NCBI RefSeq assembly: GCF_016907235.1
Contig: NZ_JAFBBO010000001.1
Span: 1,922,001-1,986,000 of the forward strand
Reading direction: 5' to 3'
DNA length: 64,000 nucleotides
From: Oerskovia jenensis
Lineage (GTDB): Bacteria > Actinomycetota > Actinomycetes > Actinomycetales > Cellulomonadaceae
Shown here piece after piece: positions 1 through 64,000 of the stretch. Position numbers and translations under genes: made by a program. Positions within the stretch are counted from its first letter, which is position 1. Each line of letters begins with the position of its first letter. Below the pieces are notes generated by a model. The model did no database searches and was not told the DNA's origin. It saw nothing but the letters and a program-made list of their open reading frames with translations.

Positions 1-274
1 AGTACCAGACGGGCTTCTCGACCGACTCGCCGATCTGCTTGCGAGCCGCGAAGTGGACCACGGCGCTGACCTCGTGCTCGACGATGGTCCGGGTCAGCAC
101 GTCGACCGCCTCGGCGCTCGACACGTCGAGACGCACGAGCGGCGCACCCCCGACACGCTCCTCCTGGCCGGTGCTCAGGTCGTCCACGACGACGACCCGC
201 TCTCCTCTCTCCTGCAGCAGGCGCACCACGTGCGCACCGATGAACCCCGCTCCGCCTGTCACCAGAATCGTCAT
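1..274 (-). CDS. galE: UDP-glucose 4-epimerase, N-terminal part (runs off the window)
   Basis: NAD-dependent epimerase of the extended SDR family, probably interconverting UDP-glucose and UDP-galactose for the Leloir pathway and cell-surface sugars. Only the first 91 codons are present; the gene continues beyond base 1. The start opens with the Rossmann signature MTILVTGGAGFIGAHVV, an acidic residue at the end of the second strand (VVVVDDLSTG), and the GalE-typical segment VVHFAARKQIGESVEKP. The ATG at 274 follows a CTCCTCCCATG-type ribosome-binding context on the minus strand. The missing C-terminal half prevents exclusion of a related UDP-sugar epimerase. Confidence 0.85.
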   Translation of the reverse strand, partial: MTILVTGGAGFIGAHVVRLLQERGERVVVVDDLSTGQEERVGGAPLVRLDVSSAEAVDVLTRTIVEHEVSAVVHFAARKQIGESVEKPVWY

Positions 275-340
275 GGGAGGAGCGTAGATCGCCCAGGCAG
301 CCCTCCTCGACGGACCCCTCTCCTGCGAGACGCCCGACGG

Positions 341-1261
341 TCAGTGGTGGACCGACGCCTCGGTCGCCTGCATCGACGGCGGCTCGATCTGGAACGTGCA
401 GTGGTCGACGTCGAAGTGTCCGCCCAGGCACTCCTTGAGTCGCCGCAGCACCTCGGTCCCCCCGCCCCGCTCGAGAAGATCCTCCTCGACGACGACGTGG
501 GCCGACATGACGGGCACGCCCGAGGTGATGGTCCAGGCGTGCAGGTCGTGCACGCCCACCACACCGGGAGTGCCCTCCATGTGGGTGCGGACCTTCTCGA
601 GGTCCACACCGGCGGGAGTCGACTCGAGGAGCACGGCCGCGACCTCGCGCAGCAGCATGAACGCCCGCGGCAGGATCAGGAGCCCGATCGCGACGGACGC
701 CAGCCCGTCGGCCCCCGGGAACCCGACCGCCACCAGGATGCCCGCGACGATCACCGCGACAGACCCGAGCAGGTCGCCGAGCACCTCGAGGTAGGCACCC
801 CGGACGTTGAGGCTCTCCGCCTGACCCGCGGACAGCAGTCGCAGGCCGATCGCGTTCGCGACCAGCCCGACGATCGCGACCCCGATCATCAGCCCCGCCT
901 GGATCTCGGGGTCCGGAGCCCGGAACCGCGAGACGCCCTCGACGATCGCGAGCACCGCTACCGTGCCGAGGATCAGGGCGTTGGTCAGCGCGGCGAGGAT
1001 CTCGGCGCGCTGCCAGCCGAAGGTCCGGGTCGCGGAGGCGGGACGCGTCGCGAGCCAGCTCGCGAAGAGCGCGATCCCGATCCCGCTCGCGTCGGTGAGC
1101 ATGTGCCCGGCGTCGGCGAGGAGCGCGAGCGACCCGGAGACCAGCGCACCCACGACCTCGAGCGCCATCACGCCGAGCGTGATGCACAGGACGATCACGA
1201 GCCGACGGCGGTGCGCGCCCGTCGCGGTCGTCGCGCCGTGGGAGTGCGAGTGGCCGCTCAT
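341..1261 (-). CDS. Cation diffusion facilitator (CDF) metal efflux transporter
   Basis: A 306-residue CDF/CzcD-type antiporter exporting divalent cations (Zn2+, Cd2+ or Co2+) across the cytoplasmic membrane in exchange for protons. A His-rich N-terminus (HSHSH) precedes six hydrophobic segments (about 20-215) and a cytoplasmic domain with a C-terminal HDLH/DVDH region. The first transport-site motif is intact (H53-x3-D57 in HMLTD). In the second (EVLGD) the usual His is Glu159, with D163 kept, which may change metal preference. Its ATG overlaps the stop of the upstream ArsR gene by 4 bp (translational coupling), so the repressor and pump form one metal-responsive operon. The start MSGHSHS was chosen over a longer frame because of this overlap. 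Confidence 0.9.
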   Translation of the reverse strand: MSGHSHSHGATTATGAHRRRLVIVLCITLGVMALEVVGALVSGSLALLADAGHMLTDASGIGIALFASWLATRPASATRTFGWQRAEILAALTNALILGTVAVLAIVEGVSRFRAPDPEIQAGLMIGVAIVGLVANAIGLRLLSAGQAESLNVRGAYLEVLGDLLGSVAVIVAGILVAVGFPGADGLASVAIGLLILPRAFMLLREVAAVLLESTPAGVDLEKVRTHMEGTPGVVGVHDLHAWTITSGVPVMSAHVVVEEDLLERGGGTEVLRRLKECLGGHFDVDHCTFQIEPPSMQATEASVHH

Positions 1262-1671
1262 CGGGCGCCCCTCGTGACGTCGACGATCCTCTCGGCGTCG
1301 GCCAGGATGTGCGCGACCTCGGGCCGTGCGAGGCGGTACCAGGACGAGCGCCCCTCGCGCCGCGTCTCGACGAGCCCCGCCTCGCGGAGCGTCGCCAGGT
1401 GCGCGGACACCGTGGACTGTGCGAGCCCGAGCTCGCGGGTCAGGTCGACCACGCGGTGCTCGGCGACGGCGAGGAGGTGCACCACGGAGAGGCGGTGCGG
1501 CTCGGCGAGGGCGTGCAGCAGGCGCGCGACCGCGGTGTGGTCGTGCCCGACGACGGGCGGCGTGCACGGTTGCTGCGGATGCTCGGCCGCCGGCTGCTCG
1601 CCGAGACCGTCGGTGGCAGGTCGGCGCGCCCGCAGGTGCGTACGGGCGCTCGTCTCCCTTTTCATCGTCAT
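1258..1671 (-). CDS. ArsR/SmtB-family metal-sensing repressor
   Basis: A 137-residue winged-helix repressor. The HTH lies at about residues 75-98 (LTRELGLAQSTVSAHLATL), followed by the wing sequence RREGRSSWYRL. It is probably the local sensor that releases the operator when metal binds and derepresses the overlapping CDF exporter. The canonical alpha-3 ELCVC metal motif is absent; candidate ligands are Cys and His in PCTPPVVGHDH (about 35-45) and the C-terminal helix. The first ATG (1671) lies inside the palindromic region 1663-1700 with no obvious Shine-Dalgarno sequence; translation could be leaderless or start at the second ATG (1665). Assignment to the family is secure; the metal is not known. 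Confidence 0.85.
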   Translation of the reverse strand: MTMKRETSARTHLRARRPATDGLGEQPAAEHPQQPCTPPVVGHDHTAVARLLHALAEPHRLSVVHLLAVAEHRVVDLTRELGLAQSTVSAHLATLREAGLVETRREGRSSWYRLARPEVAHILADAERIVDVTRGAR

Positions 1672-1700
1672 ATAACGATGTTATCGCTCATCGGCGATGA
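1663..1700. promoter_or_regulatory. Candidate ArsR operator: nested inverted repeats at the repressor start codon
   Basis: Three overlapping palindromes sit over the repressor start: CATCGT-N6-ACGATG (1663-1680), CGAT-GTT-ATCG (1676-1686) and TCATC-GGC-GATGA (1688-1700). The region is AT-richer than its surroundings. ArsR/SmtB proteins bind such inverted repeats near the start of their own gene, so this is a plausible autoregulatory operator. Binding is inferred from position and symmetry only. Confidence 0.5.
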
Positions 1701-1703
1701 ATG

Positions 1704-2057
1704 CTAGGCCCACCCCAGCTCGTGCAGCCTGTCGTCGTCGATCCCGAAGTGGTGCGCGATCTCGTGGACGACCGTGACCACGACCTCCTCCACGACCTCC
1801 TCCCGCGTCTCGCAGATCGCGAGCGTGGGGTTGCGGAAGATCGTGATCCGGTCCGGGAGCGCCCCCGCCGCCCACATGAGGTCGCGCTCGGTCAGCGGGA
1901 CCCCCTCGTACAACCCCAGCAGCTCGGGGTCGTCGACGGGCGCGTCGTCCTCGACCAGGACGACCACGTTGTCCATCTGCTCCGCCAGCTCCTCCGGGAT
2001 CTCGTCCAGCGCATCGCGCACCGCGTCCTCGAAGTCCTCGCGCGTCATCTCCACCAC
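1704..2057 (-). CDS. Zincin-like metallopeptidase family protein
   Basis: A 117-residue protein of the small actinobacterial zincin-like metallopeptidase family (Pfam Zincin_1 type). The C-terminus carries an extended HExxHxxGxxD site, HEIAHHFGIDDDRLHELGWA, with H98, E99 and H102 as likely zinc ligand, general base and zinc ligand, and an Asp as third ligand. The N-terminal half is acidic and helical (EDFEDAVRDALDEIPEELA), typical of the family. No signal peptide, so it acts in the cytoplasm. The physiological substrate is unknown. The start could be 2057 or the in-frame ATG at 2048. It is transcribed away from the tRNA cluster and is not obviously coupled to the ArsR gene. Confidence 0.8.
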   Translation of the reverse strand: MVEMTREDFEDAVRDALDEIPEELAEQMDNVVVLVEDDAPVDDPELLGLYEGVPLTERDLMWAAGALPDRITIFRNPTLAICETREEVVEEVVVTVVHEIAHHFGIDDDRLHELGWA

Positions 2058-2118
2058 GGGACCATCCTCCCCCGCGCACCCCGCACCACCGCCCGCCGAA
2101 CCCTGGTCGCACGGCGTT

Positions 2119-2148
2119 TTGCACCACGCACCCGGTTCCCCGTATGCT
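2119..2148 (+). promoter_or_regulatory. Promoter of the tRNA-Glu/Asp/Phe cluster
   Basis: TTGCAC (2119-2124), an 18-bp spacer and TATGCT (2143-2148), about 58 bases upstream of the mature tRNA-Glu 5' end. The -10 and -35 hexamers fit a sigma-70/HrdB-type promoter, and position and orientation suit stable RNA transcription. Confidence 0.6.
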
Positions 2149-2206
2149 GACGGAGGTCTCTCGGCGACTCGTGCCCCGCAGGCGGTACGGGTCTCCAGGA
2201 AACTAG

Positions 2207-2279
2207 GCCCCCATCGTTTAGCGGCCTAGGACGCCGCCCTTTCACGGCGGTAGCACGGGTTCGAATCCCGTTGGGGGTA
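2207..2279 (+). tRNA. tRNA-Glu (anticodon TTC)
   Basis: A 73-nt cloverleaf without encoded CCA. The acceptor stem GCCCCCA pairs with TGGGGGT (first pair G-U, as common in tRNA-Glu). The anticodon loop CTTTCAC in stem CCGCC/GGCGG gives anticodon TTC, and the T arm ACGGG-TTCGAAT-CCCGT is canonical. It is the first of three clustered tRNA genes. Confidence 0.97.
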
Positions 2280-2367
2280 CTCGGAAGGATCCGATTAACG
2301 GATTCGCCCGGCAGTAAGATACGATTCTCGAGGTTCGAACGGCGCAGGCCGGGAGAAACTCACGCAA

Positions 2368-2441
2368 GGCCCTGTAGCGCAGTTGGTTAGCGCGCCGCCC
2401 TGTCACGGCGGAGGTCGCGGGTTCAAGTCCCGTCAGGGTCG
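2368..2441 (+). tRNA. tRNA-Asp (anticodon GTC)
   Basis: A 74-nt cloverleaf. Acceptor GGCCCTG pairs with CAGGGTC, anticodon loop CTGTCAC gives GTC, T loop TTCAAGT in stem GCGGG/CCCGT. The discriminator base is G73, the expected identity element for AspRS. CCA is not encoded. Confidence 0.97.
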
Positions 2442-2454
2442 CTCGACAGCGACT

Positions 2455-2478
2455 GCCCGGTCATCACGACCGGGCTTT
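2455..2478 (+). terminator. Hairpin terminator between tRNA-Asp and tRNA-Phe
   Basis: Perfect 8-bp stem GCCCGGTC / GACCGGGC with a 5-base loop (ATCAC), followed by TTT. It ends 14 bases after tRNA-Asp, so it may partially terminate or serve as a processing signal within the cluster. Confidence 0.65.
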
Positions 2479-2486
2479 CGTGTCAA

Positions 2487-2559
2487 GGCTCTGTAGCTCA
2501 GTTGGTAGAGCGTTCGACTGAAAATCGAAAGGTCACCGGATCGACGCCGGTCGGAGCCA
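2487..2559 (+). tRNA. tRNA-Phe (anticodon GAA)
   Basis: A 73-nt cloverleaf. Acceptor GGCTCTG pairs with CGGAGCC, D stem GCTC/GAGC, anticodon loop CTGAAAA gives GAA, discriminator A73. The T stem ACCGG/CCGGT is perfect but its loop reads ATCGACG: the near-universal T54 is A. CCA is not encoded. Confidence 0.95.
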
Positions 2560-2564
2560 CCCCC

Positions 2565-2603
2565 ACGAAGCCCCACCTCGTTTCCCACGAGGTGGGGCTT
2601 CGT
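2565..2603 (+). terminator. Strong terminator after tRNA-Phe
   Basis: Perfect 16-bp inverted repeat (2565-2580 with 2588-2603) around a 7-base loop, directly after the last tRNA. There is no long T run, as usual for GC-rich actinobacteria. Confidence 0.8.
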
Positions 2604-2941
2604 CGTTCCCCGGAGCCGGCGCTCGGCCCCGACTCGGCCCCCCGCCCGGCCCCCGATCTCGGGCGAGAGCGGCGCCGTCGTACCCCTGCGCGCGGCCTGC
2701 CCGACGAGACGGTCACCGCACCCGAGACGGGCGGCACGGGCCGTGACACCCGAACCCTTCTCGGGCGGGCGCGGGCCCCGCACCCAGGGAGCACATCGGA
2801 CGACCTCTCGCACGCCCGGCGCGCGGAATTGCCCTCGGGCCGGTTGACCGGTTGAGTGGGACATGAAGAAACGACTCTTCAGGGCGCGGGCAACCCCGCG
2901 CGCACGAGCGCCCCGACCGGAGCGCCAGGAAGGTGACCACC
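2604..2941. other. Non-coding spacer upstream of the holin-like gene
   Basis: No convincing reading frame or RNA gene; the overlapping frames here are antisense or low-quality. It contains a short hairpin (GCGCGGG/CCCGCGC, 2884-2901) in the probable 5' leader of the next operon and TTGACC at 2844-2849 as a possible -35 element without a clear -10 partner. Confidence 0.5.
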
Positions 2942-3364
2942 ATGAGCGACTGGGACGACGGACAGCCCCCTCCCCCGAACCCGAAGCCGTCGATCGGCAA
3001 GCTCGTCGAGCAGATGTCCGAGCAGGCCACGCGCCTGGTCCGGACCGAGATCGCGCTCGCCAAGAAGGAGCTGACGACCAAGGCCGCGCGCTCGGGCATC
3101 GGGATCGGCATGTTCGTCGTCGCCGGTGTGCTCTCGCTCTACGGGCTGGGCTTCCTCCTGCACTCCGCGATGGTCGGGCTCGCCCACGCCGTGCCGCTGT
3201 GGCTCGCGGCCCTCATCGTCGGAGTCGTGCTGTTCCTCCTCGCAGGCACCCTCGCGTTCGTCGGCAGCAAGCAGCTCAAGAAGGGGATGCCCCCGACCCC
3301 GGACGTGGCCATCGCCGGCATCAAGGAAGACGTCGCCACCGTGAAGGAAGGACTGCGCCCGTGA
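2942..3364 (+). CDS. Phage-holin-superfamily (Holin-X) membrane protein
   Basis: A 140-residue protein of the actinobacterial 'phage holin family' (Pfam Holin-X). Despite the name these are chromosomal housekeeping-like membrane proteins of unknown role, not lysis proteins. A Pro-rich N-terminus is followed by an amphipathic helix (LVRTEIALAKKEL, about 37-49) and two hydrophobic segments (about 57-80 and 88-112). The start at 2942 was preferred to the upstream GTG because an AGGAAGG Shine-Dalgarno lies 8 bases before it. It overlaps the following DUF3618 gene by 4 bp; the same pairing is common in actinobacteria, suggesting a joint envelope role. Confidence 0.8.
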   Translation: MSDWDDGQPPPPNPKPSIGKLVEQMSEQATRLVRTEIALAKKELTTKAARSGIGIGMFVVAGVLSLYGLGFLLHSAMVGLAHAVPLWLAALIVGVVLFLLAGTLAFVGSKQLKKGMPPTPDVAIAGIKEDVATVKEGLRP

Positions 3365-3663
3365 GCACCGAACCGACGAAGGCCGAGCCCACCCAGGCCG
3401 AGCTGGAAGCCGAGATCGCCCGGACCCGGTCCGAGCTCGCGAGCACGATCGACGAGCTGACCACGCGCCTCGATCCTCGCACCCAGGCGGCGAACGTCGC
3501 GCACCAGACCAAGCAGGCCGCAGCGGACACCGGCAGCTTCTTCACGGGTGGCGGGCTCCCCGAGCACGATCCCGCACGAGCACGGAACGTCAAGATCCTC
3601 ATCGGCGGTGCCGTGGCGACGGTCGCGCTCGTCGCCGCGGCGATCCTCCGGCGCCGCTCCTGA
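3361..3663 (+). CDS. DUF3618 family protein
   Basis: A 100-residue protein of the DUF3618 family. It starts with GTG inside the stop of the previous gene (GTGA overlap), so the two are translationally coupled. The N-terminal two thirds carry the DUF3618 helix (AELEAEIARTRSELASTIDE, 14-33, then LTTRLDPRTQAANV), with a single C-terminal hydrophobic segment (about 77-96) ending in RRRS. Probably a peripheral or tail-anchored membrane protein. Function unknown; the constant association with Holin-X proteins suggests a complex. Confidence 0.8.
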   Translation: MSTEPTKAEPTQAELEAEIARTRSELASTIDELTTRLDPRTQAANVAHQTKQAAADTGSFFTGGGLPEHDPARARNVKILIGGAVATVALVAAAILRRRS

Positions 3664-3676
3664 CAAACCCGCCCCG

Positions 3677-3706
3677 GCGACCGGGCCGAGCAACCGGCCC
3701 GGTCGC
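3677..3706 (+). terminator. Terminator of the Holin-X/DUF3618 operon
   Basis: Perfect 12-bp inverted repeat GCGACCGGGCCG / CGGCCCGGTCGC with a 6-base loop, 13 bases after the DUF3618 stop codon. Confidence 0.75.
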
Positions 3707-3720
3707 AATCGGGCCGCTCT

Positions 3721-3770
3721 GCCATCGGGTGCCGTCAGGTGCCGGCAGATGCCGTCAGATGTCACCAGGA
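3721..3770. repeat. Degenerate 10-bp tandem repeat (five units)
   Basis: Five consecutive 10-mers: GCCATCGGGT, GCCGTCAGGT, GCCGGCAGAT, GCCGTCAGAT and GTCACCAGGA. Units 2-4 differ from each other by one to three bases. The array sits between two hairpins in a non-coding gap. Its role is unknown; a 10-bp period would place repeats on one face of the helix. Confidence 0.6.
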
Positions 3771-3777
3771 ACGACCG

Positions 3778-3805
3778 AGCCCGGCGCCACAGGCGCCGGG
3801 CTTTC
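3778..3805. terminator. Hairpin terminator with T tract
   Basis: Perfect 11-bp stem AGCCCGGCGCC / GGCGCCGGGCT with a 3-base loop (ACA), ending in TTT on the + strand. It lies between the DUF3618 operon and the end of bldC and could act for either direction. Confidence 0.65.
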
Positions 3806-3925
3806 GGCTGGTCGTGAAGAAGATCAAGGTCGGTACACGACGGGGAGCGCCGGGAAACAGGTCCCGGGGCTCCTCAACGGCCCGACGGCGAAGGCTGGGC
3901 GCAGGGACGACCACCGCGCCGTCGG

Positions 3926-4138
3926 TCAGCCCTTGTCGACGCCCTCGGCGTTCTCGCTCGCCGCACCCAGGAGTGCGCGAACCTCGGACTCGCGATAGCG
4001 ACGATGCCCCCCGAGGGTCCGGATCGACGACAGCTTGCCGGCCTTGGCCCAGCGAGTGACGGTCTTGGGATCGACGCGGAACAGGCTCGCGACCTCGGCC
4101 GGTGTGAGCAGAACTTCGGACTCTCCATGGACGGACAT
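3926..4138 (-). CDS. bldC: BldC-type MerR-like developmental regulator
   Basis: A 70-residue DNA-binding protein of the BldC family, small MerR-like winged-helix proteins that bind head-to-tail on direct repeats and control development or stress genes in actinobacteria. The whole protein is the DNA-binding domain: LLTPAEVASLFRVDPKTVTR (helix-turn-helix, about 10-29), then WAKAGKLSSIRTLGGHRRYR (wing). The ATG at 4138 was chosen because GGAGG precedes it by 7 bases; a GTG one codon upstream is possible. The gene is divergent from the DUF3073 gene, an arrangement often seen in this phylum next to purM. Confidence 0.92.
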   Translation of the reverse strand: MSVHGESEVLLTPAEVASLFRVDPKTVTRWAKAGKLSSIRTLGGHRRYRESEVRALLGAASENAEGVDKG

Positions 4139-4584
4139 CACTGCACCTCCTCCTAGCGACTGGCTGGTCCGACGGTGACGTCGGAACGCGACGACAGCAC
4201 TGCGCTAGCCCTTCTATTGTCGCAGCATGAGGATTTTGGGCGACTTGGCGGACAGGGTGAATTAGACGGGGTATGGGTGGTACAGGTGTTTCGGACCGAG
4301 ATCCGGGCGTGTCGCGCGACGCTCCCCCCTCGCCCGCGACACCCTTCGGACCACTCCTGCGACCCGGTCGCCCACCCCTCGCGCCCCGCCGGGCGGGCCC
4401 CATCGACCCTCGCTCGACCCGTCGTTGTGTGGAGACAGTGTGACAAGGCACCCGTTCGGGGGACCTGAGTGGCTGGAATGCATCCGGACCATGTACCGTT
4501 GGACTCTGAACAGACGAAACACACTCCCGGGGCCGCACGTCGAGTACGTTGCCGCCCCGCTTCTACGTTGAGGGGGTCGGAGCC
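4139..4584. other. Non-coding bldC/DUF3073 divergent promoter region
   Basis: 446 bp with no supported gene. It holds the ribosome-binding site of bldC (AGGAGG, near 4146-4151) and presumably the promoters of both divergent genes. TACCGT at 4493-4498 is a possible -10 for the DUF3073 gene. I could not identify a convincing -35/-10 pair. A slightly AT-richer tract (about 4215-4285) is the likely bldC promoter area. Confidence 0.45.
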
Positions 4585-4797
4585 ATGGGCCGCGGCCGTC
4601 AGAAGGCTAAGCAGACCAAGGTCGCTCGTGCGCTGAAGTACTACAGCCCCGAGACGAACTACCAAGCTCTCGAACAAGAGCTCACTGGTCACAGCCACAC
4701 GGATCTCGCGACAGATCCTCGCTACGGAGCGAGGTCTTCCGAGGACAACAGCGGAGAGTACGACCAGCCGTTCGCCGGCTGGTCCGACGATCGCTGA
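4585..4797 (+). CDS. DUF3073 family protein
   Basis: A 70-residue protein with the conserved DUF3073 start MGRGRQKAKQTKVARALKYY and continuation SPETNYQALEQEL. The family is nearly universal in actinobacteria and its function is unknown; the basic N-terminus suggests nucleic-acid or ribosome contact (inference). The ATG at 4585 was selected because family members begin at MGRGR and a GGGGG-rich ribosome-binding stretch precedes it. The C-terminus is acidic and probably unstructured. It is monocistronic, ending at the strong hairpin 4902-4960. Confidence 0.9.
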   Translation: MGRGRQKAKQTKVARALKYYSPETNYQALEQELTGHSHTDLATDPRYGARSSEDNSGEYDQPFAGWSDDR

Positions 4798-4901
4798 CTC
4801 GACCTCACCTCCTTCCTGCGACCTTCGGGCCCCAGGCGGTCCGTGAGTCGACAGATCGCGAGTACGTCCGTCGACGACCTACCCGCGACTTTTCCTCGTT
4901 C

Positions 4902-4960
4902 GACGAAGGCGCGTCCTGCGTCCCAAGCCTCCGGGCTGGGACGCAGGACGCGCCTTCGTC
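4902..4960. terminator. Bidirectional terminator between the DUF3073 gene and purM
   Basis: Very long hairpin: 27 bp with one bulged A, closing a TCCG tetraloop (4930-4933). It lies 6 bases beyond the purM stop and about 105 bases after the DUF3073 stop, suited to terminate both convergent transcripts. Confidence 0.85.
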
Positions 4961-4966
4961 GTGGCG

Positions 4967-6085
4967 TCAGTTGCGGTAGTCACCCGTCAGGCGCACGGCT
5001 CCCGCGTGCACACCCTTGGTACCGACCACCAGGTCGTCCCCACCGGCAGCAGAGGTCGCGGTCGGGTCGAGCGCGCTCACGGTACCCAGGACCCAGGCCG
5101 TGAGCCCCAGCTCGGCGCATCGGGCCAGGGCGGCGTCGGCGCCGTCGGCCCCCACGATCGCGACCATGCCCACGCCGAGGTTGAGCGTGTTCTCCAGGTC
5201 CCGACGAGGCACGTTCCCGAGGTCCCGGACCACGGTGAAGACCGGGGGGACCTCCCACGAGCCGCGGTCGACCGTCCCGACCAGGCCGGCCGGCAGCACG
5301 CGGGCCAGGTTCGCGGCGAGCCCGCCACCCGTGACGTGCGTGAACGCGTGCACCTGCGCGGCGTCGTCGTGCGCCAGAGCCAGGCAGTCGCTCGCGTACA
5401 CGCGCGTGGGCTCGAGCAGCTCCTCGCCGAGCGTCCGACCGAACTCCTCGACCTCGCGGTCGAGCTCCCAGCCCGCGTGCTTCACGACCGCGCGGACCAG
5501 GGAGTAGCCGTTCGAGTGCAGGCCCGACGAACCCAGCGCGATGAGGACGTCGCCCTCGCGCACACGCTCGGGGCCCAGCAGACGGTCGGCCTCGACGACG
5601 CCCGTCGCGGCGCCCGCGACGTCGTACTCGTCCTCGCCCAGGAGGCCCGGGTGCTCGGCCGTCTCCCCGCCGACGAGGGCCGTGCCGGCGACCTCGCAGG
5701 CCGCCGCGATCCCGCGGACGATGCCTGCGATGCGCTCGGGCACGACCTTGCCGCACGCGATGTAGTCCGTCATGAAGAGCGGCTTGGCCCCCACCACGAC
5801 GATGTCGTCGACGACCATGCCCACGAGGTCGAAACCGATGGTGTCGTGGACGTCCATGGCCTGCGCGATCGCGACCTTGGTCCCCACGCCGTCGGTCGAG
5901 GTGGCCAGCAGGGGCTTGGTGTAGGTCGCGACCTCGCTGAAGTCGTAGAGCCCGGCGAACCCGCCCACTCCCCCGAGGACCTGCGGGCCGTGCGTGCGGC
6001 GTACGGCGTCCTTCATCAGCTCGACGGCCTTGTCGCCCGCCTCGGTGTCGACACCGGCTGCGGCGTACGTGAGACCTTCAGACAC
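4967..6085 (-). CDS. purM: Phosphoribosylformylglycinamidine cyclo-ligase (AIR synthetase)
   Basis: A 372-residue PurM catalysing ATP-dependent ring closure of FGAM to AIR, the fifth step of purine synthesis, in the cytoplasm. Family landmarks: LATSTDGVGTKVAIAQ (nucleotide/substrate loop, about 61-76), DLVGMVVDDIVVVGAKPLF, ALVGGETAEHPG, GSSGLHSNGYSLVR and the C-terminal HVTGGGLAANLARVLP. The GTG start at 6085 follows AGGAG at 7 bases. The gene lies 53 bp downstream of purF on the same strand, so purF-purM form an operon ending at the hairpin 4902-4960. Confidence 0.97.
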   Translation of the reverse strand: MSEGLTYAAAGVDTEAGDKAVELMKDAVRRTHGPQVLGGVGGFAGLYDFSEVATYTKPLLATSTDGVGTKVAIAQAMDVHDTIGFDLVGMVVDDIVVVGAKPLFMTDYIACGKVVPERIAGIVRGIAAACEVAGTALVGGETAEHPGLLGEDEYDVAGAATGVVEADRLLGPERVREGDVLIALGSSGLHSNGYSLVRAVVKHAGWELDREVEEFGRTLGEELLEPTRVYASDCLALAHDDAAQVHAFTHVTGGGLAANLARVLPAGLVGTVDRGSWEVPPVFTVVRDLGNVPRRDLENTLNLGVGMVAIVGADGADAALARCAELGLTAWVLGTVSALDPTATSAAGGDDLVVGTKGVHAGAVRLTGDYRN

Positions 6086-6138
6086 GAATGAACTCCTGGT
6101 GGTTGCGGCGCGCCCGGTAGGGCGTACGTCGTACGGGG

Positions 6139-7647
6139 TCAGGGGTGGTCGAGGGCGGTCCCGCCGCCGACTCCCACGGAGAGGTTGCGCAGCCCGTCCT
6201 CCGGCGCACCCAGCGGCAGCTCGGCCTGCTCGAGCAGGTGCTTGCCGAGCTGGTCGTCCGGGGGCAGCTCGATGGGGTACTTCCCGGTGAAGCAGGCCGT
6301 GCAGAGCTGGGAGGCGGACTGCTCGGTCGCCGCGATCATCCCCTCCTCGGAGATGTACCCGAGGGTGTCGGCGCCCAGCGAGGCGCCCACCTCCTCGGGC
6401 GACAGGCCGTTGGCGATGAGCTCGGCGCGCGACGCGAAGTCGATGCCGTAGAAGCACGGCCACTTGACCGGCGGGGAGCTGATGCGGACGTGGACCTCGG
6501 CGGCCCCCGCCTCGCGCAGCATGCGGATCAGGGCGCGCTGGGTGTTGCCGCGCACGATCGAGTCGTCGACGACGACGAGACGCTTGCCCCTGATGACGTC
6601 GCGCAGCGGGTTCAGCTTGAGCCGGATGCCGAGCTGGCGCAGCGTGTCCGACGGCTGGATGAACGTGCGCCCGACGTAGGCGTTCTTGGTCAGGCCCTGG
6701 CCGAACGGGATGCCGGACTCCTGGGCGTAGCCGACCGCGGCCGGCGTGCCGGACTCGGGGACCGGGATCACGAGGTCCGCGTCGATGCCGTGCTCGCGGG
6801 CGAGCTGGCGGCCCATCTCGACGCGCGCGGCGTGCACCGAGCGGCCGTTGATCGAGGTGTCCGGGCGGGCCAGGTAGACGTACTCGAAGACGCAGCCCGC
6901 ACGCTCGACCGGGGCGAACCTCTGCGAGCGCAGGCCGTCGCCGTCGATCGCGATGAGCTCGCCCGGCTCGACCTCGCGGACGAACGAGGCGCCCACGATG
7001 TCCAGGGCCGGGGTCTCGCTCGCGACGACCCAGCCGCGCTCGAGGCGACCCAGGACGAGCGGGCGCACGCCCTGCGGGTCGCGCGCCGCGTAGAGCGTCT
7101 TCTCGTCCATGAAGACGAGGCTGAAGGCGCCGCGGAGCCTCGGGAGGACCTCCATCGCGGTGTCCTCGAGCGAGTGGTCGCCGTCGCCCGCGAACAGCGC
7201 GGTGATGAGGGCCGTGTCGGTCGTGTTGCCGCGGGCCAGCTCACCCCGGCGCTGCGCACCGTAGCGTTCCGCGACGAGGTTCACGAGCTCGGCGGAGTTC
7301 GTCAGGTTGCCGTTGTGCCCCAGGGCGACCGTCCCGGAGGACGTCGCACCCAGCGTCGGCTGGGCGTTCTCCCAGGTCACACCACCCGTGGTGGAGTACC
7401 GGCAGTGCCCGACGGCGATGTGCCCCGTCAGGGCGTTGAGGGCCGTCTCGTCGAAGACCTGGGAGACGAGTCCCATGTCCTTGTAGACGAGGATCTGCTC
7501 ACCATTGCTGGTCGCGATCCCGGCCGACTCCTGACCGCGGTGCTGCAACGAGTACAGACCGAAGTAGGCAAGCTTGGCGACCTCTTCGCCGGGCGCCCAG
7601 ACACCGAAGACGCCACAAGCGTCCTGGGGGCCTTTCTCGCCGGGCAT
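6139..7647 (-). CDS. purF: Amidophosphoribosyltransferase
   Basis: A 502-residue PurF, the committed step of purine synthesis (PRPP + Gln to phosphoribosylamine). The N-terminal Ntn-hydrolase glutaminase domain begins at the catalytic Cys11 of DACGVFGVW, which implies removal of a 10-residue propeptide. The C-terminal phosphoribosyltransferase domain has the PRPP loop RLVVVDDSIVRGNTQRAL (about 350-367). Cysteines in CFYGID and CTACFTGKYP match the [4Fe-4S]-containing Bacillus-type enzyme. The ATG at 7647 was chosen by position of the nucleophile; no strong Shine-Dalgarno is visible. It is the first gene of the purF-purM operon and divergent from the membrane protein at 7804. Confidence 0.97.
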   Translation of the reverse strand: MPGEKGPQDACGVFGVWAPGEEVAKLAYFGLYSLQHRGQESAGIATSNGEQILVYKDMGLVSQVFDETALNALTGHIAVGHCRYSTTGGVTWENAQPTLGATSSGTVALGHNGNLTNSAELVNLVAERYGAQRRGELARGNTTDTALITALFAGDGDHSLEDTAMEVLPRLRGAFSLVFMDEKTLYAARDPQGVRPLVLGRLERGWVVASETPALDIVGASFVREVEPGELIAIDGDGLRSQRFAPVERAGCVFEYVYLARPDTSINGRSVHAARVEMGRQLAREHGIDADLVIPVPESGTPAAVGYAQESGIPFGQGLTKNAYVGRTFIQPSDTLRQLGIRLKLNPLRDVIRGKRLVVVDDSIVRGNTQRALIRMLREAGAAEVHVRISSPPVKWPCFYGIDFASRAELIANGLSPEEVGASLGADTLGYISEEGMIAATEQSASQLCTACFTGKYPIELPPDDQLGKHLLEQAELPLGAPEDGLRNLSVGVGGGTALDHP

Positions 7648-7803
7648 GAGGTCGTGGTTGAGAAGTCCATCTCCGCGGGGGGCCACGGCTCCAGTGTCCC
7701 ATACGGTCCCGGGCTGCCCGAAGTCGCGACCAGGGGGTGGACCGCGCGCCCCGACGGCCCCGCGCACCTGTACGTGCCTCGCGGTGGTCGCTACCCTCAC
7801 GCA

Positions 7804-9162
7804 GTGACCGACACCTCCGACATCTCCCCGGGCCGCACGATCGCAGTGCTGGGGCGCCCCGTCCCGACGAGCGCCCTCCGGCTCGTCGAGCCTGCGCCGA
7901 GCGGCCCTCAGGTCCTCGCGGACGGCATGCTGACGGTCGCGCGGACCGTGATGACCTCGGCCGGGCTCGGGTTCCTGGTCCTCCTCGGTGCCTGGCTCAC
8001 CCTCGAGGAGGGCTTTCCGGACGTCTGGCGCGACCAGCACCTCGACCCGGTCAGCCGGGCCTCGATCGCGTACGTGAGCGCGGTGCTCGCCATCGGCGGA
8101 GTCCTGTACGCCCTGTCGAGCGCCGCGTCGCGCACTCTCCTCGGGCGCCGGCTCGACCGGCTCGCGGGCACGGCCCCCGAGCAGGTGCCGGTGCGCAGCG
8201 TGCGCGCTCGGGCGCTCGGCGACGACGTCACCCCGACGGCACCGCTCGTCGGGCTGTGCGTCGCCCTCTTGGTCGTCGTCGGGCTCGCCGTCCTGATGGT
8301 CGCCCCCGTCATGATCTTCGCGAGCGGCATGGTGACGACCGGGCTCGTGGTCCTCGCGGGCGCGGCCCTGCTGGCCGCGCTCGTCGGGTTCACGCTCTCG
8401 GCCCTGAAGGGACGCGGACGTCGGGCGTGGGCGCGCGTGTCGGACCGTCCGCGGCAGGCATGGAACGACAGGGTCGTCCGTGCTGCCGTGCGTACCGAGG
8501 AACAGCTCCGCCCGTCCGCCGAACGCACGATCGAACTCGGTCGGCTGCACCGCCTGACGTCCAGATCCCAGAAGCCCTTGACCGTCATCGGCGGCGTCCT
8601 GCTCGGCGCGGCGCCCGTCGTGGGGTTCGTCGCCGTCTTCCTCCGGCAGCCGGGGCGGAACGCCGACACCCGGTTCTACGACGAGAAGGGCGAGAGCGCG
8701 ATCGACGTGATCATCACGTCAGGAGCCGTGCTCGCGCTGACCGGAGCAGCGGTGCTCCTGCTCGCCCTCGCGGCGACCACCGTGGTGAGGGCCCGGGAAC
8801 GCAGCACGTTGCGCAGGCACGCCCGGGCCGAGGACGCCGGCACCTGGCGGCCCGACGACGCGTTCCTGCGACGACACCTCGACGGCCCACCCCTGCTCTG
8901 GGCAGGAGGCGTCCTGGTCCTCGGACTCGCGACCGTCGCCGCCCCGGCCGTCCTGGCGCTGCTCCAGGTCACGAACGACCCGGCGCACCCCCTGACGACC
9001 TACCGCGGCACGATCGAGACCACGGGCGCGGCGTCGCTCGCCCTCGCGCTCCTCGGGACCGTCGCACTGACCGCAGGCATGCCGACCGGGAGGCGGTTCC
9101 GTCAGCTGCTCCGTGGGACATGGCACCCGGACGATCCCGCGCCGACCACCGCGGGCTCCTGA
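7804..9162 (+). CDS. Polytopic membrane protein of unknown function
   Basis: A 452-residue integral membrane protein that I do not recognise. About eight hydrophobic segments are visible, in pairs: about 50-70 and 88-108 (LGFLVLLGAWL; ASIAYVSAVLAIGGVLYAL), 150-205, 260-280, 300-325, 360-380 and 400-420. Cytoplasmic stretches are Arg-rich and the C-terminus is Pro/Asp-rich. No catalytic motif was found. The GTG start at 7804 has TACCCT (7792-7797) 6 bases upstream and no Shine-Dalgarno, consistent with a leaderless mRNA. A much longer in-frame extension runs antisense through purF and is rejected. Divergent from purF, so co-regulation is possible but unproven. Confidence 0.75.
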   Translation: MTDTSDISPGRTIAVLGRPVPTSALRLVEPAPSGPQVLADGMLTVARTVMTSAGLGFLVLLGAWLTLEEGFPDVWRDQHLDPVSRASIAYVSAVLAIGGVLYALSSAASRTLLGRRLDRLAGTAPEQVPVRSVRARALGDDVTPTAPLVGLCVALLVVVGLAVLMVAPVMIFASGMVTTGLVVLAGAALLAALVGFTLSALKGRGRRAWARVSDRPRQAWNDRVVRAAVRTEEQLRPSAERTIELGRLHRLTSRSQKPLTVIGGVLLGAAPVVGFVAVFLRQPGRNADTRFYDEKGESAIDVIITSGAVLALTGAAVLLLALAATTVVRARERSTLRRHARAEDAGTWRPDDAFLRRHLDGPPLLWAGGVLVLGLATVAAPAVLALLQVTNDPAHPLTTYRGTIETTGAASLALALLGTVALTAGMPTGRRFRQLLRGTWHPDDPAPTTAGS

Positions 9163-9189
9163 CGAGTCGCGGCGACGGCATCGAGGACG

Positions 9190-9633
9190 TCAGCGGCGCA
9201 GGCTGCGCCTGTCCGCCCAGATCGCGAGCGCACCCGCGACGAGAGTCGTGAGAGTGGTCGTCCCCAGGACCACGACCGTGAGGTAGACGCCGGGCTTGAG
9301 GACGCCGCGCGACTCGGGGGAACCCAACCACGTGATCCCGAGGCACAGCCCCACGACGATCCCGACGACGGCGCCCGTCGTGAAGAACGCCTTGTACCGG
9401 GGCGCGCGACGGATCGACGTGGGGTCGATGACCGACTCGATCTCGACCTCGTCACCGCGGACACCGTCGTCGTTCGCGTCACCGGTCTCGGTGGGGGCGG
9501 CGTCCGGGGCAGCCTGCGTGGACTGCGGGACGGGGGCCGCCTGCGCGGCGGCCGTGCCGGGCTCCGACGGCACGGTGGCGTCGAGGCCGTTCGGGGTCTC
9601 GTTGACGTCGGGGGTGGGGGTACTGGGGCTCAC
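9190..9633 (-). CDS. Hypothetical membrane protein with acidic/Pro-rich N-terminus
   Basis: A 147-residue protein. Residues 1-70 are low-complexity, rich in Pro, Ala, Thr and Asp, and probably disordered. The conserved-looking part starts at DPTSIRRAPRYKAFFTTGAV (about 69-88) and holds two transmembrane helices (about 84-103 and 115-136), ending in RRSLRR. Small two-TM proteins of this type lie near purF in related actinobacteria; function is unknown. It converges with the gene ending at 9162 (27-bp gap). Confidence 0.7.
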   Translation of the reverse strand: MSPSTPTPDVNETPNGLDATVPSEPGTAAAQAAPVPQSTQAAPDAAPTETGDANDDGVRGDEVEIESVIDPTSIRRAPRYKAFFTTGAVVGIVVGLCLGITWLGSPESRGVLKPGVYLTVVVLGTTTLTTLVAGALAIWADRRSLRR

Positions 9634-9761
9634 GCGGCCGAGACTACCCGGTAGGACTGGGAAACCCCTGTGCCGCCCCAGGCGCCCCGGTCGCCGTCCA
9701 CCGCGAAGTCACCGACCCGTGCGCCGCACCCACCGCACCCGCGCGCCCTGGGCGCGAGACG

Positions 9762-9803
9762 CCGTCGGGCCTGCTCCCCCAGCAGGAGAAGCAGGCCCGA
9801 CGG
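9762..9803. terminator. Terminator of the secreted nuclease gene
   Basis: 14-bp perfect inverted repeat CCGTCGGGCCTGCT / AGCAGGCCCGACGG (9762-9775 with 9790-9803), 28 bases beyond the nuclease stop codon on the minus strand. Confidence 0.75.
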
Positions 9804-9831
9804 TTCCTCAGGTGCTCAGGCGATCAGCACG

Positions 9832-12800
9832 TCAGCCGCACGTGACCGCCGGGTAGGCCACGTCGAAGGCCTCGTAGAAGCCCTGACCGTCCTGCCACTT
9901 GTACGCCGCGACGCGTACCGTGCCGGCCGGCACGGACGTGGCGCGGGTGTTGAACGTCTGGGCCGCGATCTTGCCCGGCGCCAGCTTGGTGAACTTCTTC
10001 TCCCCGTACGCGGTCGTGTAGCGCACGTCGATCGGGAGCGTCTCGCCGTTGACGGCCTTGACCGAGAGCTGCACACGGCCGCCCACGCACTGGGCCTTCG
10101 CGGTCACGTCGTCCAGGACGACGTCGGGCAGGTCCGCACCCTCGACCGTGAGGGCCAGGCGCGTGACCGTACCGCTCGGGGCGGCCACGACGTACACGCC
10201 GTACTCGCCGCCCGCGGTCTCCGCCGGGACCGGCACCTCGAGGCTCGCGGCGCCGTTCGTGACCGTACCCGTGGCCACGGCCGTCCCCGGGTTCGCCGGG
10301 TCGAACGCCGTGCCCGCAGGCACGAGGTACGCCGAGACGCCCGTGTTGGCCGGGCTGCCGAGCGACGTCAGGTTCAGACGAGAGACCGCCGCCGTGACGG
10401 ACTCACCTGCGGTGACCGTGCCCAGTCCGTCCGCGACCACACCACGGCGGGCGAAGTCGGGGGCGAGGTCCGGGTGGGTCTGCAGGTAGGAGATCCACGC
10501 GTCCCGGTCGATCAGACCCGAGTCGCGCGCGTCCGTGCCCTGCGAGAAGACCCGGAAGTTGTCACCACCGGTCGCGAGGAACGAGAACGTCGCGACCCGG
10601 TACGTCTTGGCCGGGTCGAGCGGCTCGCCGTTGATGACGACCGACGTGATGTTGTCACCCGGGGTGGCGTTCACGTCCGCGGTCTTCGCGGTGTAGCTGA
10701 CGTTGTCCGACAGGCCCAGGGCCAGGTACGGACGCGAGGGGCGTGTGCCGTCCGCGTTGGTCTGCCACTGCTGCTCGAGCATCGTCTCGACCTGCGCGCC
10801 CGTGAGGGACACGGTCCACAGGTTGTTGACGAACGGCAGGACCGCGTTGGCCTCGGCGTACGTGATGACGCCGTCCGCGCCGTGGTAGAGCTCGTTGCGC
10901 AGACCACCCGGGTTGACGACCCCGAAGTCGGCGCCGCCGCGGGCCGGGTCGGCCAGCGTGTCGCGCAGCGAGGTCGCGACGAGGTTCCCGAGCGTCGACT
11001 CCGAGGCACGGTCGTCACGCCCCGTGGACGGCAGCGGGCCCGAGCCCGTGTACGTGCCGTTCACGTACGAGCCACCCAGGTAGGCGGTCGTGATGTCCGC
11101 CGTGACCGAGCCGACCGGCTGGGCGCCGATGACCTCGGCCTGCGCGAGCGCCGCGTCGACGATCGTCTTGACCTCGGCCACGCGCGGGTACGTCGCGACG
11201 AGCTCGGCGGCAGGCGTCGTGGTGCGCTTGACGTTCTCGACCGAGTAGTCGGTGACCAGGTCGGTCGCGGTGTCGAACGTCAGGCTCACGTGCCCGATGT
11301 TCTCGCCGTAGCTGCCGGTCTGCAGGACCGGACGGGTCCGGTCGGTGCCGGGGATCGGCGCCTCCCACGCGTACTGCTTGTGCGTGTGGCCCGTGAAGAT
11401 CGCCGAGACGCGGGCGTCCGTGTCGTTGACGATCTGCTCGAACGCGCCCTGGTGGGCGAGCTCCTGCTCGAGCGTCGAGCCGTCGGGCGTCCCGGCGCTC
11501 GCACCCTCGTGGTAGAGCGCGACCAGCAGGTCGGCCTCACCGTTCGCGGCGTCGCCGTCGCGCAGCTGCGCGGCGACACGGTTCACGGCCTCGACGGGGT
11601 CGCCGAAGTCGAGGTCCGCGACCCCGGAGGGGGTCACGAGCGTCGGGGTCTCCTCGGTCACGGCGCCGATCACGCCGACCTTGACGCCGTCGACGTCGAT
11701 CACCGCGTACTCCGGCAGCGCCGGGTTCGTGGTGCCCTTGGCGTAGACGTTGGCGCCCAGGTAGGACCAGTCGGCCGCGTCGCTCACGCGTCCCGTCAGG
11801 TCCGCGAAGCCCTTGTCGAACTCGTGGTTGCCCACCGCGGAGGCGGACAGGTCCAGGGCGTTGAGCACGTCGATCGTCGGCTGGTCGTCCTGCAGCGCCG
11901 ACGCGAAGAGCGAGGCGCCGATGTTGTCACCGACCGAGAGGAACGCGGTACCCGCCGGGTTGGCGGCGCGCAGCTGCTCCACGGTCCCGGCGAACGCGAC
12001 GGTGTTCGCGTCGATGCGACCGTGGAAGTCGTTGATCGCGAGCAGGTCGAGCTCCTTGACCCCGCCCGGCTCCTCGCCGCCCAGCTCGAGGCCGACGACG
12101 ATCGGGTCGTGGTCGGACGAGCGGAACGCCGTGGTGTCGTACAGGTTCGAGACGTTGTAGTTGAATCGGCTGTACTCGTTCGCGATGGGCTCGACCGAGT
12201 TGATGTTCCAGATGTCGGTGTCCGTCACCGCAGCGGCGGCACCGGGCGAGGCGAGCACGTGGTCGAGCGAGCCGACGAGGCCGTCGAACAGGTAGGTCTC
12301 CTTGCCCGTGGTCGGTCCCAGGTCGACGTAGCCCGCGTCCGTGAGGACCTTGATCGGGTCCTCCTGGGCGTAGGAGTTGAAGTCGCCCGCGAGCAGGACC
12401 TTGTCCGTGCCCGCAGCCGTCGACACCTGGTCGGCGAACGTCGCGAGCGCGGTGGCCTGCTTGACGCGCGAGGCGTTCGAGGCACCCTGCCCGTCGCCCT
12501 GGTCGGCGTCCGCCCCCGAGCCGGAGCCCTTGGACTTGAAGTGGTTCGCGATGACGACGAAGTCCGTCGAGGGCTCTCCGCCGGCGACCCGGAAGGTCTG
12601 GGCGAGCGGCTCACGCGCGTTGTCGAAGGCCGCGACGTCGTGGATGACCGAGGCCCCCACGGTCTCGACGGCCGCCGGGCGGTAGATGAACGCCGTGCGG
12701 ATGACGTCCTCCGACGCGGGCAGCGCGGCCGGGGAGGGCACGAACGCCCAGGTCCCGGCGCCGGCCGCGGCGTTGAGCCGGTCCGTGAGGGTGGACAGCG

Positions 12801-14577
12801 CGGCGTCGCGGTTCTTGCCGAACACCTTCGAGTTCTCGATCTCCTGGATGGAGACGACGTCTGCGTCGAGGGCGTTGATCGCCGCGACGATCTTGGTCTC
12901 CTGGCGCTGCAGGTTCGCCGCGTTCGCGGCACCGCGGGCGTCGCAGCCCGTGCGGACCGTGATCGGGTTGCCCTCGCGGTCCGTGTAGAACTGGCACCCG
13001 CTGACCTGGTCGCCCGTCGTCGTGAAGTAGTTCAGGACGTTGAACGCCGCCACGGTCACGTCGCCGCCCACCGCCTCCGGAGCGTCCGTGCGGGTGTTCG
13101 CGAACGTCGCGGGCTGGACCGCGGCCGCGTTGGCCGGGGTCAGCTCGGTGACGGGCTGGAAGTTCCAGCCGTCGAACCGGTAGTCGAGGACCACGGGCGA
13201 CGTGAACGTCGCGAGCGCGCCGACGCGCACCGGTGCACCACCGGTCAGGTACGGCAGCGGCTTGGCCTTGTTGGCCGCGTTGTTGAAGTTCGTCGTCGCG
13301 CCGTCGTCGAGGTTGATCCGGCGGGCGTTCGCGTCGGCGACCGCGGCCGCGGCCTCCGCGCTGCCCGGGCGCCCGACCGACGTGGGCTGCCGCAGCGGCT
13401 CCGTGCCGCTCGCCAGGACGACCGAACCGTAGTAGTTCGTGTCGTAGTTGTCGGCGACGACGTAGTCACCGGCCGGCTGGACGAGCATGCCCTCGAGCTT
13501 CTCGCGGTCCGCAGCGGTCGCGGGGTACGCGACGTTCGCGGGCTTGACGACCTCGGCCGGGTCCGTCAGGACCTTCCAGCCGGTCGCCGCAGGGGTGACC
13601 TGCGTGAGCCCGAAGTACTCCGAGACGACCCCCGTGACCTCGACGTGCTGGCCGACCTGCAGCGCCGTCGCCGCGGCCTTCGAGTACACGAACAGGCCGT
13701 CCGACGCGGTGTGCGTCGCGAGGTCGAGGTCGCCGCCCGAACCGGCGGTCTGGATGTAGAGGCCGTCGAAGCCGCCCGAGGGGTAGGTGGCGGTCACGAC
13801 GCCGCGCGTGGTGACGGTCTGGCCCACGAAGGGGCTCGCGTCGCCCGTGCCCTGGATCTCGGCGATGGTCCTGGCCGTGCCGGGCTCGGGGTCCGGGCCG
13901 GGGCCCGAGCCGCCACCGCTGTTCTGCGGGGTCACGGTGCTGCTGACCGCGAAGTCCTTGGAGTTGTCGTCCGTGTCGGCGCCGGCCGCGCGGTTGAGCG
14001 AGCCGGGCACGGTGTTGGCCGTGCCGGCAGGGGCCGCCGCGGTCTCGAACGTGTTGGACGTGCCGTAGCCCAGGAGGTCCACGACCTGCGCGTTGCCCAC
14101 GACGGAGCCGGGCGTGATCGTGATCGCCGAGGCCGACCTGACCAGCGCGAGCGTCCCGTTCTGCCCCTGCGGCGCGATGGTCCCCGTCGCGTCGGGCGTC
14201 GGGAGCGCGGCGCCGTTGGCGCCGTTCGACGCTCCCTGCACCAGGTAGTAGCCGCCCGCCTTGATCGTGCCCGTGAGCGGGACGACGCCGTTCGAGGCCC
14301 CCGTGCCCGTCGCGGACCGGTACTGGACCGACCAGCCGGTGAGGTCGATGTCCGCAGCCGTGGGGTTGTAGAGCTCGACGAACTTGTTCAGGTAGGGCGC
14401 GTTGGCGCTCCCGCCGTTGAGGTACGCCTCGTTGATGACGACGGACGAACCGTCGACCGCAGCAGATGCCGTCCCCGCGGCGACCGTGCTGAGCGCCGCC
14501 GTGGCGACGAGCGACGCGGACAGGGTGGCCGCGACCACACCTCTCCTGCGTCGGGACTGATGGTGACTACCGATCAC
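9832..14577 (-). CDS. Secreted ExeM/NucH-type nuclease fused to 5'-nucleotidase
   Basis: A 1,581-residue exported enzyme likely degrading extracellular DNA and dephosphorylating the nucleotides for phosphate and nucleoside scavenging. Order: signal peptide (1-40, cleavage after ASA); lamin-tail domain (about 45-150); Gly/Pro linker; OB-like domain (about 220-330); endonuclease/exonuclease/phosphatase domain (about 507-825) with SIQEIENSK, GDFNSYAQ (about 730) and SSDHDPIV (about 820); UshA-type 5'-nucleotidase (about 845-1340) with NDFHGRID, GDNIGAS, GNHEFDKG (about 916), GHTHKQ (about 1064) and NPGGLRNEL (about 1224); C-terminal beta-rich domains. The GTG at 14577 follows AAGGAG. No LPXTG or other obvious cell-wall anchor, so it is probably released. 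Confidence 0.92.
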   Translation of the reverse strand: MIGSHHQSRRRRGVVAATLSASLVATAALSTVAAGTASAAVDGSSVVINEAYLNGGSANAPYLNKFVELYNPTAADIDLTGWSVQYRSATGTGASNGVVPLTGTIKAGGYYLVQGASNGANGAALPTPDATGTIAPQGQNGTLALVRSASAITITPGSVVGNAQVVDLLGYGTSNTFETAAAPAGTANTVPGSLNRAAGADTDDNSKDFAVSSTVTPQNSGGGSGPGPDPEPGTARTIAEIQGTGDASPFVGQTVTTRGVVTATYPSGGFDGLYIQTAGSGGDLDLATHTASDGLFVYSKAAATALQVGQHVEVTGVVSEYFGLTQVTPAATGWKVLTDPAEVVKPANVAYPATAADREKLEGMLVQPAGDYVVADNYDTNYYGSVVLASGTEPLRQPTSVGRPGSAEAAAAVADANARRINLDDGATTNFNNAANKAKPLPYLTGGAPVRVGALATFTSPVVLDYRFDGWNFQPVTELTPANAAAVQPATFANTRTDAPEAVGGDVTVAAFNVLNYFTTTGDQVSGCQFYTDREGNPITVRTGCDARGAANAANLQRQETKIVAAINALDADVVSIQEIENSKVFGKNRDAALSTLTDRLNAAAGAGTWAFVPSPAALPASEDVIRTAFIYRPAAVETVGASVIHDVAAFDNAREPLAQTFRVAGGEPSTDFVVIANHFKSKGSGSGADADQGDGQGASNASRVKQATALATFADQVSTAAGTDKVLLAGDFNSYAQEDPIKVLTDAGYVDLGPTTGKETYLFDGLVGSLDHVLASPGAAAAVTDTDIWNINSVEPIANEYSRFNYNVSNLYDTTAFRSSDHDPIVVGLELGGEEPGGVKELDLLAINDFHGRIDANTVAFAGTVEQLRAANPAGTAFLSVGDNIGASLFASALQDDQPTIDVLNALDLSASAVGNHEFDKGFADLTGRVSDAADWSYLGANVYAKGTTNPALPEYAVIDVDGVKVGVIGAVTEETPTLVTPSGVADLDFGDPVEAVNRVAAQLRDGDAANGEADLLVALYHEGASAGTPDGSTLEQELAHQGAFEQIVNDTDARVSAIFTGHTHKQYAWEAPIPGTDRTRPVLQTGSYGENIGHVSLTFDTATDLVTDYSVENVKRTTTPAAELVATYPRVAEVKTIVDAALAQAEVIGAQPVGSVTADITTAYLGGSYVNGTYTGSGPLPSTGRDDRASESTLGNLVATSLRDTLADPARGGADFGVVNPGGLRNELYHGADGVITYAEANAVLPFVNNLWTVSLTGAQVETMLEQQWQTNADGTRPSRPYLALGLSDNVSYTAKTADVNATPGDNITSVVINGEPLDPAKTYRVATFSFLATGGDNFRVFSQGTDARDSGLIDRDAWISYLQTHPDLAPDFARRGVVADGLGTVTAGESVTAAVSRLNLTSLGSPANTGVSAYLVPAGTAFDPANPGTAVATGTVTNGAASLEVPVPAETAGGEYGVYVVAAPSGTVTRLALTVEGADLPDVVLDDVTAKAQCVGGRVQLSVKAVNGETLPIDVRYTTAYGEKKFTKLAPGKIAAQTFNTRATSVPAGTVRVAAYKWQDGQGFYEAFDVAYPAVTCG

Positions 14578-14904
14578 GCTGACTCCTTCGTGTCGTGGCC
14601 GGGTTCCCGGCGCGCCCGCCTCGGCGCGGGTGGCGCGGGTGCAGGCTCTGGAATCCAACAGCAGGCTGATGAACACGCGGTGTCCGGCCGGTCTCCACCG
14701 GTCGAACGACCACGTCCCCCAGGCGGACGGCACCCTGCGGCCGGGGTGCGCGACGTCGTCGTGCGCGGACCGGTCGACGGGCACCGTCGCCCGTTCGCCT
14801 CGCACGCTATCTCACCCAGCGGACACTGCGCACCGGAACGGTCCGCACGCCGACGGCTACGGGCAGGAGCGCCGTGGGCGACGGCCCGGCACGCCGAGGG
14901 CGAC
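14578..14904. other. Non-coding region upstream of the nuclease gene
   Basis: 327 bp containing the ribosome-binding site and presumably the promoter of the nuclease gene. I looked for PhoP-type GTTCACC direct repeats: one GTTCATC-like unit occurs near 14667 without a proper second copy. Nothing else is supported. Confidence 0.4.
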
Positions 14905-15282
14905 CTACCGGTCGCGGCGACGAGCGGCCTGCAACGGCAGCAGGGCCGAGATGTCGGACCGCTCCCCCGAGGCGCTGATGCGCCCGTCCGCCACGGCCTC
15001 CGCCCACTCGACCGCACCGGTGACGAGGCCGAGCCACGTCTCGGGGTCGGTCTCGACCACGTTGGGCGGGGTCCCGCGCGTGTGTCGCGGGCCCTCGACG
15101 GCCTGGACCGCGCCGTACGGGGGCACCCGGACCTCGACCGCGTGGCCGGGCGCGACCTCGGCCAGCTCCTCGAGCGTGAAGCGGACGGCGGTCGTGACCT
15201 CGGGGCGTCCGGCGGCTCCGTCCTGCCAGGCGGCGAGAGCGGTGCGGCCGACGGCCGGGTCGGTGCGGCGACGAGGAGGCAT
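14905..15282 (-). CDS. Sterol-carrier (SCP2-like) family protein
   Basis: A 125-residue cytoplasmic protein of the actinobacterial 'sterol carrier family', a small SCP2-like fold thought to bind lipids or acyl groups; no specific reaction is known. The conserved core reads VEVRVPPYGAVQAVEGPRHT, then RGTPPNVVETDPETWLGL, with a basic start (MPPRRRTDPAVGRTALAAW). The ATG at 15282 has GGAGG 8 bases upstream. Members of this family commonly sit near purF-purM in actinobacteria, as here. It is 35 bp downstream of the RNB ribonuclease gene on the same strand and may be co-transcribed with it. Confidence 0.8.
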   Translation of the reverse strand: MPPRRRTDPAVGRTALAAWQDGAAGRPEVTTAVRFTLEELAEVAPGHAVEVRVPPYGAVQAVEGPRHTRGTPPNVVETDPETWLGLVTGAVEWAEAVADGRISASGERSDISALLPLQAARRRDR

Positions 15283-15317
15283 GGGTACATCCTCCCGTGC
15301 TCGTCGCCGAGCGCCCC

Positions 15318-16883
15318 TCAGGCGAGCTCGAAGTCGACCCGGCGACGCTCGATCGACGCCTCGAGCAGCCGGACCCGGACGGGGTCGCCCAGCGGCAGGT
15401 CGACCCCCTCGACGCTCGCGCGGACCGCAGGCTCGACGATCACGACCTGGCCACGCACCACGCCGGGCCCGTCCGGTGCGTCCGGCCCCGCCGACGTCGA
15501 CCCGCCGCCCGCCCGCGCGGCCTTCTCCGCGCCCTTGGCCGCCCGGCGGCGTCGCTCCTCGTCGTTCTCGACGTCGACGACCACGGCGTCGAACATCTCC
15601 CCGACCCGACCCGCGAGCAGCGCGGCCTCGACGACGTCGACGCTCGCCCGCTCGTACGACCCGGCGCGCTGGCCCGTCCGGGCCATGGTGCGCGGCAACC
15701 CCGGCAGGGCGTCGCGCACCCAGGTCGGAACATCCTGCCTCGCGCACAGCGCCAGGCAGATCTCGGTCCCGTAGCGGTCGACCAGGCGGCGCAGCGGCGC
15801 GGTCACGTGCGCGTACTCGGCCGCGATCGCGGCGTGCGCGACGTCGTCGGGCGCGCCGGCCGGCTGACCCGTGCCGCCGAACGGCGCGTACGACGCCCCA
15901 CGGAAGAGCGACGTCGCCTCGTTGAGGAAGGCAGCGTGCCGCGACGTGGCCGAGTCGAGGGTCGCGAGCAGCTCGCCGTAGGACAGGTGCTGGGGCCAGT
16001 CGATGCCGAGCGCGCCCGCGGTACGGCGCAGGCGCGCGAGGTCGCGCGGGTCCGCGGCCGGGAGGGTCCGGAAGATCCCCACCCCTCCCGACCGCATGAT
16101 CCGGGCCGCCGCGATGCCCGTCAGCAGCGAGATCTGCGCGTTCCACCCCTCGACGGGCAACGTCGAGCGGAACTCGAGCCCGAACGACCCGTCCTCGTGC
16201 GCCACGACGTCCTGCTCGGGCACGTTGAGGGACACCCCGCCACGCTCGCGCTCGCGCGCCTCGCGCAGCAGGCCGACCTCCCGCAGCAGGTCGAGCATCT
16301 GCCCCGCGTCCCCGGCGTCGAGCCGTGCCTGGACCTCCGCGTACGTCAGTCGCGCGGTGCTGCGCACGAGCGCCCGCTCGACCCGGGCGTCGGCGATCTC
16401 GCCGCGCTCGTCGAGCGTCACGTGCCAGACGGCGGCAGCCCGGACCGCGTCCGGCAGGAGGCTCGCAGCGGCCTCCGACAGCACCGCAGGGTGCAGGGGA
16501 GTGCGCTCGTCAGGACCGTAGAGCGTCATGCCCCGCTCGTTCACCTCGGCGTCGAGAGGTCCACCCGGAGTCACGAAGGGAGCGAGGTCGGCGATCGCGT
16601 ACCGCACGAGATAGCCGCCGGGCGCACGCTCGAGATGGACCGCCTGGTCGAGGTCCATCGAGCCGGGCGGATCGATCGTCACGAACGGGACGTCGCGCAG
16701 GTCCCTCCGACCGCCGGAGACGTCCCGTCGCGCGGCCTCGGACGCCTCGTCGAGGACCGGCCGGGGGAACTCCGCGGGGATCTCCATCTCGGCACGCAGC
16801 GAGGCGAGCGCGGACAGGACGGGGTCGACCGCGGGCAGGACGGGGGCGGTGGCGGGCGCGACGCGCAGGTTCCGGGAGGGCAC
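15318..16883 (-). CDS. RNB-domain (RNase II/R-type) ribonuclease
   Basis: A 521-residue 3'-5' exoribonuclease of the compact actinobacterial RNB group, without recognisable cold-shock domains. The catalytic core starts with FVTIDPPGSMDLDQAVHLER (67-86): D71, D77 and D79 align with the three Mg-binding Asp of E. coli RNase II (D201, D207, D209), but the fourth Asp is Gln80. The C-terminal beta-barrel region (about 470-515) could bind RNA. The GTG start at 16883 lacks a Shine-Dalgarno and has TACAGT 11 bases upstream, suggesting a leaderless or near-leaderless mRNA. It would act in RNA turnover in the cytoplasm. Confidence 0.85.
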   Translation of the reverse strand: MPSRNLRVAPATAPVLPAVDPVLSALASLRAEMEIPAEFPRPVLDEASEAARRDVSGGRRDLRDVPFVTIDPPGSMDLDQAVHLERAPGGYLVRYAIADLAPFVTPGGPLDAEVNERGMTLYGPDERTPLHPAVLSEAAASLLPDAVRAAAVWHVTLDERGEIADARVERALVRSTARLTYAEVQARLDAGDAGQMLDLLREVGLLREARERERGGVSLNVPEQDVVAHEDGSFGLEFRSTLPVEGWNAQISLLTGIAAARIMRSGGVGIFRTLPAADPRDLARLRRTAGALGIDWPQHLSYGELLATLDSATSRHAAFLNEATSLFRGASYAPFGGTGQPAGAPDDVAHAAIAAEYAHVTAPLRRLVDRYGTEICLALCARQDVPTWVRDALPGLPRTMARTGQRAGSYERASVDVVEAALLAGRVGEMFDAVVVDVENDEERRRRAAKGAEKAARAGGGSTSAGPDAPDGPGVVRGQVVIVEPAVRASVEGVDLPLGDPVRVRLLEASIERRRVDFELA

Positions 16884-17064
16884 GTCCCCGACTGTAGGCG
16901 GTCGTCGGGCCTGCGGACAGGTGGCCGCCCGAGAGAACCGCTCGGGGCGCAGGTCACCTCGACGCACCGAACAGGGGCAGCATCCCGTCCCTGCGGGATC
17001 CCCTGGTCGCTCCGCGCGCGGACGCTGGGCAGCAGGCGCCCGGCACGGCCGGTGACCAACGAGC

Positions 17065-17095
17065 GACGGTCCCGGGTCGTGGACCCGGGACCGTC
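17065..17095. terminator. Terminator downstream of the peptide/oligosaccharide ABC operon
   Basis: Perfect 14-bp inverted repeat GACGGTCCCGGGTC / GACCCGGGACCGTC with a 3-base loop, 51 bases after the stop of the last importer gene on the minus strand. Confidence 0.75.
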
Positions 17096-17146
17096 ACTCA
17101 CTCGTCGGTCGCCTGCTCGCGCCGACACCGCTCGTCGCGGCCTCCC

Positions 17147-18034
17147 TCAGAGGTCGGCCGTGCCGAAGCGGTCGCGCACCGCGGCGGCATCCCCCGAGGC
17201 TGCCGACGACGATGCGAGCTCCTGGCGCACCTCCTCGCGCAACCTTCCCTGGTTCTTCGGGTCGGGTGCCGCCGCGAGGAGGAGCTTGGTGTACTCGTGC
17301 TGCGGGTTGAGGATCACGTCGTCCGACGGTCCCCGCTCCACGATGCTGCCACGGAACATCACGATGATCTCGTCGGAGAAGTGACGAGCGGTCGCGAGGT
17401 CGTGCGTGATGTAGAGGACCCCGAGGTTCTCCTCGCGCTGCAGACGGGCCAGCAGGTTGAGCACGCCGAGGCGGATCGACACGTCGAGCATGGACACGGG
17501 CTCGTCGGCGATGAGGAACCTCGCCCCGGGAGCGAGAGCACGCGCGATGGCCACACGCTGGCGCTGGCCTCCCGACATCTCGTGGGGCCGCTTCTCCGCG
17601 AACGCCGATGCCGGAGTGAGGTTCACACGGGTCAGGAGCTCTTCGACCGCGACGTCCACGTCGGCCTGTGTCTTCGCGATCTTGTGGATGCGCAGCGGCC
17701 GTTCGAGGTGGTGCCGGATCGAGTGGAAGGGGTTGAGCGAGGCGAACGGGTCCTGGAAGACCATCTGGACGTCGTGCCGGTACGTGGCCAGGGAGGCCCC
17801 GCGGTGCGCGCTCGGCGTCCCGTCGAGCAGGATCTGGCCCGACGACGGCGTCTCGAGCTTGGCGATCATGCGCGCGACGGTCGACTTGCCCGACCCGGAC
17901 TCGCCCACGATCGCGATCGTCTTGCCGGGTTCGAGCGTGAAGGAGATGTCGTCGGCCGCGCGCAGCCTGGTCTTCTTCAGTCCGCTGCGCACGGTGAAGT
18001 CCTTGGTGAGGTTGCGGACCTCGAGCGTGCCCAT
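17147..18034 (-). CDS. Oligopeptide/dipeptide-type ABC importer ATP-binding subunit (DppF-like)
   Basis: A 295-residue ATPase, one of two nucleotide-binding subunits of the five-gene importer. Walker A GESGSGKST (about 44-52), Q-loop MVFQDPF, signature [15 protein letters not shown], Walker B FLIADEPVSMLD and the H-loop His in ITHDLATA are all intact. Residues RGPSDDVILNPQHEYTKLLL match the C-terminal oligopeptide-transporter extension. Its ATG overlaps the stop of the upstream ATPase by one base (TGATG), indicating translational coupling. Works in the cytoplasm bound to the permeases. Last gene of the operon, before the hairpin 17065-17095. Confidence 0.93.
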   Translation of the reverse strand: MGTLEVRNLTKDFTVRSGLKKTRLRAADDISFTLEPGKTIAIVGESGSGKSTVARMIAKLETPSSGQILLDGTPSAHRGASLATYRHDVQMVFQDPFASLNPFHSIRHHLERPLRIHKIAKTQADVDVAVEELLTRVNLTPASAFAEKRPHEMSGGQRQRVAIARALAPGARFLIADEPVSMLDVSIRLGVLNLLARLQREENLGVLYITHDLATARHFSDEIIVMFRGSIVERGPSDDVILNPQHEYTKLLLAAAPDPKNQGRLREEVRQELASSSAASGDAAAVRDRFGTADL

Positions 18035-18945
18035 CAGGCCACCTCTTCCGTGTCGTCGCCGGTGCCCGAGCCAGTCCGGACGAACGCACCCCGCTCACCC
18101 GTGAGGCTCGGGAACGAGGCGAGGAGCTTGCGTGTGTACTCGTGCTGCGGTTCTTCGTAGATCTGTTCCGAGGAGTTCAGCTCGACAATCTCCCCCTGGA
18201 GCATGACGGCGATCCGGTCGCTGATCTCGAGGAGCATCGGCAGGTCGTGGGTGATGAAGACGACCGCGAAGTCGAGCTGTTCCCGCAGGCGCATGATCTC
18301 GCGGATGATGCCGCGCTGGACCACCACGTCGAGTGCCGTCGTCGGTTCGTCCATGATCATGACCTGGGGGTTGAGCGCCAGGGCCATGGCGATCATGACG
18401 CGCTGGCGCATGCCGCCCGACAGCTCGTGGGCGAAGCTGTTCAGGCGGTTCGGGTCCACCCCGACGAGCTCGAGGAGCTCCCGGCTGCGTGTCAGCTTCT
18501 CCTTCTTGGACATCCCCGGGCGGTGGGTGTCGAAGACGTCGAACAGCTGGGCCTTGACGCTGATGACCGGGTTGAGCGAGTTCATGGCGCCCTGGAAGAC
18601 CATCGAGATCTTGTCCCAGCGGAACGCTCGGAGGGCATCTCCCGACAGGGCCGCCACGTCGATGTCGTAGCCGTCCTTGTCGTGCAGCACGATCTCGCCC
18701 GAGGTCCGCAGCGCGGGGGGCTTGAGGAGCTGGTTGAGCCCGTAGGCCAGCGTCGTCTTGCCGCAGCCCGACTCGCCGGCGAGTCCCAGGATCTCCCCGC
18801 GGTGCAGGGTGAGCGACACGTCCTTGACGGCCTTGACCACAGGAGTGACCTGGTACTCGATCGAGACGTTGCGCGCGGTCAGCACGGGCACGGCTCCCGG
18901 CCCGACGCCGGCGTCCCCCGCAGGCTTCGTGGACACGGCACTCAT
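18034..18945 (-). CDS. Oligopeptide/dipeptide-type ABC importer ATP-binding subunit (DppD-like)
   Basis: A 303-residue ATPase and second nucleotide-binding subunit of the same importer. Walker A GESGCGKTT (about 53-61), Q-loop MVFQGAMNSLNPV (typical DppD), signature LSGGMRQRVMIAMAL, Walker B VMIMDEPTTALD and H-loop FITHDLP are present, followed by EIYEEPQHEYTRKLL-like C-terminal segment. Its ATG overlaps the permease stop (ATGA) and its stop overlaps the next ATPase start. The heterodimeric ATPase pair is standard for the Dpp/Opp and oligosaccharide (family 5) importers. Confidence 0.93.
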   Translation of the reverse strand: MSAVSTKPAGDAGVGPGAVPVLTARNVSIEYQVTPVVKAVKDVSLTLHRGEILGLAGESGCGKTTLAYGLNQLLKPPALRTSGEIVLHDKDGYDIDVAALSGDALRAFRWDKISMVFQGAMNSLNPVISVKAQLFDVFDTHRPGMSKKEKLTRSRELLELVGVDPNRLNSFAHELSGGMRQRVMIAMALALNPQVMIMDEPTTALDVVVQRGIIREIMRLREQLDFAVVFITHDLPMLLEISDRIAVMLQGEIVELNSSEQIYEEPQHEYTRKLLASFPSLTGERGAFVRTGSGTGDDTEEVA

Positions 18946-20090
18946 GCGTTCACCTTCTCGTCGTCTCGGGCCGATGCGTCGACCGGCGCCTGCGTGGAGG
19001 ACGTCGAACCCGGGGTCGTGCCTTCTCGCCGGTTCTTCCGTGCGACCCGCACGCTCTTGACCGCGGCGGGCGCGCTGCGCAGCCGCGGGTTGATGATCTC
19101 GTCGATGCTGAAGTTCAGCAGGGCCAGACCGCAGCCGAAGAGCGCGATCAGGAGGCCCGGCGGCACGTACCACCACCAGCTGCCGTCGAGGAACGCGTTC
19201 TGAGCGCGTGCCTCGCTGAGCATGGTTCCCCAGGTGATCGAGCCCGACGGGCCGAGACCCAGGTAGGACAACCCCGCCTCGCCGAGGATCGCCAGCAGGA
19301 CCGCGCCGAGGAACTGGGCCGTGAGCAGCGGGAGCAGGTTCGGCAGGATCTCGACCAGGATGATCCGTCCGGACTTCTCCCCCGCGACGCGCGCTGCCGA
19401 GACGTAGTCCCTGGAGCGCAGCGACTTGGCCTGCGACCGCAGGACGACGGCGCCTCCGGCCCAGCCCGTCAGGCCGAGGACGAGGGCGATGACGGCGAGC
19501 GAGCGGCTCTCGAGGTACGCCGAGATGACGATGATCAGAGGAAGCCCGGGAATCACGAGCATGACGTTCGTGACGAACGACAGGACGTCGTTGGTCCACC
19601 CGCCCGAGTATCCCGAGACGACTCCGAAGAACAGCGACAGGACGACCGCGATGATCCCGGCGAGGAGGCCGACCATGAGCGAGCCCATGCCCCCGTGCGC
19701 CAGCTGGGCGAAGATGTCGGCGCCGCTCGCGGTGGTCCCGAGGAGGTGCTCGGAGCTCGGAGGGAGCCTGGACGGGTTCTTGAGGTAGCGCGGGTCCTGG
19801 CTCAGGAGTGGTGCCACGATGGCGAACGCCATGATGCCGAGCGTCAGGATCAGGCCGATGAGCAGCTTGCCCGAGAACGGCGGGAGCATCGCGCGCAGTC
19901 CGCGCTTGGGAGGGGGCGCACCGTCGTCGGAGGTCTTCACGAACTGGTCCGGCGTCGTGGGAGGAACGTCCGGCACGACGCCCGGGGTGCGTTGCTGAGG
20001 CGGAAGACCGTCGACCACGACCGATGCCGCCGGGGCGGCGTCGACAGCGGGGGTCACGATCTCGGCGTCGCGGATGTCGTCGTCAGGCAT
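18942..20090 (-). CDS. ABC importer permease (DppC-like)
   Basis: A 382-residue inner-membrane permease. After an unusually long Pro/Ala-rich cytoplasmic N-terminus (about 80 residues) the OppC-N region and about six transmembrane helices follow. The LLGTTASGADIFAQLAHGG motif typical of DppC and the EAA loop (YVSAARVAGEKSGRIILVEI) contacting the ATPases are visible. The C-terminal tail is charged and Ser/Thr-rich. The ATG at 20090 overlaps the end of the preceding permease gene by 8 bp. Forms the channel with the DppB-like subunit. Confidence 0.9.
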   Translation of the reverse strand: MPDDDIRDAEIVTPAVDAAPAASVVVDGLPPQQRTPGVVPDVPPTTPDQFVKTSDDGAPPPKRGLRAMLPPFSGKLLIGLILTLGIMAFAIVAPLLSQDPRYLKNPSRLPPSSEHLLGTTASGADIFAQLAHGGMGSLMVGLLAGIIAVVLSLFFGVVSGYSGGWTNDVLSFVTNVMLVIPGLPLIIVISAYLESRSLAVIALVLGLTGWAGGAVVLRSQAKSLRSRDYVSAARVAGEKSGRIILVEILPNLLPLLTAQFLGAVLLAILGEAGLSYLGLGPSGSITWGTMLSEARAQNAFLDGSWWWYVPPGLLIALFGCGLALLNFSIDEIINPRLRSAPAAVKSVRVARKNRREGTTPGSTSSTQAPVDASARDDEKVNA

Positions 20091-21075
20091 TGCGCGTCCT
20101 CGGGTCGATGAAGCCATAGATCATGTCCATGAGGAAGTTGGCCGCCAGGACGGCGACCGTGATCACCAGGAACACTCCCTGCATGAGTGCGTAGTCGTTC
20201 TCCCGGACCGCGTCGGTCAACAGCTTGCCGAGCCCGGGGTAGGAGAAGACCTCCTCCATGACCACGGATCCGGCGACCACGAAGCCGAGCGAGATGCCGA
20301 ACCCTGCGATCGACGGGAGTGCTGCGTTGCGGGACGCGTAGGTCCGGGCGATCCGCATGGGGCGCAGCCCCTTGGCCTCGGCCGTGGTGATGTAGTCCTC
20401 GGAGAGCGTCGCGACCATCATGTTGCGCATGCCCAGGAGCCAACCGCCCACGGACGAGATGATGATCGTCAACGCCGGCAGGGTGCCGTGGTAGATCACG
20501 CTCCCCACGAACGCCCACGACCACTCGGGCCCGTAGTCGAAGCCGAAGATGTCGTAGCCCCCGATCACCGGGAACCACTCGAGCTTCACGGCGAACGTCG
20601 AGATCAGGATGAGGGCGAGCCAGAAGTACGGCAGGGCCTGGAGGAGGGTCGAGGCGGGGATGACGTGGTCGACCCAGGTCCCTCGCTTCCAGCCCACCCA
20701 GGCTCCTCCGGCGATGCCGAGGATGAACGAGATGATGGTCGCGATGCCCATCAGCCCGAGCGTCCACGGCAACGCGGTGGCGATCAGCTCCGTCACGGGC
20801 TTGGGGAAGAACGTCGTCGAGACGCCCAGGTCCCCGTGAAGGATGTTGTTCAGGTAGGACACGTACTGGTCCCACAGACTGCTGTCGTCCTCACCGAAGA
20901 GGAGGTCGATGCTCTTCTGCATCCCGGGGGTGATCTCGACGCCCTTCCTCATCAGCTTCTCCATGAAGAGCTGCTTCGGGTCGCCGGGCATCATTTTCGG
21001 GATGGCGAAGTTCAGGGAGATGGCGGCCCACAGGGTGATCAGGTAGAACGTGATCCGCCGGGCGAAAAACCTCAT
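20083..21075 (-). CDS. ABC importer permease (DppB-like)
   Basis: A 330-residue permease beginning with the classic DppB N-terminus MRFFARRITFYLITLWAAIS, then FAIPKMMPGDP. About six membrane helices follow, with an EAA-type loop (YITTAEAKGLRPMRIARTYA, about 231-250) and FSYPGLGKLLTDAV near the C-terminus. GAGGAGA lies 8 bases before the ATG. It follows the binding-protein gene after a 46-bp gap on the same strand and overlaps the DppC-like gene. Residues 60-75 (DLLFGEDDSSLWDQY) differ from peptide transporters in a way seen in sugar-oligomer versions, but this is weak evidence. Confidence 0.9.
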   Translation of the reverse strand: MRFFARRITFYLITLWAAISLNFAIPKMMPGDPKQLFMEKLMRKGVEITPGMQKSIDLLFGEDDSSLWDQYVSYLNNILHGDLGVSTTFFPKPVTELIATALPWTLGLMGIATIISFILGIAGGAWVGWKRGTWVDHVIPASTLLQALPYFWLALILISTFAVKLEWFPVIGGYDIFGFDYGPEWSWAFVGSVIYHGTLPALTIIISSVGGWLLGMRNMMVATLSEDYITTAEAKGLRPMRIARTYASRNAALPSIAGFGISLGFVVAGSVVMEEVFSYPGLGKLLTDAVRENDYALMQGVFLVITVAVLAANFLMDMIYGFIDPRTRNA

Positions 21076-21121
21076 CGTGCTGTCTCCTCGTTGATCGACG
21101 CTCCTCTTCGGCGAGACGGCA

Positions 21122-22810
21122 TCAGCTGGTGACCGGCTCGAGCTTCGAGAGGACGACGCCGAGCGAGACCGTGCTCCACGACGGCGGGAAGGCGTACAGG
21201 TTGTCGTCGGTGGGCCAGCCCGTGAAGTCCTTGGTGTCCATGAAGGTCTGGCTCGCGTTCACGACGATCGGGATGTAGGGGAGGTCGCGGACGAGCTCCT
21301 TCTGGATCGTGGCGTAGGCGGCCTGCTTGGCGGCCTCGTCGTTCGTGGCGGCGGCCTCGGCGACGGCTGCGTCGAGCACGGGGTTGGAGTAGCGAGCGAA
21401 GTTGAAGTCACCGGACTCGAGCGCGGTGCCCACGGGCTTCGTGTAGTCGGTGGACAGCCACTGACGGTAGATCTGGAACGGGTCGTCGAGCGACGGGCCC
21501 GTGATGCCACCGACCATGAGCTGGAAGCTGCCGGCGACGCGCATCTCGGACATCTCCGGCTGCGTCACCTGCTCGTGCGTCACCTTGATGCCGGCGTCTC
21601 CGGCTGCGGAGGCGACCAGGTCACCGACGGTGTTGTAGTCGGTCCAGCCTGCGACCGTGATGAGGGACAGCTCGACCTTCTGGCCGGCCTTCTCGTAGAT
21701 GCCGTCGGCGCCCTTGGTGTAGCCGGCGTCCTCGAGCACCTTGGCGGCTGCGGCCGGGTCCGCCGTCTGCGGGCTCTCGGCGTCGACGTCGGGCGAGATC
21801 CAGCGGTCGTCACGACCGAGGAGGGCGAACGTGGGCGAGATCGTGGCGGCCTGTCCGGCGAACGCCTTCTCGTTGATCTCGGTACGGTCCACGAGCAGGT
21901 CGAGCGCCTGGCGGACGGCGACGTCCGTCTGCGGCCCGGTGCAGCCCTGCGCCGTGGTGGAGCACGTGTACAGGACGGTCGGGTCCTGAGGGGTGTTGAC
22001 CATCGAGAGCCGGCCCGGGCCCGTGATGCGCTCGGGGTCCGGGACGAACATCGCTGCCCAGTCGACCTTGCCCGTGGTCAGGAGGTTCTCGGCGCTCTGG
22101 TTCTCGTCGATGCCCAGGTAGCGGACCTTCTTGACCTTGGGGGCGCCGTCCCAGTAGTCCTCGTTCGCGACGACCGTGTAGCTCGCGTCCGTGATGGCGT
22201 CGAACTTGAACGGTCCCGTGCCGACGGGAGCCTCGTTGGCCCAGGTCGCCTTGTCGGCGACGTCCTTCCACAGGTGCTCGGGGACCATCAGCGTCGTCCC
22301 GAGGAACTGGACCTCACCGGTGAACTGCGGCGAGTTGAAGGTCAGCTTGACCGACGTGTCGTCGACCTTCTCCGCCGACTCCAGGAAAGGGCTCTTCGCT
22401 GCGTCGTTGGTGAAGGAGAAGACGACGTCCTCGACCGTGAACGGCTTGCCGTCGGTCCACGTGACGCCCTCGCGGATCGAGATGGTCAGCGACAGGCCGT
22501 CCTCCGACCACTCGAACGTGTCGCCCAGGCGGGGCTCCGGGGGGCCGGCCTTCGCCTTGTTGTAGTGGAAGAGCGGCTCGTAGATCGCGCCGTTGGCCGC
22601 GTGGAGCGGGTTCGGAGCGTAAGGGTTGAAGTTCGCCACGACCGGCGTCTGGGTCCCGGCCCAGACGTTGAGGACGCGACCGTCCCCACCGTTCCCGCCG
22701 TCGCCCTTCTCGCTCCCGGAGCTGGAGCAGCCGGCCGCGAACATCGTCACACCGGTCACCAGGGCAACCGCCGTGAGCAGGCGCTTGCGCGCCACGCTTC
22801 GAATCATCAT
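21122..22810 (-). CDS. Family-5 substrate-binding lipoprotein of ABC importer
   Basis: A 562-residue extracytoplasmic solute-binding protein (SBP_bac_5). A basic start, hydrophobic stretch and lipobox FAAGC (lipidated Cys28) are followed by a Gly/Asp-rich tether. Core motifs: NPYAPNPLHAANGAIYEPL, GVTWTDGKPFTVEDVVFSFT and YWDGAPKVKKVRYL. It delivers substrate to the two permeases encoded downstream. The family takes peptides, but close relatives in cellulolytic bacteria and Thermotoga bind oligosaccharides; substrate cannot be fixed from sequence. ATG at 22810 or 22807 (the latter has better spacing from AGAGG). First gene of the operon, preceded by a candidate operator. Confidence 0.9.
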   Translation of the reverse strand: MMIRSVARKRLLTAVALVTGVTMFAAGCSSSGSEKGDGGNGGDGRVLNVWAGTQTPVVANFNPYAPNPLHAANGAIYEPLFHYNKAKAGPPEPRLGDTFEWSEDGLSLTISIREGVTWTDGKPFTVEDVVFSFTNDAAKSPFLESAEKVDDTSVKLTFNSPQFTGEVQFLGTTLMVPEHLWKDVADKATWANEAPVGTGPFKFDAITDASYTVVANEDYWDGAPKVKKVRYLGIDENQSAENLLTTGKVDWAAMFVPDPERITGPGRLSMVNTPQDPTVLYTCSTTAQGCTGPQTDVAVRQALDLLVDRTEINEKAFAGQAATISPTFALLGRDDRWISPDVDAESPQTADPAAAAKVLEDAGYTKGADGIYEKAGQKVELSLITVAGWTDYNTVGDLVASAAGDAGIKVTHEQVTQPEMSEMRVAGSFQLMVGGITGPSLDDPFQIYRQWLSTDYTKPVGTALESGDFNFARYSNPVLDAAVAEAAATNDEAAKQAAYATIQKELVRDLPYIPIVVNASQTFMDTKDFTGWPTDDNLYAFPPSWSTVSLGVVLSKLEPVTS

Positions 22811-22916
22811 TGGTCCTCTCGAGTCGTCAACGCGTCGTCACGCTGATCGGCCGCTCGCCACCGTGCGAGCTCGTGGCAGGAACACTAACGAATCGAGGAC
22901 GAGGTTCCGACCAATA

Positions 22917-22936
22917 CAACAGGAAAGTTACCTAAA
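22917..22936. promoter_or_regulatory. Candidate operator upstream of the ABC importer operon
   Basis: AGGAAAGTTACCT (22921-22933) is an imperfect palindrome (10 of 13 positions symmetric) in an AT-rich island; the extended minus-strand form TTAGGTAACTTTCCTGT resembles sugar-responsive repressor sites. It lies about 110 bases upstream of the binding-protein start. No regulator gene is adjacent. The regulator family is not assignable from sequence alone. Confidence 0.4.
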
Positions 22937-23097
22937 TGAAATCTCGCCGACCTCTGGACCCTCACGAACGGCTAGATCCTGCGGATTCCGGCAGGGTGCC
23001 CCGATGCCCCGTCGGTGTGCAGGACACAACGCGGCGGCCCGACGGACACGGTCGTGCCCGCCCGACCGCCGTGGGAACGCTCCCGACGGATGGCCCC

Positions 23098-23856
23098 CTA
23101 GAGGCTCGCGACCGCCGCGTCGACCGCGGCCCGTGCCGCGCGCGCGACGTCCAGGTCCGTCACCTCGTAGCCGGCCCCTCCCCCGCCGCCGGGCCCGCCG
23201 TCGTCGGACAGCGTGCGCTTGGCCGAGAGGTGGACCGCGTCCACCCCGGCGCCGACGAGCGCCTCCACGTCCTGCGGGCGCACTCCCCCGCCCGCCTGGA
23301 CCTGCACGCGTCCGGCGACGTGCCGTGCCATCTGCCCCAGCCGCTCCACCCCGTCGATGCTGCTCGGGGCGCCGCCCGAGGTCAGGACGCGGGAGACACC
23401 CAGGCCCGCGAGGAGGTCGAGCGCCGCCGTGACGTCCTCGACCACGTCGATCGCCCGGTGGAACGTCACCTCGCGCCCGTCCGCGGCGGCGACCAGGGCC
23501 CGCACCGCGTCCGCGTCGACCAGACCGTCCGCCGTGAGCGCGCCGATCACGACACCGGACGCCCCCGCCGTGACAGCGGCCCGGACGTCCCTGACCTGCA
23601 CGTCGAGCTCGGCCGCGCTGAACACGAACCCGCCCGGGCGTGGGCGGATCAGGGGATGCACCTCGACGGGCGCGGCGTCACCCGCCGCCTCGACCGCGGC
23701 AGCGACCGCCGCCTCGACGAGCCCGATGCTCGGCGTCAGCCCGCCCGTCGCACCCAGCGCCGCGCACAGCTCGACGCGCTGTGCGCCGACCAGCGCGGCG
23801 ACCCGCACGCCGTCGGTGTCCTGGACTGCGATCTCGAGGGCGACCTCGCGTGCCAT
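23098..23856 (-). CDS. cutC: CutC family protein
   Basis: A 252-residue TIM-barrel protein of the CutC family. The family was linked to copper homeostasis in E. coli, but direct copper handling is disputed, so the role is open. Recognisable blocks: VEVHPLIRPRPGGFVFSAAE (about 63-82), GASGVVIGALTADGLVDADA, VTFHRAID, RVLTSGGAPSSIDG and the C-terminal DAVHLSAKRT. A Gly-rich insertion (GGPGGGGGAG, about 224-233) interrupts the last loop. AAGGAG lies 9 bases before the ATG at 23856. No metal-gene partner; apparently monocistronic. Confidence 0.9.
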   Translation of the reverse strand: MAREVALEIAVQDTDGVRVAALVGAQRVELCAALGATGGLTPSIGLVEAAVAAAVEAAGDAAPVEVHPLIRPRPGGFVFSAAELDVQVRDVRAAVTAGASGVVIGALTADGLVDADAVRALVAAADGREVTFHRAIDVVEDVTAALDLLAGLGVSRVLTSGGAPSSIDGVERLGQMARHVAGRVQVQAGGGVRPQDVEALVGAGVDAVHLSAKRTLSDDGGPGGGGGAGYEVTDLDVARAARAAVDAAVASL

Positions 23857-24152
23857 GTGGGGATGCTCCTTGGGTCGGGGCGGCGCACCGCAGCGCACCG
23901 GGTCAGCGGTCAGCGTAGTCCCGCCGACCTCGCGGGCGCGAGCACGCCCGGACCCTCGCCGACCCTGTGGCCGGGACCTGCGGCCGAGGGGTCGGGGCGC
24001 CGCGACGGCGAGCGCCCGCGACCCGGCCCGACGGCGCAGCGTGCGCCCCGTCGTCGGGCCAGGTCTCCCTGCCCGGCGCGCGGCTCGGGCCGTCGCGCGA
24101 CGTCTCTCGTCGACCGGGACGGCGCACTCGGCGATCGCCCCGCCACGCACGC

Positions 24153-24210
24153 CGACGGGAGCGGTGCCCTCCGCGGGTCACGTGACACGCGGAGCGCACC
24201 GCTCCCGTCG
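24153..24210. repeat. Long palindrome between gdhA and cutC
   Basis: 24-bp arms (24153-24176 and 24187-24210) that match at all but two positions, around the 10-base core GTCACGTGAC, which is itself a perfect palindrome. With no T tract, it could be a second gdhA terminator or a protein-binding cruciform. Confidence 0.6.
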
Positions 24211-24216
24211 ATCGGT

Positions 24217-24233
24217 CAGGGCCGAGGGCCCTG
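24217..24233 (-). terminator. Short hairpin after gdhA
   Basis: 7-bp stem CAGGGCC / GGCCCTG with a 3-base loop, 9 bases beyond the gdhA stop codon. Confidence 0.5.
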
Positions 24234-24241
24234 GCGGTCCG

Positions 24242-25858
<1,617 letters not shown>

Positions 25859-25859
25859 T

Positions 25860-25956
25860 TATACCCCTACCCAGAGGTCACGAGCACCAGCACCAAGCCC
25901 CGGCTCGCTGGTCAGCAACCCCTTCACGACGGGGTGCTCCGGGAGATGACCTGGCC
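25860..25956 (+). promoter_or_regulatory. SAM-IV-type riboswitch (with -10 element) upstream of flavin reductase operon
   Basis: The aptamer spans about 25875-25956. P1 is GGTCA (25876-25880) with TGACC (25947-25951). The core CAGCAACCCC followed by GGGGTGCTCC and then TGACCTGGC matches the actinobacterial SAM-IV consensus, and the same blocks recur upstream of metQ. TATACC (25860-25865) is a likely -10 just before it. A hairpin GCCGCG/CGCGGC (about 25954-25974) follows, 32 bases before the ATG, and could be the expression platform. High SAM should shut off the two reductase genes (inferred from the class). Confidence 0.75.
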
Positions 25957-26005
25957 GCGCCGGCACGACGCGGCAAGCGTGCAGCACGACGACAGTGAGG
26001 AAGCG

Positions 26006-26635
26006 ATGACCCAGCACCCTGCAGCACCCCACCCCGCCGAGCCAGGCCCCCCGCGACCGGCCGTGGTGACCCTGGTCGGCAACCCGCGGCCCGGGTCGCG
26101 GACCCTGTCGGCCGCCCGGACGGTCGCGGCCCGCGTCGCCGACCACCTGGGCCTCGCCCCGGCCGACGCGCCCGAGCCCGCCCCGACCACGATCGACCTG
26201 GCCGACCTCGCCACCGAGATCCTCGCCCCCGAGCACCCGCGGGCCGACGCCGCGCGCGAGACCGCCGCGAGCGCCGCGGTGCTGGTCGTCGCGACACCGG
26301 TCTACAAGGGCTCGTACACCGGGCTGCTCAAGGCGTTCCTCGACCTCTACGGCCCGGACGGCCTGGCCGGGGTCGTCGCCGTCCCCGTCGTGGTGTCGGG
26401 CAACCCCGCGCACGCCCTCGCGGGCGAGGTGCACCTGCGCCCGCTCCTCGTCGAGCTCGGCGCGACCGTCCCCGCACGGACGCTCACCCTCCTGGACTCC
26501 CGGCTCGACGAGGCCGACCTCACGACCGCCGTCGACGCCTGGCTCGACCACGCGGGAGGGCCCTTGCGGCGGGCGGCGAGCGACGCCGTCGGGCAGGACA
26601 CGTCCACCCCCGAGCTCGCCGAGGTGACCCGATGA
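26006..26635 (+). CDS. NAD(P)H-dependent FMN reductase (SsuE/CE1759-like)
   Basis: A 209-residue flavodoxin-fold reductase that should supply FMNH2 to the LLM monooxygenases encoded next door. The flavin-binding loop VVTLVGNPRPGSRTLSAART (about 20-39), ATPVYKGSYTGLLKAFLDLY (about 96-115, the SsuE signature) and a C-terminal helical region are present. A Pro-rich N-terminal tail is extra. GAGGAAGCG precedes the ATG at 26006. The stop overlaps the next gene by 4 bp (ATGA), so both reductases are translationally coupled. Transcription begins upstream of a SAM-IV riboswitch, tying expression to sulfur status. Confidence 0.88.
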   Translation: MTQHPAAPHPAEPGPPRPAVVTLVGNPRPGSRTLSAARTVAARVADHLGLAPADAPEPAPTTIDLADLATEILAPEHPRADAARETAASAAVLVVATPVYKGSYTGLLKAFLDLYGPDGLAGVVAVPVVVSGNPAHALAGEVHLRPLLVELGATVPARTLTLLDSRLDEADLTTAVDAWLDHAGGPLRRAASDAVGQDTSTPELAEVTR

Positions 26636-27198
26636 CCGCCGACCCCACGACCCGCCCCGACGTCGCGGGCCTCGCCGGACTCGAGGCCCTGCTCCACGAG
26701 CAGGACGAGCCGCAGCTCAGCCCCGACGCCTACAAGGCGGTGTTCCGGCAGCACCCCGCGGGCGTCGCGGTGATCGCGCTCGAGCACGAGGGCCGCCCCG
26801 TGGGCTTCACGGCGACGTCGGTCATCTCGGTCTCGGCCGCGCCGCCGCTGCTCGCGTTCTCGCTCGCGTCGACGTCGTCGTCGTGGCCCGCGATCTCGGC
26901 GGCCCGCACGGTCACGGTCAACTTCCTGGCCGCCGACCAGGACGACGTGTCGGCACGCTTCGCGACGAGCGGGACCGACCGCTTCGCGGCCGGCGGCTGG
27001 TCCCCTCTCGAGTCCGGGGAGCCCGTGATCGACGGCGCGCTGTCCTGGGTGCGCGGCCGCATCATCCAGCGCACGCCCGTGGGCGACAGCTACCTGGTCT
27101 CGCTGCGCGCACTCGCGTCGGGGACCCGGGCAGGCGCGACGCCGCTCGTCTACCACGACCGGTCCTACCACCGGATCGGGGACCACTCGGCTCTCTGA
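26632..27198 (+). CDS. Flavin reductase family protein (FMN-binding split barrel)
   Basis: A 188-residue flavin reductase of the split-barrel type, reducing FMN or FAD with NAD(P)H for two-component monooxygenases. Conserved block: VFRQHPAGVAVIALEHEGRP (about 37-56), VGFTATSVISVSAAPPLLAF (about 57-76), RTVTVNFLAADQ, and GALSWVRGRI near 136-145; the C-terminal YHDRSYHRIG is typical. It overlaps the FMN reductase gene by 4 bp. Two different reductases in one SAM-controlled operon implies that FMNH2 supply is the regulated item. Ends at the hairpin 27214-27255. Confidence 0.88.
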   Translation: MTADPTTRPDVAGLAGLEALLHEQDEPQLSPDAYKAVFRQHPAGVAVIALEHEGRPVGFTATSVISVSAAPPLLAFSLASTSSSWPAISAARTVTVNFLAADQDDVSARFATSGTDRFAAGGWSPLESGEPVIDGALSWVRGRIIQRTPVGDSYLVSLRALASGTRAGATPLVYHDRSYHRIGDHSAL

Positions 27199-27213
27199 GC
27201 CCCACGATCCGGG

Positions 27214-27255
27214 TGAGGGGCCCGACGGCGGTTCGCACCGCCGTCGGGCCCCTCA
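27214..27255. terminator. Bidirectional terminator between flavin reductase and metI
   Basis: Perfect 19-bp inverted repeat (27214-27232 with 27237-27255), loop TCGC. It lies 15 bases after the reductase stop and 45 bases beyond the metI stop of the converging operon. Confidence 0.85.
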
Positions 27256-27300
27256 CCTGTGCCCGGCGCGCGCCGGGCACGGGGGCGCCGGACTGCCGGG

Positions 27301-27969
27301 CTACCGGACGATGCGGTGGTCCCACCTGCGCACGAGCCGATTGCCGACCACCTGGAACACCTGGACGAGCAGGACGATCACGGCCACCGAGAACACCATG
27401 ACGTCCGTCTGGAACAGGTTGTAGCCGTACCGGATCGCGAAGTCACCGACCCCGCCCCCGCCGACGATCCCCACGATCGTCGTGTACGACACGAACGCGA
27501 CCAGGAGGATGATCGACGCGTTCACGAGCAGCGGGAACGACTCGCGGAGAAGGACCCGGAAGACGATCCGCAACCTGCCCGCGCCCAACGCCTCGGCCGC
27601 CTCGATCGACCCCCTGTCGGCGGCGAGGAGGCTCTGCTCGGCGAGGCGTGCGAAGTAGGGCACGGCACTGACCACGAGCGGGACCGTCGCGGCCGTCGTG
27701 CCGATCGCCGTCCCGACGATCAGGCGCGTGACCGGGACCATGAGGACCGCCAGCAGGAGGAACGGCACCGAGCGCCCGAGGTTCACGATCCCGTTGAGGA
27801 CCGCGAACCACGCCCGGTGCGGGCGCAGGCCGTCCGCGCTCGTGACGCGCAGGAGCACGGCCACGGTGAGCCCGAGGACGATCCCCACGGGCCAGCAGAT
27901 CGCGAGCATGTACAGCGTCTGCCCGAGGGCCACCAGGAGGTCCGGGAAGGCCGCGACGACGTTCTCCAT
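27301..27969 (-). CDS. metI: Methionine-type ABC importer permease
   Basis: A 222-residue MetI-like permease (family 215-225) with five predicted membrane helices: about 14-40, 55-80, 90-110, 148-172 and 190-212. Signature stretches: LNGIVNLGRSVPFLLLAVLM, SIEAAEALGAGRLRIVFRVL (EAA loop) and SYTTIVGIVGGGGVGDFAIR. It forms the channel for D/L-methionine or a related thioether delivered by the MetQ-like lipoprotein. ATG at 27969 overlaps the ATPase stop (TGATG). Last gene of the SAM-riboswitch-controlled operon. Confidence 0.9.
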   Translation of the reverse strand: MENVVAAFPDLLVALGQTLYMLAICWPVGIVLGLTVAVLLRVTSADGLRPHRAWFAVLNGIVNLGRSVPFLLLAVLMVPVTRLIVGTAIGTTAATVPLVVSAVPYFARLAEQSLLAADRGSIEAAEALGAGRLRIVFRVLLRESFPLLVNASIILLVAFVSYTTIVGIVGGGGVGDFAIRYGYNLFQTDVMVFSVAVIVLLVQVFQVVGNRLVRRWDHRIVR

Positions 27970-28745
27970 CAGACCCTCACCCCCTCGACCGCGCGTGTCC
28001 CGTCGAGGCGGATCCTGTCGTCCACGAGGAAGCGCCCGATCCTGCTCGTCGGGAGATGGTCCTCGACGCGAGGGTCGAAGCGCTCGACGACCCGTCCCGC
28101 CTCCATGACCACGACGTCGTCGCAGATCGCCCGGACGACGTTCATCTCGTGCGTCACGAGCACGATCGTGATCCCCAGCTCGACGTTGACGCGCTGGAGG
28201 TAGGACAGGATCGTCCCCGTCGTCTCCGGGTCGACCGCGGAGGTCGGCTCGTCGCAGAGCAGGACCCGGGGCGAGTTCGCGAGAGCCCTGGCGATCCCCA
28301 CGCGCTGCTTCTGACCGCCCGACAACGACGCCGGGTAGTCGCGTGCCTTGTCCTCGATGTCGAGGATCGCCAGGCACTCCTCGATCCGCCGGCGCCGAGC
28401 TCTCCGGGGGACCCCCGCGACCTCGAGGGCGAACCCCACGTTGTCGTGGACGGTCGCCTGCGCAAGGAGGTTGAAGTGCTGGAACACCATGCCGATGCTC
28501 CGCCGGAACTCCCGCAGCCCCCGCCGGTCCAGGGCCGTGATGTCGACCCCGTCGACGCTCACCGTGCCCGCGTCGGGGCGTTCCAGGAGGTTCGTCGTCC
28601 GCAGGAGGGTCGACTTCCCGGCACCGCTGAACCCGATGATGCCCTGCACGCCCCCGGTGGCGACGTCGAACGAGACGTCGTCGAGCGCGTGCACCTCGTC
28701 ACCGTGCACGTGAAAGGTCTTGTCGACGTTCCGGTAGGAGATCAT
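27969..28745 (-). CDS. metN: Methionine-type ABC importer ATP-binding protein, short form lacking NIL domain
   Basis: A 258-residue ATPase. Walker A GFSGAGKST (about 38-46), Q-loop MVFQHFNLL, signature LSGGQKQRVGIARAL, Walker B VLLCDEPTSAVD and the H-loop LVTHEMNVV are intact, and the sequence is closest to MetN by its HFNLL and LCDEPTSAVDPETT stretches. Typical MetN has about 340 residues with a C-terminal NIL/ACT-like domain that binds methionine for trans-inhibition; here that domain is missing and only about 30 residues follow the ATPase core. The gene is 10 bp downstream of the LLM gene and overlaps metI by one base. Confidence 0.88.
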   Translation of the reverse strand: MISYRNVDKTFHVHGDEVHALDDVSFDVATGGVQGIIGFSGAGKSTLLRTTNLLERPDAGTVSVDGVDITALDRRGLREFRRSIGMVFQHFNLLAQATVHDNVGFALEVAGVPRRARRRRIEECLAILDIEDKARDYPASLSGGQKQRVGIARALANSPRVLLCDEPTSAVDPETTGTILSYLQRVNVELGITIVLVTHEMNVVRAICDDVVVMEAGRVVERFDPRVEDHLPTSRIGRFLVDDRIRLDGTRAVEGVRV

Positions 28746-28755
28746 CGTCGCCCCC

Positions 28756-30150
28756 TCACGCCGTGGGCACGTGCTGCGAGACGCTGGGCAGGGTGTCGAA
28801 GTGTCCCGTGAAACGGCTCTCGTCCGACACCGGCGCGGGCAGGCCCAGCCTGTCCCTCAGCGTCCCCTCCCCGTAGGAGGACTCGGTGAGCCCGCGACGC
28901 TGGAGGATCGGGACGACCTCGTCGACGAACTGCTCGAACGAGCGAGGCAGGACCGGCGGGATGACGCTCACCCCGTCGAGGGCTCCGCGTTCGAACCAGT
29001 GCTGGATGCCGTCGGCCACGTCCTCGGGCGTCCCCACGATCGTGCGGTGGAACGAGCCCGAGTCCACCCAGGCCAGGACCTCCCGCAGGGTGTAGGTGCC
29101 GGTCGAGGTGTACTCCGCGATGCGGTAGGCGAGGGACTTGCTCTGCCCCGTGTCCCGGGCGTCGGACACGAGGTCCACGGGGAACGGTCCGTCGAGGGCG
29201 TAGCCGTCGAGAGAGCGGTCGATCACCGTGGACACCCGTTCGAGCAACCTGTCGGTGCCGTGCAGGTCGAGCAGCTCGTGCTGCAGCTCCTGGGCCTCAC
29301 GGACGGACCGCCCGATGAACGGGATGAGGCCGGGAGCGACGACCACCGCACCGGGACGCCGTCCGTACGCGGCCGCTCGCGACCGGACGTCGGTACGGAA
29401 CCTCACGGCCTCGTCGAGGTCGTTCTGCTGGACGTAGACGAGGTCCGCGTACCGGGCCGCGAGGTCGCGCCCGGACTCCGAGCTCCCCGCCTGCGCGAGC
29501 AGCGGCACGGCCTGCGGGCTTCGCGGGACGTTGAGCGGGCCGCGCACCGAGAAGTACGTCCCCTGGTGGTTGACGGCCCGGATCCCGTCGGTGTCGACCA
29601 GCCGGTCGGCCGCGCGGTCCGCCACCACGGCGTCGGCCCGCCACGCGTTCCACAGGTCGATGGTCACGTCGAGGTACTCGGCCGCCCGCCGGTAGCGCTC
29701 GTCGTGCTCGGGGAGCACGTCGAGACCGTAGTTGGGTGCGGCGAGGTCCGTCGAGGACGTCACCACGTTCCAGCCCGCCCGGCCACCGCTGACGTGATCG
29801 AGCGACGCGAACTGACGCGCGGTGTTGAACGGGACGTTGAACGTGGTGCTGTGGGTCCCGATCAGCCCGATGTGCGTGGTCCGCGCCGCCACCGCACCGA
29901 GGATCGTGACCGGGTCGAGCGGCCACTGCAGCGCGTCCTCGGGGTTGGCCGACGCCGCGAGGGTGTCGGTGAGGAACAGGCTGTCGAAGACGCCACGTTC
30001 GGCCGTGCGCGCCAGGTCGGCGTAGTAGTCGAGCGTCGGGACCCGTTCGATCTCGCTGGACCGGTGCCGCCAGCCCGCACCGTGCGATCCCTGCACGCGC
30101 AGGACGAAGTTGAGGACGAGCCTGGGGCGCCGGCTCCCCGCGGTGGCCAT
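28756..30150 (-). CDS. LLM flavin-dependent monooxygenase, NtaA/SnaA/DszA family
   Basis: A 464-residue FMNH2-dependent TIM-barrel monooxygenase (luciferase-like). Its family oxidises N- or S-containing substrates, e.g. DszA (sulfones), NtaA (nitrilotriacetate) and CmoJ (S-alkyl-N-acetylcysteines). Family blocks: ARTAERGVFDSLFLTDTLAA (about 47-66), LIGTHSTTFNVPFNTARQFA (about 100-119), LDHVSGGRAGWNVVTSSTDL and PLLAQAGSSESGRDLAARYA. The gene lies inside the met importer operon, between metQ and metN, overlapping the metQ stop by one base (TGATG). This suggests that the transported compound is an S-alkyl or thioether substrate rather than only methionine. Confidence 0.9.
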   Translation of the reverse strand: MATAGSRRPRLVLNFVLRVQGSHGAGWRHRSSEIERVPTLDYYADLARTAERGVFDSLFLTDTLAASANPEDALQWPLDPVTILGAVAARTTHIGLIGTHSTTFNVPFNTARQFASLDHVSGGRAGWNVVTSSTDLAAPNYGLDVLPEHDERYRRAAEYLDVTIDLWNAWRADAVVADRAADRLVDTDGIRAVNHQGTYFSVRGPLNVPRSPQAVPLLAQAGSSESGRDLAARYADLVYVQQNDLDEAVRFRTDVRSRAAAYGRRPGAVVVAPGLIPFIGRSVREAQELQHELLDLHGTDRLLERVSTVIDRSLDGYALDGPFPVDLVSDARDTGQSKSLAYRIAEYTSTGTYTLREVLAWVDSGSFHRTIVGTPEDVADGIQHWFERGALDGVSVIPPVLPRSFEQFVDEVVPILQRRGLTESSYGEGTLRDRLGLPAPVSDESRFTGHFDTLPSVSQHVPTA

Positions 30151-31037
30151 CAGCCGGCCTGCTTCCACGTCGCGATGTCCTCGGTGGGGTCGTACTCCCA
30201 CGGGTAGAAGCCGATGCCCCCGTTGAACTCCAGGTCCGCCTGCCTGTACTCCTCGGAGTGGTACGCCTCCTCGAGGTCCTTCGTCGTCTGGGAGTCGAGC
30301 AGCTCGGACCGGGTCGCCGCGATGATCGTGTACGGCCGGGACGTGGCGATGTCGTCGAGCGCGAGCGCGTCCTCGCCCGGCGTGAAGCCGTTGTTCTTCG
30401 CGCCGCTGCTGTACAGGAAGCCGATGTCCAGGTCGGCGAGCGTCTTGGCGATGAGGGTGGCGTCCAGCTCCCGGAAGTCGAGGTTCTTCGGGTTGGACGA
30501 GATGTCCTTGACCGAGGTGTAGACGGACGAGACCGTCGGTCCGAGCTCGATGACTCCTGCCTCGGCCAGGATGGTGAGCGCCCGCCCCACGTTGGACGGC
30601 TCGTTCGGGATGCCGACGACGGCTCCGTCCGGCAGGGCCGCCAAGGAGTCGACCTTCGTGGAGTAGAACCCGGCCGGAGCGAGCGCCGTGTAGAAGGCGG
30701 GCACGATGTCCGCACCCGTCTTCTCGGTCTGCGACAGGAGGTAGACCGTGTGCGTACCCACGTGGTAGTCCGCCTCGCCGTTGGCCACGGCACCGGCGGC
30801 CGCCTGGAAGTCGGTGATGCTCGAGGCGTCGACCGTGTAGCCCTTGGCCTCGAGCTTGTCCGTGATGACCGGGATCGCGAAGTCGGCGTTGGTGGCGAAG
30901 AGGATCTTGACGTTCTTGTCGTCGTCCGGGTCCGCGGCGGACGAGTGTGTGGCGCACGCCGCGAGGGCGAGGGCCGCGGTGACGGCGAGCGCTGCGGTCG
31001 TCAGCCGGGGCGGGCGACGATCGGTGGTGCCGGGCAT
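30150..31037 (-). CDS. metQ: MetQ/NlpA-family methionine-binding lipoprotein
   Basis: A 295-residue substrate-binding lipoprotein, lipidated at Cys28 in ALALAACAT. The MetQ fold is shown by VKILFATNADFAIPVITDKL (about 43-62), YTVDASSITDFQAAAGAVAN, a GIPNEPSNVGRALTILAEAG segment (about 139-158) and NGGIGFYPWEYDPTED near the end. The ligand should be methionine or a related thioether; the neighbouring monooxygenase hints at the latter. GGAGA lies 7 bases before the ATG at 31037. It is the first gene after the SAM-IV riboswitch. Confidence 0.9.
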   Translation of the reverse strand: MPGTTDRRPPRLTTAALAVTAALALAACATHSSAADPDDDKNVKILFATNADFAIPVITDKLEAKGYTVDASSITDFQAAAGAVANGEADYHVGTHTVYLLSQTEKTGADIVPAFYTALAPAGFYSTKVDSLAALPDGAVVGIPNEPSNVGRALTILAEAGVIELGPTVSSVYTSVKDISSNPKNLDFRELDATLIAKTLADLDIGFLYSSGAKNNGFTPGEDALALDDIATSRPYTIIAATRSELLDSQTTKDLEEAYHSEEYRQADLEFNGGIGFYPWEYDPTEDIATWKQAG

Positions 31038-31085
31038 GGGTGTCTCCTGGAGGCAGTGGTCCCGCGAAGAGGGGACTCGGTGCTT

Positions 31086-31190
31086 GCGGCCGTCGGACGA
31101 CGGCCGCCAGGTCTTGCTCGGGAGCACCCCACCACGACGCGAGGGTTGCTGATCCACCTGCCGAGCCAGACGGTGGATCTCGTGACCGCG
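31086..31190 (-). promoter_or_regulatory. SAM-IV-type riboswitch upstream of metQ operon
   Basis: Read on the minus strand, GGTCACGAG (from 31187) opens P1, which closes with GACC (near 31113-31110). Between them are CAGCAACCCTC and GGTGGGGTGCTCCCGAG, the SAM-IV core; the same blocks precede the flavin reductase operon. P1 is followed at once by a perfect 9-bp hairpin (31086-31107) that overlaps the 3' arm of P1 by two bases and could switch between states. It lies 49 bases before metQ. SAM binding should repress the operon (known for the class). Confidence 0.8.
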
Positions 31191-31194
31191 CCCG

Positions 31195-31223
31195 AACGTA
31201 GGCATCTGCACCAAAAGGGTCAA
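31195..31223 (-). promoter_or_regulatory. Promoter of the metQ operon
   Basis: Minus strand TTGACC (31223-31218), 17-bp spacer, TACGTT (31200-31195). The predicted start near 31188 coincides with the first base of the SAM-IV aptamer. Confidence 0.75.
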
Positions 31224-31280
31224 GAACGAGTGGTGCCCGTATCGACAGGTGAGACCCGTCGAGCGACGGTGCGGCGCGCG

Positions 31281-31697
31281 CTACCAGGTCCAGCCGCGGG
31301 AGCTGAGCTCGAGCTCCTCGCGCAGCCGTTCGTCCTCGTCGCTGCGCAGGCCCGCGGCGAGCGGGTCCGTGTCGACCTCGAGACCGCTGAGCCGGCACGC
31401 CTCCCGCAGCAGCGCGTCGTACGCGCCCTGCGCGGCGAGGTAGTGGTGTGCGCGGGCGTACACGCCCGGGTCGGCCTCGACCGCCCGCAGCTCGTCGGCG
31501 AGCCTCCCGAGACGGATCTGGACCGCGAGCGCGACGAGGGGATCCGGTGCCCGACGGCGCCGCTCACGCAGCGTGGTCCGGTGCGGTCCGAGGGGTGGGA
31601 GGGCATCGGCGGGAGGCCGGTCGAGGCGCACCGTGAACCAGGCGAGAGCGGCGACCACGGCCGCGCCCACCGCACCGGAGATCACGAGGAGCCACAT
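31281..31697 (-). CDS. Small membrane-anchored hypothetical protein
   Basis: A 138-residue protein not recognised. It begins MWLLVISGAVGAAVVAALAW, a single N-terminal membrane anchor (about 1-21), followed by a basic, Pro-rich linker and a helical, charged domain (about 55-125: VALAVQIRLGRLADELRAVE, then DEDERLREELEL). It is probably cytoplasmic-facing and coiled-coil-like. The ATG at 31697 was preferred to one further upstream because the hydrophobic segment should start the protein. It lies between the long operon's terminator and the metQ promoter and may be monocistronic. Confidence 0.65.
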   Translation of the reverse strand: MWLLVISGAVGAAVVAALAWFTVRLDRPPADALPPLGPHRTTLRERRRRAPDPLVALAVQIRLGRLADELRAVEADPGVYARAHHYLAAQGAYDALLREACRLSGLEVDTDPLAAGLRSDEDERLREELELSSRGWTW

Positions 31698-31780
31698 CGT
31701 CGGAGCCTTCTTCCGTGTCCGTGCGCGCCGCGCACGCACTCGCAGGACACGTCCAGCCTAGGACCTGCGGGAGCGCTCCG

Positions 31781-31814
31781 CCAGGGTGCCGGCGCTGCCT
31801 GACCGGCACCCTGG
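31781..31814 (-). terminator. Terminator of the long organosulfur operon
   Basis: Perfect 12-bp stem CCAGGGTGCCGG / CCGGCACCCTGG with a 10-base loop, 9 bases past the last LLM stop codon. Confidence 0.75.
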
Positions 31815-31823
31815 CCGGGCGCC

Positions 31824-32921
31824 CTACCGCGCCGTGAAGCCCTTGGCGCGCCGCACGTCGGCGGGCCCCCAGAGGTCGGTCTTGACCTCGGCCCGGACCA
31901 GCGGCACGACCTCCTCCGCGAACCGCCTCAGCACGTCGTCCTGCCGGGCCGGCTCCAGGAGGTGGTTGATCGAGACCGACTGGAGGTCGTGCCCGTAGCT
32001 CTGGTGGTAGTCGAGGATCTTCTCGGCGACGCGCTCGGGCGAACCCACGAGGGCCGGGCCGCGCTCGACGGCCTCCTCGATGGTCCGGAAGCTCGTGACC
32101 TTGCCGACCGCCGCGGGGTCGTACTTCCGCAGGTCCGCGCGCGCGACCGCTCCCTCGTAGATGGGGCGGAACTCCTCGATCGCCTGCTCGGTCGTGTCGG
32201 CGAGGAAGAGGCCCCCGGACCCCGAGCCGACGAACCCGTACGCCGGGTCGTGCCCGGCTGCCGCGTACCGGTCGCGGTAGTGGTCGATCAGCACCTGGTA
32301 GTTCTCCCGGGGCTGGAGCGCGTTGGCGCTCACGATCGGGTCACCCCACCGCGCTGCGAGCTCGACCGAGAACGTCGACGTCGCCGAGCCGTGCCAGATC
32401 CGGAACGCACCGTCGTACGGGCGCGGCAGGGTCGTGGCACCCTGCAGGTCCGGGCGGTGACGGCCCTCCCAGTCGACCTCCTCGCCGCTCAGGAGCAGCC
32501 GGAGGAGCTCGTAGTTCTCCTCGAGGTACTCGTACTGCTTGGCGAGGTCGAGCCCGAGCAGCGGGTACTGCAGCGCCTCGTTGCCCTTGCCGATCACCAT
32601 CTCGAACCGGCCGCGGCTGAGCTGGTCGATCGTCGCGTAGTCCTCGGCGACGCGGATCGGGTCGAGCAGGGACAGCACGGTCACGCCCGTGCTCAGCAGG
32701 ATGCGTGACGTCCGCGCGGCGATCGCCCCGAGGATCACGGTGGGAGACGACGACAGCACGTCGCCCGCGTGCCGCTCGCCGACCGCGAACGCGTCGAGGC
32801 CGAGCTCCTCGGCGAGCACCGCGGTCTCGACGACGCGCTCGAGCCGGTCGGCCGCGGGGACGGCCCGGCCCGTGACGGGGTGGGGAGGGTTGAAGACGAT
32901 GTCGAGGACCTGGAAACGCAC
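31824..32921 (-). CDS. LLM class flavin-dependent oxidoreductase
   Basis: A 365-residue luciferase-like TIM-barrel oxidoreductase (FMN/F420-type family). Key stretches: LDAFAVGERHAGDVLSSSPT (about 42-61; the GERH segment binds flavin phosphate in LLM proteins), ILLSTGVTVLSLLDPIRVAE (about 73-92), LSRGRFEMVIGKGNEALQYP, and GSATSTFSVELAARWGDPIV. The C-terminal third includes PALVGSPERVAEKILDYHQS. The substrate is unknown; the neighbours suggest a sulfur or amine compound. Last gene of the long minus-strand unit, separated from the preceding LLM gene by the 30-bp repeat hairpin. Confidence 0.88.
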   Translation of the reverse strand: MRFQVLDIVFNPPHPVTGRAVPAADRLERVVETAVLAEELGLDAFAVGERHAGDVLSSSPTVILGAIAARTSRILLSTGVTVLSLLDPIRVAEDYATIDQLSRGRFEMVIGKGNEALQYPLLGLDLAKQYEYLEENYELLRLLLSGEEVDWEGRHRPDLQGATTLPRPYDGAFRIWHGSATSTFSVELAARWGDPIVSANALQPRENYQVLIDHYRDRYAAAGHDPAYGFVGSGSGGLFLADTTEQAIEEFRPIYEGAVARADLRKYDPAAVGKVTSFRTIEEAVERGPALVGSPERVAEKILDYHQSYGHDLQSVSINHLLEPARQDDVLRRFAEEVVPLVRAEVKTDLWGPADVRRAKGFTAR

Positions 32922-32950
32922 GGTGGCTCCTAAGGGGGTGGGGGTCGTGC

Positions 32951-33018
32951 CGAGGTAGAGGGCTCTGGTCGAGGTAGAGGGCTCCAGACCTCTACCTCGA
33001 CCAGAGCCCTCTATCTCG
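32951..33018. repeat. Intercistronic hairpin built from CGAGGTAGAGGGCT repeats (copy 1)
   Basis: Near-perfect 30-bp stem (32951-32980 with 32989-33018; 29 Watson-Crick pairs and one G-U) closed by 8 bases. The left arm holds two direct copies of CGAGGTAGAGGGCT (32951, 32971) and the right arm inverted copies. A second such element lies at 35257-35324. It separates two LLM genes of one apparent operon and lacks a T tract. Confidence 0.85.
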
Positions 33019-33039
33019 CGGAGGGAGTGGGGATGGGGT

Positions 33040-34155
33040 TCAGGCCGCCTGGGTCTGCGCGGCCTCGGCGTCGCGCTTGGCGACCTCCTCGCGCACGATC
33101 GGGATGACGTAGCGGCCGAAGTCGGTCGCGTCGTCGAGCAGGTCGTAGCCGCGCGCCGAGATGATGCGGACGCCGAGGTCGTAGTAGGCGAGCAGCGCCT
33201 GCGCGACGGTCTCGGGCGTCCCCACGAGGGCGTTCGAGTTGCCCGCTCCCCCGGTGGCCTTGGCCGTCGCGGTCCACAGGGCCGTGTCGAACCGGTCGCC
33301 CTGCGCGGCGATCTCCAGGAGGCGCTGCGAGCCCGCGTTCTCGGGCTTGTCGATCGGGTGACGACGGCTCAGCACCCCGCCGCCCGCCGCCTTGCGGGCC
33401 TCGATCCGCTCCAGGATGCCGTGCGCCTTCTCCCAGGCCAGCTCCTCGGTGGCCCCGATGATCGGCCGGAACGCGGCGTGGATGCGCGGCGGCGTGGAAC
33501 GGCCGGCGGCAGCCGCCTCGGCGTGCACCCGCTGGATCTGCTCGGCCGTGCGGTCGAGCGGCTCGCCCCACACCGCGTAGATGTCGGCCTCGGCCGCACC
33601 GACCGTGAACGCCGCGTCCGAGGAACCACCGAACGAGATGGTCGGCGTGCGTCCCTCGAACGGCTTGGCGTCCAGCACGAAGTCGTCGAGGTCGTAGAAC
33701 GTCCCGTGGTGGTCGAACGGCTCGGCGCTCGACCAGGCCTTCTTGACGATCTGGATGTACTCCTGGGTACGGGCGTAGCGCTCGTCCTTGGTGAGCGTGT
33801 CGCCCTCGCGCCCCTGCTCGTGGTCGTTGCCGCCCGTGATGAAGTGGACGGACAGGCGCCCCTCGGAGAGCTGGTCGAGCGTCGCGAACGACTTGGCCGC
33901 GAACGTCGGGTAGGAGACGTTGGGCCGGTGCGCGAGCAGCAGCTCGACCGAGTCGAGGCGGGCTGCGGTCCAGGCCGCGAGCGCCGACGGCTCGGGCCCG
34001 CTCGACCCGTAGGCGAACAGGACGCGGGTCCAGCCGTTGTCCTCGTGGGCGCGCACGATGCGCTCGAGGTACTGCTTGTCGAACGGTGCGGTCGTACGGT
34101 CGGTGGTCTCGGAGGCGTCGCTCGTGGTCGCGATGCCGAGGAACTCGACGGGCAT
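33040..34155 (-). CDS. LLM FMNH2-dependent monooxygenase, SsuD-like
   Basis: A 371-residue two-component FMNH2-dependent monooxygenase resembling alkanesulfonate monooxygenase SsuD (family length about 370-380). Blocks: VLFAYGSSGPEPSALAAWTA (about 45-64), LLLAHRPNVSYPTFAAKSFA (about 72-91), LSEGRLSVHFITGGNDHEQG (about 95-114), FDHHGTFYDLDDFVLDAKPF and PTISFGGSSDAAFTVGAAEA. SsuD enzymes release sulfite from alkanesulfonates; that reaction is plausible here, with FMNH2 from the reductases in the region. The upstream acetyltransferase gene is 32 bp away and in the same direction. Confidence 0.88.
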   Translation of the reverse strand: MPVEFLGIATTSDASETTDRTTAPFDKQYLERIVRAHEDNGWTRVLFAYGSSGPEPSALAAWTAARLDSVELLLAHRPNVSYPTFAAKSFATLDQLSEGRLSVHFITGGNDHEQGREGDTLTKDERYARTQEYIQIVKKAWSSAEPFDHHGTFYDLDDFVLDAKPFEGRTPTISFGGSSDAAFTVGAAEADIYAVWGEPLDRTAEQIQRVHAEAAAAGRSTPPRIHAAFRPIIGATEELAWEKAHGILERIEARKAAGGGVLSRRHPIDKPENAGSQRLLEIAAQGDRFDTALWTATAKATGGAGNSNALVGTPETVAQALLAYYDLGVRIISARGYDLLDDATDFGRYVIPIVREEVAKRDAEAAQTQAA

Positions 34156-34187
34156 GGTGTTCTCCGGGGGTGAGGGGTGGGTTCGGG

Positions 34188-34838
34188 TCAGGTGGGGTCG
34201 GACGGGGAGTGCTGCCGTCCCGGCGAGGGCGGCGCCGGGGCGAGCTCCAGTCCGTACGCGTGCAGACGGCCGCCGCCCTCGCCCTCGATCACACGGGTCT
34301 CGCGCTCGGGCAGGCGCCGGAACCCGAGGGCCGCGTAGAGGCGGTGCGCGCGGACCATCTGCGGCCCGGAGTTCATGACGACCCGCTGCGCCCCCTGCGC
34401 GCGGGCCACGTCGAGGACGTGCAGCGTGAGCGTCGTCCCGATCCCCCGGCCGCGGGCGGCGGGCGCGACGCCGAGCAGCCGGAAGTCGAGCTCCCCGTCG
34501 AGGGCCAGGGGCGAGATGTGCCGGCCGGGCAGGGGTGTCGCGACGGTGCCGAGCAGCGCACCCGTCTCGTCGACGGCGACCCACACGTCGTGCTCGGCCG
34601 CGCGGCTCGCGACGTCGCGCAGCACGGCGCGGTACGACTCCGAGATCGAGTACTCGTGCCCGTACGCCGCGTCGAGCAGGTCGGCGACGGCCTCGTGCTC
34701 GGCGGGGGTCACGAGCCGCACGGTCACCCCGGCACCCTCCCGGGGTGACCCCGCTCCCCGGTGGGTCCGCTCGCCCGGGTGAGCGGCGTCGTCGGGCGTG
34801 CTGTCCGCGTGCGGCCGTGCCGTGGTGGGCGCGCTCAT
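34188..34838 (-). CDS. GNAT family N-acetyltransferase
   Basis: A 216-residue GNAT acetyltransferase. A disordered N-terminal extension (1-37) precedes the domain. Acetyl-CoA site: RLLGVAPAARGRGIGTTLTL (about 119-138; motif A R-G-x-G-I/G), followed by motif B MNSGPQMVRAHRLYAALGFR. The ATG overlaps the stop of the rhodanese gene by 4 bp, so it is translationally coupled. In the B. subtilis cmo pathway an acetyltransferase N-acetylates S-alkyl-cysteines before oxidation; a similar role is possible but the acceptor is not deducible. Confidence 0.85.
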   Translation of the reverse strand: MSAPTTARPHADSTPDDAAHPGERTHRGAGSPREGAGVTVRLVTPAEHEAVADLLDAAYGHEYSISESYRAVLRDVASRAAEHDVWVAVDETGALLGTVATPLPGRHISPLALDGELDFRLLGVAPAARGRGIGTTLTLHVLDVARAQGAQRVVMNSGPQMVRAHRLYAALGFRRLPERETRVIEGEGGGRLHAYGLELAPAPPSPGRQHSPSDPT

Positions 34839-35224
34839 GCGCGCTGCCGGACGGGCTCGTGCGGGCCCGACGGCGTCGCTCCCGTCCCCGGGGAGGCCGG
34901 GAGCCCGGCGTCGCGCCAGGCGGGGAAGCCGCCCTCGACGTGCGTGACGTTCGTGTAGCCGCGTGCCGCGAGGGCCTCGGCGACCGGGCCCGAGCCGCGC
35001 TCGGAGCCGCAGACCACGACGACCGGGGTGTCGAGCGACACCGCGGGGGCCGACGCGGAGCCGAAGATCGCGTCGAGGTCGTCGCGGTCCGTGATCGTGG
35101 CGCCCGGGATGGTGCCCGCCGCAGCGCGCCCCCCGTCGCTGCGGACGTCGATCAGGAAGGCGCCGTCGGCGACGCGGGCCCCCGCGTCGGTGGCCGGGGC
35201 GAGGAGGGGCTGGTGCTGGGTCAT
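34835..35224 (-). CDS. Rhodanese-like sulfurtransferase domain protein
   Basis: A 129-residue single-domain rhodanese. Blocks: FLIDVRSDGGRAAAGTIPGA (about 23-42) and the active-site loop VVVVCGSERGSGPVAEALAA (about 68-87) with catalytic Cys72, followed by ARGYTNVTHVEGGFPAWRDA (87-106). It could carry the sulfane sulfur released by the neighbouring oxygenases. Coupled to the GNAT gene by an ATGA overlap. GGAGACGAC precedes the ATG. Adjacent to the second repeat hairpin. Confidence 0.88.
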   Translation of the reverse strand: MTQHQPLLAPATDAGARVADGAFLIDVRSDGGRAAAGTIPGATITDRDDLDAIFGSASAPAVSLDTPVVVVCGSERGSGPVAEALAARGYTNVTHVEGGFPAWRDAGLPASPGTGATPSGPHEPVRQRA

Positions 35225-35256
35225 GTCGTCTCCTGGGTGTGATGGGTGGCGGGTGC

Positions 35257-35324
35257 CGAGGTAGAGGGCTGGCGTCGAGGTAGAGGGCTGGAGCCCTCTA
35301 CCTCGACGGGATCCCTCTACCTCG
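35257..35324. repeat. Intercistronic hairpin built from CGAGGTAGAGGGCT repeats (copy 2)
   Basis: 33-base arms (35257-35289 and 35292-35324) matching at 28-29 positions with one internal mismatch bubble. Two direct CGAGGTAGAGGGCT units (35257, 35276) face inverted copies. Its right edge supplies the TAG stop codon (35317-35319) of the MsnO8-like gene. Confidence 0.85.
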
Positions 35325-36591
35325 CGAGGGCTGGTTCGCGGGCGGCCGCGACGGCAGGTTCGACCGCAGCCGCCCGCAGACCCCAGTGCTGGGCCAGCAG
35401 CTCGAACGAGCGGGCCCGGTCGGCGGGGTCGTGGGCGGCGGTCGTGACGACGATCTCGTCGGCCCCGGTCACGCGGGCCAGGGTCTCGAGGCGCTCGACG
35501 ACGGTCTCGGGCGACCCGACGAACCGCGTGTCGACCCGGTCCTGGACGGCGGCCCGGTCGGCGTCGGTCAGGTCCTCCCACGCGGGCGACGTGCCGGGCG
35601 CCGGGTAGGCGATCGCACCGCCGGCGCCGCGACGGATCGACAGGACCCAGGCCGTGAAGGGCTCGCCGATCCGGCGGGCCTCGGCGTCGCTGTCCGCGAC
35701 CAGGACGTCGGCCGAGACCACGACGTACGGGTGGTCGAGCACCCCCGGCCGGAACGCCGCCCGGTACGCCGCGATCGTGTCGAGGGTCGCGGACGGGCCC
35801 ACGTGGTAGTTCGCGGCGAGCGGCAGCCCGAGCTCGCCCGCGACACGTGCGCTGATCCCACCGCTCGACGCGAGGACGAACAGGTCGAACGCCGCGCCCT
35901 CGACGGGCGGGCTCGTCCACGCGGTGCCCGCGCCGTCGGTGAACGTCCCGGCGCGCAGCCCCAGGACCAGCTCGAGCTCGGCGCGGAACTCCCCCGGGGT
36001 CCGGCTCGCGCCCACGACCTCCTTCTGCGCGAGCAGCCGCTCACGCAGCGCGGAGTCGGAGAAGTCGACGCCAGGTGCCGCGGGGACCAGGAGCCCGTCG
36101 ACCACGCGCGGCCCGGCCGGCCGGGCGGGGGCGGGCGGTACCTGCGCTGCGGGCGGCGCCTCTCCCGTGCCCGACGGCGGGGCCTCGCCGCCCGCGCTCT
36201 GCGCACCCCTGGCGGGCGGCGGCGTGAACGCCCGGCCCAGTCCCAGGTCCACCCGGCCCGGGTGCAGGGCCGCGACGGTCCCGAACTGCTCGGCCGCGAT
36301 CAACGGGCTCGTGGTGCTCAGCAGCACGGCCCCCGATCCCACCCGGATGCGCGGCGTGCGCTCCGCGACGAGGGCCGCGAGGACTGCGGGGGACGCCGAC
36401 GCGACGCCCGGGGACAGGTGGTGCTCGGCGAACCAGATGCGGCGGTAGCCGAGCGCGTCCGCGCGGATCGCGGTGTCGAGCGTGTCGCGCAGGGCCTGGG
36501 CGCCTGTCGCCCCCTCGCTCACGACCGCGAGGTCGAGGATCGACAGCGGGACCCGGGGCTGGTGGGTGGCCGGGAGGTCGGAGGTGGTCAT
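35317..36591 (-). CDS. LLM class oxidoreductase, MsnO8 family
   Basis: A 424-residue luciferase-like oxidoreductase of the MsnO8 group, to which B. subtilis CmoO/YtmO belongs. Blocks: PLSILDLAVVSEGATGAQAL (about 15-34), RIWFAEHHLSPGVASASPAV (about 51-70), RIRVGSGAVLLSTTSPLIAA (about 82-101) and GTVAALHPGRVDLGLGRAFT (about 105-124). An unusual Pro/Ala/Gly-rich insertion (about 125-163) interrupts the barrel. The C-terminal half includes VLASSGGISARVAGELGLPL. The stop codon is inside the repeat hairpin. GAGGA precedes the ATG at 36591. Preceded by another hairpin (36626-36674). Confidence 0.88.
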   Translation of the reverse strand: MTTSDLPATHQPRVPLSILDLAVVSEGATGAQALRDTLDTAIRADALGYRRIWFAEHHLSPGVASASPAVLAALVAERTPRIRVGSGAVLLSTTSPLIAAEQFGTVAALHPGRVDLGLGRAFTPPPARGAQSAGGEAPPSGTGEAPPAAQVPPAPARPAGPRVVDGLLVPAAPGVDFSDSALRERLLAQKEVVGASRTPGEFRAELELVLGLRAGTFTDGAGTAWTSPPVEGAAFDLFVLASSGGISARVAGELGLPLAANYHVGPSATLDTIAAYRAAFRPGVLDHPYVVVSADVLVADSDAEARRIGEPFTAWVLSIRRGAGGAIAYPAPGTSPAWEDLTDADRAAVQDRVDTRFVGSPETVVERLETLARVTGADEIVVTTAAHDPADRARSFELLAQHWGLRAAAVEPAVAAAREPALAR

Positions 36592-36625
36592 CGAAAGGTC
36601 CTCTGTGAGTCGGTGGGGCGCTGGG

Positions 36626-36674
36626 TGCGGAGTAGTTGTCGTCGATCGCCCGATCTGACGACATCTGCTCCGCA
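36626..36674. repeat. TGCGGAGTAGTTGTCGTC-type hairpin (copy 1)
   Basis: 18-base arms TGCGGAGTAGTTGTCGTC (36626-36643) and GACGACATCTGCTCCGCA (36657-36674), two mismatches, extended inside by GATCG/CGATC. It lies between the nitroreductase and MsnO8 genes. A near-identical arm occurs at 46928-46944, and a related one at 60907. Confidence 0.75.
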
Positions 36675-36690
36675 CTCAGCAGGAGGTGGG

Positions 36691-37575
36691 TCAGCGGGAC
36701 GGCAGGCCGCGCGCCGCGAGCGCCGAGTGCAGGTGCGCGTGGCCGCGCTGGGGGCCGGGGATCGCGAGCCGGTCGACCACGCGGCGCCGCCAGCTCTCCG
36801 TCAGCCCCTCGTCGCGGTAGAACGGCGCGATGACGTCCTCGTAGGCGTCGACGTGCTCGGCCTGGGCGTCGAGGTCGTACGTCTCGTGGTGCAGCACCGC
36901 GGCCTGCGGCAGCCGCGGCTTGACCCGCTCGCCTCCCGCCGGGTCCGGGTGCCCGACGACGAGCCCCACCACCGCGACGGTGCCCGCGGGCAGGCCGAGC
37001 TCGTCGGCGACCTGCTCGGGGTGGTGACGCAGCGCGCCGATGTACACGGTCCCGAGCCCCAGCGACTCCGCGGCGACGACCGCGTTCTGCGCCGCGAGGG
37101 CCGCGTCGACGAACGCCACGACCGTCGAGTCCAGGTAGTCGGTCCCCTCGAGGGAGGTGCCGTGCGCCTCGCCGATCGCGCGCGCACGCGCCAGGTCCGC
37201 GAGCCACACGAGCAGGAGCGGCGCCTGCCGGATGTGCTCCTGACCGCCCGCGAGCGCCGCGAGCCGGTCCTTGCGCTCCGGGTCGGTCACCGCGACGACG
37301 CTCCAGAACTGCATGTTGGACGACGTCGGGGCCGACTGCGCGGCTGCGACGAGCGTCGGCAGGACCGACTCGTCGAGCGGGTCGGGGAGGTAGGCGCGCA
37401 CCGTACGGTGCCGCAGGATCCCGTCGATCGTCTCGGTGGGCGGAGCGAGGAGGACGGCCTGGTCGGCGCCGTAGCGCTCGGCCAGGGGCGAGCCCGTCGC
37501 GGGGGCCGCCTCGGAGGGAGCGGGGTCGGCGGGCGCGGTCTCGGCGAGGGCGTCGAGGTCGGTCGTGGTCGACAT
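36691..37575 (-). CDS. NADPH-dependent flavin oxidoreductase (nitroreductase/NfsA-like)
   Basis: A 294-residue FMN enzyme of the nitroreductase family (NfsA/FRP-type). Motifs: DGILRHRTVRAYLPDPLDES (about 51-70, FMN phosphate), AAAQSAPTSSNMQFWSVVAV (about 77-96), VDAALAAQNAVVAAESLGLG (about 156-175) and VYIGALRHHPEQVADELGLP (about 177-196). Vibrio FRP of this fold supplies FMNH2 to bacterial luciferase, so here it probably feeds the LLM monooxygenases; nitro-reduction itself may be incidental. AAAGG lies before the ATG at 37575. It follows the amine oxidase gene after 61 bp. Confidence 0.85.
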   Translation of the reverse strand: MSTTTDLDALAETAPADPAPSEAAPATGSPLAERYGADQAVLLAPPTETIDGILRHRTVRAYLPDPLDESVLPTLVAAAQSAPTSSNMQFWSVVAVTDPERKDRLAALAGGQEHIRQAPLLLVWLADLARARAIGEAHGTSLEGTDYLDSTVVAFVDAALAAQNAVVAAESLGLGTVYIGALRHHPEQVADELGLPAGTVAVVGLVVGHPDPAGGERVKPRLPQAAVLHHETYDLDAQAEHVDAYEDVIAPFYRDEGLTESWRRRVVDRLAIPGPQRGHAHLHSALAARGLPSR

Positions 37576-37636
37576 GGTGGCCTTTCGGTGGGTCGGAGCG
37601 GATCGAGGTGGTCGGTGTCGCAGGAGGGTCGGCCGG

Positions 37637-38830
37637 TCAGCCCGCCCGGCCGGGGACCTGCGCCACGGGACCGCGTGCGAAGCGGGCCAGGGAGAACAGG
37701 CGGTCCGCGGCCTCGGGCGACGTGTCCGGGTCCTCGCGGGCCAGCCCTGCCAGGACGCGCCCGATCGACGGCGCGAACTTGAAGCCGTGCCCCGAGAACC
37801 CCGCGGCGATCACGACGCGGCCCACGCGGTCGAGCACGAAGTCGTGGTCCGGGGTCGTGGTGTACGTGCACGAGACGGGCACGAGCCGGTCCGCGTCGGC
37901 GCCCGGCACCCACGTCCGGACGTAGTCCTGGAGCTGGGCGAGCTGCCCGGGCTCGGGCCGGAAGGTCCGCCGGTCGGGGTCGGTGCGCGGCCCGACGCCG
38001 TGGAAGCCGACCTTGATCCCCTCGCCCGGGGTCGCGAGCCCGTAGACGCCGCTGGGCCACGCGTGCGGCTCGGCGGGGGCGTGCGTGAACGCCGGCCAGG
38101 TGCCCTCCGCCGGTGCACCCGGGGCGAGCGCGAAGTGCGCGGGCTGCTCCTGGGTGACGACGAGGGACGGGAGGGGCGCGGCGCCGTCGGGCTCGGGGAA
38201 CGCCTCCCCCAGCAGGCCCGCGCTCCACGCACCCACGGCCACCACGACCGTGCCCGCGACCAGGTCGCCCCGGTCCGTGACGACGCGCACCGAGCCCGGT
38301 CCCGGGTGCACGTGGCGGACGTGGACGCCGTGGCGGACGTCGGCACCGTGCGCGCGGGCCGCGGACTGGAAGGCCCCGACCGCACGGTCGGCGTGGACGC
38401 GGCCGGCCGTCGCGGTCTCGTGCAGCACGTCGCCCTCGAACCGCAGGCCCGGCCAACGCTCGGCGGCCTCCTCGGGCCGCAGCCACTCGTGCGGGATGCC
38501 GCGCTCGACGAACGCGTCCCCGATCTCGGTGCGCCGTGGGAACCCGTGGCTCACGCCACCCGTCAGCGTGAGGACCGCGTCCGCGCGCAGGCCGGCGTCG
38601 CGCTCGAGCTCGCGCCACAGGCCGAACGCCTCCTGCGCGAGGTCGAGGTACGCAGGCTGGGAGTACGTCGTGCGGTAGATGCGCGACGCGCCGTGCGAGG
38701 CGCCGTTCGCGTGGCCGGGCTCGAAGCGTTCGAGCAGGACGACGTCGTGCCCCGCGCGCGCGAGCTGCCACGCCGCGGCGGACCCCATGACGCCACCGCC
38801 GACGACGACGTGCGACACGTGCTCGGTCAT
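37637..38830 (-). CDS. SolA/MTOX-family FAD-dependent amine oxidase
   Basis: A 397-residue flavoprotein of the monomeric sarcosine / N-methyltryptophan oxidase family. FAD site HVVVGGGVMGSAAAWQLARA (about 7-26) with acidic E34 region; ASHGASRIYRTTYSQPAYLD; C-terminal VSCTYTTTPDHDFVLDRVG, where Cys321 aligns with the Cys that covalently holds FAD in MSOX/SolA, and GFSGHGFKFAPSIGRVLAGL. It would oxidise a secondary or N-methyl amino acid, releasing aldehyde and H2O2. Its link to sulfur scavenging is only by location within the operon. Confidence 0.88.
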   Translation of the reverse strand: MTEHVSHVVVGGGVMGSAAAWQLARAGHDVVLLERFEPGHANGASHGASRIYRTTYSQPAYLDLAQEAFGLWRELERDAGLRADAVLTLTGGVSHGFPRRTEIGDAFVERGIPHEWLRPEEAAERWPGLRFEGDVLHETATAGRVHADRAVGAFQSAARAHGADVRHGVHVRHVHPGPGSVRVVTDRGDLVAGTVVVAVGAWSAGLLGEAFPEPDGAAPLPSLVVTQEQPAHFALAPGAPAEGTWPAFTHAPAEPHAWPSGVYGLATPGEGIKVGFHGVGPRTDPDRRTFRPEPGQLAQLQDYVRTWVPGADADRLVPVSCTYTTTPDHDFVLDRVGRVVIAAGFSGHGFKFAPSIGRVLAGLAREDPDTSPEAADRLFSLARFARGPVAQVPGRAG

Positions 38831-38920
38831 CTGGCTGGCTCTCTTTCGCGGAGGAGTGGATCGGTGCCGCCGGCCCGCGGGTCCCAGGAGGAGCCCCGCG
38901 GGCCGGACGGTCGTCCGGGG

Positions 38921-39982
38921 TCAGGGCTTGGGCAGCCCGGGCGGGTTGGTCTCCGAGGTAGGGATCGCCTCGTCCTCCAGGCCCCAGTGCTCGAGGAGCT
39001 CCGCGTAGCTGCCGTCCTCGATCGCGTGGTTGATCGCCGCGGTCACGGCCGGGGCCAGCTCGCTGCCCTTGAGGGTCGCGACGGCGATCTGCGCGGTCGC
39101 GGGCCAGCCGCCGTTGAGCGTGCCGACGACCTTGTACTGGTCGGGCGCGGTCGCGGCGCTGTACGCGAGGCTCGCGTTGGGCCCGACGTACACGTCGAGG
39201 CGACCCGACGCGACCGCGAGCAGCGCGTCCTTGTAGTCCTCGTAGTACTCGGGCTCCCCGCCCTTGACGGGGTCGAGGCCCGCGGCCACGTTCTCCTCGT
39301 TCCAGGCGAGCAGGATCTTCTCCTGGTTGGTGCCCGACCCGACGCCCACCGTGAGGCCCGCGATGTCCTTGGCCTCCTTGATCGCGGGCACCTTGTCGTT
39401 CGACGCACCCGAGAGCCAGCCGAGCTGGTCGTTGCGGTAGGACGAGAAGTCGTACAGCTCCTTGCGCTCCTCGGTCACGGTCACGTTCGAGATCACGGCG
39501 TCGACGTCCCCGGACTGCAGCGCGAGCGGCCAGTCGGCCCACGCCTTGACCTCGAGCTCGAGCTCGAGCCCCAGGGCGTCGGCCACGAGGACCGCGATGT
39601 TGGGCTCGTTGCCGATGGGCGTCTTGTCGTCGTCCGCGAGGAAGCCGAGCGGAGGCAGCCCGCCCGCGGTCGTGGAGACCTTGAGCACGCCCGCGGCCTT
39701 GACGTCCGCGGGCAGGAGCGCGATCGCCTCGGGCGAGGCGGTCGTGTGGATGAACTCCTGGTCGGGCGAGGTGTCGATCACGAGCCCGGCCGCCTCGGCG
39801 GCCTTCTCGTTGTCGGCCGTGCCCGGCTCGGCGTCGGCGCTCGTCGCGCACGCCGCGAGCAGCGCGAGGAGCGGCAGGGTCGCGACCGCGGCGACCGCGC
39901 GGTGGGAGAGGCGGGAGGGGCGGCGACCGGTGCGGGACGCCGCGGAGGAGCGGACGGTCGCGCCGGAGGTGTGCAGGGACAT
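38921..39982 (-). CDS. Amino-acid-type ABC importer substrate-binding lipoprotein (family 3)
   Basis: A 353-residue SBP_bac_3 lipoprotein with lipidated Cys45 in LALLAACATS after an unusually long basic N-terminus. Core: AAGVLKVSTTAGGLPPLGFL (about 96-115), FLADDDKTPIGNEPNIAVLV, GDVDAVISNVTVTEERKELY and AGLTVGVGSGTNQEKILLAW. The family binds amino acids including cystine; TcyJ/TcyK of B. subtilis take S-compounds. The gene precedes the ATPase-permease partner and sits in a sulfur operon, so an S-amino acid is the best guess (inference). Confidence 0.87.
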   Translation of the reverse strand: MSLHTSGATVRSSAASRTGRRPSRLSHRAVAAVATLPLLALLAACATSADAEPGTADNEKAAEAAGLVIDTSPDQEFIHTTASPEAIALLPADVKAAGVLKVSTTAGGLPPLGFLADDDKTPIGNEPNIAVLVADALGLELELEVKAWADWPLALQSGDVDAVISNVTVTEERKELYDFSSYRNDQLGWLSGASNDKVPAIKEAKDIAGLTVGVGSGTNQEKILLAWNEENVAAGLDPVKGGEPEYYEDYKDALLAVASGRLDVYVGPNASLAYSAATAPDQYKVVGTLNGGWPATAQIAVATLKGSELAPAVTAAINHAIEDGSYAELLEHWGLEDEAIPTSETNPPGLPKP

Positions 39983-40056
39983 CGTGTTCTCTTTCGTGGT
40001 GGGTGGGAGTGCGGTGGGGTGGGTGGCACGCACCGGGCAGCGGACGTGCCGAGACG

Positions 40057-40868
<812 letters not shown>

Positions 40869-40872
<4 letters not shown>

Positions 40873-42008
40873 GCGGCACCTCCGGTGTGGTGGTCGGTCG
40901 CGCCGGTCCGTGTCAGGTGGCCGCGGCCGACGGCGGCGCGCGCCGCGTAGGCGGGCGGCAGGTGGGCGGGCGCGGGGCGTCCGGTGACCCGGGACCACGC
41001 GACCTGGAGCGTCCACCGGACGCGCTGGACCGGGGTCGGGGGCAGCGTGCGGACGGCGCCCTTGGCGTAGTGCCGCTCGACGTAGTACTGCGCGATCGTC
41101 AGGACCGTCGTGATGATGAGGTACCAGATGGCCGCGACCATGAGCAGCGGGACGACGCGCTGGTTGCGGCCGTAGATCACGCCGATCGTGTAGAACAGCT
41201 CGCCGTACGCGAGGACGTACACGACCGAGGTGCCCTTGACGAGGCCGATGATCTCGTTGACCGACGTCGGCACGATGGTCCGCATGGCCTGCGGCAGCAC
41301 GATGCGCAGCGTCTGGCGCGAGCGCGGGATGCCCAGCGAGGCCGCGGCCTCGTGCTGGCCCTGGTCGACCGAGAGGATCCCGGCGCGCACGATCTCCGAG
41401 GAGTACGCGGCCTGCGACAGACCCAGGCCCAGGATCGCGGCACCGAACTTGTCGATCACGTCGAGGGTCCCGAACTCGAGGAAGCCCGGCCCGAACGGGA
41501 TGCCGAGCGAGAGCGTCGGGTAGAGGTAGGCCAGGTTGTACCAGAGCAGGAGCTGCAGGATCAGCGGCACCGAGCGGAACACCCACGTGTAGGCCGACGA
41601 CACGGCCTGGAGCAGCGGCGACCGGGACAGGCGCATGAGCGCGAGGACGGTCCCGAGCCCGAACCCGATGACCGCGGCGACCGCGGTGAGCCGGATGGTC
41701 CCCCACAGTCCGTTCAGCACCGAGGGCCACGTCAGGTACTGCGCGACGATCGTCCACTCCCACCTGGGGTTGGTCACGAGCGAGCTGATGACCATCGCGA
41801 GCAGGACGGCGACGCCGGCGGTCGCGACCCAGCGGCCCGGGTGGCGGGCCGGGACGACCTTGAGGTCCTCCCAGCGCGTCGTCGCGTCCGCTCCGCCCGC
41901 GGCGGTGGTCGCCGACGCGAGCGTCGCGGTGCCGGGTGGGTCGGGCAGCGATCCGGGGGGTGGGACGAGCTGGCGGGACTCGTCCTGCGGCAGGGACAGG
42001 GTGCTCAT
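40869..42008 (-). CDS. Amino-acid ABC importer permease
   Basis: A 379-residue permease, longer than typical (about 220-330) because of an N-terminal Pro/Ala-rich cytoplasmic segment (about 1-58) and a 55-residue basic tail. Membrane helices start at about 63. Signature: [60 protein letters not shown] and [20 protein letters not shown] (EAA loop). A single permease probably homodimerises, as usual in the polar amino-acid family. GAGG precedes the ATG. It follows the acetyltransferase gene across the hairpin 42057-42102. Confidence 0.9.
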
Positions 42009-42056
42009 GGCAGACCTCGGGCGGGTGAGAAGGGAGGGGCGGACGGGGCGGCGTGC

Positions 42057-42102
42057 CGTGTCAGAGCGAGCGTGACCTCGGGGTCACGCTGGTTCTGACA
42101 CG
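42057..42102 (-). terminator. Intercistronic hairpin between acetyltransferase and permease genes
   Basis: Arms CGTGTCAGA and TCTGACACG bracket a second perfect inverted repeat GCGTGACC / GGTCACGC around TCGG. The acetyltransferase stop (42084) lies within it. No T tract; it may be a partial terminator or mRNA stabiliser inside the operon. Confidence 0.65.
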
Positions 42103-42695
42103 TCCGGACAGAGCCACTTCTCGAACGCCAGGGGCCCGATCTCCTCGGGGTCGCGCGTCACGTCGAACAGCGGGGTGTACCCCGCGCCGAGATACAGACC
42201 CGCGGCCTCGGGCTGGCGGGGGCCGGTCGTCAGGTAGATCCGCGTGTAGCCGCGCGCGGCCGCACGCTGCTCGAGCTCGACGAGGACCTGGCGGGCGAGC
42301 CCGCGCCGCCGGTGGGCCGAGTGGGTCCAGATGCGCTTGAGCTCGGCGGTCCGCACGACGGGGGTGCCGTCGGCGTCGTGGGTCCCGCCCTGGGCGTACG
42401 GCCCGGCGCCGGGCAGGGTCCGGCGCGCAGGGTCGCCGACCTCCGGTTCTGCCCGACGGCGGAACGCCCCACCGGCGACCGGCTCGCCGTCCGCGAGGAG
42501 CAGCACGAGCTCGCCGTCGGGGGCCGCGAAGTCGGCGGCCGGGTAGTGCTCCATCTCGGCGCGGAGCTCTTCCTCGTCGAGCAGGCTGCGGTAGCGCGAC
42601 GCGTACTCGTGGGCGAGCTCGTCGAGGAGGGGCCGCACGAGCGGGTCGTGCAGGTGCACGGAGCGGGTCGTGACCGCCGTGGTGAGCGCGCTCAT
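42084..42695 (-). CDS. GNAT family N-acetyltransferase
   Basis: A 203-residue GNAT acetyltransferase. Domain: FAAPDGELVLLLADGEPVAG (about 55-74), acetyl-CoA motif RIWTHSAHRRRGLARQVLVE (about 120-139; R-R-x-G-L/A) and GYTRIYLTTGPRQPEAAGLY (about 148-167). The ATG overlaps the DUF1684 stop by 4 bp, so the two are coupled. Its position between a monooxygenase pair and an amino-acid importer fits N-acetylation of an imported S-amino acid as in the ytm/cmo pathway; the acceptor is not seen in the sequence. Confidence 0.86.
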   Translation of the reverse strand: MSALTTAVTTRSVHLHDPLVRPLLDELAHEYASRYRSLLDEEELRAEMEHYPAADFAAPDGELVLLLADGEPVAGGAFRRRAEPEVGDPARRTLPGAGPYAQGGTHDADGTPVVRTAELKRIWTHSAHRRRGLARQVLVELEQRAAARGYTRIYLTTGPRQPEAAGLYLGAGYTPLFDVTRDPEEIGPLAFEKWLCPDVSEPA

Positions 42696-43657
42696 CGGGG
42701 GGCCTTCTCCCCCGCCTCGACCGAGAACGGCAGGACGTTGCCGTCGACCGGGCGCGGGCACGTGCCGAAGTCGGTGAAGGCGTAGGGCAGGTTGAGCGTC
42801 CGGTTCAGGTCGAGGCGCAGCGTGCGGGCGGCGTCCGGGCCGGCCGTGGTCTCGTCGTCCGACGTCTCGGCCACATCGGTCCCGGACCCACCGGCCGTCG
42901 CACGGTCGACGAACAGCACCCGCCAGTCCGCGATACCGGGGGCCGGGTCGGTGAACAGCAGGCTCGTGCTGCCGCCGGGCGTGCCCGTGAGCCGCAGCGT
43001 CGTGGTCAGGCCGTCGCGCGCGACGTCGACCTCGCCCACGACCTGGACGTGGTGCTCGAGGCCGGGCTGCGCCCCGCCCACGACCTCGGCGACCGGGGCG
43101 TCGTACCAGCGCACCGGTGCGTCGAGGACCCATGACGGGTCGTAGTCGAAGGTCGGGACCCCCTCGAACGCGACCCGGGTGCGAGCCCGGGGGTCACGCA
43201 CGCGCAGCCCGTACCTTCCGGTGCGCCGCACGAGCTCGACCGCGACGGGCGAGGCCGGGTCGACGCCGTCGGGCACGAAGGTCGCGACGAACGTCGAGGC
43301 GCCCTCCGCGACGTCCTGCACGTGCGTGCCGCGCAGCACGTCCTGGCCGCCGGCCGGGACGATCGCGTCGGCCGCCGCTGCCCGCAGGTGCACGCCGTCC
43401 GTGTCCGACCACCACTGGCCGGGCAGGCCCGGGAAGGCCGTCGGGGACTCCGGGACCCAGTGCAGCGTGGTGAGCGTGAGCCAGCCGTGCTGCTCGCGCA
43501 GGGTGCGCTCACGCTCGGCGTGCCACGCCGACCACGCGGCGACGGCGGCGCTCGTCGCCGAGCCGTCGGACGGCTCGGCGGGCGTGCCCGTCGGTGCGGA
43601 CGCCGTGTGGCGGCCGCGCGTGGTGACGCCTGTCGGGGACGTGGTGCTCGTCGTCAT
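42692..43657 (-). CDS. DUF1684 domain protein
   Basis: A 321-residue protein carrying DUF1684, a domain of unknown function common beside LLM and sulfur genes. Family blocks: HAERERTLREQHGWLTLTTL (about 45-64), HWVPESPTAFPGLPGQWWSD and the C-terminal LRLDLNRTLNLPYAFTDFGT followed by CPRPVDGNVLPFSVEAGEKA. The last block has conserved Cys and Pro. The N-terminus is Ser/Thr-rich. AAGGAG precedes the ATG at 43657. It overlaps the GNAT gene, which suggests linked activity; a hydrolase role is only speculation. Confidence 0.85.
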   Translation of the reverse strand: MTTSTTSPTGVTTRGRHTASAPTGTPAEPSDGSATSAAVAAWSAWHAERERTLREQHGWLTLTTLHWVPESPTAFPGLPGQWWSDTDGVHLRAAAADAIVPAGGQDVLRGTHVQDVAEGASTFVATFVPDGVDPASPVAVELVRRTGRYGLRVRDPRARTRVAFEGVPTFDYDPSWVLDAPVRWYDAPVAEVVGGAQPGLEHHVQVVGEVDVARDGLTTTLRLTGTPGGSTSLLFTDPAPGIADWRVLFVDRATAGGSGTDVAETSDDETTAGPDAARTLRLDLNRTLNLPYAFTDFGTCPRPVDGNVLPFSVEAGEKAPR

Positions 43658-43697
43658 GATGCTCCTTCGGGCTGGTGTCGGACGGTGTCGGGACGGG

Positions 43698-45116
43698 TCA
43701 GGCGGAGTGCGCCGCGGCGCCGGAGGGGGCACGGGCGGGGATGCCCGTGCCCGCCTCGGGGCGCGCCAGCCCCAGGTGGTCCCGGAGCGTCGTGCCCGTG
43801 TACTCGGTGCGGAACGAGCCACGCTCCTGGAGCAGCGGCACGACCTGGTCGAACACGTCGTCGAGGCCGGCCGGGGTCAGGTGCGGCACGAGGATGAAGC
43901 CGTCCGACGCGTCCTCCTGCACGTGGCGGTCGATGTCGTCGGCGACCTGCTGGGCCGTGCCGACGAACCCGCCGCGGCCCGACACCTCGATCACGAGGTC
44001 CCGGATGGACCAGCCGTTGGCCGCGGCCTTCTCGCGCCACGCCGCGACGACGGGCGCGGGGTCCTTGATGTGCCGGACGCGGCCGCGCGTGATGTTCAGG
44101 TGGTCGAGGTCGGGCTCGACGTCGGGCAGCGGCCCCTCGGGGTCGTACGCCGTGAGGTCCCGACCCCAGACCTGCTCGAGGAACGCGATGGCGGTCCGGC
44201 CGGGGACCTGCTGGAGCCGGATCTCCCGCGCCCGCTCGGCGGCCTCCTCGGCCGTGTCCCCCAGGACGACGACCGTCGCGGGGAGGATCTTGAGCGAGTC
44301 GCGGTCGCGACCGTGGGCCGCGAGGCGGGACTTCACGTCGGCGTAGAACGCCTGGCCGTCCTCGAACGCCGAGTGCGCGGAGAAGATCACGTCGGCCGTC
44401 GCGGCGGCGAAGTCGCGACCGTCGGCCGAATCGCCCGCCTGGAACAGGACGGGGTGCCCCTGGGGCCCGCGGGGGGTCTCGAAGCGTCCCGCCACGTCGA
44501 AGTGCCTGCCCTGGTGCGCGAACGGTCGGACGGCCCCCGCCCGCTCGACCTCGTCGTCGTCCACGGCCTCGTCGGCCCACGAGTCCCAGAGCCGGCGGGC
44601 CAGGGCGACGAGCTCGCCCGCGCGCTCGTACCGCTCCTCGTAGGGCAGGAACCCGCCGCGACGGAAGTTGGCACCCGTGAAGGCGTCGGGGCTCGTGACC
44701 AGGTTCCAGGCCGCGCGGCCACCCGACAGGAGGTCGAGCGTCGCGAACTGGCGGGCCAGCTCGTAGGGCTCGTTGAACGTCGTGTTGACCGTACCCGCGA
44801 GGCCCAGGCGGTCGGTGACCGCGGCGAGCGCGGCCAGGACCGGGAGCGTGTCGGGGCGGCCGACCACGTCGAGGTCGTGGATCTGCCCCTTGTGCTCACG
44901 CAGGCGCAGGCCCTCGGCGAGGAAGAAGAAGTCGAGCTTCGCGACCTCGGCCCGGCGCGCGAGGTACTCGAACGACGCGAAGTCGATCTGGCTGCCGGAG
45001 GCCGGGTCGCTCCATACGGTCGTGTTGTTGACTCCCGGGAAGTGCGCGCCCAGGTGGATCTGCTTGCGGGGACGGCCGTCGCGCGAACGGGTCGAGTCGG
45101 GGGTGGGGTGCGTCAT
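43698..45116 (-). CDS. LLM flavin-dependent monooxygenase, NtaA/SnaA/DszA (CmoJ-like) family
   Basis: A 472-residue FMNH2-dependent monooxygenase. Blocks: HLGAHFPGVNNTTVWSDPAS (about 21-40), FDFASFEYLARRAE-like segment, LAGTVNTTFNEPYELARQFA (about 106-125), LDLLSGGRAAWNLVTSPDAF (about 127-146), NFRRGGFLPYEERYERAGEL, PVLFQAGDSADGRDFAAATA. It is closer to CmoJ/NtaA than the met-operon copy. In B. subtilis CmoJ cleaves the C-S bond of N-acetyl-S-alkyl-cysteines; an analogous role is likely. GAGGAACC precedes the ATG, overlapping the previous gene's stop region (12-bp gap). Confidence 0.9.
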   Translation of the reverse strand: MTHPTPDSTRSRDGRPRKQIHLGAHFPGVNNTTVWSDPASGSQIDFASFEYLARRAEVAKLDFFFLAEGLRLREHKGQIHDLDVVGRPDTLPVLAALAAVTDRLGLAGTVNTTFNEPYELARQFATLDLLSGGRAAWNLVTSPDAFTGANFRRGGFLPYEERYERAGELVALARRLWDSWADEAVDDDEVERAGAVRPFAHQGRHFDVAGRFETPRGPQGHPVLFQAGDSADGRDFAAATADVIFSAHSAFEDGQAFYADVKSRLAAHGRDRDSLKILPATVVVLGDTAEEAAERAREIRLQQVPGRTAIAFLEQVWGRDLTAYDPEGPLPDVEPDLDHLNITRGRVRHIKDPAPVVAAWREKAAANGWSIRDLVIEVSGRGGFVGTAQQVADDIDRHVQEDASDGFILVPHLTPAGLDDVFDQVVPLLQERGSFRTEYTGTTLRDHLGLARPEAGTGIPARAPSGAAAHSA

Positions 45117-45128
45117 GGTGGGGGTTCC

Positions 45129-46409
45129 TCAGGCGATCGCAGCGGCGTAGCGGTTGGCGGGGCGTGCGAGCCCCAGGGTGTCCCGCAAGGTCGTGCCGGG
45201 GTAGGCCGACCGGAAGACACGGGCCTCCTGGAGCAAGGGCACGACGCCGTCGACGAGGGCGTCGAGGTCGGTGCGCAGCGAGGACGGACGGATCGTGAAC
45301 CCGTCGGCCGCGCCGGCGTCGAACCACTCCTCGACCAGTTCGGCGAGGTCGCGGGCCGTGCCGACGTGCGTGAGCGAGTCGGTGTCCCACGTGATGCCCT
45401 CGAGCCCCTCGAGCAGGTCGAGCCGCGCCTGCGCGCTGGCCCGGTCCTGCCCGATCACGGCGTACAGGTCGACCAGGACGCGCAGGTCGTCGGGGTCCCG
45501 GCCCGCGTCCGCGGCGGCGGCACGCACCTGGTCGCGCAGCGCCTTCGCACCGTCGAGCGTCGTGGCCCGTACGCGCACGACGTCGGCGCGACGGCCTGCG
45601 AGGGCCAGTGCCTCGGCGGAGTCCGCGCGCACGACGACCGGGGGCTGCGCCTGGGGTGAGCGGGGCGTGATGGAGGGCCCCTTCACGGCGAAGCGGACGC
45701 CGTCGTAGTCGACGTAGTGCACCTTGTCGCGGTCGATGAACCGGCCCGAGGGGACGTCGCGGATCTCGGCGTCGTCCTCCCAGCTGTCCCAGAGGCGGCT
45801 CACGACCTCGATGGCCTCCTCGGCCTCGGCGATCGCGTCCGCGGGGCTCTGCGCGTCCTTGCGGCCGAAGAGCGCCGCGGCGGCCTCGCTCGTCGACCAG
45901 CCCACCTGCCAGGCCGCCCGGCCGGTGCTCACGTGGTCGATCGTCGCGATCGCCTTGGAGACGTGGAAGGGCTCGGTGTGCGTGGTGTCGACGGTCGCGA
46001 CGAGGCCGATGCCCGTCGAGCGGGGGGCCAGCCGCGAGGCCACGAGCGCGGCGTCGAGCCGGCCGCGGAGCGTCGTGTTGCGCGTGGGCTGGAGCGAGAA
46101 CGTGTCGTCGAACAGCGCGAAGTCGAGCACGCCGCGCTGGGCGGTCGCGACGAGCTCCTGCAGCCGGTGCGCGTCGAAGAGCTGCGGTGACTGCGATCCC
46201 ACGGCTCGCCACGCCCCCGCTCGCGCGCCGGCGTCGGACAGGTCGATGCCGAGGTGCACCGAGCGGCGCGGGCGCTCGTCGAGCAGGTCGTCGATGCTGG
46301 CGAGCGTGTCGAGGTCGTCCTCGACGGGCCGGCTCGCGGCCTGCTCGTCGGACTGGGCAGCGGGCTGCGAGGTGGGGGCGAACAGTGGCGTCAGGTTCGA
46401 GTCAGGCAT
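45129..46409 (-). CDS. LLM class flavin-dependent oxidoreductase
   Basis: A 426-residue luciferase-like oxidoreductase that opens the long operon. Blocks: RSVHLGIDLSDAGARAGAWR (about 49-68), LQELVATAQRGVLDFALFDD (about 81-100), GIGLVATVDTTHTEPFHVSK (about 132-151), TIDHVSTGRAAWQVGWSTSE (about 154-173) and PVVVRADSAEALALAGRRAD. The first 48 residues are an acidic, Ala/Gln-rich extension. The ATG at 46409 is supported by GGAG 11 bases upstream; a longer in-frame form (46583) lacks a better start. It lies 234 bp beyond the Cys-rich leader peptide. Confidence 0.87.
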   Translation of the reverse strand: MPDSNLTPLFAPTSQPAAQSDEQAASRPVEDDLDTLASIDDLLDERPRRSVHLGIDLSDAGARAGAWRAVGSQSPQLFDAHRLQELVATAQRGVLDFALFDDTFSLQPTRNTTLRGRLDAALVASRLAPRSTGIGLVATVDTTHTEPFHVSKAIATIDHVSTGRAAWQVGWSTSEAAAALFGRKDAQSPADAIAEAEEAIEVVSRLWDSWEDDAEIRDVPSGRFIDRDKVHYVDYDGVRFAVKGPSITPRSPQAQPPVVVRADSAEALALAGRRADVVRVRATTLDGAKALRDQVRAAAADAGRDPDDLRVLVDLYAVIGQDRASAQARLDLLEGLEGITWDTDSLTHVGTARDLAELVEEWFDAGAADGFTIRPSSLRTDLDALVDGVVPLLQEARVFRSAYPGTTLRDTLGLARPANRYAAAIA

Positions 46410-46643
46410 GGGTCGTTCCACTCCGGGAGGTCGGGTGCGGGGTCGCGAGGAGGGGCTGTCGCAGGGGTCGACGGACAGCCGCGACGGGTCGCGCGAACAG
46501 GGTGCAGCGGGTGGACCGCCCGGCGCGGTGGTCGGTGGCACCGTGGCCGGCCGTCGATCGGCATGCCGCGGCGACCCGGTCACGGGCGGGGCGGTTCAGG
46601 GACGAGCCGGCTCGGCTCGGGAGGCGTCAGGCGGAGCGCAGGC
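46410..46643 (-). other. C-rich leader segment between the Cys leader peptide and the operon
   Basis: 234 nt of the predicted transcript. On the minus strand it is rich in C and poor in G and lacks a stable intrinsic terminator, a profile compatible with a Rho loading region. No gene is supported. Confidence 0.4.
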
Positions 46644-46751
46644 TCAACAACAGACGCGGCCCGGGACGACGGGGCGCCCGGGGGAACAACACATTCGACG
46701 TGCGGGGGCCGACGTGGCCGTCACGAGGACGAGCGCGGTGCTGGTGTCCAC
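46644..46751 (-). CDS. Cys-Cys leader peptide (probable cysteine-responsive attenuator)
   Basis: A 35-codon ORF starting with GTG (46751), preceded by AGGAGG (46761-46756) four bases upstream. The peptide is MDTSTALVLVTATSAPARRM, then CCSPGRPVVPGRVCC. Cysteines are at 21, 22, 34 and 35, all TGT, the codon disfavoured in high-GC genomes; the last pair directly precedes the TGA stop. A CCCGGG/CCCGGG hairpin (46660-46682) lies between the pairs. Short Cys-rich uORFs act as cysteine-responsive attenuators in mycobacteria (established), and this one precedes sulfur genes. Low Cys-tRNA would stall ribosomes at the Cys pairs and change folding or Rho access (inference). Confidence 0.7.
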   Translation of the reverse strand: MDTSTALVLVTATSAPARRMCCSPGRPVVPGRVCC

Positions 46752-46804
46752 GGGTCCTCCTCGGGTCGTCGTGCTGCGGTGCGGCGGACGGGGCGTCTGC
46801 CGAT

Positions 46805-46827
46805 GGCCCGGAATGTATGCCCGGGCC
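46805..46827. promoter_or_regulatory. Inverted repeat over the -10 element of the organosulfur operon
   Basis: GGCCCGG (46805-46811) and CCGGGCC (46821-46827), 9-base spacer, covering the -10 hexamer. Position suits a repressor operator; no candidate regulator is encoded nearby. Confidence 0.45.
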
Positions 46828-46840
46828 CTGGGTGTGTCAA
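46812..46840 (-). promoter_or_regulatory. Promoter of the leader peptide and organosulfur operon
   Basis: Minus strand TTGACA (46840-46835), 17-bp spacer, TACATT (46817-46812). It is the best sigma-70-like match in the window; the predicted start near 46805 leaves about 54 nt before the leader GTG. Confidence 0.8.
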
Positions 46841-46920
46841 CGACTTGGGCCAACCGTCCGCATTCTGGACCGAATCAGTAGAGATTGAGACGGGAACCCG
46901 TCCGAAACGGACACCACCTT

Positions 46921-46985
46921 CCGCTGAGTGCGGAGTATTTGTCGTCATCACCGGCGATCCACAGCAACTACTCCGCACTCAGCGG
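46921..46985. terminator. Hairpin terminator after the SDR gene (TGCGGAGTA-type, copy 2)
   Basis: 17-bp perfect outer stem (46921-46937 with 46969-46985), then an imperfect inner stem around ACCGGC. The arm TGCGGAGTATTTGTCGTC resembles the hairpin at 36626-36674. It lies 7 bases beyond the SDR stop and upstream of the organosulfur promoter. Confidence 0.75.
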
Positions 46986-46992
46986 ACGAGGA

Positions 46993-47787
46993 TCAGCGCG
47001 GCGCCATCCGGATCGCGCCGTCGAGGCGGATCACCTCGCCGTTGAGCATGGGGTTCTCGACGATCGCCCGCACCAGGCGCGCGAACTCCTCGGGGCGGCC
47101 GAGCCGGCGCGGGTGCGGCACCTGGCCCGCGAGCGAGTCCTGAGCCTCGGGGGGCAGGGACGCCATCATGGGCGTGCTGAAGATGCCGGGCGCGACGGTC
47201 ATGACCCGGATGCGCTTGTCGGCGAGGTCACGCGCGAGCGGCAGGGTCATCGCGGCGACGGCCCCCTTCGACGCCGCGTAGGCGGTCTGGCCCACCTGGC
47301 CGTCGAACGCCGCGACCGACGCGGTGTTCACGATCACGCCCCGTTCCTCGGGCTCGTCGCGCGCCTCCCCGCCCCCGTCACCACCGGCACCCCCCAGCGC
47401 GACCATGCGCTCGGCCGCGAGCCGCGCGACGTTGAACGTCCCGACCAGGTTCACGGTCACGACCTTCTGGAACGCGGCGAGGTCATGCACACCGCCCTTG
47501 CCGAGCACGCGCCGCGCGAGCACGATCCCCGCGCAGCTCACCGCGACGTGCAGCCCCCCCAGCTCGGTGGCCGCGTCGAGGGCGCGGGACACGTCGTCCT
47601 CGCTCGTCACGTCGGTCGGCACGAACCGGACCGCGTCGCCCAGGGCGTCCGCGAGCGCCTGTCCGGGCGAGCCCGGCAGGTCCGCGACCACGACGCGCGC
47701 CCCCGCGCCGACCAGCTCCTCGACGGTCGCCCGCCCCAGGCCCGAGGCCCCACCGGTCACCAGCGCGACCTTGCCCGCGATCTCCAC
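46993..47787 (-). CDS. SDR family dehydrogenase, HSD10/3-hydroxyacyl-CoA dehydrogenase-like
   Basis: A 264-residue short-chain dehydrogenase. NAD-binding motif [20 protein letters not shown] (about 7-26), acidic cofactor pocket VVVADLPG, catalytic site [20 protein letters not shown] (about 165-184) then KGAVAAM with Tyr and Lys of YxxxK, and a C-terminal [20 protein letters not shown] typical of HSD10. A Gly-rich insertion (about 143-155) is unusual. It probably oxidises 3-hydroxyacyl-CoA or another secondary alcohol. The GTG at 47787 follows AAGGAG at 6 bases. Divergent from ligB. Confidence 0.88.
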
Positions 47788-47906
47788 GTCCCACTCCTTC
47801 GTCGACGGTCGTGGGCAGCGTAGCCCGGGGACGAGGAGGTCCGCAGGGCCGGGTACCGCCGTCGGGCTGGCCGAGCGGGTCGGGCGGGGTGGCGCGAGGA
47901 TGAGAC

Positions 47907-49538
47907 ATGCTGCTCGCCGAGGTCGCCGCCACGTCCGACGCCGTCGCCGCCACCCGTTCGCGCCTCGCCAAGCGTGCGGCGCTGGCCGACCTGCTGCGCC
48001 GGGCCGCGTCGCACGGAGAGGCAGGCGTGCCCGGTGACGACGTCGAGATCGTCGTGTCCTACCTCGCGGGCGAGCTGCGGCAGCGCCGCACGGGACTCGG
48101 CTGGGCATCGCTGCGCTCCCTGCCGCCGCCCGCCGCGTCCCCGACGCTCTCGGTCGCGGCGGTCGACGCGACGTTCGAGGAGATGGCGGCGCTCGCGGGT
48201 CCGGGCTCGGACACCGCTCGGTCCGCGGCGGCGACTGCGCTGTTCGCGGCGGCGACCGAGCGCGAGCAGTCGTTCCTGCGCGGCCTGGTCGCGGGAGACC
48301 TGCGGCAGGGCGCGCTCGACGCGCTGGTCGTGGACGCGGTCGCCGAGGCCGCGGGCGTCCCGGTCGACGCGGTGCGGCGAGCGGTCATGCTGCGCGGGGC
48401 CACGGGCCCGGTCGCCCGCGCGGCCCTCGAGGCGTCAGGCCCGACGGCGGCGCTCACCGCCCTGGCCGGCTTCGGCCTCGAGGTCGGTCGCCCCGTGCGG
48501 CCCATGCTCGCGCAGTCGGCCCCCGACGTGGCGGCGGCGTTCGACAAGCTCGGCGCCTCCCCTACCGCGGACGACCCGGGACACCGGGTGTCGGTCGACG
48601 TGAAGCTCGACGGCATCCGCATCCAGGTGCACCGCGACGGCACCGAGGTGCGGGTGTTCACGCGCTCGCTCGACGACATCACCTCGCGCGTCCCGGAGAT
48701 CGTCGCGGCCGCACGTTCCCTGGCCTCGGAGCGGTTCGTGCTCGACGGCGAGGCCCTCGTCGTCGGGCCGGACGGGGTGGCCCGGCCGTTCCAGGAGACG
48801 GCCGCACGCTCGGCCACGCGCGAGGCTCCCGGAGCGGACGGCGGGAGCGACGCCCCCGGCCCGGGCGGCGAGGCGAGCGAGACCGCGCTCGCAGGGGCGC
48901 TCGCGCTCCGCCCGTACTTCTTCGACGTGCTGCACGCCGACGGCGACGACCTGATCGACGCCCCGCTGCACGAACGGCTCGACGTGCTCGACCGGGTCGC
49001 GGAGTCGTTCACGGTCCGTCGCCTGCGGACCTCCTCCCCCGGTGCGGCCGAGGAGTTCTTCGCCGAGGCCGTGCGCGAGGGGCAGGAGGGCGTGGTCGTG
49101 AAGTTGCTCGACGCGCCGTACGCGGCCGGGCGCCGCGGCGCAGGGTGGGTCAAGGTCAAGCCGCGACACACGCTCGACCTCGTGGTGCTCGCGGTCGAGT
49201 GGGGGTCGGGGCGCCGGACGGGTCTGCTGTCCAACATCCACCTGGGCGCGCGGGACCCCCAGGGCGGGTTCGTGATGCTCGGCAAGACGTTCAAGGGCAT
49301 GACCGACGAGATGCTGCGCTGGCAGACCGAGCGGTTCCTCGCGCTCGAGACCTCGCGCAGCGACCACGTGGTGCACGTGCGGCCCGAGCAGGTCGTCGAG
49401 ATCGCGTTCGACGGGCTCCAGCGGTCCACGCGCTACCCGGGCGGGCTCGCGCTGCGGTTCGCGCGCGTGCTGCGCTACCGCGACGACAAGACCGCCGACG
49501 AGGCGGACACCCTCGAGACGGTCAGGGCGCTGGCGTGA
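47907..49538 (+). CDS. ligB: ATP-dependent DNA ligase, LigB type
   Basis: A 543-residue ATP-dependent ligase that co-linearly resembles Mycobacterium LigB. An N-terminal domain (1-200, [40 protein letters not shown]) precedes the nucleotidyltransferase domain with motif [15 protein letters not shown] (K233 forms the lysyl-AMP), [25 protein letters not shown] and motif [21 protein letters not shown]; the OB-fold includes [20 protein letters not shown]. An insertion (about 305-332) is Gly/Ala/Ser-rich. It seals nicks, probably in repair since replication uses NAD-dependent LigA. AGGA precedes the ATG. Confidence 0.95.
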
Positions 49539-49542
49539 CCTC

Positions 49543-49565
49543 CTCCGTCGCGGCCCGCGACGGAG
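49543..49565. terminator. Bidirectional hairpin terminator after ligB
   Basis: Perfect 10-bp stem CTCCGTCGCG / CGCGACGGAG with a 3-base loop, 5 bases after the ligB stop and 10 bases beyond the convergent gene's stop. Confidence 0.75.
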
Positions 49566-49574
49566 CGGCTCACG

Positions 49575-50555
49575 TCAGACGCCGCTCGTCGCGACCCGCT
49601 GGAGGATCGCGATCTCGGCCGGTGGGAATCCCAGGGCCGCGTGTGCGAGGGCTCCTGCCGTGTGTCGGGTGAGCAGCTCGACCCGAGCGTCGAACTCCTC
49701 GATCCTCGCGTCCTCGGGGTGCACGAAGCTCGTCAGGTAGACGCCCTCGTCGTTGATGCACGACGTCTCGTCCTGCGGGTCGGCGTCGTCACTCCCTTCC
49801 TCGTCGCGGATCAGGTCGATCTCGATCTCGACGTCCCGCAGGTGCCGTGGCCGCTGGTCGCCGAACCCGTCGCCCGCGACGCCGTGGAGCGCGCGGAAGA
49901 GGCGGCCCGCAGCGACGGATCCGGCGGCGTACCAGCTCCTCTCCCCGTCCTCGCCCTCGGGACCGTCGTCCGCGCACAGCGTGCTCGCGTCGACGTGGAG
50001 CCATCCGATCTCGGGGTCGCGCCAGGCCGTGCTCGCGGGTCTGCTCGGCCACTGCTTGCTGCGCCTGCGGTCCAGCATCCCGACCGCCTCGTTGTTCCAC
50101 GTACGACGGATGCCCTTCCGCGCCGCCGCGGCGGCGATCCGGGTCCCGAGCGTCTCGACGGGCACCACGGGCTCGGAGTAGGGCTCGCGCACCGGGACGG
50201 TGTCGTAGGACCGCAGCGCCGAGGGGTCCGCGGCCACACGAGCGACGGCCTCGGGGCCGGCGACGATCACGGCGTCCAGGGTGCGCACGAAGCGACGCCG
50301 AGCGAACACGGCGTCCCGAGCGACGTAGCCCACGACGCGGGCGTGCGCCTCGGTGTCGAGCAGCACGTACGCCTCGGTGAGCTGCTTGTCGGCCCTGCGC
50401 AGCGACTCGGCGTCCATGCGGCCGGCGGCCCGCTGCCAGGACTCGATGCCCGACGGCGTCACCCGCCCCCCGTACGGGGCGAGCACCTCCCACAGGGTCG
50501 TCCAGCGCGACGGGTCGGCAGAGGCCCTGCCGAGCAGAGGGGCGAGCAAGGACAT
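49575..50555 (-). CDS. DUF4240 family protein (paralogue A)
   Basis: A 326-residue cytoplasmic protein with an N-terminal DUF4240 domain (about 20-120), of unknown function. Recognisable: WTTLWEVLAPYGGRVTPSGI (about 18-37), then AVFARRRFVRTLDAVIVAGP (about 82-101), EAVARVAADPSALRSYD. The C-terminal half (about 170-300) is acidic with WLHVDAS and IEIDLIRDEEGSDDAD. It is a paralogue of the protein at 51071-52075 (same start layout; ARRRF.RT.DAVIVAGP.AVARV.ADP shared). GGAG precedes the ATG. Possibly a toxin-immunity or stress protein, but no evidence. Confidence 0.78.
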   Translation of the reverse strand: MSLLAPLLGRASADPSRWTTLWEVLAPYGGRVTPSGIESWQRAAGRMDAESLRRADKQLTEAYVLLDTEAHARVVGYVARDAVFARRRFVRTLDAVIVAGPEAVARVAADPSALRSYDTVPVREPYSEPVVPVETLGTRIAAAAARKGIRRTWNNEAVGMLDRRRSKQWPSRPASTAWRDPEIGWLHVDASTLCADDGPEGEDGERSWYAAGSVAAGRLFRALHGVAGDGFGDQRPRHLRDVEIEIDLIRDEEGSDDADPQDETSCINDEGVYLTSFVHPEDARIEEFDARVELLTRHTAGALAHAALGFPPAEIAILQRVATSGV

Positions 50556-50701
50556 GAGAGCTCCGTCGTTCGTCGGGCAGGTCCGGTGAGCCTAGCGGTC
50601 CGCGACGCACGGAGCTCCGGGCGAGGTCGCGGGCGAGACCGCCCTTCGGTGATGCTGGGAGCTCACACCCGCTCGCGGGCCAGCCGAGAGGACGCACCAC
50701 C

Positions 50702-50917
50702 ATGACCGACCGCGCCGCCGTCCCGCCCAGCGACCTCACGCCCCGCATCGGCAAGGTCGCGACGCGCGAGCTCGCCCACCACGGGTACACGCGCTACGAG
50801 GACCTCACGCGCGCGACCGCCAAGGAGCTGCTCGCGATCCACGGCGTCGGGCCCCGGGCGATCCGCATCCTGGGCGAGGAGCTCGCCGAGCGGGGGTCGA
50901 GGTTCCGGGAGGGGTGA
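50702..50917 (+). CDS. Small helix-hairpin-helix protein
   Basis: A 71-residue protein formed almost entirely by an HhH module: PRIGKVATRELAHHGYTRYE (about 14-33), DLTRATAKELLAIHGVGPRA (34-53), IRILGEELAERGSRF. The IHGVGPRAI turn resembles the C-terminal domain of RNA polymerase alpha and DNA-binding HhH pairs, suggesting non-specific DNA or nucleic-acid binding. GAGAGG lies about 11 bases before the ATG. It sits between the two DUF4240 genes, in the opposite direction. Confidence 0.8.
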   Translation: MTDRAAVPPSDLTPRIGKVATRELAHHGYTRYEDLTRATAKELLAIHGVGPRAIRILGEELAERGSRFREG

Positions 50918-50983
50918 CGCGGGGTCGCGATCGCGGCCGGCGACCGGGTGTCCGCGGAGCGAGGTCGGCGGCGCGGGATCAGC

Positions 50984-51019
50984 GTTCGCCCAGCGGGACG
51001 GGATCCCGCTGAGCCGAAC
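50984..51019. terminator. Convergent terminator hairpin
   Basis: CAGCGGGA / TCCCGCTG core stem extended by GTTCG / CGAAC with small mismatches, between the HhH gene end and the DUF4240 gene end. Confidence 0.6.
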
Positions 51020-51070
51020 CTCCTCGGCACGAACCCGTCGCCGTCGTCACCGATCTCGTGCCGGGCCACG

Positions 51071-52075
51071 TCAGCGCCTCGCACTCTCCCGGGGTCCCGC
51101 CAGCTCGCCGAGCGCCGCGGCCTGCGCCCCGGTGAACGGCAGGTCGAACGCCAGGAGCGCGTGCGCGGCACGGCGGACCAGCAGCGCGACCCGCTCGGAC
51201 TGGTCCGTGATCGCGCACTCCGCGTCGGAGAGCGCGATGTCGAGCTCGGTCGCGGACCGGTCGATCCCGACGTTCAGGACGCCCTCGCGCACGTCGTCCT
51301 CGTCCCCGTCCTCGGCCTCGTCGTCCCACTCGGCCTGCGACAGCACGACGACCGCGACGAGCCCCAGCACGTCAGGTCGTTCGAGGGGGCGCCCGAGGGC
51401 CGCGTGCAGCCGCCTGCTCGCCTCGATCCCGGCTCCGGTCCACCCGTCGCGGGCCTCGACCGGCGCACCCTGCTCCGCGGCGATCGACGACGCGTCGACG
51501 TCGACCCACCCGTACTCGGGATCGAGGTGGAACATCTGGGCCGCGGGATCCCCCGCGAGGCTCGGCCAGGACTTCTCGCGCCGCGTGCCGAGGCTCACGA
51601 GCACGTCCTTCCAGATCATGCGGTTCAGCGGGTCCTTCCACCTCTCGACGTCCCACCGGTCGGCAAGGTAGCCCTCGGGGTCGGGGGTCTCGTACGGCGC
51701 GACAGCGGGCGACGAGTCGTAGGACCGCAGGTACGACGGGTCGGCCACGACCCGCGCGACGGCGTCGGGACCGGCCACGATCACGGCGTCGACCGTGCGC
51801 AGGAAGCGGCGGCGCGCGAACGGCCGGTCCGGACCCGTGAACGGGATCTCGCCCGCGAAGCGCGCGGCGGCCTCGGTGTCGAGCAGGTCGTAGGCCCGCT
51901 CGAGCTGGTCCTTGGCCTTCGCGAGCATCTTGGGGTCCATGGTGGCTGCGGCCCGGAGCCAGGCCTGCGTGCTCGACGGCGTCACGCGCACGCCGTACGC
52001 AGCGAGCACCGTCCACAGCTCGTCCCACGTGGACGGGTCGGACTTCTTGCGGAACAGCGAGCCGAACAGCGCCAT
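51071..52075 (-). CDS. DUF4240 family protein (paralogue B)
   Basis: A 334-residue protein with the DUF4240 domain near the N-terminus: STWDELWTVLAAYGVRVTPS (about 15-34), RPFARRRFLRTVDAVIVAGP (about 83-102), DAVARVVADPSYLRSYD. The middle carries the acidic WDDEAEDGDEDDVRE stretch. Length, layout and central motif match paralogue A, so the pair arose by duplication. Function unknown. GAGGA precedes the ATG. It lies 65 bp downstream of the coiled-coil gene on the same strand. Confidence 0.78.
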   Translation of the reverse strand: MALFGSLFRKKSDPSTWDELWTVLAAYGVRVTPSSTQAWLRAAATMDPKMLAKAKDQLERAYDLLDTEAAARFAGEIPFTGPDRPFARRRFLRTVDAVIVAGPDAVARVVADPSYLRSYDSSPAVAPYETPDPEGYLADRWDVERWKDPLNRMIWKDVLVSLGTRREKSWPSLAGDPAAQMFHLDPEYGWVDVDASSIAAEQGAPVEARDGWTGAGIEASRRLHAALGRPLERPDVLGLVAVVVLSQAEWDDEAEDGDEDDVREGVLNVGIDRSATELDIALSDAECAITDQSERVALLVRRAAHALLAFDLPFTGAQAAALGELAGPRESARR

Positions 52076-52140
52076 CAGGGCATCCTCACGTAGGCCGGGG
52101 TCCGCGACAGCGTAGCCGGGGCCCCCGGGGTGAGCGGCCC

Positions 52141-52500
52141 TCAGGCCGTGATCACGTCGATGACCTCGGTGTCGTCGTGGCGGCGGGCGAGCGCCGTCAC
52201 GACGGGCGGCTTGGGCACCGGCGGCTGCGCCTTGACGCCCGTGCTCTTGCTGCGGCGCGGGCGCGTCGGCACCGGGACCCCGAGGGACTTGAAGACCTTG
52301 CGCAGCTCGGCCTCGGTCCAGCCCGCGGCGAGCGCGTCGGCGAACGCCGTGGCGTACTCGCGCTCGGCCTCCTCGAGCGCCGACTTCGCGGCCGCGACCT
52401 GCTCGGCCCGCTCGGCCAGGGAACGACCCGACTCCATGCGGTGCTCCAGGAGGTCGCGCAGCCGCGACTCGTACGTGGTGGCGGTCTCGTCGTCGCTCAT
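52141..52500 (-). CDS. Small coiled-coil hypothetical protein
   Basis: A 119-residue protein not assigned to a family. Residues 5-58 form a long charged helix, probably a coiled coil (YESRLRDLLEHRMESGRSLA, ERAEQVAAAKSALEEAEREY). A short helical motif (WTEAELRKVFKSLGVP, about 61-76) follows, then a basic, Pro-rich tail. The helix-plus-turn suggests nucleic-acid contact but this is a guess. Located 9 bp downstream of the EEP phosphatase gene, so probably co-transcribed. Confidence 0.65.
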   Translation of the reverse strand: MSDDETATTYESRLRDLLEHRMESGRSLAERAEQVAAAKSALEEAEREYATAFADALAAGWTEAELRKVFKSLGVPVPTRPRRSKSTGVKAQPPVPKPPVVTALARRHDDTEVIDVITA

Positions 52501-52509
52501 GCCACCAAC

Positions 52510-53514
52510 CTAGGGCCTGACCTGGACCGTCGCCAGGATCGCCAGGTGATCGGTGCCCGGGATCGCGACCGACCCCACGTCGTCGACCCGCATGCCCGCG
52601 TCGACGACCACGTGGTCCAGGTCCACGAGCGGCGGGTAGCGGCGGTCGGCGGGCCACGACAGGTGCAGACCGTGCCCCGCGAGGCGGGTCGCGTCGGCGA
52701 AGCGGTCGCCCAGGAGGTCGCGGAACGCCGAGTGGTCGACGGTCGCGTTGAAGTCGCCGAGCAGGATCTGCGCCGTGGGGTCGGCGTGCGCCGCGCCGCG
52801 CAGCAGCGCGAGGTCGTCCGCCCACAGGTCGACCTCGCCGGGAGTGGGCGGGTGCGGGTGCACGGCCGTGACCCGCACGGGCGTCCCGTCCACCCCGACG
52901 ACGGCGCTCGGCTGGCGGAAGCGGCTCGCCACTCCCTCGCGCTCGTCGGACAACGGGGTCGCGCTCCACAGGCCACCGCCCGCCGCCTCTTCGGTGGGGT
53001 GGGTCCGTGTCCACGAGTACGGCAGCACGTCCTCGATCCCGGCCTCCACGAGAGCTGCCGCGAACTCGTCGCTCAGCTCGACGACGCTCAGCAGGTCGAC
53101 CTTCTGCTCGCGCACGGCCTCGACCACGGCTCGCGCGTCGGCGCGCCCGTAGAGGGCGTTCGTCGCCATGACGCGCAGCGTCCCGTCCGCACCCGGCTCG
53201 ATACCCGGGCCTGGGACGAAGAACGGCACGAGCCACACCGCGTGCGCGACGACGAGCACGCCCGCGACCGCGCTCAGCACCCACCGCCGCCTGCTCAACG
53301 AGAGCAGCAGCACCACGAGCGCCGCGAGGGCGACCCACGGCGTGAGCGACACGAGCTGCACGAGGGGCGTGACGCCGTCGACCCCCAGGGCGCGCGCGAG
53401 CGTGAGCACGCCCACCCCCACGAGGCACAGCGACAGCACGACCGTCCACGCGACGGCTCCCGCACGCCGGGCCTTCGACGGCGGGCTCTCAGCGGTCACG
53501 ACGGGGACGCTCAC
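52510..53514 (-). CDS. Membrane-anchored endonuclease/exonuclease/phosphatase (EEP) protein, copy 2
   Basis: A 334-residue protein with about three N-terminal membrane helices (about 17-40, 50-72, 76-96) and an extracytoplasmic EEP catalytic domain. Motifs: LRVMATNALYGRADARAVVE (about 114-133; Asn), LLSVVELSDEFAAAL (Glu), VRVTAVHPHPPTP, ILLGDFNATVDHSAFRDLLG (D, N) and AIPGTDHLAILATV (D, H). Probably a phosphodiesterase or nuclease facing outward. Start GTG overlaps the previous gene's stop (GTGA). It is a tandem paralogue of the next upstream gene. Confidence 0.85.
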   Translation of the reverse strand: MSVPVVTAESPPSKARRAGAVAWTVVLSLCLVGVGVLTLARALGVDGVTPLVQLVSLTPWVALAALVVLLLSLSRRRWVLSAVAGVLVVAHAVWLVPFFVPGPGIEPGADGTLRVMATNALYGRADARAVVEAVREQKVDLLSVVELSDEFAAALVEAGIEDVLPYSWTRTHPTEEAAGGGLWSATPLSDEREGVASRFRQPSAVVGVDGTPVRVTAVHPHPPTPGEVDLWADDLALLRGAAHADPTAQILLGDFNATVDHSAFRDLLGDRFADATRLAGHGLHLSWPADRRYPPLVDLDHVVVDAGMRVDDVGSVAIPGTDHLAILATVQVRP

Positions 53515-54596
53515 GGCGCCACCTGCACCGTCACCGCGAGCGCGCGGTGGTCGGAACCCGGGACCACGAGCGACGAGAGGTCGTCGACCCGCATGCCCTC
53601 GTCGACCACGACGTGATCGAGGTCGAGAAACGTCGGGACCCGCTCCCCCACGGGCCACGACAGGTTCAGGCCGTGCCCGGCGGTGCGCGTCGCGTCGTGG
53701 AACCGGTCGCCCAGGACGGCGCGGAACGACGCGTGGTCGTACGTCGCGTTGAAGTCGCCCAGCAGCACCTGGGCCAGGGGCTCGTCGTGCGCGCGCCGGG
53801 CGAGGTCGGCCATCTCCTGGTGCCACACGCCCGTGATCTCGGGCAGCGGCGGGACGGGGTGGACCGCGGTCACACGCACGGGCGTGCCGTCCACGTCGAC
53901 CGTGGCTGCGGGCATGGCGAACGTGCTCCACTCGCTGGTGTCGGGGTCGGAGAGCACTGTCCGGCTCCACAGGCCGCTCCCGGGCGACCCCGTGCCCACC
54001 TTGGTGTCGACGTGGTGCGGCATGACCGTCTCGATCCCAGCGGCTTCGAGCCGGTCGTGGAAGTCGGCCGTGAGCTCGACGACCGCGAGCACGTCCGCGT
54101 CCTGCTCGTGGACCATCTGCACCACCGCGGCGGCGTCCGCCTGCCCGAAGTACGCGTTGACGGTCAGGACCCGCAGCGTCCCCTGGGCACCCGCCTCGAT
54201 GCCCGCGCCGGGCACGAAGAACGGCCCGACCCACGCAACCTGCGCCACGAGCGCGACCGCGCACAGGATCGCGAGCAGCCGACGCCGCAGGACCAGGGCC
54301 GCCGCGGCCACGAGCAGCGCGAGCGGGACGACCCACGGCGTGACCCCGACGACCTGCGCGAGGGGCGTGACGCCGTCGTACGGGACGGCGCGCACGAGCG
54401 TCATGGCCAGGACCATCCCGCCCAGGACCCACAGCCCCAGCCCGACGGCGCGCCCACCCGGGCGACGTCGGCTCGCCGGGGCGGGGGCGCCGTCGGGCGG
54501 GGTGGCGGGTGCGGGAGGTGGGGTGACGGACGAGGCGGCCGGTGGCTCGGCCTCCGAGGCGCCGATCTCCCCCGCGGCGCTGCTGTCCCCTGTCAT
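53511..54596 (-). CDS. Membrane-anchored endonuclease/exonuclease/phosphatase (EEP) protein, copy 1
   Basis: A 361-residue paralogue of the downstream protein. A Pro/Ala-rich N-terminal tail (1-50) precedes three membrane helices and an EEP domain: LRVLTVNAYFGQADAAAVVQ (about 143-162), VLAVVELTADFHDRL, VRVTAVHPVPPLPEITGVWH, VLLGDFNATYDHASFRAVLG and VVPGSDHRALAVTVQ. The catalytic Asp, Asn and His are conserved. Coupled to copy 2 by GTGA overlap. Substrate unknown; possible roles are nucleic-acid or phosphoester turnover outside the membrane. Confidence 0.85.
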   Translation of the reverse strand: MTGDSSAAGEIGASEAEPPAASSVTPPPAPATPPDGAPAPASRRRPGGRAVGLGLWVLGGMVLAMTLVRAVPYDGVTPLAQVVGVTPWVVPLALLVAAAALVLRRRLLAILCAVALVAQVAWVGPFFVPGAGIEAGAQGTLRVLTVNAYFGQADAAAVVQMVHEQDADVLAVVELTADFHDRLEAAGIETVMPHHVDTKVGTGSPGSGLWSRTVLSDPDTSEWSTFAMPAATVDVDGTPVRVTAVHPVPPLPEITGVWHQEMADLARRAHDEPLAQVLLGDFNATYDHASFRAVLGDRFHDATRTAGHGLNLSWPVGERVPTFLDLDHVVVDEGMRVDDLSSLVVPGSDHRALAVTVQVAP

Positions 54597-54816
54597 GCAG
54601 CGACCCTATCGACCGGTTCGCACGGTTCTGGGCCGGTCGGTCCCTGGCGACGGGCAGACCCGGTGCAGCGCGCGGAGGGATCCTGTGAACGCGGCCGCGA
54701 TGCCCTGGGGCGGGCGTCGTCGGCCTCCGAGATGCTGCCCGTTGTCGGCCAGGCGGCCCGCGACTGACAACAAGCCCGATCTCGGCGAGCCGCCGCACCG
54801 GGTTGGGCCTCACGAC
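54597..54816. other. Non-coding spacer between purL and the EEP genes
   Basis: Together with the two hairpins to 54932 this is a 351-bp gap. Nothing else supported; the EEP promoter should lie here. No reliable -35/-10 pair was found. Confidence 0.4.
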
Positions 54817-54881
54817 GTTCGCGAGATGCGGCCAGCTGGGGTCCGGGACGGTTCCAGACCCCAGCTAGCCGCATCGCGAAC
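54817..54881. terminator. Long imperfect hairpin downstream of purL
   Basis: About 25-bp stem with GTTCGCGA...GGGGTC arms (54817-54843 with 54857-54881), a two-base bulge and one mismatch, and an 11-15-base loop. It contains ATGCGGCCAGCTGGGG, so its outer part resembles the hairpins with ATGCGG arms seen at 60907. Confidence 0.65.
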
Positions 54882-54882
54882 G

Positions 54883-54932
54883 CCGACGGGGCGGGGCGCC
54901 CGAGGAAGACCTCGCGCACCCCGCCCCGTCGG
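54883..54932. terminator. purL terminator hairpin
   Basis: 14-bp perfect outer stem CCGACGGGGCGGGG / CCCCGCCCCGTCGG (54883-54896 with 54919-54932), inner part imperfect. It lies 15 bases after the purL stop. Confidence 0.7.
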
Positions 54933-54947
54933 AGGCTCAGCAGCGAA

Positions 54948-57323
54948 TCAGCCGAAGATCCCCGGCAGCGTCGCGCGGAACACCTGGTCGGCCTCGCTGA
55001 GCGGGATCGTGAAGATGCCCTCGATCTCGAGCGACTCACCGGTCTCGGCGACCTCGGCGGGCTCGGTGCCGGTCTCGCCGATCTTGAGGACGGGCACACC
55101 GCGAGCGACGCACGCGTCGACCAGCTTGGTCTCCTCACCGCGCGGCACGGCGACGAGCGCGCGGGCCGTGGACTCGGAGAACAGTGCCTCGAACGGGGTC
55201 ACGCCGTCGCGGGCCGCGAGAGCGTCGATCGAGACCTTGGCGCCGGTGCCGAAGCGCAGCGACGCCTCGAGGAGACCCTGGACCAGGCCACCCTCGGAGA
55301 GGTCGTGCGCGGCGGAGACCAGGTCGTCACGGCTCGCGTTGACGAGCACCTCGGCCAGTGCGCGCTCGGCCGCGAGGTCGACCTGCGGGGGCACGCCGCC
55401 GAGGTGCTGGTGGACGACGTCGGCCCAGGCCGAACCGTCGAGCTCGGGGCGGGTCGTGCCGAGGAGGTAGATGGCTTCCCCGGCCTCGCGCCAGCCGGAC
55501 CCGGTGGCGTGCGCGACGTCGTCGAGCACGCCGAGGACGCCGACGACGGGCGTCGGGTGGATCGACGAGTCGATCTGCCCGGGCTCGCCTGTGCCGTTGT
55601 AGAGCGAGACGTTGCCGCCCGTGACGGGGACGCCGAGGGTCTGGCACGCGTCGGCGAGCCCCTCGATGGCCTCGACGAGCTGCCACATGGAGTCGGGGTC
55701 CTCGGGCGAGCCGAAGTTGAGGCAGTCGGTGATGGCGAGCGGGCGGGCGCCCGTCGTGGCGACGTTGCGGTACGCCTCGGCGAGCGCGAGCTGGGCGCCC
55801 GTGCGCGGGTCGAGCTTGGCGTAGCGACCGTTGGCGTCGGTCGCGAGCGCGACCCCGAGGCCCGTGGTCTCGTCGACGCGGATCACGCCGCCGTCGTCGG
55901 GCTGGGCGAGGGCCGTGTTGCCCTGGACGAAGCGGTCGTACTGGTTGGTGACCCACTCCTTCGACGCGAGGTTGGGCGAGCCGAGCAGGCGCAGCGCGGT
56001 CGCGCGGAGCTCGGCGGCCGTCTCGGGGCGGGCTAGCGCGGCGGCAACCACGGTGTCCGCGTTGAGCCCGTCCATCCACGTGGGGCGCGCGTAGGGGCGG
56101 TGGTACGTGGGGCCCTCGTGGGCGACCGACTTGGGGTCGACGTCGACGATGCGCTCACCCTGGTGGTCGATCGTGAGGCGGCCGGTACCGGTGACCTCGC
56201 CGATGACCGAGGTCTCGACGTCCCACTTGCCCGTGATCGCGAGGAACTCGTCGAGCTTGTCGGGCGCGACGACCGCCATCATGCGCTCTTGCGACTCCGA
56301 CATGAGGATCTCGCCCGCGTTGAGCGACGGGTCGCGCAGCAGGACCGAGTCGAGCTCGACGTGCATGCCGCCGTCACCGTTCGAGGCGAGCTCGGAGGTG
56401 GCGCACGAGATGCCGGCCGCACCGAGGTCCTGGATGCCCTCGACGACGCGCGCCGCGTACAGCTCGAGGCAGCACTCGATGAGGACCTTCTCCATGAAGG
56501 GGTCACCCACCTGGACCGAGGGGCGCTTGGCGGGCACTCCGTCCTCGAAGGTCTCGGACGCGAGGATCGAGGCACCACCGATGCCGTCGCCGCCCGTGCG
56601 CGCGCCGAACAGGACGACCTTGTTGCCGACGCCCGAGGCGTTGGCGAGGTGGATGTCCTCGTGGCGCAGCACGCCGATGCACAGCGCGTTGACGAGCGGG
56701 TTGCCCTGGTACGAGGAGTCGAACACGAGCTCGCCGCCGATGTTCGGCAGGCCCAGCGAGTTGCCGTAGCCGCCGACGCCCGAGACGACGCCGTGCACGA
56801 CGCGCGCCGTGTCCGGGTGGTCGACCGCGCCGAAGCGGAGCTGGTCCATGACGGCCACGGGACGCGCGCCCATCGAGATGATGTCGCGGACGATCCCGCC
56901 GACGCCCGTCGCAGCACCCTGGTAGGGCTCGACGAAGCTCGGGTGGTTGTGGGACTCGACCTTGAACGTCACGGCCCAGCCGTCGCCGATGTCGACGACG
57001 CCCGCGTTCTCGCCGATGCCGACGAGGAGGTGCTTCTTCATCTCGTCGGTCGTCTTCTTGCCGAACGTGCTCAGGTGCACCTTGGACGACTTGTACGAGC
57101 AGTGCTCCGACCACATGACGGAGTACATCGCGAGCTCGGCGGCCGTGGGGCGCCGCCCGAGGATGTCGCGGATGCGCTGGTACTCGTCCGGCTTGAGGCC
57201 GAGCTCCGCGAAGGGCTGCGCCTCGTCGGGGGTGGCTGCGGCGTGCTCGACCGTGTCGAGGTGCGGCCGGTGCTCGGAGGTCGCTGCGGCGTCGGGCGTC
57301 GGGGCGTTGCTGGGGGCGGTCAT
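54948..57323 (-). CDS. purL: Phosphoribosylformylglycinamidine synthase subunit PurL
   Basis: A 791-residue small-type PurL (FGAM synthase II) that requires separate PurQ and PurS; neither is in this window. It amidates FGAR with ATP and ammonia from PurQ, in purine synthesis. Motifs: [20 protein letters not shown] (about 65-84), [20 protein letters not shown] (about 120-139), [20 protein letters not shown] (about 140-159) and a duplicated C-terminal half with [20 protein letters not shown] and [10 protein letters not shown] Pro/Ala-rich N-terminal tail of about 25 residues is extra. GAGGG precedes the ATG at 57323. Confidence 0.97.
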
Positions 57324-57531
57324 CGAATCCCTCGGGGTGGCGTGCCAGCCGGCGCGTTTCGACGAGCGAGTCATCGGGGAGGCGACCGGCACGGGGCTGC
57401 ACAGGTGCGGCCAGTTTACCGGCGGTCGGGAGCGGTGGGGTCGGGCGTCCACGGACGCGCGCGGCGGACGGTTCCCGGGCACGCGGGCGGCGGGGTACGG
57501 CCCCCTCGGCGAGCGGCGATAGCCTCGCTCG

Positions 57532-58539
57532 GTGACCTCCCTCGTTCGTCTCCCTCGCCCGCGCGCGACCCTCGCGGTGGTGGGCACGGTCCTGGCCGTC
57601 CTGCTGACGGGGTGTTCCCTGCCCGACGGCGTCGCCCCCGTCCAGCCCACGTCCGCGGCTTCCGAGGGGGCCGCGTCGGGCGGCCCGGCGACCCCGACCG
57701 AGCAGCCCGTGACGACGCAGACGCTCACGGCCGACGGGATCGAGCTGGTGCTGTCGGTGCCGGTGGCGGCCGCGGGTGACGACACGGCCGCGGCCGGGAA
57801 CGGGGTCGGCGACGAGGGTGGTGCGGTCGGTGGCCCTGGCGGCGGGTCCTCCCCCACGACGCCGGTCACGGTCACCCCGGACGAGGACGGATCGAGCCGG
57901 GTCGCGTTCGTGGTCCGTGCCGAGCCGACGTCGGCCGGCGACGGCACGACCGACGCCCCGGCCGACGGCACGGACGTGGCGGCCGCCTCGGCCCCGGCGA
58001 CGATCGACCTCGTCTCCCCCGCCGACGGCTCCCTGGTCCGCAACAGCGACGGGAGCGTCAGCGTCCTCGACGCCGCAGGTGCACCGCTCGGCGGCTTCTC
58101 GGCGCCGCAGGCGACGGACGCGTCCGGGGCGGCCGGCCGTTCGGGGGTCGTCGTCGTGGTGCCGACCCGCGCGGAGGTACGCGTGCAGGCCACGGGGGCG
58201 ACGCCGTCGGGCAGCCCGGTCGCGGCCACGGAGACCTGGACCGTGACCACGTGGCTCGGCGCACAGGGCGTGCGCAGCGCGACCTGGGGGAACCGTGAGG
58301 GCGGGCGCTCGCTCGCCGTGGACCCGACGCCGTGGGCGCGGCAGTCGGGCCTCGTGGGCGAGGCGACCGCGTGGGCGCAGCTCGTCACGGACGAGCCCGA
58401 GGCGGACTCCACGACGATGCGCGACCAGTTCGACTGCCACACCCTGGGCGCGACGGACAAGAAGACGTGGAACCTGGAGCCGTGGCGCCCCGACGTCGGG
58501 TTCCTCGCGACGGCCGCTGCGCGCTGCAACCCGACCTGA
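57532..58539 (+). CDS. DUF2599 lipoprotein
   Basis: A 335-residue probable lipoprotein: [10 protein letters not shown] lipobox with lipidated Cys28, a 100-residue Pro/Ala/Thr/Gly-rich tether, a beta-rich middle, and a C-terminal DUF2599 domain (about 240-335): [40 protein letters not shown] and [20 protein letters not shown]. Two Cys (DQFDCH, AARCNPT) probably form a disulfide. Function unknown; sits on the outer face of the membrane. The GTG has TAGCCT (57520-57525) 6 bases upstream and no Shine-Dalgarno, so it is probably leaderless. Confidence 0.82.
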
Positions 58540-58582
58540 CCCGCAGGCCCACCCCTCGGCGCCCACCCCCGACGGGACCTGC

Positions 58583-59572
58583 TCAACCGATCAACGCGGC
58601 CTCCGGCGTTCCCAAGGGTGCGTCGAAGATGCCCGCCGACAGGTACCGCTCGGCCGAGTCCGGCAGGATCGCCACGATCGTCCTGCCCGCGTTCTCGGGA
58701 CGCTCGGCAACTCGCGTCGCGGCCAGCACGATGGCCCCGGACGACGTGCCCGCGAGCAGCCCCTCCTCGCGCGCGAGCGCACGGCTCGTGGCGAACGCGT
58801 CCTCGGTCTCGACCGCGATGAACTCGTCCGCGATGCTCTGGTCGAAGTTCGCGGGGATCTGCTGCGGCTCGGCCTCGGTGATCTTGTGGACACCGTCGAT
58901 CTCGCGCGGGTACAGGTTCTCCTCCGACGGGATCGACCCGAGCCCCGGCTCGGCGACCACGACCCGCAGCCCCGGCCGACGCTCCTTGAGGTAGCGCCCC
59001 GCCCCCGACAGCGTCCCACCCGTCCCCACTCCGCCCACCAGGACGTCGACCTCGCCGCCCGTCGCGGCCCAGATCTCCGGACCCGTGGTCGCGTAGTGCA
59101 CGCGCGGGTTGGCCGGGTTCGCGAGCTGGTCGGTGAAGTACGCCTCGGGGTGCTCGGTCGCCGCGCGCTCGCGCAACGTGTCCAGCGCCTCGGGATCCAG
59201 GAAGAACTCGTTCTCCACGAGGACGATCTCGGCGCCGAACGCGTGGATCAGCGCGAGCTTGTCGGGGCTCACGTTGTCACCGACGTAGAACGTGCTCCGA
59301 TACCCCCGGGACGCCGCGATGGCCGCGAGCGCGATCCCCGTGTTGCCGCTCGTGAGGTCGACGATCGAGCCTCCGGGACCCAGCAGGCCACGTTCCTCGG
59401 CGTCACGGACGATCCCCCAGGCGATGCGGTCCTTGACGCTGCCGACCGGGTTGAGGAGCTCGATCTTGCCGAGGATGCGGGCGCCGAGACCGCGGTTGCG
59501 GCCGTAGCGGGCGAGCTCGAGCAGGGGCGTGTCTCCGATGAGGTCGGTCAAGGTGCTGACGAGGGCGGGCAT
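58583..59572 (-). CDS. cysK: Cysteine synthase (O-acetylserine sulfhydrylase)
   Basis: A 329-residue PLP enzyme joining sulfide to O-acetylserine to make cysteine. PLP lysine K47 in [14 protein letters not shown], phosphate-binding [20 protein letters not shown] (about 67-86), [20 protein letters not shown], and C-terminal [11 protein letters not shown]. Length fits CysK/CysM. It would consume sulfide from the sulfur region, although no serine acetyltransferase is encoded here. AAGGAG precedes the ATG. Convergent with the DUF2599 gene. No riboswitch or leader peptide was seen upstream. Confidence 0.93.
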
Positions 59573-59859
59573 GTGCGGCTCCTTCGCGGGCGGTGCGGCA
59601 CGCGGGTCGCGCACCATGTCGGAACCGCACCACACACCCCGCACGACCCGGCGTCGAGACCTGGGGTCGGACGTCTCGCGATGCGGGCGGATGTGACGCC
59701 CCGGCCTCGGTGCCGGGCATGGTGCCAGACCTACGGTCGGCGTCGGGGATCGGCCGGGTCCGACCGCGTGCCCCGGTGGCTCCTAGGACGTGTCACCCGG
59801 GACCGACCCACGGCCACGAGTCTGCCGCCCTGCCTCAGCCAAGGGTTGGGAGACGGGCC
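59573..59859. other. Non-coding spacer upstream of cysK
   Basis: 287 bp without a supported gene. A frame extending the cysK start further upstream lacks a better ribosome-binding site. No clear promoter or Cys-rich leader peptide could be identified. Confidence 0.4.
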
Positions 59860-60561
59860 CTAGTGGAGGCCCAGCATCTCCCTGACCGGTCCGACGCCGT
59901 GGAGCGTCACCTCGGGGCGCAACGCCTCCGGGCGCTCGTCCCAGTCCTCCCGGTCGAGGCGGTACCGGACGTTGACCGCCGGCTTGCCCTCTCGGGCGAG
60001 CGTCTCCGCGCCGTTGCGCCGGTAGCCGAGCTTGCGAGTGACACCGTGGGAGGGAGCGTTGTCCTCCCAGGCCGACGTCGTGGCCGTCCGGGCGTCGAGT
60101 CCCGTGAAGAGGAGCTCGAGGATCATGAGCCGCGCGAGCGTGCCGACGCCGGCCCCCTGGAACCGGCGGCCCAGCCACGAGCCCGACTCCGCCGTGCGGG
60201 TCACCACGAAGTCCGACGCCGTGAGCGCCTGCACGCCCAGCACCTCGCCGTCGCGGACCACGGCCAGCTCGATCGCCCAGGACGCGGGCGCGATCCGCGA
60301 CGCCGCACCCCACTGGTAGGCCAGGATGCTGCGGCCGACCTCGACCGCCGAACCGCGCGACCACGGGAACGCGAAGGGCATGAACCCCTCGTCGTGGATG
60401 CCCTCGCCGCCCACTGCCGCGAGCCGGTACAGGAGGTCCTCGTCGAGGTGACGCAGCTCGAGGTCCCCCGAGACGACGCGCAGGCCGGACGGAGGCCAGA
60501 GCTCGGTGCGCGTCGGGTGTGCGAGGGCGGGTCCTGCCGGGGCGTCGGGGTCGGGTGCCAT
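59860..60561 (-). CDS. GNAT family N-acetyltransferase
   Basis: A 233-residue GNAT protein of the RimJ/RimL-like type (acetylation of protein or small-molecule amines). Blocks: LRHLDEDLLYRLAAVGGEGI (about 36-55), PFAFPWSRG, GSWLGRRFQGAGVGTLARLM (about 128-147; acetyl-CoA loop), ARTATTSAWEDNAPSHGVTR and KLGYRRNGAETLAREGKPAV. RimJ/L-like features include NAPSHGVTRKLGY. CAGGA precedes the ATG. Not linked to neighbours. Confidence 0.85.
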   Translation of the reverse strand: MAPDPDAPAGPALAHPTRTELWPPSGLRVVSGDLELRHLDEDLLYRLAAVGGEGIHDEGFMPFAFPWSRGSAVEVGRSILAYQWGAASRIAPASWAIELAVVRDGEVLGVQALTASDFVVTRTAESGSWLGRRFQGAGVGTLARLMILELLFTGLDARTATTSAWEDNAPSHGVTRKLGYRRNGAETLAREGKPAVNVRYRLDREDWDERPEALRPEVTLHGVGPVREMLGLH

Positions 60562-60759
60562 CGGAGCATCCTGGCCGGGTGGCCGGGGTGCGTCAACAGG
60601 TGTGCCCCCCTGCCCGCGCCACCCCGCAGACGCGGGCGGTCGCGCGGGCGCCGACCAGGGCGACCGGCGCACGCGGGTGGGGCCCGCCGTCGGGCCGACG
60701 ACGCACGACGCGCCGCGACCGGTGCGACGGGACGGGCCGAGCGCCCGGACGTACGACAG

Positions 60760-60812
60760 GACCCGCCGGCCCGACCTGACGGCTGGTGGTCGTCAGGTCG
60801 GGCGGGCGGGTC
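60760..60812. terminator. Large hairpin terminator
   Basis: 21-base arms (60760-60780 with 60792-60812) that pair with one mismatch, around an 11-base loop. It lies 170 bp beyond the dehydrogenase stop and may be a second terminator. Confidence 0.65.
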
Positions 60813-60906
60813 CCGGGTTCCCTCGGTGGCGGTACCGCTCCGCCGTCGGTCCGAGGTCGTTCGTGCGCCCGTAGCCGGGCCGAACATGCGGTTGTCGTTG
60901 CTTGAC

Positions 60907-60954
60907 CATGCGGTTGTCGTCCGGAATCACCGCGATTCCGACGCCAACCGCATG
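60907..60954. repeat. ATGCGGTTGTCGT-type hairpin with direct repeat
   Basis: Arms CATGCGGTTGTCGTCCGGAA and TTCCGACGCCAACCGCATG (60907-60954) pair with one mismatch and one bulge, loop ACCGC plus flanks. CATGCGGTTGTCGT also occurs as a direct copy at 60885-60898. It lies 29 bp after the acyl-CoA dehydrogenase stop. The GCGG-TTGTCGTC pattern recalls the hairpins at 36626 and 46921. Confidence 0.7.
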
Positions 60955-60983
60955 CTCGGCGCCGAGACGGCACCGAGACGGCG

Positions 60984-63167
60984 TCAGCGCCTCGCGATCT
61001 TCGAACCGCCGCGGGCCGCCGCCTTCGCCGCGGCCTTCTCGCGGGCCTTGATCGACTTCTCGCTCACGGGCTCGTCGCCGCTCGCGCGCAGCTGCCGGTA
61101 GTACTCGCGGGCCTCGTCCTGACGGACCTGCTCGGCGCCCGACGCGATCTTGGCGCGCAGGTGCTCGGGGCCGTAGCCCCAGGCGTCGACGAGGTCCTGC
61201 GCGTGCGGGCGCAGGCGGGCGACGAGGCGGTCCACGTACCCGCTGACGGTGCGCGCGCGCTGCGCCGACAGGCGCCCGTTGATGAGGTACCACGCGAGGT
61301 TGCGCTCGATGGTCGTGAGCCCGAACAGGTCGCGCACCCACGTGAGGACCTGTCGCGTGCCCGCGTCCTCGATCGTGTCGAGGGCCTGCGTGAACGCCTC
61401 CCAGTGCAGCAGGTCGGCGTGCGCCCTGGCCATCTCGATGAGCTCGTGCTGGTGCGCGTTGAAGAGCTCGGCGGCCTTCTCGGGAGTGGCCTTCTGCGCC
61501 GGGCGCAGGGCCGCGGCGACCTCGGCGACCATGGTCTCGACGCGGTCGGTCAGCAGGTCGCGCTGGTTGCCGACGTCCTTGAGGTGCCCGACGGCGCGGC
61601 GCGGGTCGCCCACGTCCGCGAGGGTCTGCGCGGCGCGCTTGAGCGGCGTGCGGTGCAGTGCGGCGCTTGCTGCCTGCTCGACGACGAACCGGGCCATCTG
61701 CCCGGGCGTGATGTCCTTGAACTCCTTGCCGTAGTCGGCCAGGAGCCGCTTGGCGACGAGCTGGAGCAGGACCGTGTTGTCGCCCTCGAACGTCACGTAC
61801 ACGTCCAGGTCGGCGCGCAGGCTCGTGAGCCGGTTCTCGGTGAGGAACCCGGCGCCGCCGCAGGCCTCGCGTGCCTCCTGGAGCGTGTCGAGCGCGAACC
61901 ACGTGCTCATCGGCTTGAGCGAGGCCGCCATGGTCTCGAGGTCCTCGCGCGACTCGGGGGTGTCGTTCTCGCCCGAGAACACGGTGTCGAACAGGTCGAG
62001 CAGGCGGTCGTGCGCGAAGTGCATCGCGTACGTCTGCGCGATGCGCGGGATCAGGCGGCGCTGGTGCGTGCCGTAGTCGAGGATCACGACCTCCTCGACG
62101 GCCGAGGCGCCGTTGAACTGGCGGCGCTGGTTGCCGTAGGTGACGGCCGTGGCGAGGCCCAGCTTCGACGCGGTGATCGCGGCGCCGTCGAGCGATACGC
62201 GCCCCTGGACGAGCGAGCCGAGCATCGTGAAGAAGCGGCGCCCGGGGCTGTCGATCGGCGAGGTGTACGTGCCGTCCTCGGCGACCTGGCCGTAGCGGGC
62301 CAGGAGGTTCTCGCGCGGGACGCGCACGTGCGTGAAGTGCAGGCGGCCGTTGTCGATGCCGTTGAGCCCGCCCTTGAGCCCGTCGTCCTCCCCGCCGACG
62401 CCGGGCAGAAAAGCACCGGCCCCTCCGTCAGCAGCGGTCTCCCGGATGGGCGCGTAGAACGCGTGGACGCCGTGGTTGACGCCGTTCGTCACGAGCTGCG
62501 CGAAGATGACCGCCGCGGTCCCGTTGACGGCCGCGTTGCCGAGGTAGTCCTTCCACGCCCCGCGGAACGGGGTGTGGACGACGAACTCCTGCGTCGCGAC
62601 GTCGTAGGTCGCGGTCGTCGCGATCGAGGCGACGTCCGAGCCGTGGCCCGTCTCGGTCATGGCGAACGCGCCGGGGACGGAGGCGTCCATCGCGCCCGGC
62701 AGCAGGCGGTCCTGCTGCTCGGGCGTGCCGAGGTGCAGGATCGCCGACGCGAACAGCCCCCACTGGACGCCCGCCTTGATCTGGAGCGAGGGGTCGGCGG
62801 CGACGAGCTCCTCGAACCCGGCGAGGTTGCCGCCCGCGTCGTCCTGCCCGCCGAGCCGCGTGGGGAACCCGCGGTGCACCTGCCCGATCTCGACGAGCGC
62901 CTTGACCTGGTCCATGACGCGCTCGCGGTGCTCGGTGAGCGAGAGTCCCTCGATGCGGTGGAAGCGTTCCTCGCCCGCGGTCGCGCGAGCCTTGGCGCGC
63001 AGGTCCGCCCAGCGGCCCAGGAGCTGGTGGGAGAGGTCGGCCACGTCGATGCGGACCTCGTCCGCGGGCATCGGGGGTGTGACGCCTGCGGCGGGGATCG
63101 ACGTGGAGGTGGCTGCGCCGTCGCCGCGGGTGTCGCGGGCGGTGGTGCGGTCTGAGGTGGTGGTCAT
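60984..63167 (-). CDS. Acyl-CoA dehydrogenase/oxidase-family protein
   Basis: A 727-residue acyl-CoA oxidase-type flavoprotein (longer than ordinary dehydrogenases of about 390), starting beta-oxidation by forming the 2-enoyl-CoA. Blocks: LHLGTPEQQDRLLPGAMDAS (about 147-166), GAFAMTETGHGSDVASIATT (about 170-189; FAD/substrate loop), FTHVRVPRENLLARYGQVAE, GRVSLDGAAITASKLGLATA and ACGGAGFLTENRLTSLRADL (about 432-451, catalytic Glu region). The C-terminus is helical and ends in a Lys/Ala-rich tail. AGGAG precedes the ATG. It is 38 bp downstream of the TetR gene, likely co-transcribed and autoregulated. Confidence 0.9.
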   Translation of the reverse strand: MTTTSDRTTARDTRGDGAATSTSIPAAGVTPPMPADEVRIDVADLSHQLLGRWADLRAKARATAGEERFHRIEGLSLTEHRERVMDQVKALVEIGQVHRGFPTRLGGQDDAGGNLAGFEELVAADPSLQIKAGVQWGLFASAILHLGTPEQQDRLLPGAMDASVPGAFAMTETGHGSDVASIATTATYDVATQEFVVHTPFRGAWKDYLGNAAVNGTAAVIFAQLVTNGVNHGVHAFYAPIRETAADGGAGAFLPGVGGEDDGLKGGLNGIDNGRLHFTHVRVPRENLLARYGQVAEDGTYTSPIDSPGRRFFTMLGSLVQGRVSLDGAAITASKLGLATAVTYGNQRRQFNGASAVEEVVILDYGTHQRRLIPRIAQTYAMHFAHDRLLDLFDTVFSGENDTPESREDLETMAASLKPMSTWFALDTLQEAREACGGAGFLTENRLTSLRADLDVYVTFEGDNTVLLQLVAKRLLADYGKEFKDITPGQMARFVVEQAASAALHRTPLKRAAQTLADVGDPRRAVGHLKDVGNQRDLLTDRVETMVAEVAAALRPAQKATPEKAAELFNAHQHELIEMARAHADLLHWEAFTQALDTIEDAGTRQVLTWVRDLFGLTTIERNLAWYLINGRLSAQRARTVSGYVDRLVARLRPHAQDLVDAWGYGPEHLRAKIASGAEQVRQDEAREYYRQLRASGDEPVSEKSIKAREKAAAKAAARGGSKIARR

Positions 63168-63205
63168 CGGGACTCCTGTGTGCCGGTGGTAGCCATGAGA
63201 GAGGT

Positions 63206-63982
63206 TCAGAGGTCGTCGGTCGAGGGGGTGGCGGTGTCGTCCGAGGCCGTCGCCGCGCCCCGGCTGCGGGCCATGACCCCGACGGGGCCGCCCCACAGCC
63301 AGGCGGCGACGCGCTCGGTGAGCTCGTCGCGGTCGGGCGCGTCGGGGCCGTCGTGGTTGCCGAGCCACCACTCGCCGGCGCCGCGCACGAACCCGACGGC
63401 GCCCGCGGCCCACGCGGCGGCGTCGGCGGGGCTCACGTCGGTCGCGCGCGTGAAGGGCTGGGCGACGAGCTGGGTCACGGAGTCGAGGAACGCCGCGAGG
63501 GGCGCGGAGGCGGTGCGGGCCGTGCCGTCGGTGCCCGCGATCGCGCCCGTGCGGGTCACGAAGTAGTAGACGTTGGGCGAGCTCGCGATCATCTCGAGGT
63601 AGACACCGACCATGGCGCGCAGCGCGCGGCGCGGGGTCTCGGCGGACTCCGCGGCCTGGGTCAGCGCGTCGTGCATCTGCCCGACGACCGAGGCGCCGAT
63701 CGCGATCTGCAGCCCCGTCTTGTCCTCGAAGTAGCGGTAGATGATCGACTTGGACGTGCCGGAGGCCGCCGCGATCTCGTCCATGGACACTCCGGGGCCG
63801 CCCTTGTGGACGGCCTTGCGGGCCGCGTGCACGAGCTCGGCGCGACGGAGGGCGCGGTGGTCGTCCCAGCGGGTCGAGCGTCCGTCGGTCACGGGGGCGG
63901 GGGGTGCGGTGCGTCCGGGGTCGCGAGAGAGCACGGCAGTGCGGGGTCTCCCGGCTCGTCCGTTCGTGTCGCCGTTGATCAC
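63206..63982 (-). CDS. TetR-family transcriptional regulator
   Basis: A 258-residue repressor. A basic, disordered N-terminus (1-40) precedes the HTH: VSMDEIAAASGTSKSIIYRY (about 65-84). The C-terminal domain (about 90-225) is alpha-helical and should bind an acyl-CoA-type effector, given the neighbour. It forms an apparent operon with the acyl-CoA oxidase-like gene (38-bp gap). GGAGGACTGC precedes the GTG at 63982. Promoter and operator would lie beyond the window end. Confidence 0.88.
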   Translation of the reverse strand: MINGDTNGRAGRPRTAVLSRDPGRTAPPAPVTDGRSTRWDDHRALRRAELVHAARKAVHKGGPGVSMDEIAAASGTSKSIIYRYFEDKTGLQIAIGASVVGQMHDALTQAAESAETPRRALRAMVGVYLEMIASSPNVYYFVTRTGAIAGTDGTARTASAPLAAFLDSVTQLVAQPFTRATDVSPADAAAWAAGAVGFVRGAGEWWLGNHDGPDAPDRDELTERVAAWLWGGPVGVMARSRGAATASDDTATPSTDDL

Positions 63983-64000
63983 GCAGTCCTCCAGTGGTGC

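Follow-up and report, generated by a model that had tools for sequence, protein, structure and literature searches.

A SAM-IV riboswitch ahead of a putative FMNH2-supply operon of two flavin reductases in an Oerskovia-group actinobacterium

The FMN reductase gene ssuI is part of the sulfonate genes of Corynebacterium glutamicum. In this species the FMNH2-dependent sulfonate monooxygenase gene ssuD1 is under the staged control of McbR, CysR and SsuR (PMC2580772). The physiology is the same as that considered here and the host is likewise an actinobacterium, but control, as described in the portion of that paper available, is exerted by DNA-binding proteins and not by a riboswitch. In Bacillus methanolicus a SAM riboswitch lies ahead of the sulfonate-uptake operon ssuA1-ssuC1-ssuB1 (PMC4342826) and so, as here, ahead of genes for organosulfur acquisition. 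However, that bacterium belongs to another phylum, the element is listed there as a plain SAM (S-box) one, the genes are those of a transporter, and the available part of the article makes no mention of a flavin reductase. For SAM-IV, the available excerpts name as targets an O-acetylhomoserine sulfhydrylase (PMC3774663) and a gene annotated as a cysteine desulfurase (PMC8079986), both of which differ from the targets at the present locus; neither mentions flavin reductases. A full-text literature search for a SAM riboswitch with a flavin reductase, or with a monooxygenase and sulfonate, returned no report, and this target class appears to be undescribed in the literature searched. An earlier note on this DNA had called the target uncommon; this stands for flavin reductases, whereas sulfur acquisition was already a known target of SAM riboswitches, as the excerpt of PMC4342826 indicates. 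As in the SsuE/SsuD alkanesulfonate system, an SsuE-like reductase and an SsuD-like LLM monooxygenase are found in one island here. However, ORF1 and the SsuD-like LLM both score under the NCBIfam equivalog cut-offs, and here two different reductases stand in tandem behind their own promoter and riboswitch.

The host is a soil bacterium related to Oerskovia, and its 4.45 Mb genome is contained in one contig, of which the window analysed is a stretch of 64,000 nucleotides. The features of the reductase locus are as follows.

25816..25826, + strand: TGAGAATTCTC block (GAGAATTCTC palindrome), probable activator site, from the conserved position of GAGA in the leaders; the activator itself is putative
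25860..25865, + strand: TATACC, a -10-like box (31/46 distinct leaders against 0.19 in shuffles)
25876..25985, + strand: SAM-IV riboswitch aptamer (Rfam RF00634; PK-1 and PK-2 covary in relatives)
25925..25928, + strand: 5′ strand of PK-2, CACG in the P3 loop (columns 65-68 of alignment A5)
25978..25981, + strand: 3′ strand of PK-2, CGTG in the tail (columns 164-167 of alignment A5)
25997..26001, + strand: Shine-Dalgarno sequence GAGGA, from the sequence
26006..26635, + strand: ORF1, SsuE-like NAD(P)H:FMN reductase of the flavodoxin fold family (PF03358, TIGR03567, PDB relatives)
26632..27198, + strand: ORF2, split-barrel flavin reductase (PF01613, NCBIfam HsaB, PDB relatives)
27210..27258, no strand assigned: strong hairpin, probable bidirectional terminator (fold z-score -6.5, no T-run)

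The whole window was scanned against all families of Rfam 15 with cmscan. RF00634 was matched at 25876-25985 on the + strand with 90.7 bits (E = 4.8e-15), well above the gathering cut-off of 38, and the match covers the model at full length (positions 1-116). The SAM-IV identity proposed in the earlier note is thereby borne out, and the blocks it had quoted, CAGCAACCCC and GGGGTGCTCC together with P1 GGTCA/TGACC, are each present in the window. The aptamer begins at 25876 and not at 25860, where the note had placed the element; 25860-25865 is the TATACC box. P1, P2, P3, P5, PK-1 and PK-2 were all found, so that in score, length, helices, pseudoknots and actinomycetotal host the element is like other members of RF00634, and the pairing of the P3 loop with the 3′ end in PK-2 agrees with the cryo-EM structure of SAM-IV, as far as the available part of that report describes it (PMC6890682). 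The relatives carrying the aptamer are also Actinomycetota, and it stands in the 5′ leader of a gene whose link to sulfur comes from gene context. Judged by its sequence, this RNA is an ordinary SAM-IV, for which the ligand would be SAM.

A model was built from 32 aptamers, excluding the weak aptamer of L005, and 71 matches were then aligned. Over the 68 distinct rows, 95.7% of cells are paired. PK-1 and PK-2 lie outside the structure of the model; both show covariation, with 98.2% and 85.3% of cells paired respectively. For PK-2 there were 37 double-change cells compared with 12.4 (sd 2.6) in shuffles, none of 500 shuffles reaching as high. The aptamers ahead of flavin reductases also carry a signature of their own: column 85 is A in 44/46 of this class (2/22 other aptamers) and column 89 is U in 40/46 (1/22). 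These columns sit outside the conserved core and would extend P1 to five pairs. Such a signature might mean that the flavin-class aptamer senses a different ligand or is tuned to a different SAM level. We regard this as very unlikely, given that neither class varies in P1 or in most of the P3 core and that the full-length Rfam match is far over the cut-off.

Behind the aptamer, at a distance of 20 nt, lies an operon that contains only the two reductases proposed in the earlier note, and its wording 'rather than Met genes' is fair. ORF1 matched PF03358 (FMN_red) with 81.1 bits (cut-off 24) and TIGR03567 (SsuE) with 84.1 bits, below the equivalog cut-off of 164.05. ORF2 matched PF01613 (Flavin_Reduct) with 116.1 bits (cut-off 27), and its best NCBIfam match was HsaB (NF045630) with 106.1 bits, under the equivalog cut-off of 230. 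We therefore name the products SsuE-like and HsaB-like only. The nearest solved structures in the PDB are FMN reductases for ORF1 and mostly flavin reductases for ORF2. The stop codon of ORF1 overlaps the start codon of ORF2 by 4 bases (ATGA), and the hairpin at 27210-27258 marks the end of the operon, ahead of the convergent MetI gene.

SAM-IV is present in 134 of 150 family genomes, and the same genomes were searched for ORF1 and ORF2. Regions were taken around 60 strong ORF1 matches, a few more ORF1 matches, ORF2-only matches and other SAM-IV sites, a subset of all matches. Counting pairs over 81 sources (tblastn, at least 100 bits), SAM-IV was found upstream on the same strand at 32/58 loci with both genes and was lacking at the other 26; it was found at 0/5 loci with ORF1 only and at 6/10 with ORF2 only. 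An arrangement that recurs in 32 of 58 loci is more than chance. Within the Oerskovia group, six of the seven genomes contain SAM-IV together with the reductase pair. When loci were instead found by an ORF2 profile, 36 of the 80 named loci had SAM-IV upstream, and the positive genera are Oerskovia, Cellulosimicrobium, Cellulomonas, Sanguibacter, Isoptericola, Krasilnikoviella and Puerhibacterium. Mapped onto an ORF2 protein tree with 78 tips (36 with and 42 without SAM-IV; L255 and L270 were dropped as they are cut by a contig end), the riboswitch trait requires 9 changes compared with 26 when labels are shuffled, and the well-supported branches require at least 4. Several of these changes may be losses. 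Sixteen of the 44 negative loci were scanned for other Rfam families above the cut-off and none was found, the sole match being a divergent SAM-IV in L267. A riboswitch remnant (8.9 bits) was seen at L137:7609-7735, which retains the 5′ end, the P5 region, the tail and the leader of its relatives but has lost the binding core. That the window aptamer is itself a decayed, non-functional copy is scarcely credible in spite of such decay in a relative, as it scores 90.7 bits with every helix kept and its pairing with the reductases is conserved in six of the seven Oerskovia-group genomes. On the same ORF2 tree, L208, whose record is titled Sphaerisporangium cinnabarinum, falls inside Cellulosimicrobium and is probably a mislabelled genome.

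A scan of the leader for the sigma-70 consensus found no promoter. The TATACC box lies 8-11 bases ahead of the aptamer. GAGA is present at -90 to -35 in 45 of 46 distinct leaders. Among the 31 leaders with both GAGA and TATACC, the former starts 42-43 bases ahead of the latter in 30. The composite pattern TGAGA/TATACC has a single occurrence in the 4.45 Mb genome, at the reductase operon. A genome-wide regulon of TGAGA/TATACC promoters was rejected, since this is the only place in the genome where the composite is found. The spacing of the GAGA block and TATACC resembles the site of an activator that might work together with the riboswitch. By eye, a Promicromonospora leader without the riboswitch (L104) has the GAGA block and TATACC at equal spacing.

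At the other end of the leader, the Shine-Dalgarno sequence of the window starts 20 nt past the GCAA that is conserved in the aptamer tail and 16 nt past PK-2. This gap was measured in 42 leaders, four more being omitted because the model mis-set the aptamer end: the start codon lies 16-33 nt past GCAA in 38 and 112-116 nt past it in 4. A separate count gave the same kind of result, with 9/46 leaders unassigned. The leader of L131 reads GGCAAGCGTGAGAGGAGACCCATG, which puts PK-2 and the ribosome site almost in contact. Folding of the 42 leaders, free or with the aptamer enforced, found no conserved hairpin hiding the ribosome site, the mean predicted exposure of which was 0.41 free and 0.39 enforced. 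Simple sequestration of the ribosome site was therefore rejected. A pairing of the P3 loop with the Shine-Dalgarno sequence, seen by eye in the window, was dropped as it is absent from Cellulosimicrobium leaders. No intrinsic terminator was found between the aptamer and ORF1, nor any terminator-like element in the leader, and an intrinsic-terminator mechanism was likewise rejected. The leader of the window shows no extra stability over shuffles (z = +1.47, with pseudoknots outside the fold model). Taken together, the unchanged exposure of the ribosome site, the lack of a terminator and the unremarkable plain fold lead us to prefer steric blocking by the closed pseudoknot as the putative mode of control. 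Control could instead be transcriptional, through Rho-dependent or other early termination; this would fit with the lack of a hairpin toggling with the aptamer, and with the four leaders whose start codon is distant from it. We consider it the less probable mode, though one to be taken seriously, since an intrinsic terminator is absent between aptamer and gene and the gap in the remaining 38 leaders is so short.

The second SAM-IV element in the window heads an operon that converges on the reductase genes.

31075..31187, - strand: second SAM-IV aptamer (RF00634, 77 bits), heading MetQ-LLM-MetN-MetI
30150-31037, - strand: MetQ-like gene, behind the second SAM-IV (family searches)
28756-30144, - strand: LLM monooxygenase gene, behind the second SAM-IV (family searches)
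27969-28745, - strand: MetN gene, behind the second SAM-IV (family searches)
27301-28041, - strand: MetI gene, behind the second SAM-IV (family searches)

This element agrees with the earlier note, in which a like aptamer was said to precede metQ. The LLM gene stands behind its own SAM-IV, and hence the supply of reductant and part of the demand for it would share one signal. With the exception of this gene, the Rfam scan of the window detected no SAM-IV near its LLM genes. The proposal that reducing power for the LLM monooxygenases is tuned to the level of SAM thus agrees with the aptamer, the reductase-only operon and the LLM context, but was overstated as regards the other LLM genes of the window. 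In relatives, SAM-IV was also found ahead of LLM genes at L134, L162, L167, L173 and L174.

More widely, an LLM gene lies within 8 kb at 35 of 57 pair loci (a count that omits the window and L169) compared with 1 of 20 arbitrary control regions of related genomes. LLM genes are about equally common at pair loci with SAM-IV (21/31) and without it (14/26). The six Oerskovia-group genomes with the reductase pair all contain the SsuD-like LLM (at least 95% identity), and the seventh, which lacks the pair, contains no close match to this LLM. As the SsuD-like LLM is physically linked to the pair, this co-occurrence counts as one event and not six. The riboswitch may be real and yet the reductases act chiefly in flavin reduction at large, or for flavin-dependent enzymes other than the LLM sulfur enzymes: ORF2 is closest to the HsaB/HpaC-type reductases of aromatic hydroxylases, and no LLM gene lies within 8 kb at 22 of the 57 pair loci. 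Set against the enrichment of LLM genes, the joint absence of pair and SsuD-like LLM from one genome and a SAM-dependent control that fits sulfur best, we think this improbable.

The best reading, which we hold to be likely, is that SAM-dependent control is placed on the supply of FMNH2 for organosulfur scavenging. A genuine SAM-IV makes up the 5′ leader of the operon, whose two genes would supply reduced flavin. When SAM is plentiful, the aptamer would close through P1, PK-1 and PK-2 immediately beside the ribosome-binding site, and both reductases would be less expressed. When SAM is low, the reductases would be made and FMNH2 delivered to LLM monooxygenases, one of them behind the second SAM-IV in the window, which would free sulfur from organosulfur compounds. 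The arrangement is kept in many related bacteria, and hence these helper enzymes of organic-sulfur scavenging are probably off when SAM is plentiful. SAM-IV ahead of reductases is ordinary sulfur-starvation logic. With it, the SAM-IV regulon would reach beyond methionine and cysteine genes and take in the provision of a reduced cofactor; if so, the level of SAM would gate sulfur uptake, cleavage and also the NAD(P)H spent on producing FMNH2. Moreover, repeated riboswitch loss and the same promoter spacing in a riboswitch-free relative make the modularity of RNA control testable. A far more speculative scheme, to which we give little weight, is that across Cellulomonadaceae and Promicromonosporaceae SAM-IV coordinates operons of FMNH2-using monooxygenases with a separate, stand-alone FMNH2-supply operon. 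The latter would respond at a different SAM threshold through a specialised aptamer (extended P1, columns 85/89), in addition to an activator site of its own that lies at a constant distance.

The host genome contains five SAM-IV elements, which precede a class-V aminotransferase gene (PF00266), the ORF1-ORF2 pair, MetQ-LLM-MetN-MetI, a peptide-type ABC operon that encodes SBP_bac_5, an ATPase and two permeases, and a small gene that matches no Pfam family. Over the seven Oerskovia-group genomes there are 29, divided between the aminotransferase (7), ORF1-ORF2 (6), the small gene (7), the peptide ABC operon (3), MetQ-LLM (1), an LLM-OppB operon (1) and others (4). All seven genomes have a lower-scoring SAM-IV (62-66 bits) ahead of two genes, a small one of 122 aa that matches no Pfam family and another that is conserved (L008:2472-2583 and L008:2689-3903; L183, L191-L195). 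In two of them (L187 and L188, about 1501-3118) a SAM-IV of 68 bits stands ahead of an uncharacterised gene, and the frame after this gene resembles, by eye, a GIY-YIG-type nuclease. At L189 and L190, SAM-IV elements of 66-68 bits have no clear gene directly 3′ and are possibly orphan or mobile copies. Lastly, SAM-IV elements were found back-to-back on opposite strands, with divergent genes, at L103, L128, L162, L164, L174, L212, L221, L229, L234 and L248.

Follow-up and report, generated by a model that had tools for sequence, protein, structure and literature searches.

A leader peptide with tandem cysteine codons as a probable cysteine-responsive attenuator of an organosulfur operon in Oerskovia jenensis and its relatives

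The window analyzed here is a 64,000-nt stretch of the Oerskovia jenensis genome (contig NZ_JAFBBO010000001.1, positions 1,922,001 to 1,986,000), and coordinates refer to it unless indicated otherwise. A 14-gene operon runs along its minus strand from 46409 to 31824, preceded by a short leader ORF and its control elements.

46856..46870, minus strand: imperfect inverted repeat GTCCAGAATGCGGAC, probable activator site, 28-29 nt upstream of the -35 box
46812..46840, minus strand: leader promoter TTGACA-17-TACATT (-35 TTGACA at 46840-46835, 17-nt spacer, -10 TACATT at 46817-46812)
46756..46761, minus strand: Shine-Dalgarno (SD) sequence AGGAGG of the leader ORF, invariant in six Oerskovia
46644..46751, minus strand: leader peptide ORF VDTSTALVLVTATSAPARRMCCSPGRPVVPGRVCC, 35 codons, GTG start at 46751, TGA end at 46644
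46686..46691, minus strand: first tandem Cys codons TGTTGT, codons 21-22, invariant in 6/6 Oerskovia
46647..46652, minus strand: second tandem Cys codons TGTTGT, codons 34-35, then TGA; Cys invariant, one TGC in O. douganii
46410..46643, minus strand: C-rich untranslated spacer of 234 nt from leader stop to gene 1, candidate Rho loading region
46412..46424, minus strand: gene 1 ribosome binding site (RBS) GGAG..GGAACGAC, predicted pairing partner of GUUGUUCC at the first Cys pair, supported in Oerskovia only
45129..46409, minus strand: gene 1, NtaA/DmoA-family FMN-dependent monooxygenase (LLM), TIGR03860 above cut-off, ATG at 46409
43698..45116, minus strand: gene 2, second NtaA/DmoA-family monooxygenase
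42692-43657, minus strand: gene 3, ORF without assigned family
42084-42695, minus strand: gene 4, GNAT acetyltransferase
38921..42008, minus strand: genes 5-7, amino-acid-type ABC transporter (permease, ATPase, SBP_bac_3)
31824..38830, minus strand: genes 8-14, FAD amine oxidase, NfsA-like nitroreductase, MsnO8-type LLM, rhodanese, GNAT, SsuD-like LLM, LLM

The first-pass annotation of this DNA had described a TTGACA-17-TACATT promoter before a 35-codon, AGGAGG-led ORF containing two Cys-Cys pairs, all encoded by TGT, with the last pair abutting the stop. Each of these elements was found on the minus strand where it had been placed, with the pairs at codons 21-22 and 34-35, TGT at 4/4 Cys codons and the final pair directly followed by the stop. 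The promoter is the sole sigma-70-like site within 621 nt (0.0 expected in shuffled sequences) and lies about 50 nt from the leader start codon. The inverted repeat GTCCAGAATGCGGAC and relatives of it (GTCCASNATGYGGGA) occur 28-29 nt from the -35 box in Oerskovia, O. flava, Cellulosimicrobium and several Cellulomonas loci, and the element is probably an activator site working jointly with the leader. An Rfam search of the window leader yielded no SAM riboswitch or other element above gathering score. Farther upstream, a palindrome of approximately 65 nt (CCGCTGAGTGCGGAGTA...TACTCCGCACTCAGCGG, 46921-46985) belongs to a dispersed family with 37 arm matches in the O. jenensis genome, mostly as pairs 50 nt apart. 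It was present at this site in just 2/6 Oerskovia and is a candidate mobile palindrome or portable terminator.

Judged by gene content, the 14 genes form a sulfur-scavenging (organosulfur) operon, as had been proposed. Five luciferase-like monooxygenases are encoded (two of NtaA/DmoA type, one of MsnO8 type, one SsuD-like and one other), and the top model for the permease was a cystine permease, at a score below that model's cut-off. The frame of gene 1 is open upstream to 46583, and a long N-terminal extension through the spacer was considered. It was rejected, as relatives do not generally keep this frame open and ATG 46409 and its RBS are conserved.

Orthologs of gene 1 were present in 6/7 Oerskovia genomes, all six of which carry the leader. 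Loss of the Cys codons or of the frame in relatives, which the first-pass annotation had named as evidence against its proposal, was not observed: the reading frame, both Cys-Cys pairs and the terminal CC-stop were invariant in 6/6 Oerskovia. The first 20 leader codons vary and contain two in-frame indels, a 6-nt deletion and a 15-nt insertion. From the first Cys pair to approximately 60 nt past the leader stop, the DNA of the six Oerskovia is nearly frozen, synonymous sites included, which points to a constraint at the RNA level on top of the coding constraint.

Conservation across the family was assessed in 222 genomes, 54 of which encoded a gene 1 homolog at E values up to 1e-75. Among the 52 orthologous upstream regions examined, which are related by descent and fall into about 17 leader lineages by our own grouping, so that counts are not independent events, 49 contained an SD-led short ORF with at least two Cys at the same place (Cellulosimicrobium, Cellulomonas, Sanguibacter and others). 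The other three (two Luteimicrobium-type loci and one more) had a single Cys or no clear leader. Comparison with relatives, as had been suggested, thus revealed a short Cys-coding ORF family-wide in which the remaining peptide is wholly changed. Leader peptides ranged from 15 to 50 amino acids and had only Cys near the C terminus in common, mostly as CCR-stop; examples are MTRYGTSAAVTCPPMLSDACPSARSALRASCCR (L007), MDRRESSTAVSTPHAPTCPCPVRGAAVVPCPVGAPVRVTCCR (Cellulosimicrobium, L037), MSTDGQPAAIAGGLARLSSCCPGAGSGALSTCCR (Cellulomonas, L044) and MHRETNGTATTAIAALLCRSCFVGCCTCC (Antribacter, L010). As SD and start codons were picked by rule, the true start of some peptides may lie a few codons away. 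A TTGAC-17/18-TAnnnT-like promoter precedes the leader in nearly all 52 loci, at approximately 51-108 nt where no riboswitch is present and at 170-226 nt where there is one, distances in keeping with what is transcribed in each case.

SD-led short ORFs with at least two Cys in the last eight residues were found in 39/52 orthologous regions, compared to 0.6% of dinucleotide shuffles. Such ORFs were found on 0/52 antisense strands and before 0/45 homologous genes outside the family, and six LLM paralogs inside the family (L072-L077) had no such leader upstream. These controls bear on the possibility of a chance or nonfunctional ORF lying in a block conserved merely as an RNA or DNA element, an idea to which the approximately 60 nt past the stop, conserved in Oerskovia to the same degree as the Cys segment, lend some support. 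However, the shuffle, antisense and paralog controls contradict it, as do the in-frame indels and the recurrence of such leaders with unrelated peptides and before a second operon, and we regard it as extremely unlikely. As the peptides are otherwise unrelated between genera, it is the codons that appear to be selected and not the peptide. Comparative sequence data thus firmly support a translated-looking ORF, standing first on a sulfur operon, with selection acting on its Cys codons.

Codon choice is distinctive as well. TGT is disfavored in this DNA, in agreement with the earlier claim (5 TGT versus 60 TGC across 30 window genes), whereas leader Cys codons, counting one leader per lineage, were UGU in 49 and UGC in 14 cases (Fisher P ~1e-16). 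Bacterial tRNA-Cys carries the anticodon GCA and reads UGU by wobble. A slower, more charging-sensitive codon is therefore a plausible cause of the bias. Alternatively, the peptide itself could have a function, as a small Cys-rich protein that binds metals or thiols and is encoded first in the sulfur operon; its conserved residues are indeed Cys. This is very improbable, since between genera only the Cys near the C terminus are shared by peptides of 15 to 50 amino acids, no CxxC-like spacing pattern is retained, and a strong UGU preference is a feature of codons.

No SAM-IV riboswitch (RF00634) match was found upstream of the window leader. At 17 loci with orthologs of gene 1 (in Cellulosimicrobium, Cellulomonas, Luteimicrobium, O. 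flava and others), the leader start codon closely follows a SAM-IV aptamer encoded on its strand, at 13-62 nt from the aptamer end in 16 of the 17. At locus L071, the 5'-most leader start overlaps the aptamer and a later start lies after it; L066 was left out of this list because its SAM-IV is on the opposite strand. SAM-IV followed by a Cys leader was also seen in three further genera with more distant homologs (L013-L015). SAM-IV normally stands directly before a structural gene, whereas in these tandem loci it stands before the Cys leader. Visual inspection of tandem loci L007, L031, L040, L044, L047 and L055 showed a small GC hairpin just before the leader SD, with a sequence that varies between loci (for example, GCCCG-GAGA-CGGGC and GCCCGC-CAG-GCGGGU); it is likely the SAM-IV expression platform.

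The same arrangement occurs in O. jenensis itself, where an unlinked SBP_bac_5 transporter operon carries SAM-IV, then the leader MRAPGTEQEHDRRAVRHLDGPRLLVPCCR, then the gene. This locus and two further SAM-IV sites of the window are as follows.

L178 1290-1719 (genome near 4175673-4176102): SAM-IV, CCR-stop leader and SBP_bac_5 gene (nearest NCBIfam model TIGR04028)
25876-25985 of the window, plus strand: SAM-IV before a flavin-reductase-like gene (named by eye), no Cys leader
31075-31187 of the window, minus strand: SAM-IV before a MetQ-like lipoprotein gene (named by eye), no Cys leader

In other Oerskovia, the SBP_bac_5 leader peptide diverges and CCR-stop is kept; the operon in relatives has SAM-IV alone, the leader alone or neither. 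A general association of SAM-IV with Cys leaders was considered and rejected: the order's high-scoring SAM-IV, and 4/5 in O. jenensis, lacked a Cys leader directly behind them. The four of O. jenensis, including the two of the window, and the order's strongest stand directly before structural genes (the survey of the order covered the highest-scoring matches); behind two nontandem SAM-IV, a short ORF with Cys was present only deep within the following gene. SAM-IV and the Cys leader thus appear to be separate modules that are combined on scavenging operons.

Cys-rich leader uORFs are known from mycobacteria (Shell et al. 2015; PMC4633059), and Cys-dependent attenuation has been proposed for them and reported for Mycobacterium smegmatis (Canestrari et al. 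2020, as cited in PMC13236596). The window leader has the features of this class of Cys-responsive uORF attenuators, namely a short conserved ORF, Cys codons clustered near the stop and a sulfur operon downstream. The mycobacterial leaders (Ms5788A, NF042933; Ms4527A, NF042936) and the wider NF042934 "cis_reg_atten" family likewise combine a short uORF and end-clustered Cys codons with a sulfur operon. The likeness to mycobacterial Cys uORFs drawn in the first-pass annotation thus extends to the functional layout but not to the start or the sequence family: those uORFs are leaderless, whereas the window leader is SD-led with a 5' untranslated region, lacks an RRHVDLxRVxSAxC motif and precedes different genes (an LLM organosulfur operon). 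It had no match to NF042933, NF042934 or NF042936 at E values up to 10, and none of four CC(R)-stop leaders scanned with the NCBIfam Cys-leader models matched. The peptides L194, L141 and L149 passed the NF042934 cut-off; L141 and L149 are NF042934-type leaders before two LLM homologs outside the family. L194 is an NF042934 leader of O. jenensis (LLNRWNFTARRDVDLRRVASALCC, near 2745784) that stands before the gene of a sodium:dicarboxylate-type symporter, which may transport cystine.

Candidate Cys leaders were also described before cys operons of Mycobacterium and Propionibacterium acnes and before cbs of Bifidobacterium longum (Seliverstov et al. 2005; PMC1262725). They share with the present leaders the runs of Cys codons near the stop, the lack of a terminator, a polypyrimidine spacer and a proposed role of Rho, a step that was thus already suggested, on weaker grounds. 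However, they belong to other lineages and genes, and Rho motifs were unconserved there, whereas C-richness tracks the leader across the family here. The uORFC-8-2 of Rhodobacterales (PMC8632094) is likewise a short uORF with two tandem Cys codons before a cysteine-related gene, cysS, but has an intrinsic terminator and mostly UGC, while window-type leaders have no terminator and mostly UGU. The Cys leader would thus work like the mycobacterial uORFs and the Seliverstov candidates while lying outside the NF042933, NF042934 and NF042936 sequence families.

Selected Cys codons at the head of a sulfur operon are a signature of amino-acid-dependent ribosome stalling, with Cys-tRNA as the sole evident signal. 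The promoter, SD sequence, reading frame, conserved Cys codons, UGU bias, family-wide recurrence and C-rich spacer can be read directly from the DNA. From these we infer that the leader is translated, that ribosomes stall on it and in which direction the operon responds to cysteine. The conserved Cys codons and frame, the recurrence in the family and the content of the operon support the earlier reading of Cys-tRNA-sensing attenuation, and the leader is very likely a ribosome-mediated, cysteine-responsive attenuator of the 14-gene organosulfur operon. In the proposed sequence of events, a transcript would start at approximately 46805 and translation at the leader GTG. With Cys-tRNA charged, the ribosome would pass the tandem Cys codons to the stop and depart, leaving the C-rich spacer untranslated, and transcription and/or translation of the organosulfur operon would be curtailed. 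When cysteine is short, the ribosome would stall at the UGU-UGU pairs near the leader end, the block would be lifted, and the sulfonate/sulfone monooxygenases and the transporter would be made.

The output step might involve classical transcription attenuation, with an intrinsic terminator and an antiterminator. In most species, stable GC hairpins are indeed present behind the leader stop (for example, GAGCCG-NNN-CGGCTC in Oerskovia). However, none of these has a U-tract behind it, the sole terminator-like site on the leader strand is a 5-bp stem inside the ORF, and no structure is common across genera. The lack of U-tracts and of a shared structure makes intrinsic termination very unlikely, and no conserved terminator or antiterminator was found at the family leaders. 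Helices across the leader stop were no better than those of shuffles over 43 leaders (mean P, 0.52); such a helix had been noticed by eye in Cellulosimicrobium (GUUGUCG-CUGA-CGACGAC), and this structure was discarded.

Rho-dependent termination in the spacer is favored for this step, with a probability that we would put a little short of even. The spacer had been described as a C-rich, G-poor stretch of 234 nt compatible with Rho loading; its length and C-richness stand (49% C), while it is G-poor only in a relative sense (~30% G). C minus G was 0.19 in the window spacer, compared to 0.04 for the coding strand of the 14-gene operon, and averaged 0.22 in spacers with a leader, compared to 0.04 before homologs outside the family. 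For orthologous SBP genes, the value was 0.19 with a leader versus 0.07 without, a comparison weakened by the fact that the no-leader stretches are partly SAM-IV aptamer. The C-richness thus tracks the presence of the leader even at the second operon, and base composition, a weak kind of evidence, is the whole support for Rho loading; against it, the spacers were more structured than shuffles (mean z, -1.6). In Escherichia coli, tna-type leader attenuation is Rho-dependent and responds to an excess of the sensed amino acid. The Cys leader would be alike in that a ribosome at the end of the leader ORF would govern access of Rho to the adjoining spacer. However, it would be induced by starvation for the sensed amino acid and not by excess.

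Translational attenuation offers another output, in which the first Cys-Cys codons (GUUGUUCC) and the following CCGGG would mask the gene 1 RBS (GGAACGAC, CCCGG) by pairing with it. Stalling of a ribosome at the first Cys pair would then expose the RBS, making this a special form of the attenuator without Rho. Permissive RNAduplex predictions were uninformative in this GC-rich DNA and were replaced by a helix score with tighter criteria, set against synonymous and swapped controls. In Oerskovia, RNAalifold placed the partner of the RBS in the segment that separates the two Cys pairs, and the helix score placed it in the first Cys pair itself. With the first Cys pair masked, the RBS opening cost fell by 4 kcal/mol in the window, and the reduction went beyond that of nearly all control masks in 6/6 Oerskovia. 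The almost frozen synonymous sites between the two Cys pairs and a precedent in M. smegmatis, as cited in PMC13236596, also speak for unmasking. However, covariation was scarce because both helix strands are nearly invariant, one helix base pair is lost in O. douganii, and 5-31% of randomized synonymous leaders paired equally well. Neither pairing nor unmasking was seen in other genera, and masking the Cys codons had no opening effect on the downstream RBS when the whole family was considered (mean rank, 0.45-0.50). RBS unmasking is therefore a tentative proposal that we consider possible but rather doubtful. Rho termination and RBS unmasking can act together, and a closed RBS would itself invite Rho.

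The tandem of SAM-IV and Cys leader is the part of these results that a specialist would find surprising; a literature search, with most subscription journals outside its reach, found no paper on this two-signal layout. The tandem could be a modular two-input RNA gate, a possibility we judge to be evenly balanced, in which SAM would control leader translation or transcription and Cys-tRNA would then decide expression of the operon. SAM-IV would take, before the leader ORF, its usual place before a structural gene, and lineages would gain or lose either module, the window operon having kept the Cys module only and the second operon having both. If this is true, expression of the operon would require low levels of both SAM and cysteine.

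Overall, the retention of Cys codons across the family while the remaining peptide drifts suggests that the leader is very probably a cysteine gauge that switches the operon on at shortage. Cysteine attenuation has been worked out for a few operons of mycobacteria and is linked there to leaderless uORFs; here, unrelated SD-led Cys leaders were found in nearly all orthologous operons of one family. As the scanned leaders are missed by current models, they may provide an annotation rule for sulfur-starvation regulons in high-GC actinobacteria. Natural variants before orthologous genes (leader alone, riboswitch alone, both or neither) let the parts be separated, so that comparing close relatives can address two questions: how a stalled ribosome would act on a gene approximately 100-360 nt farther along when no terminator lies between them, and how a tRNA-sensing leader may be combined with a metabolite riboswitch.
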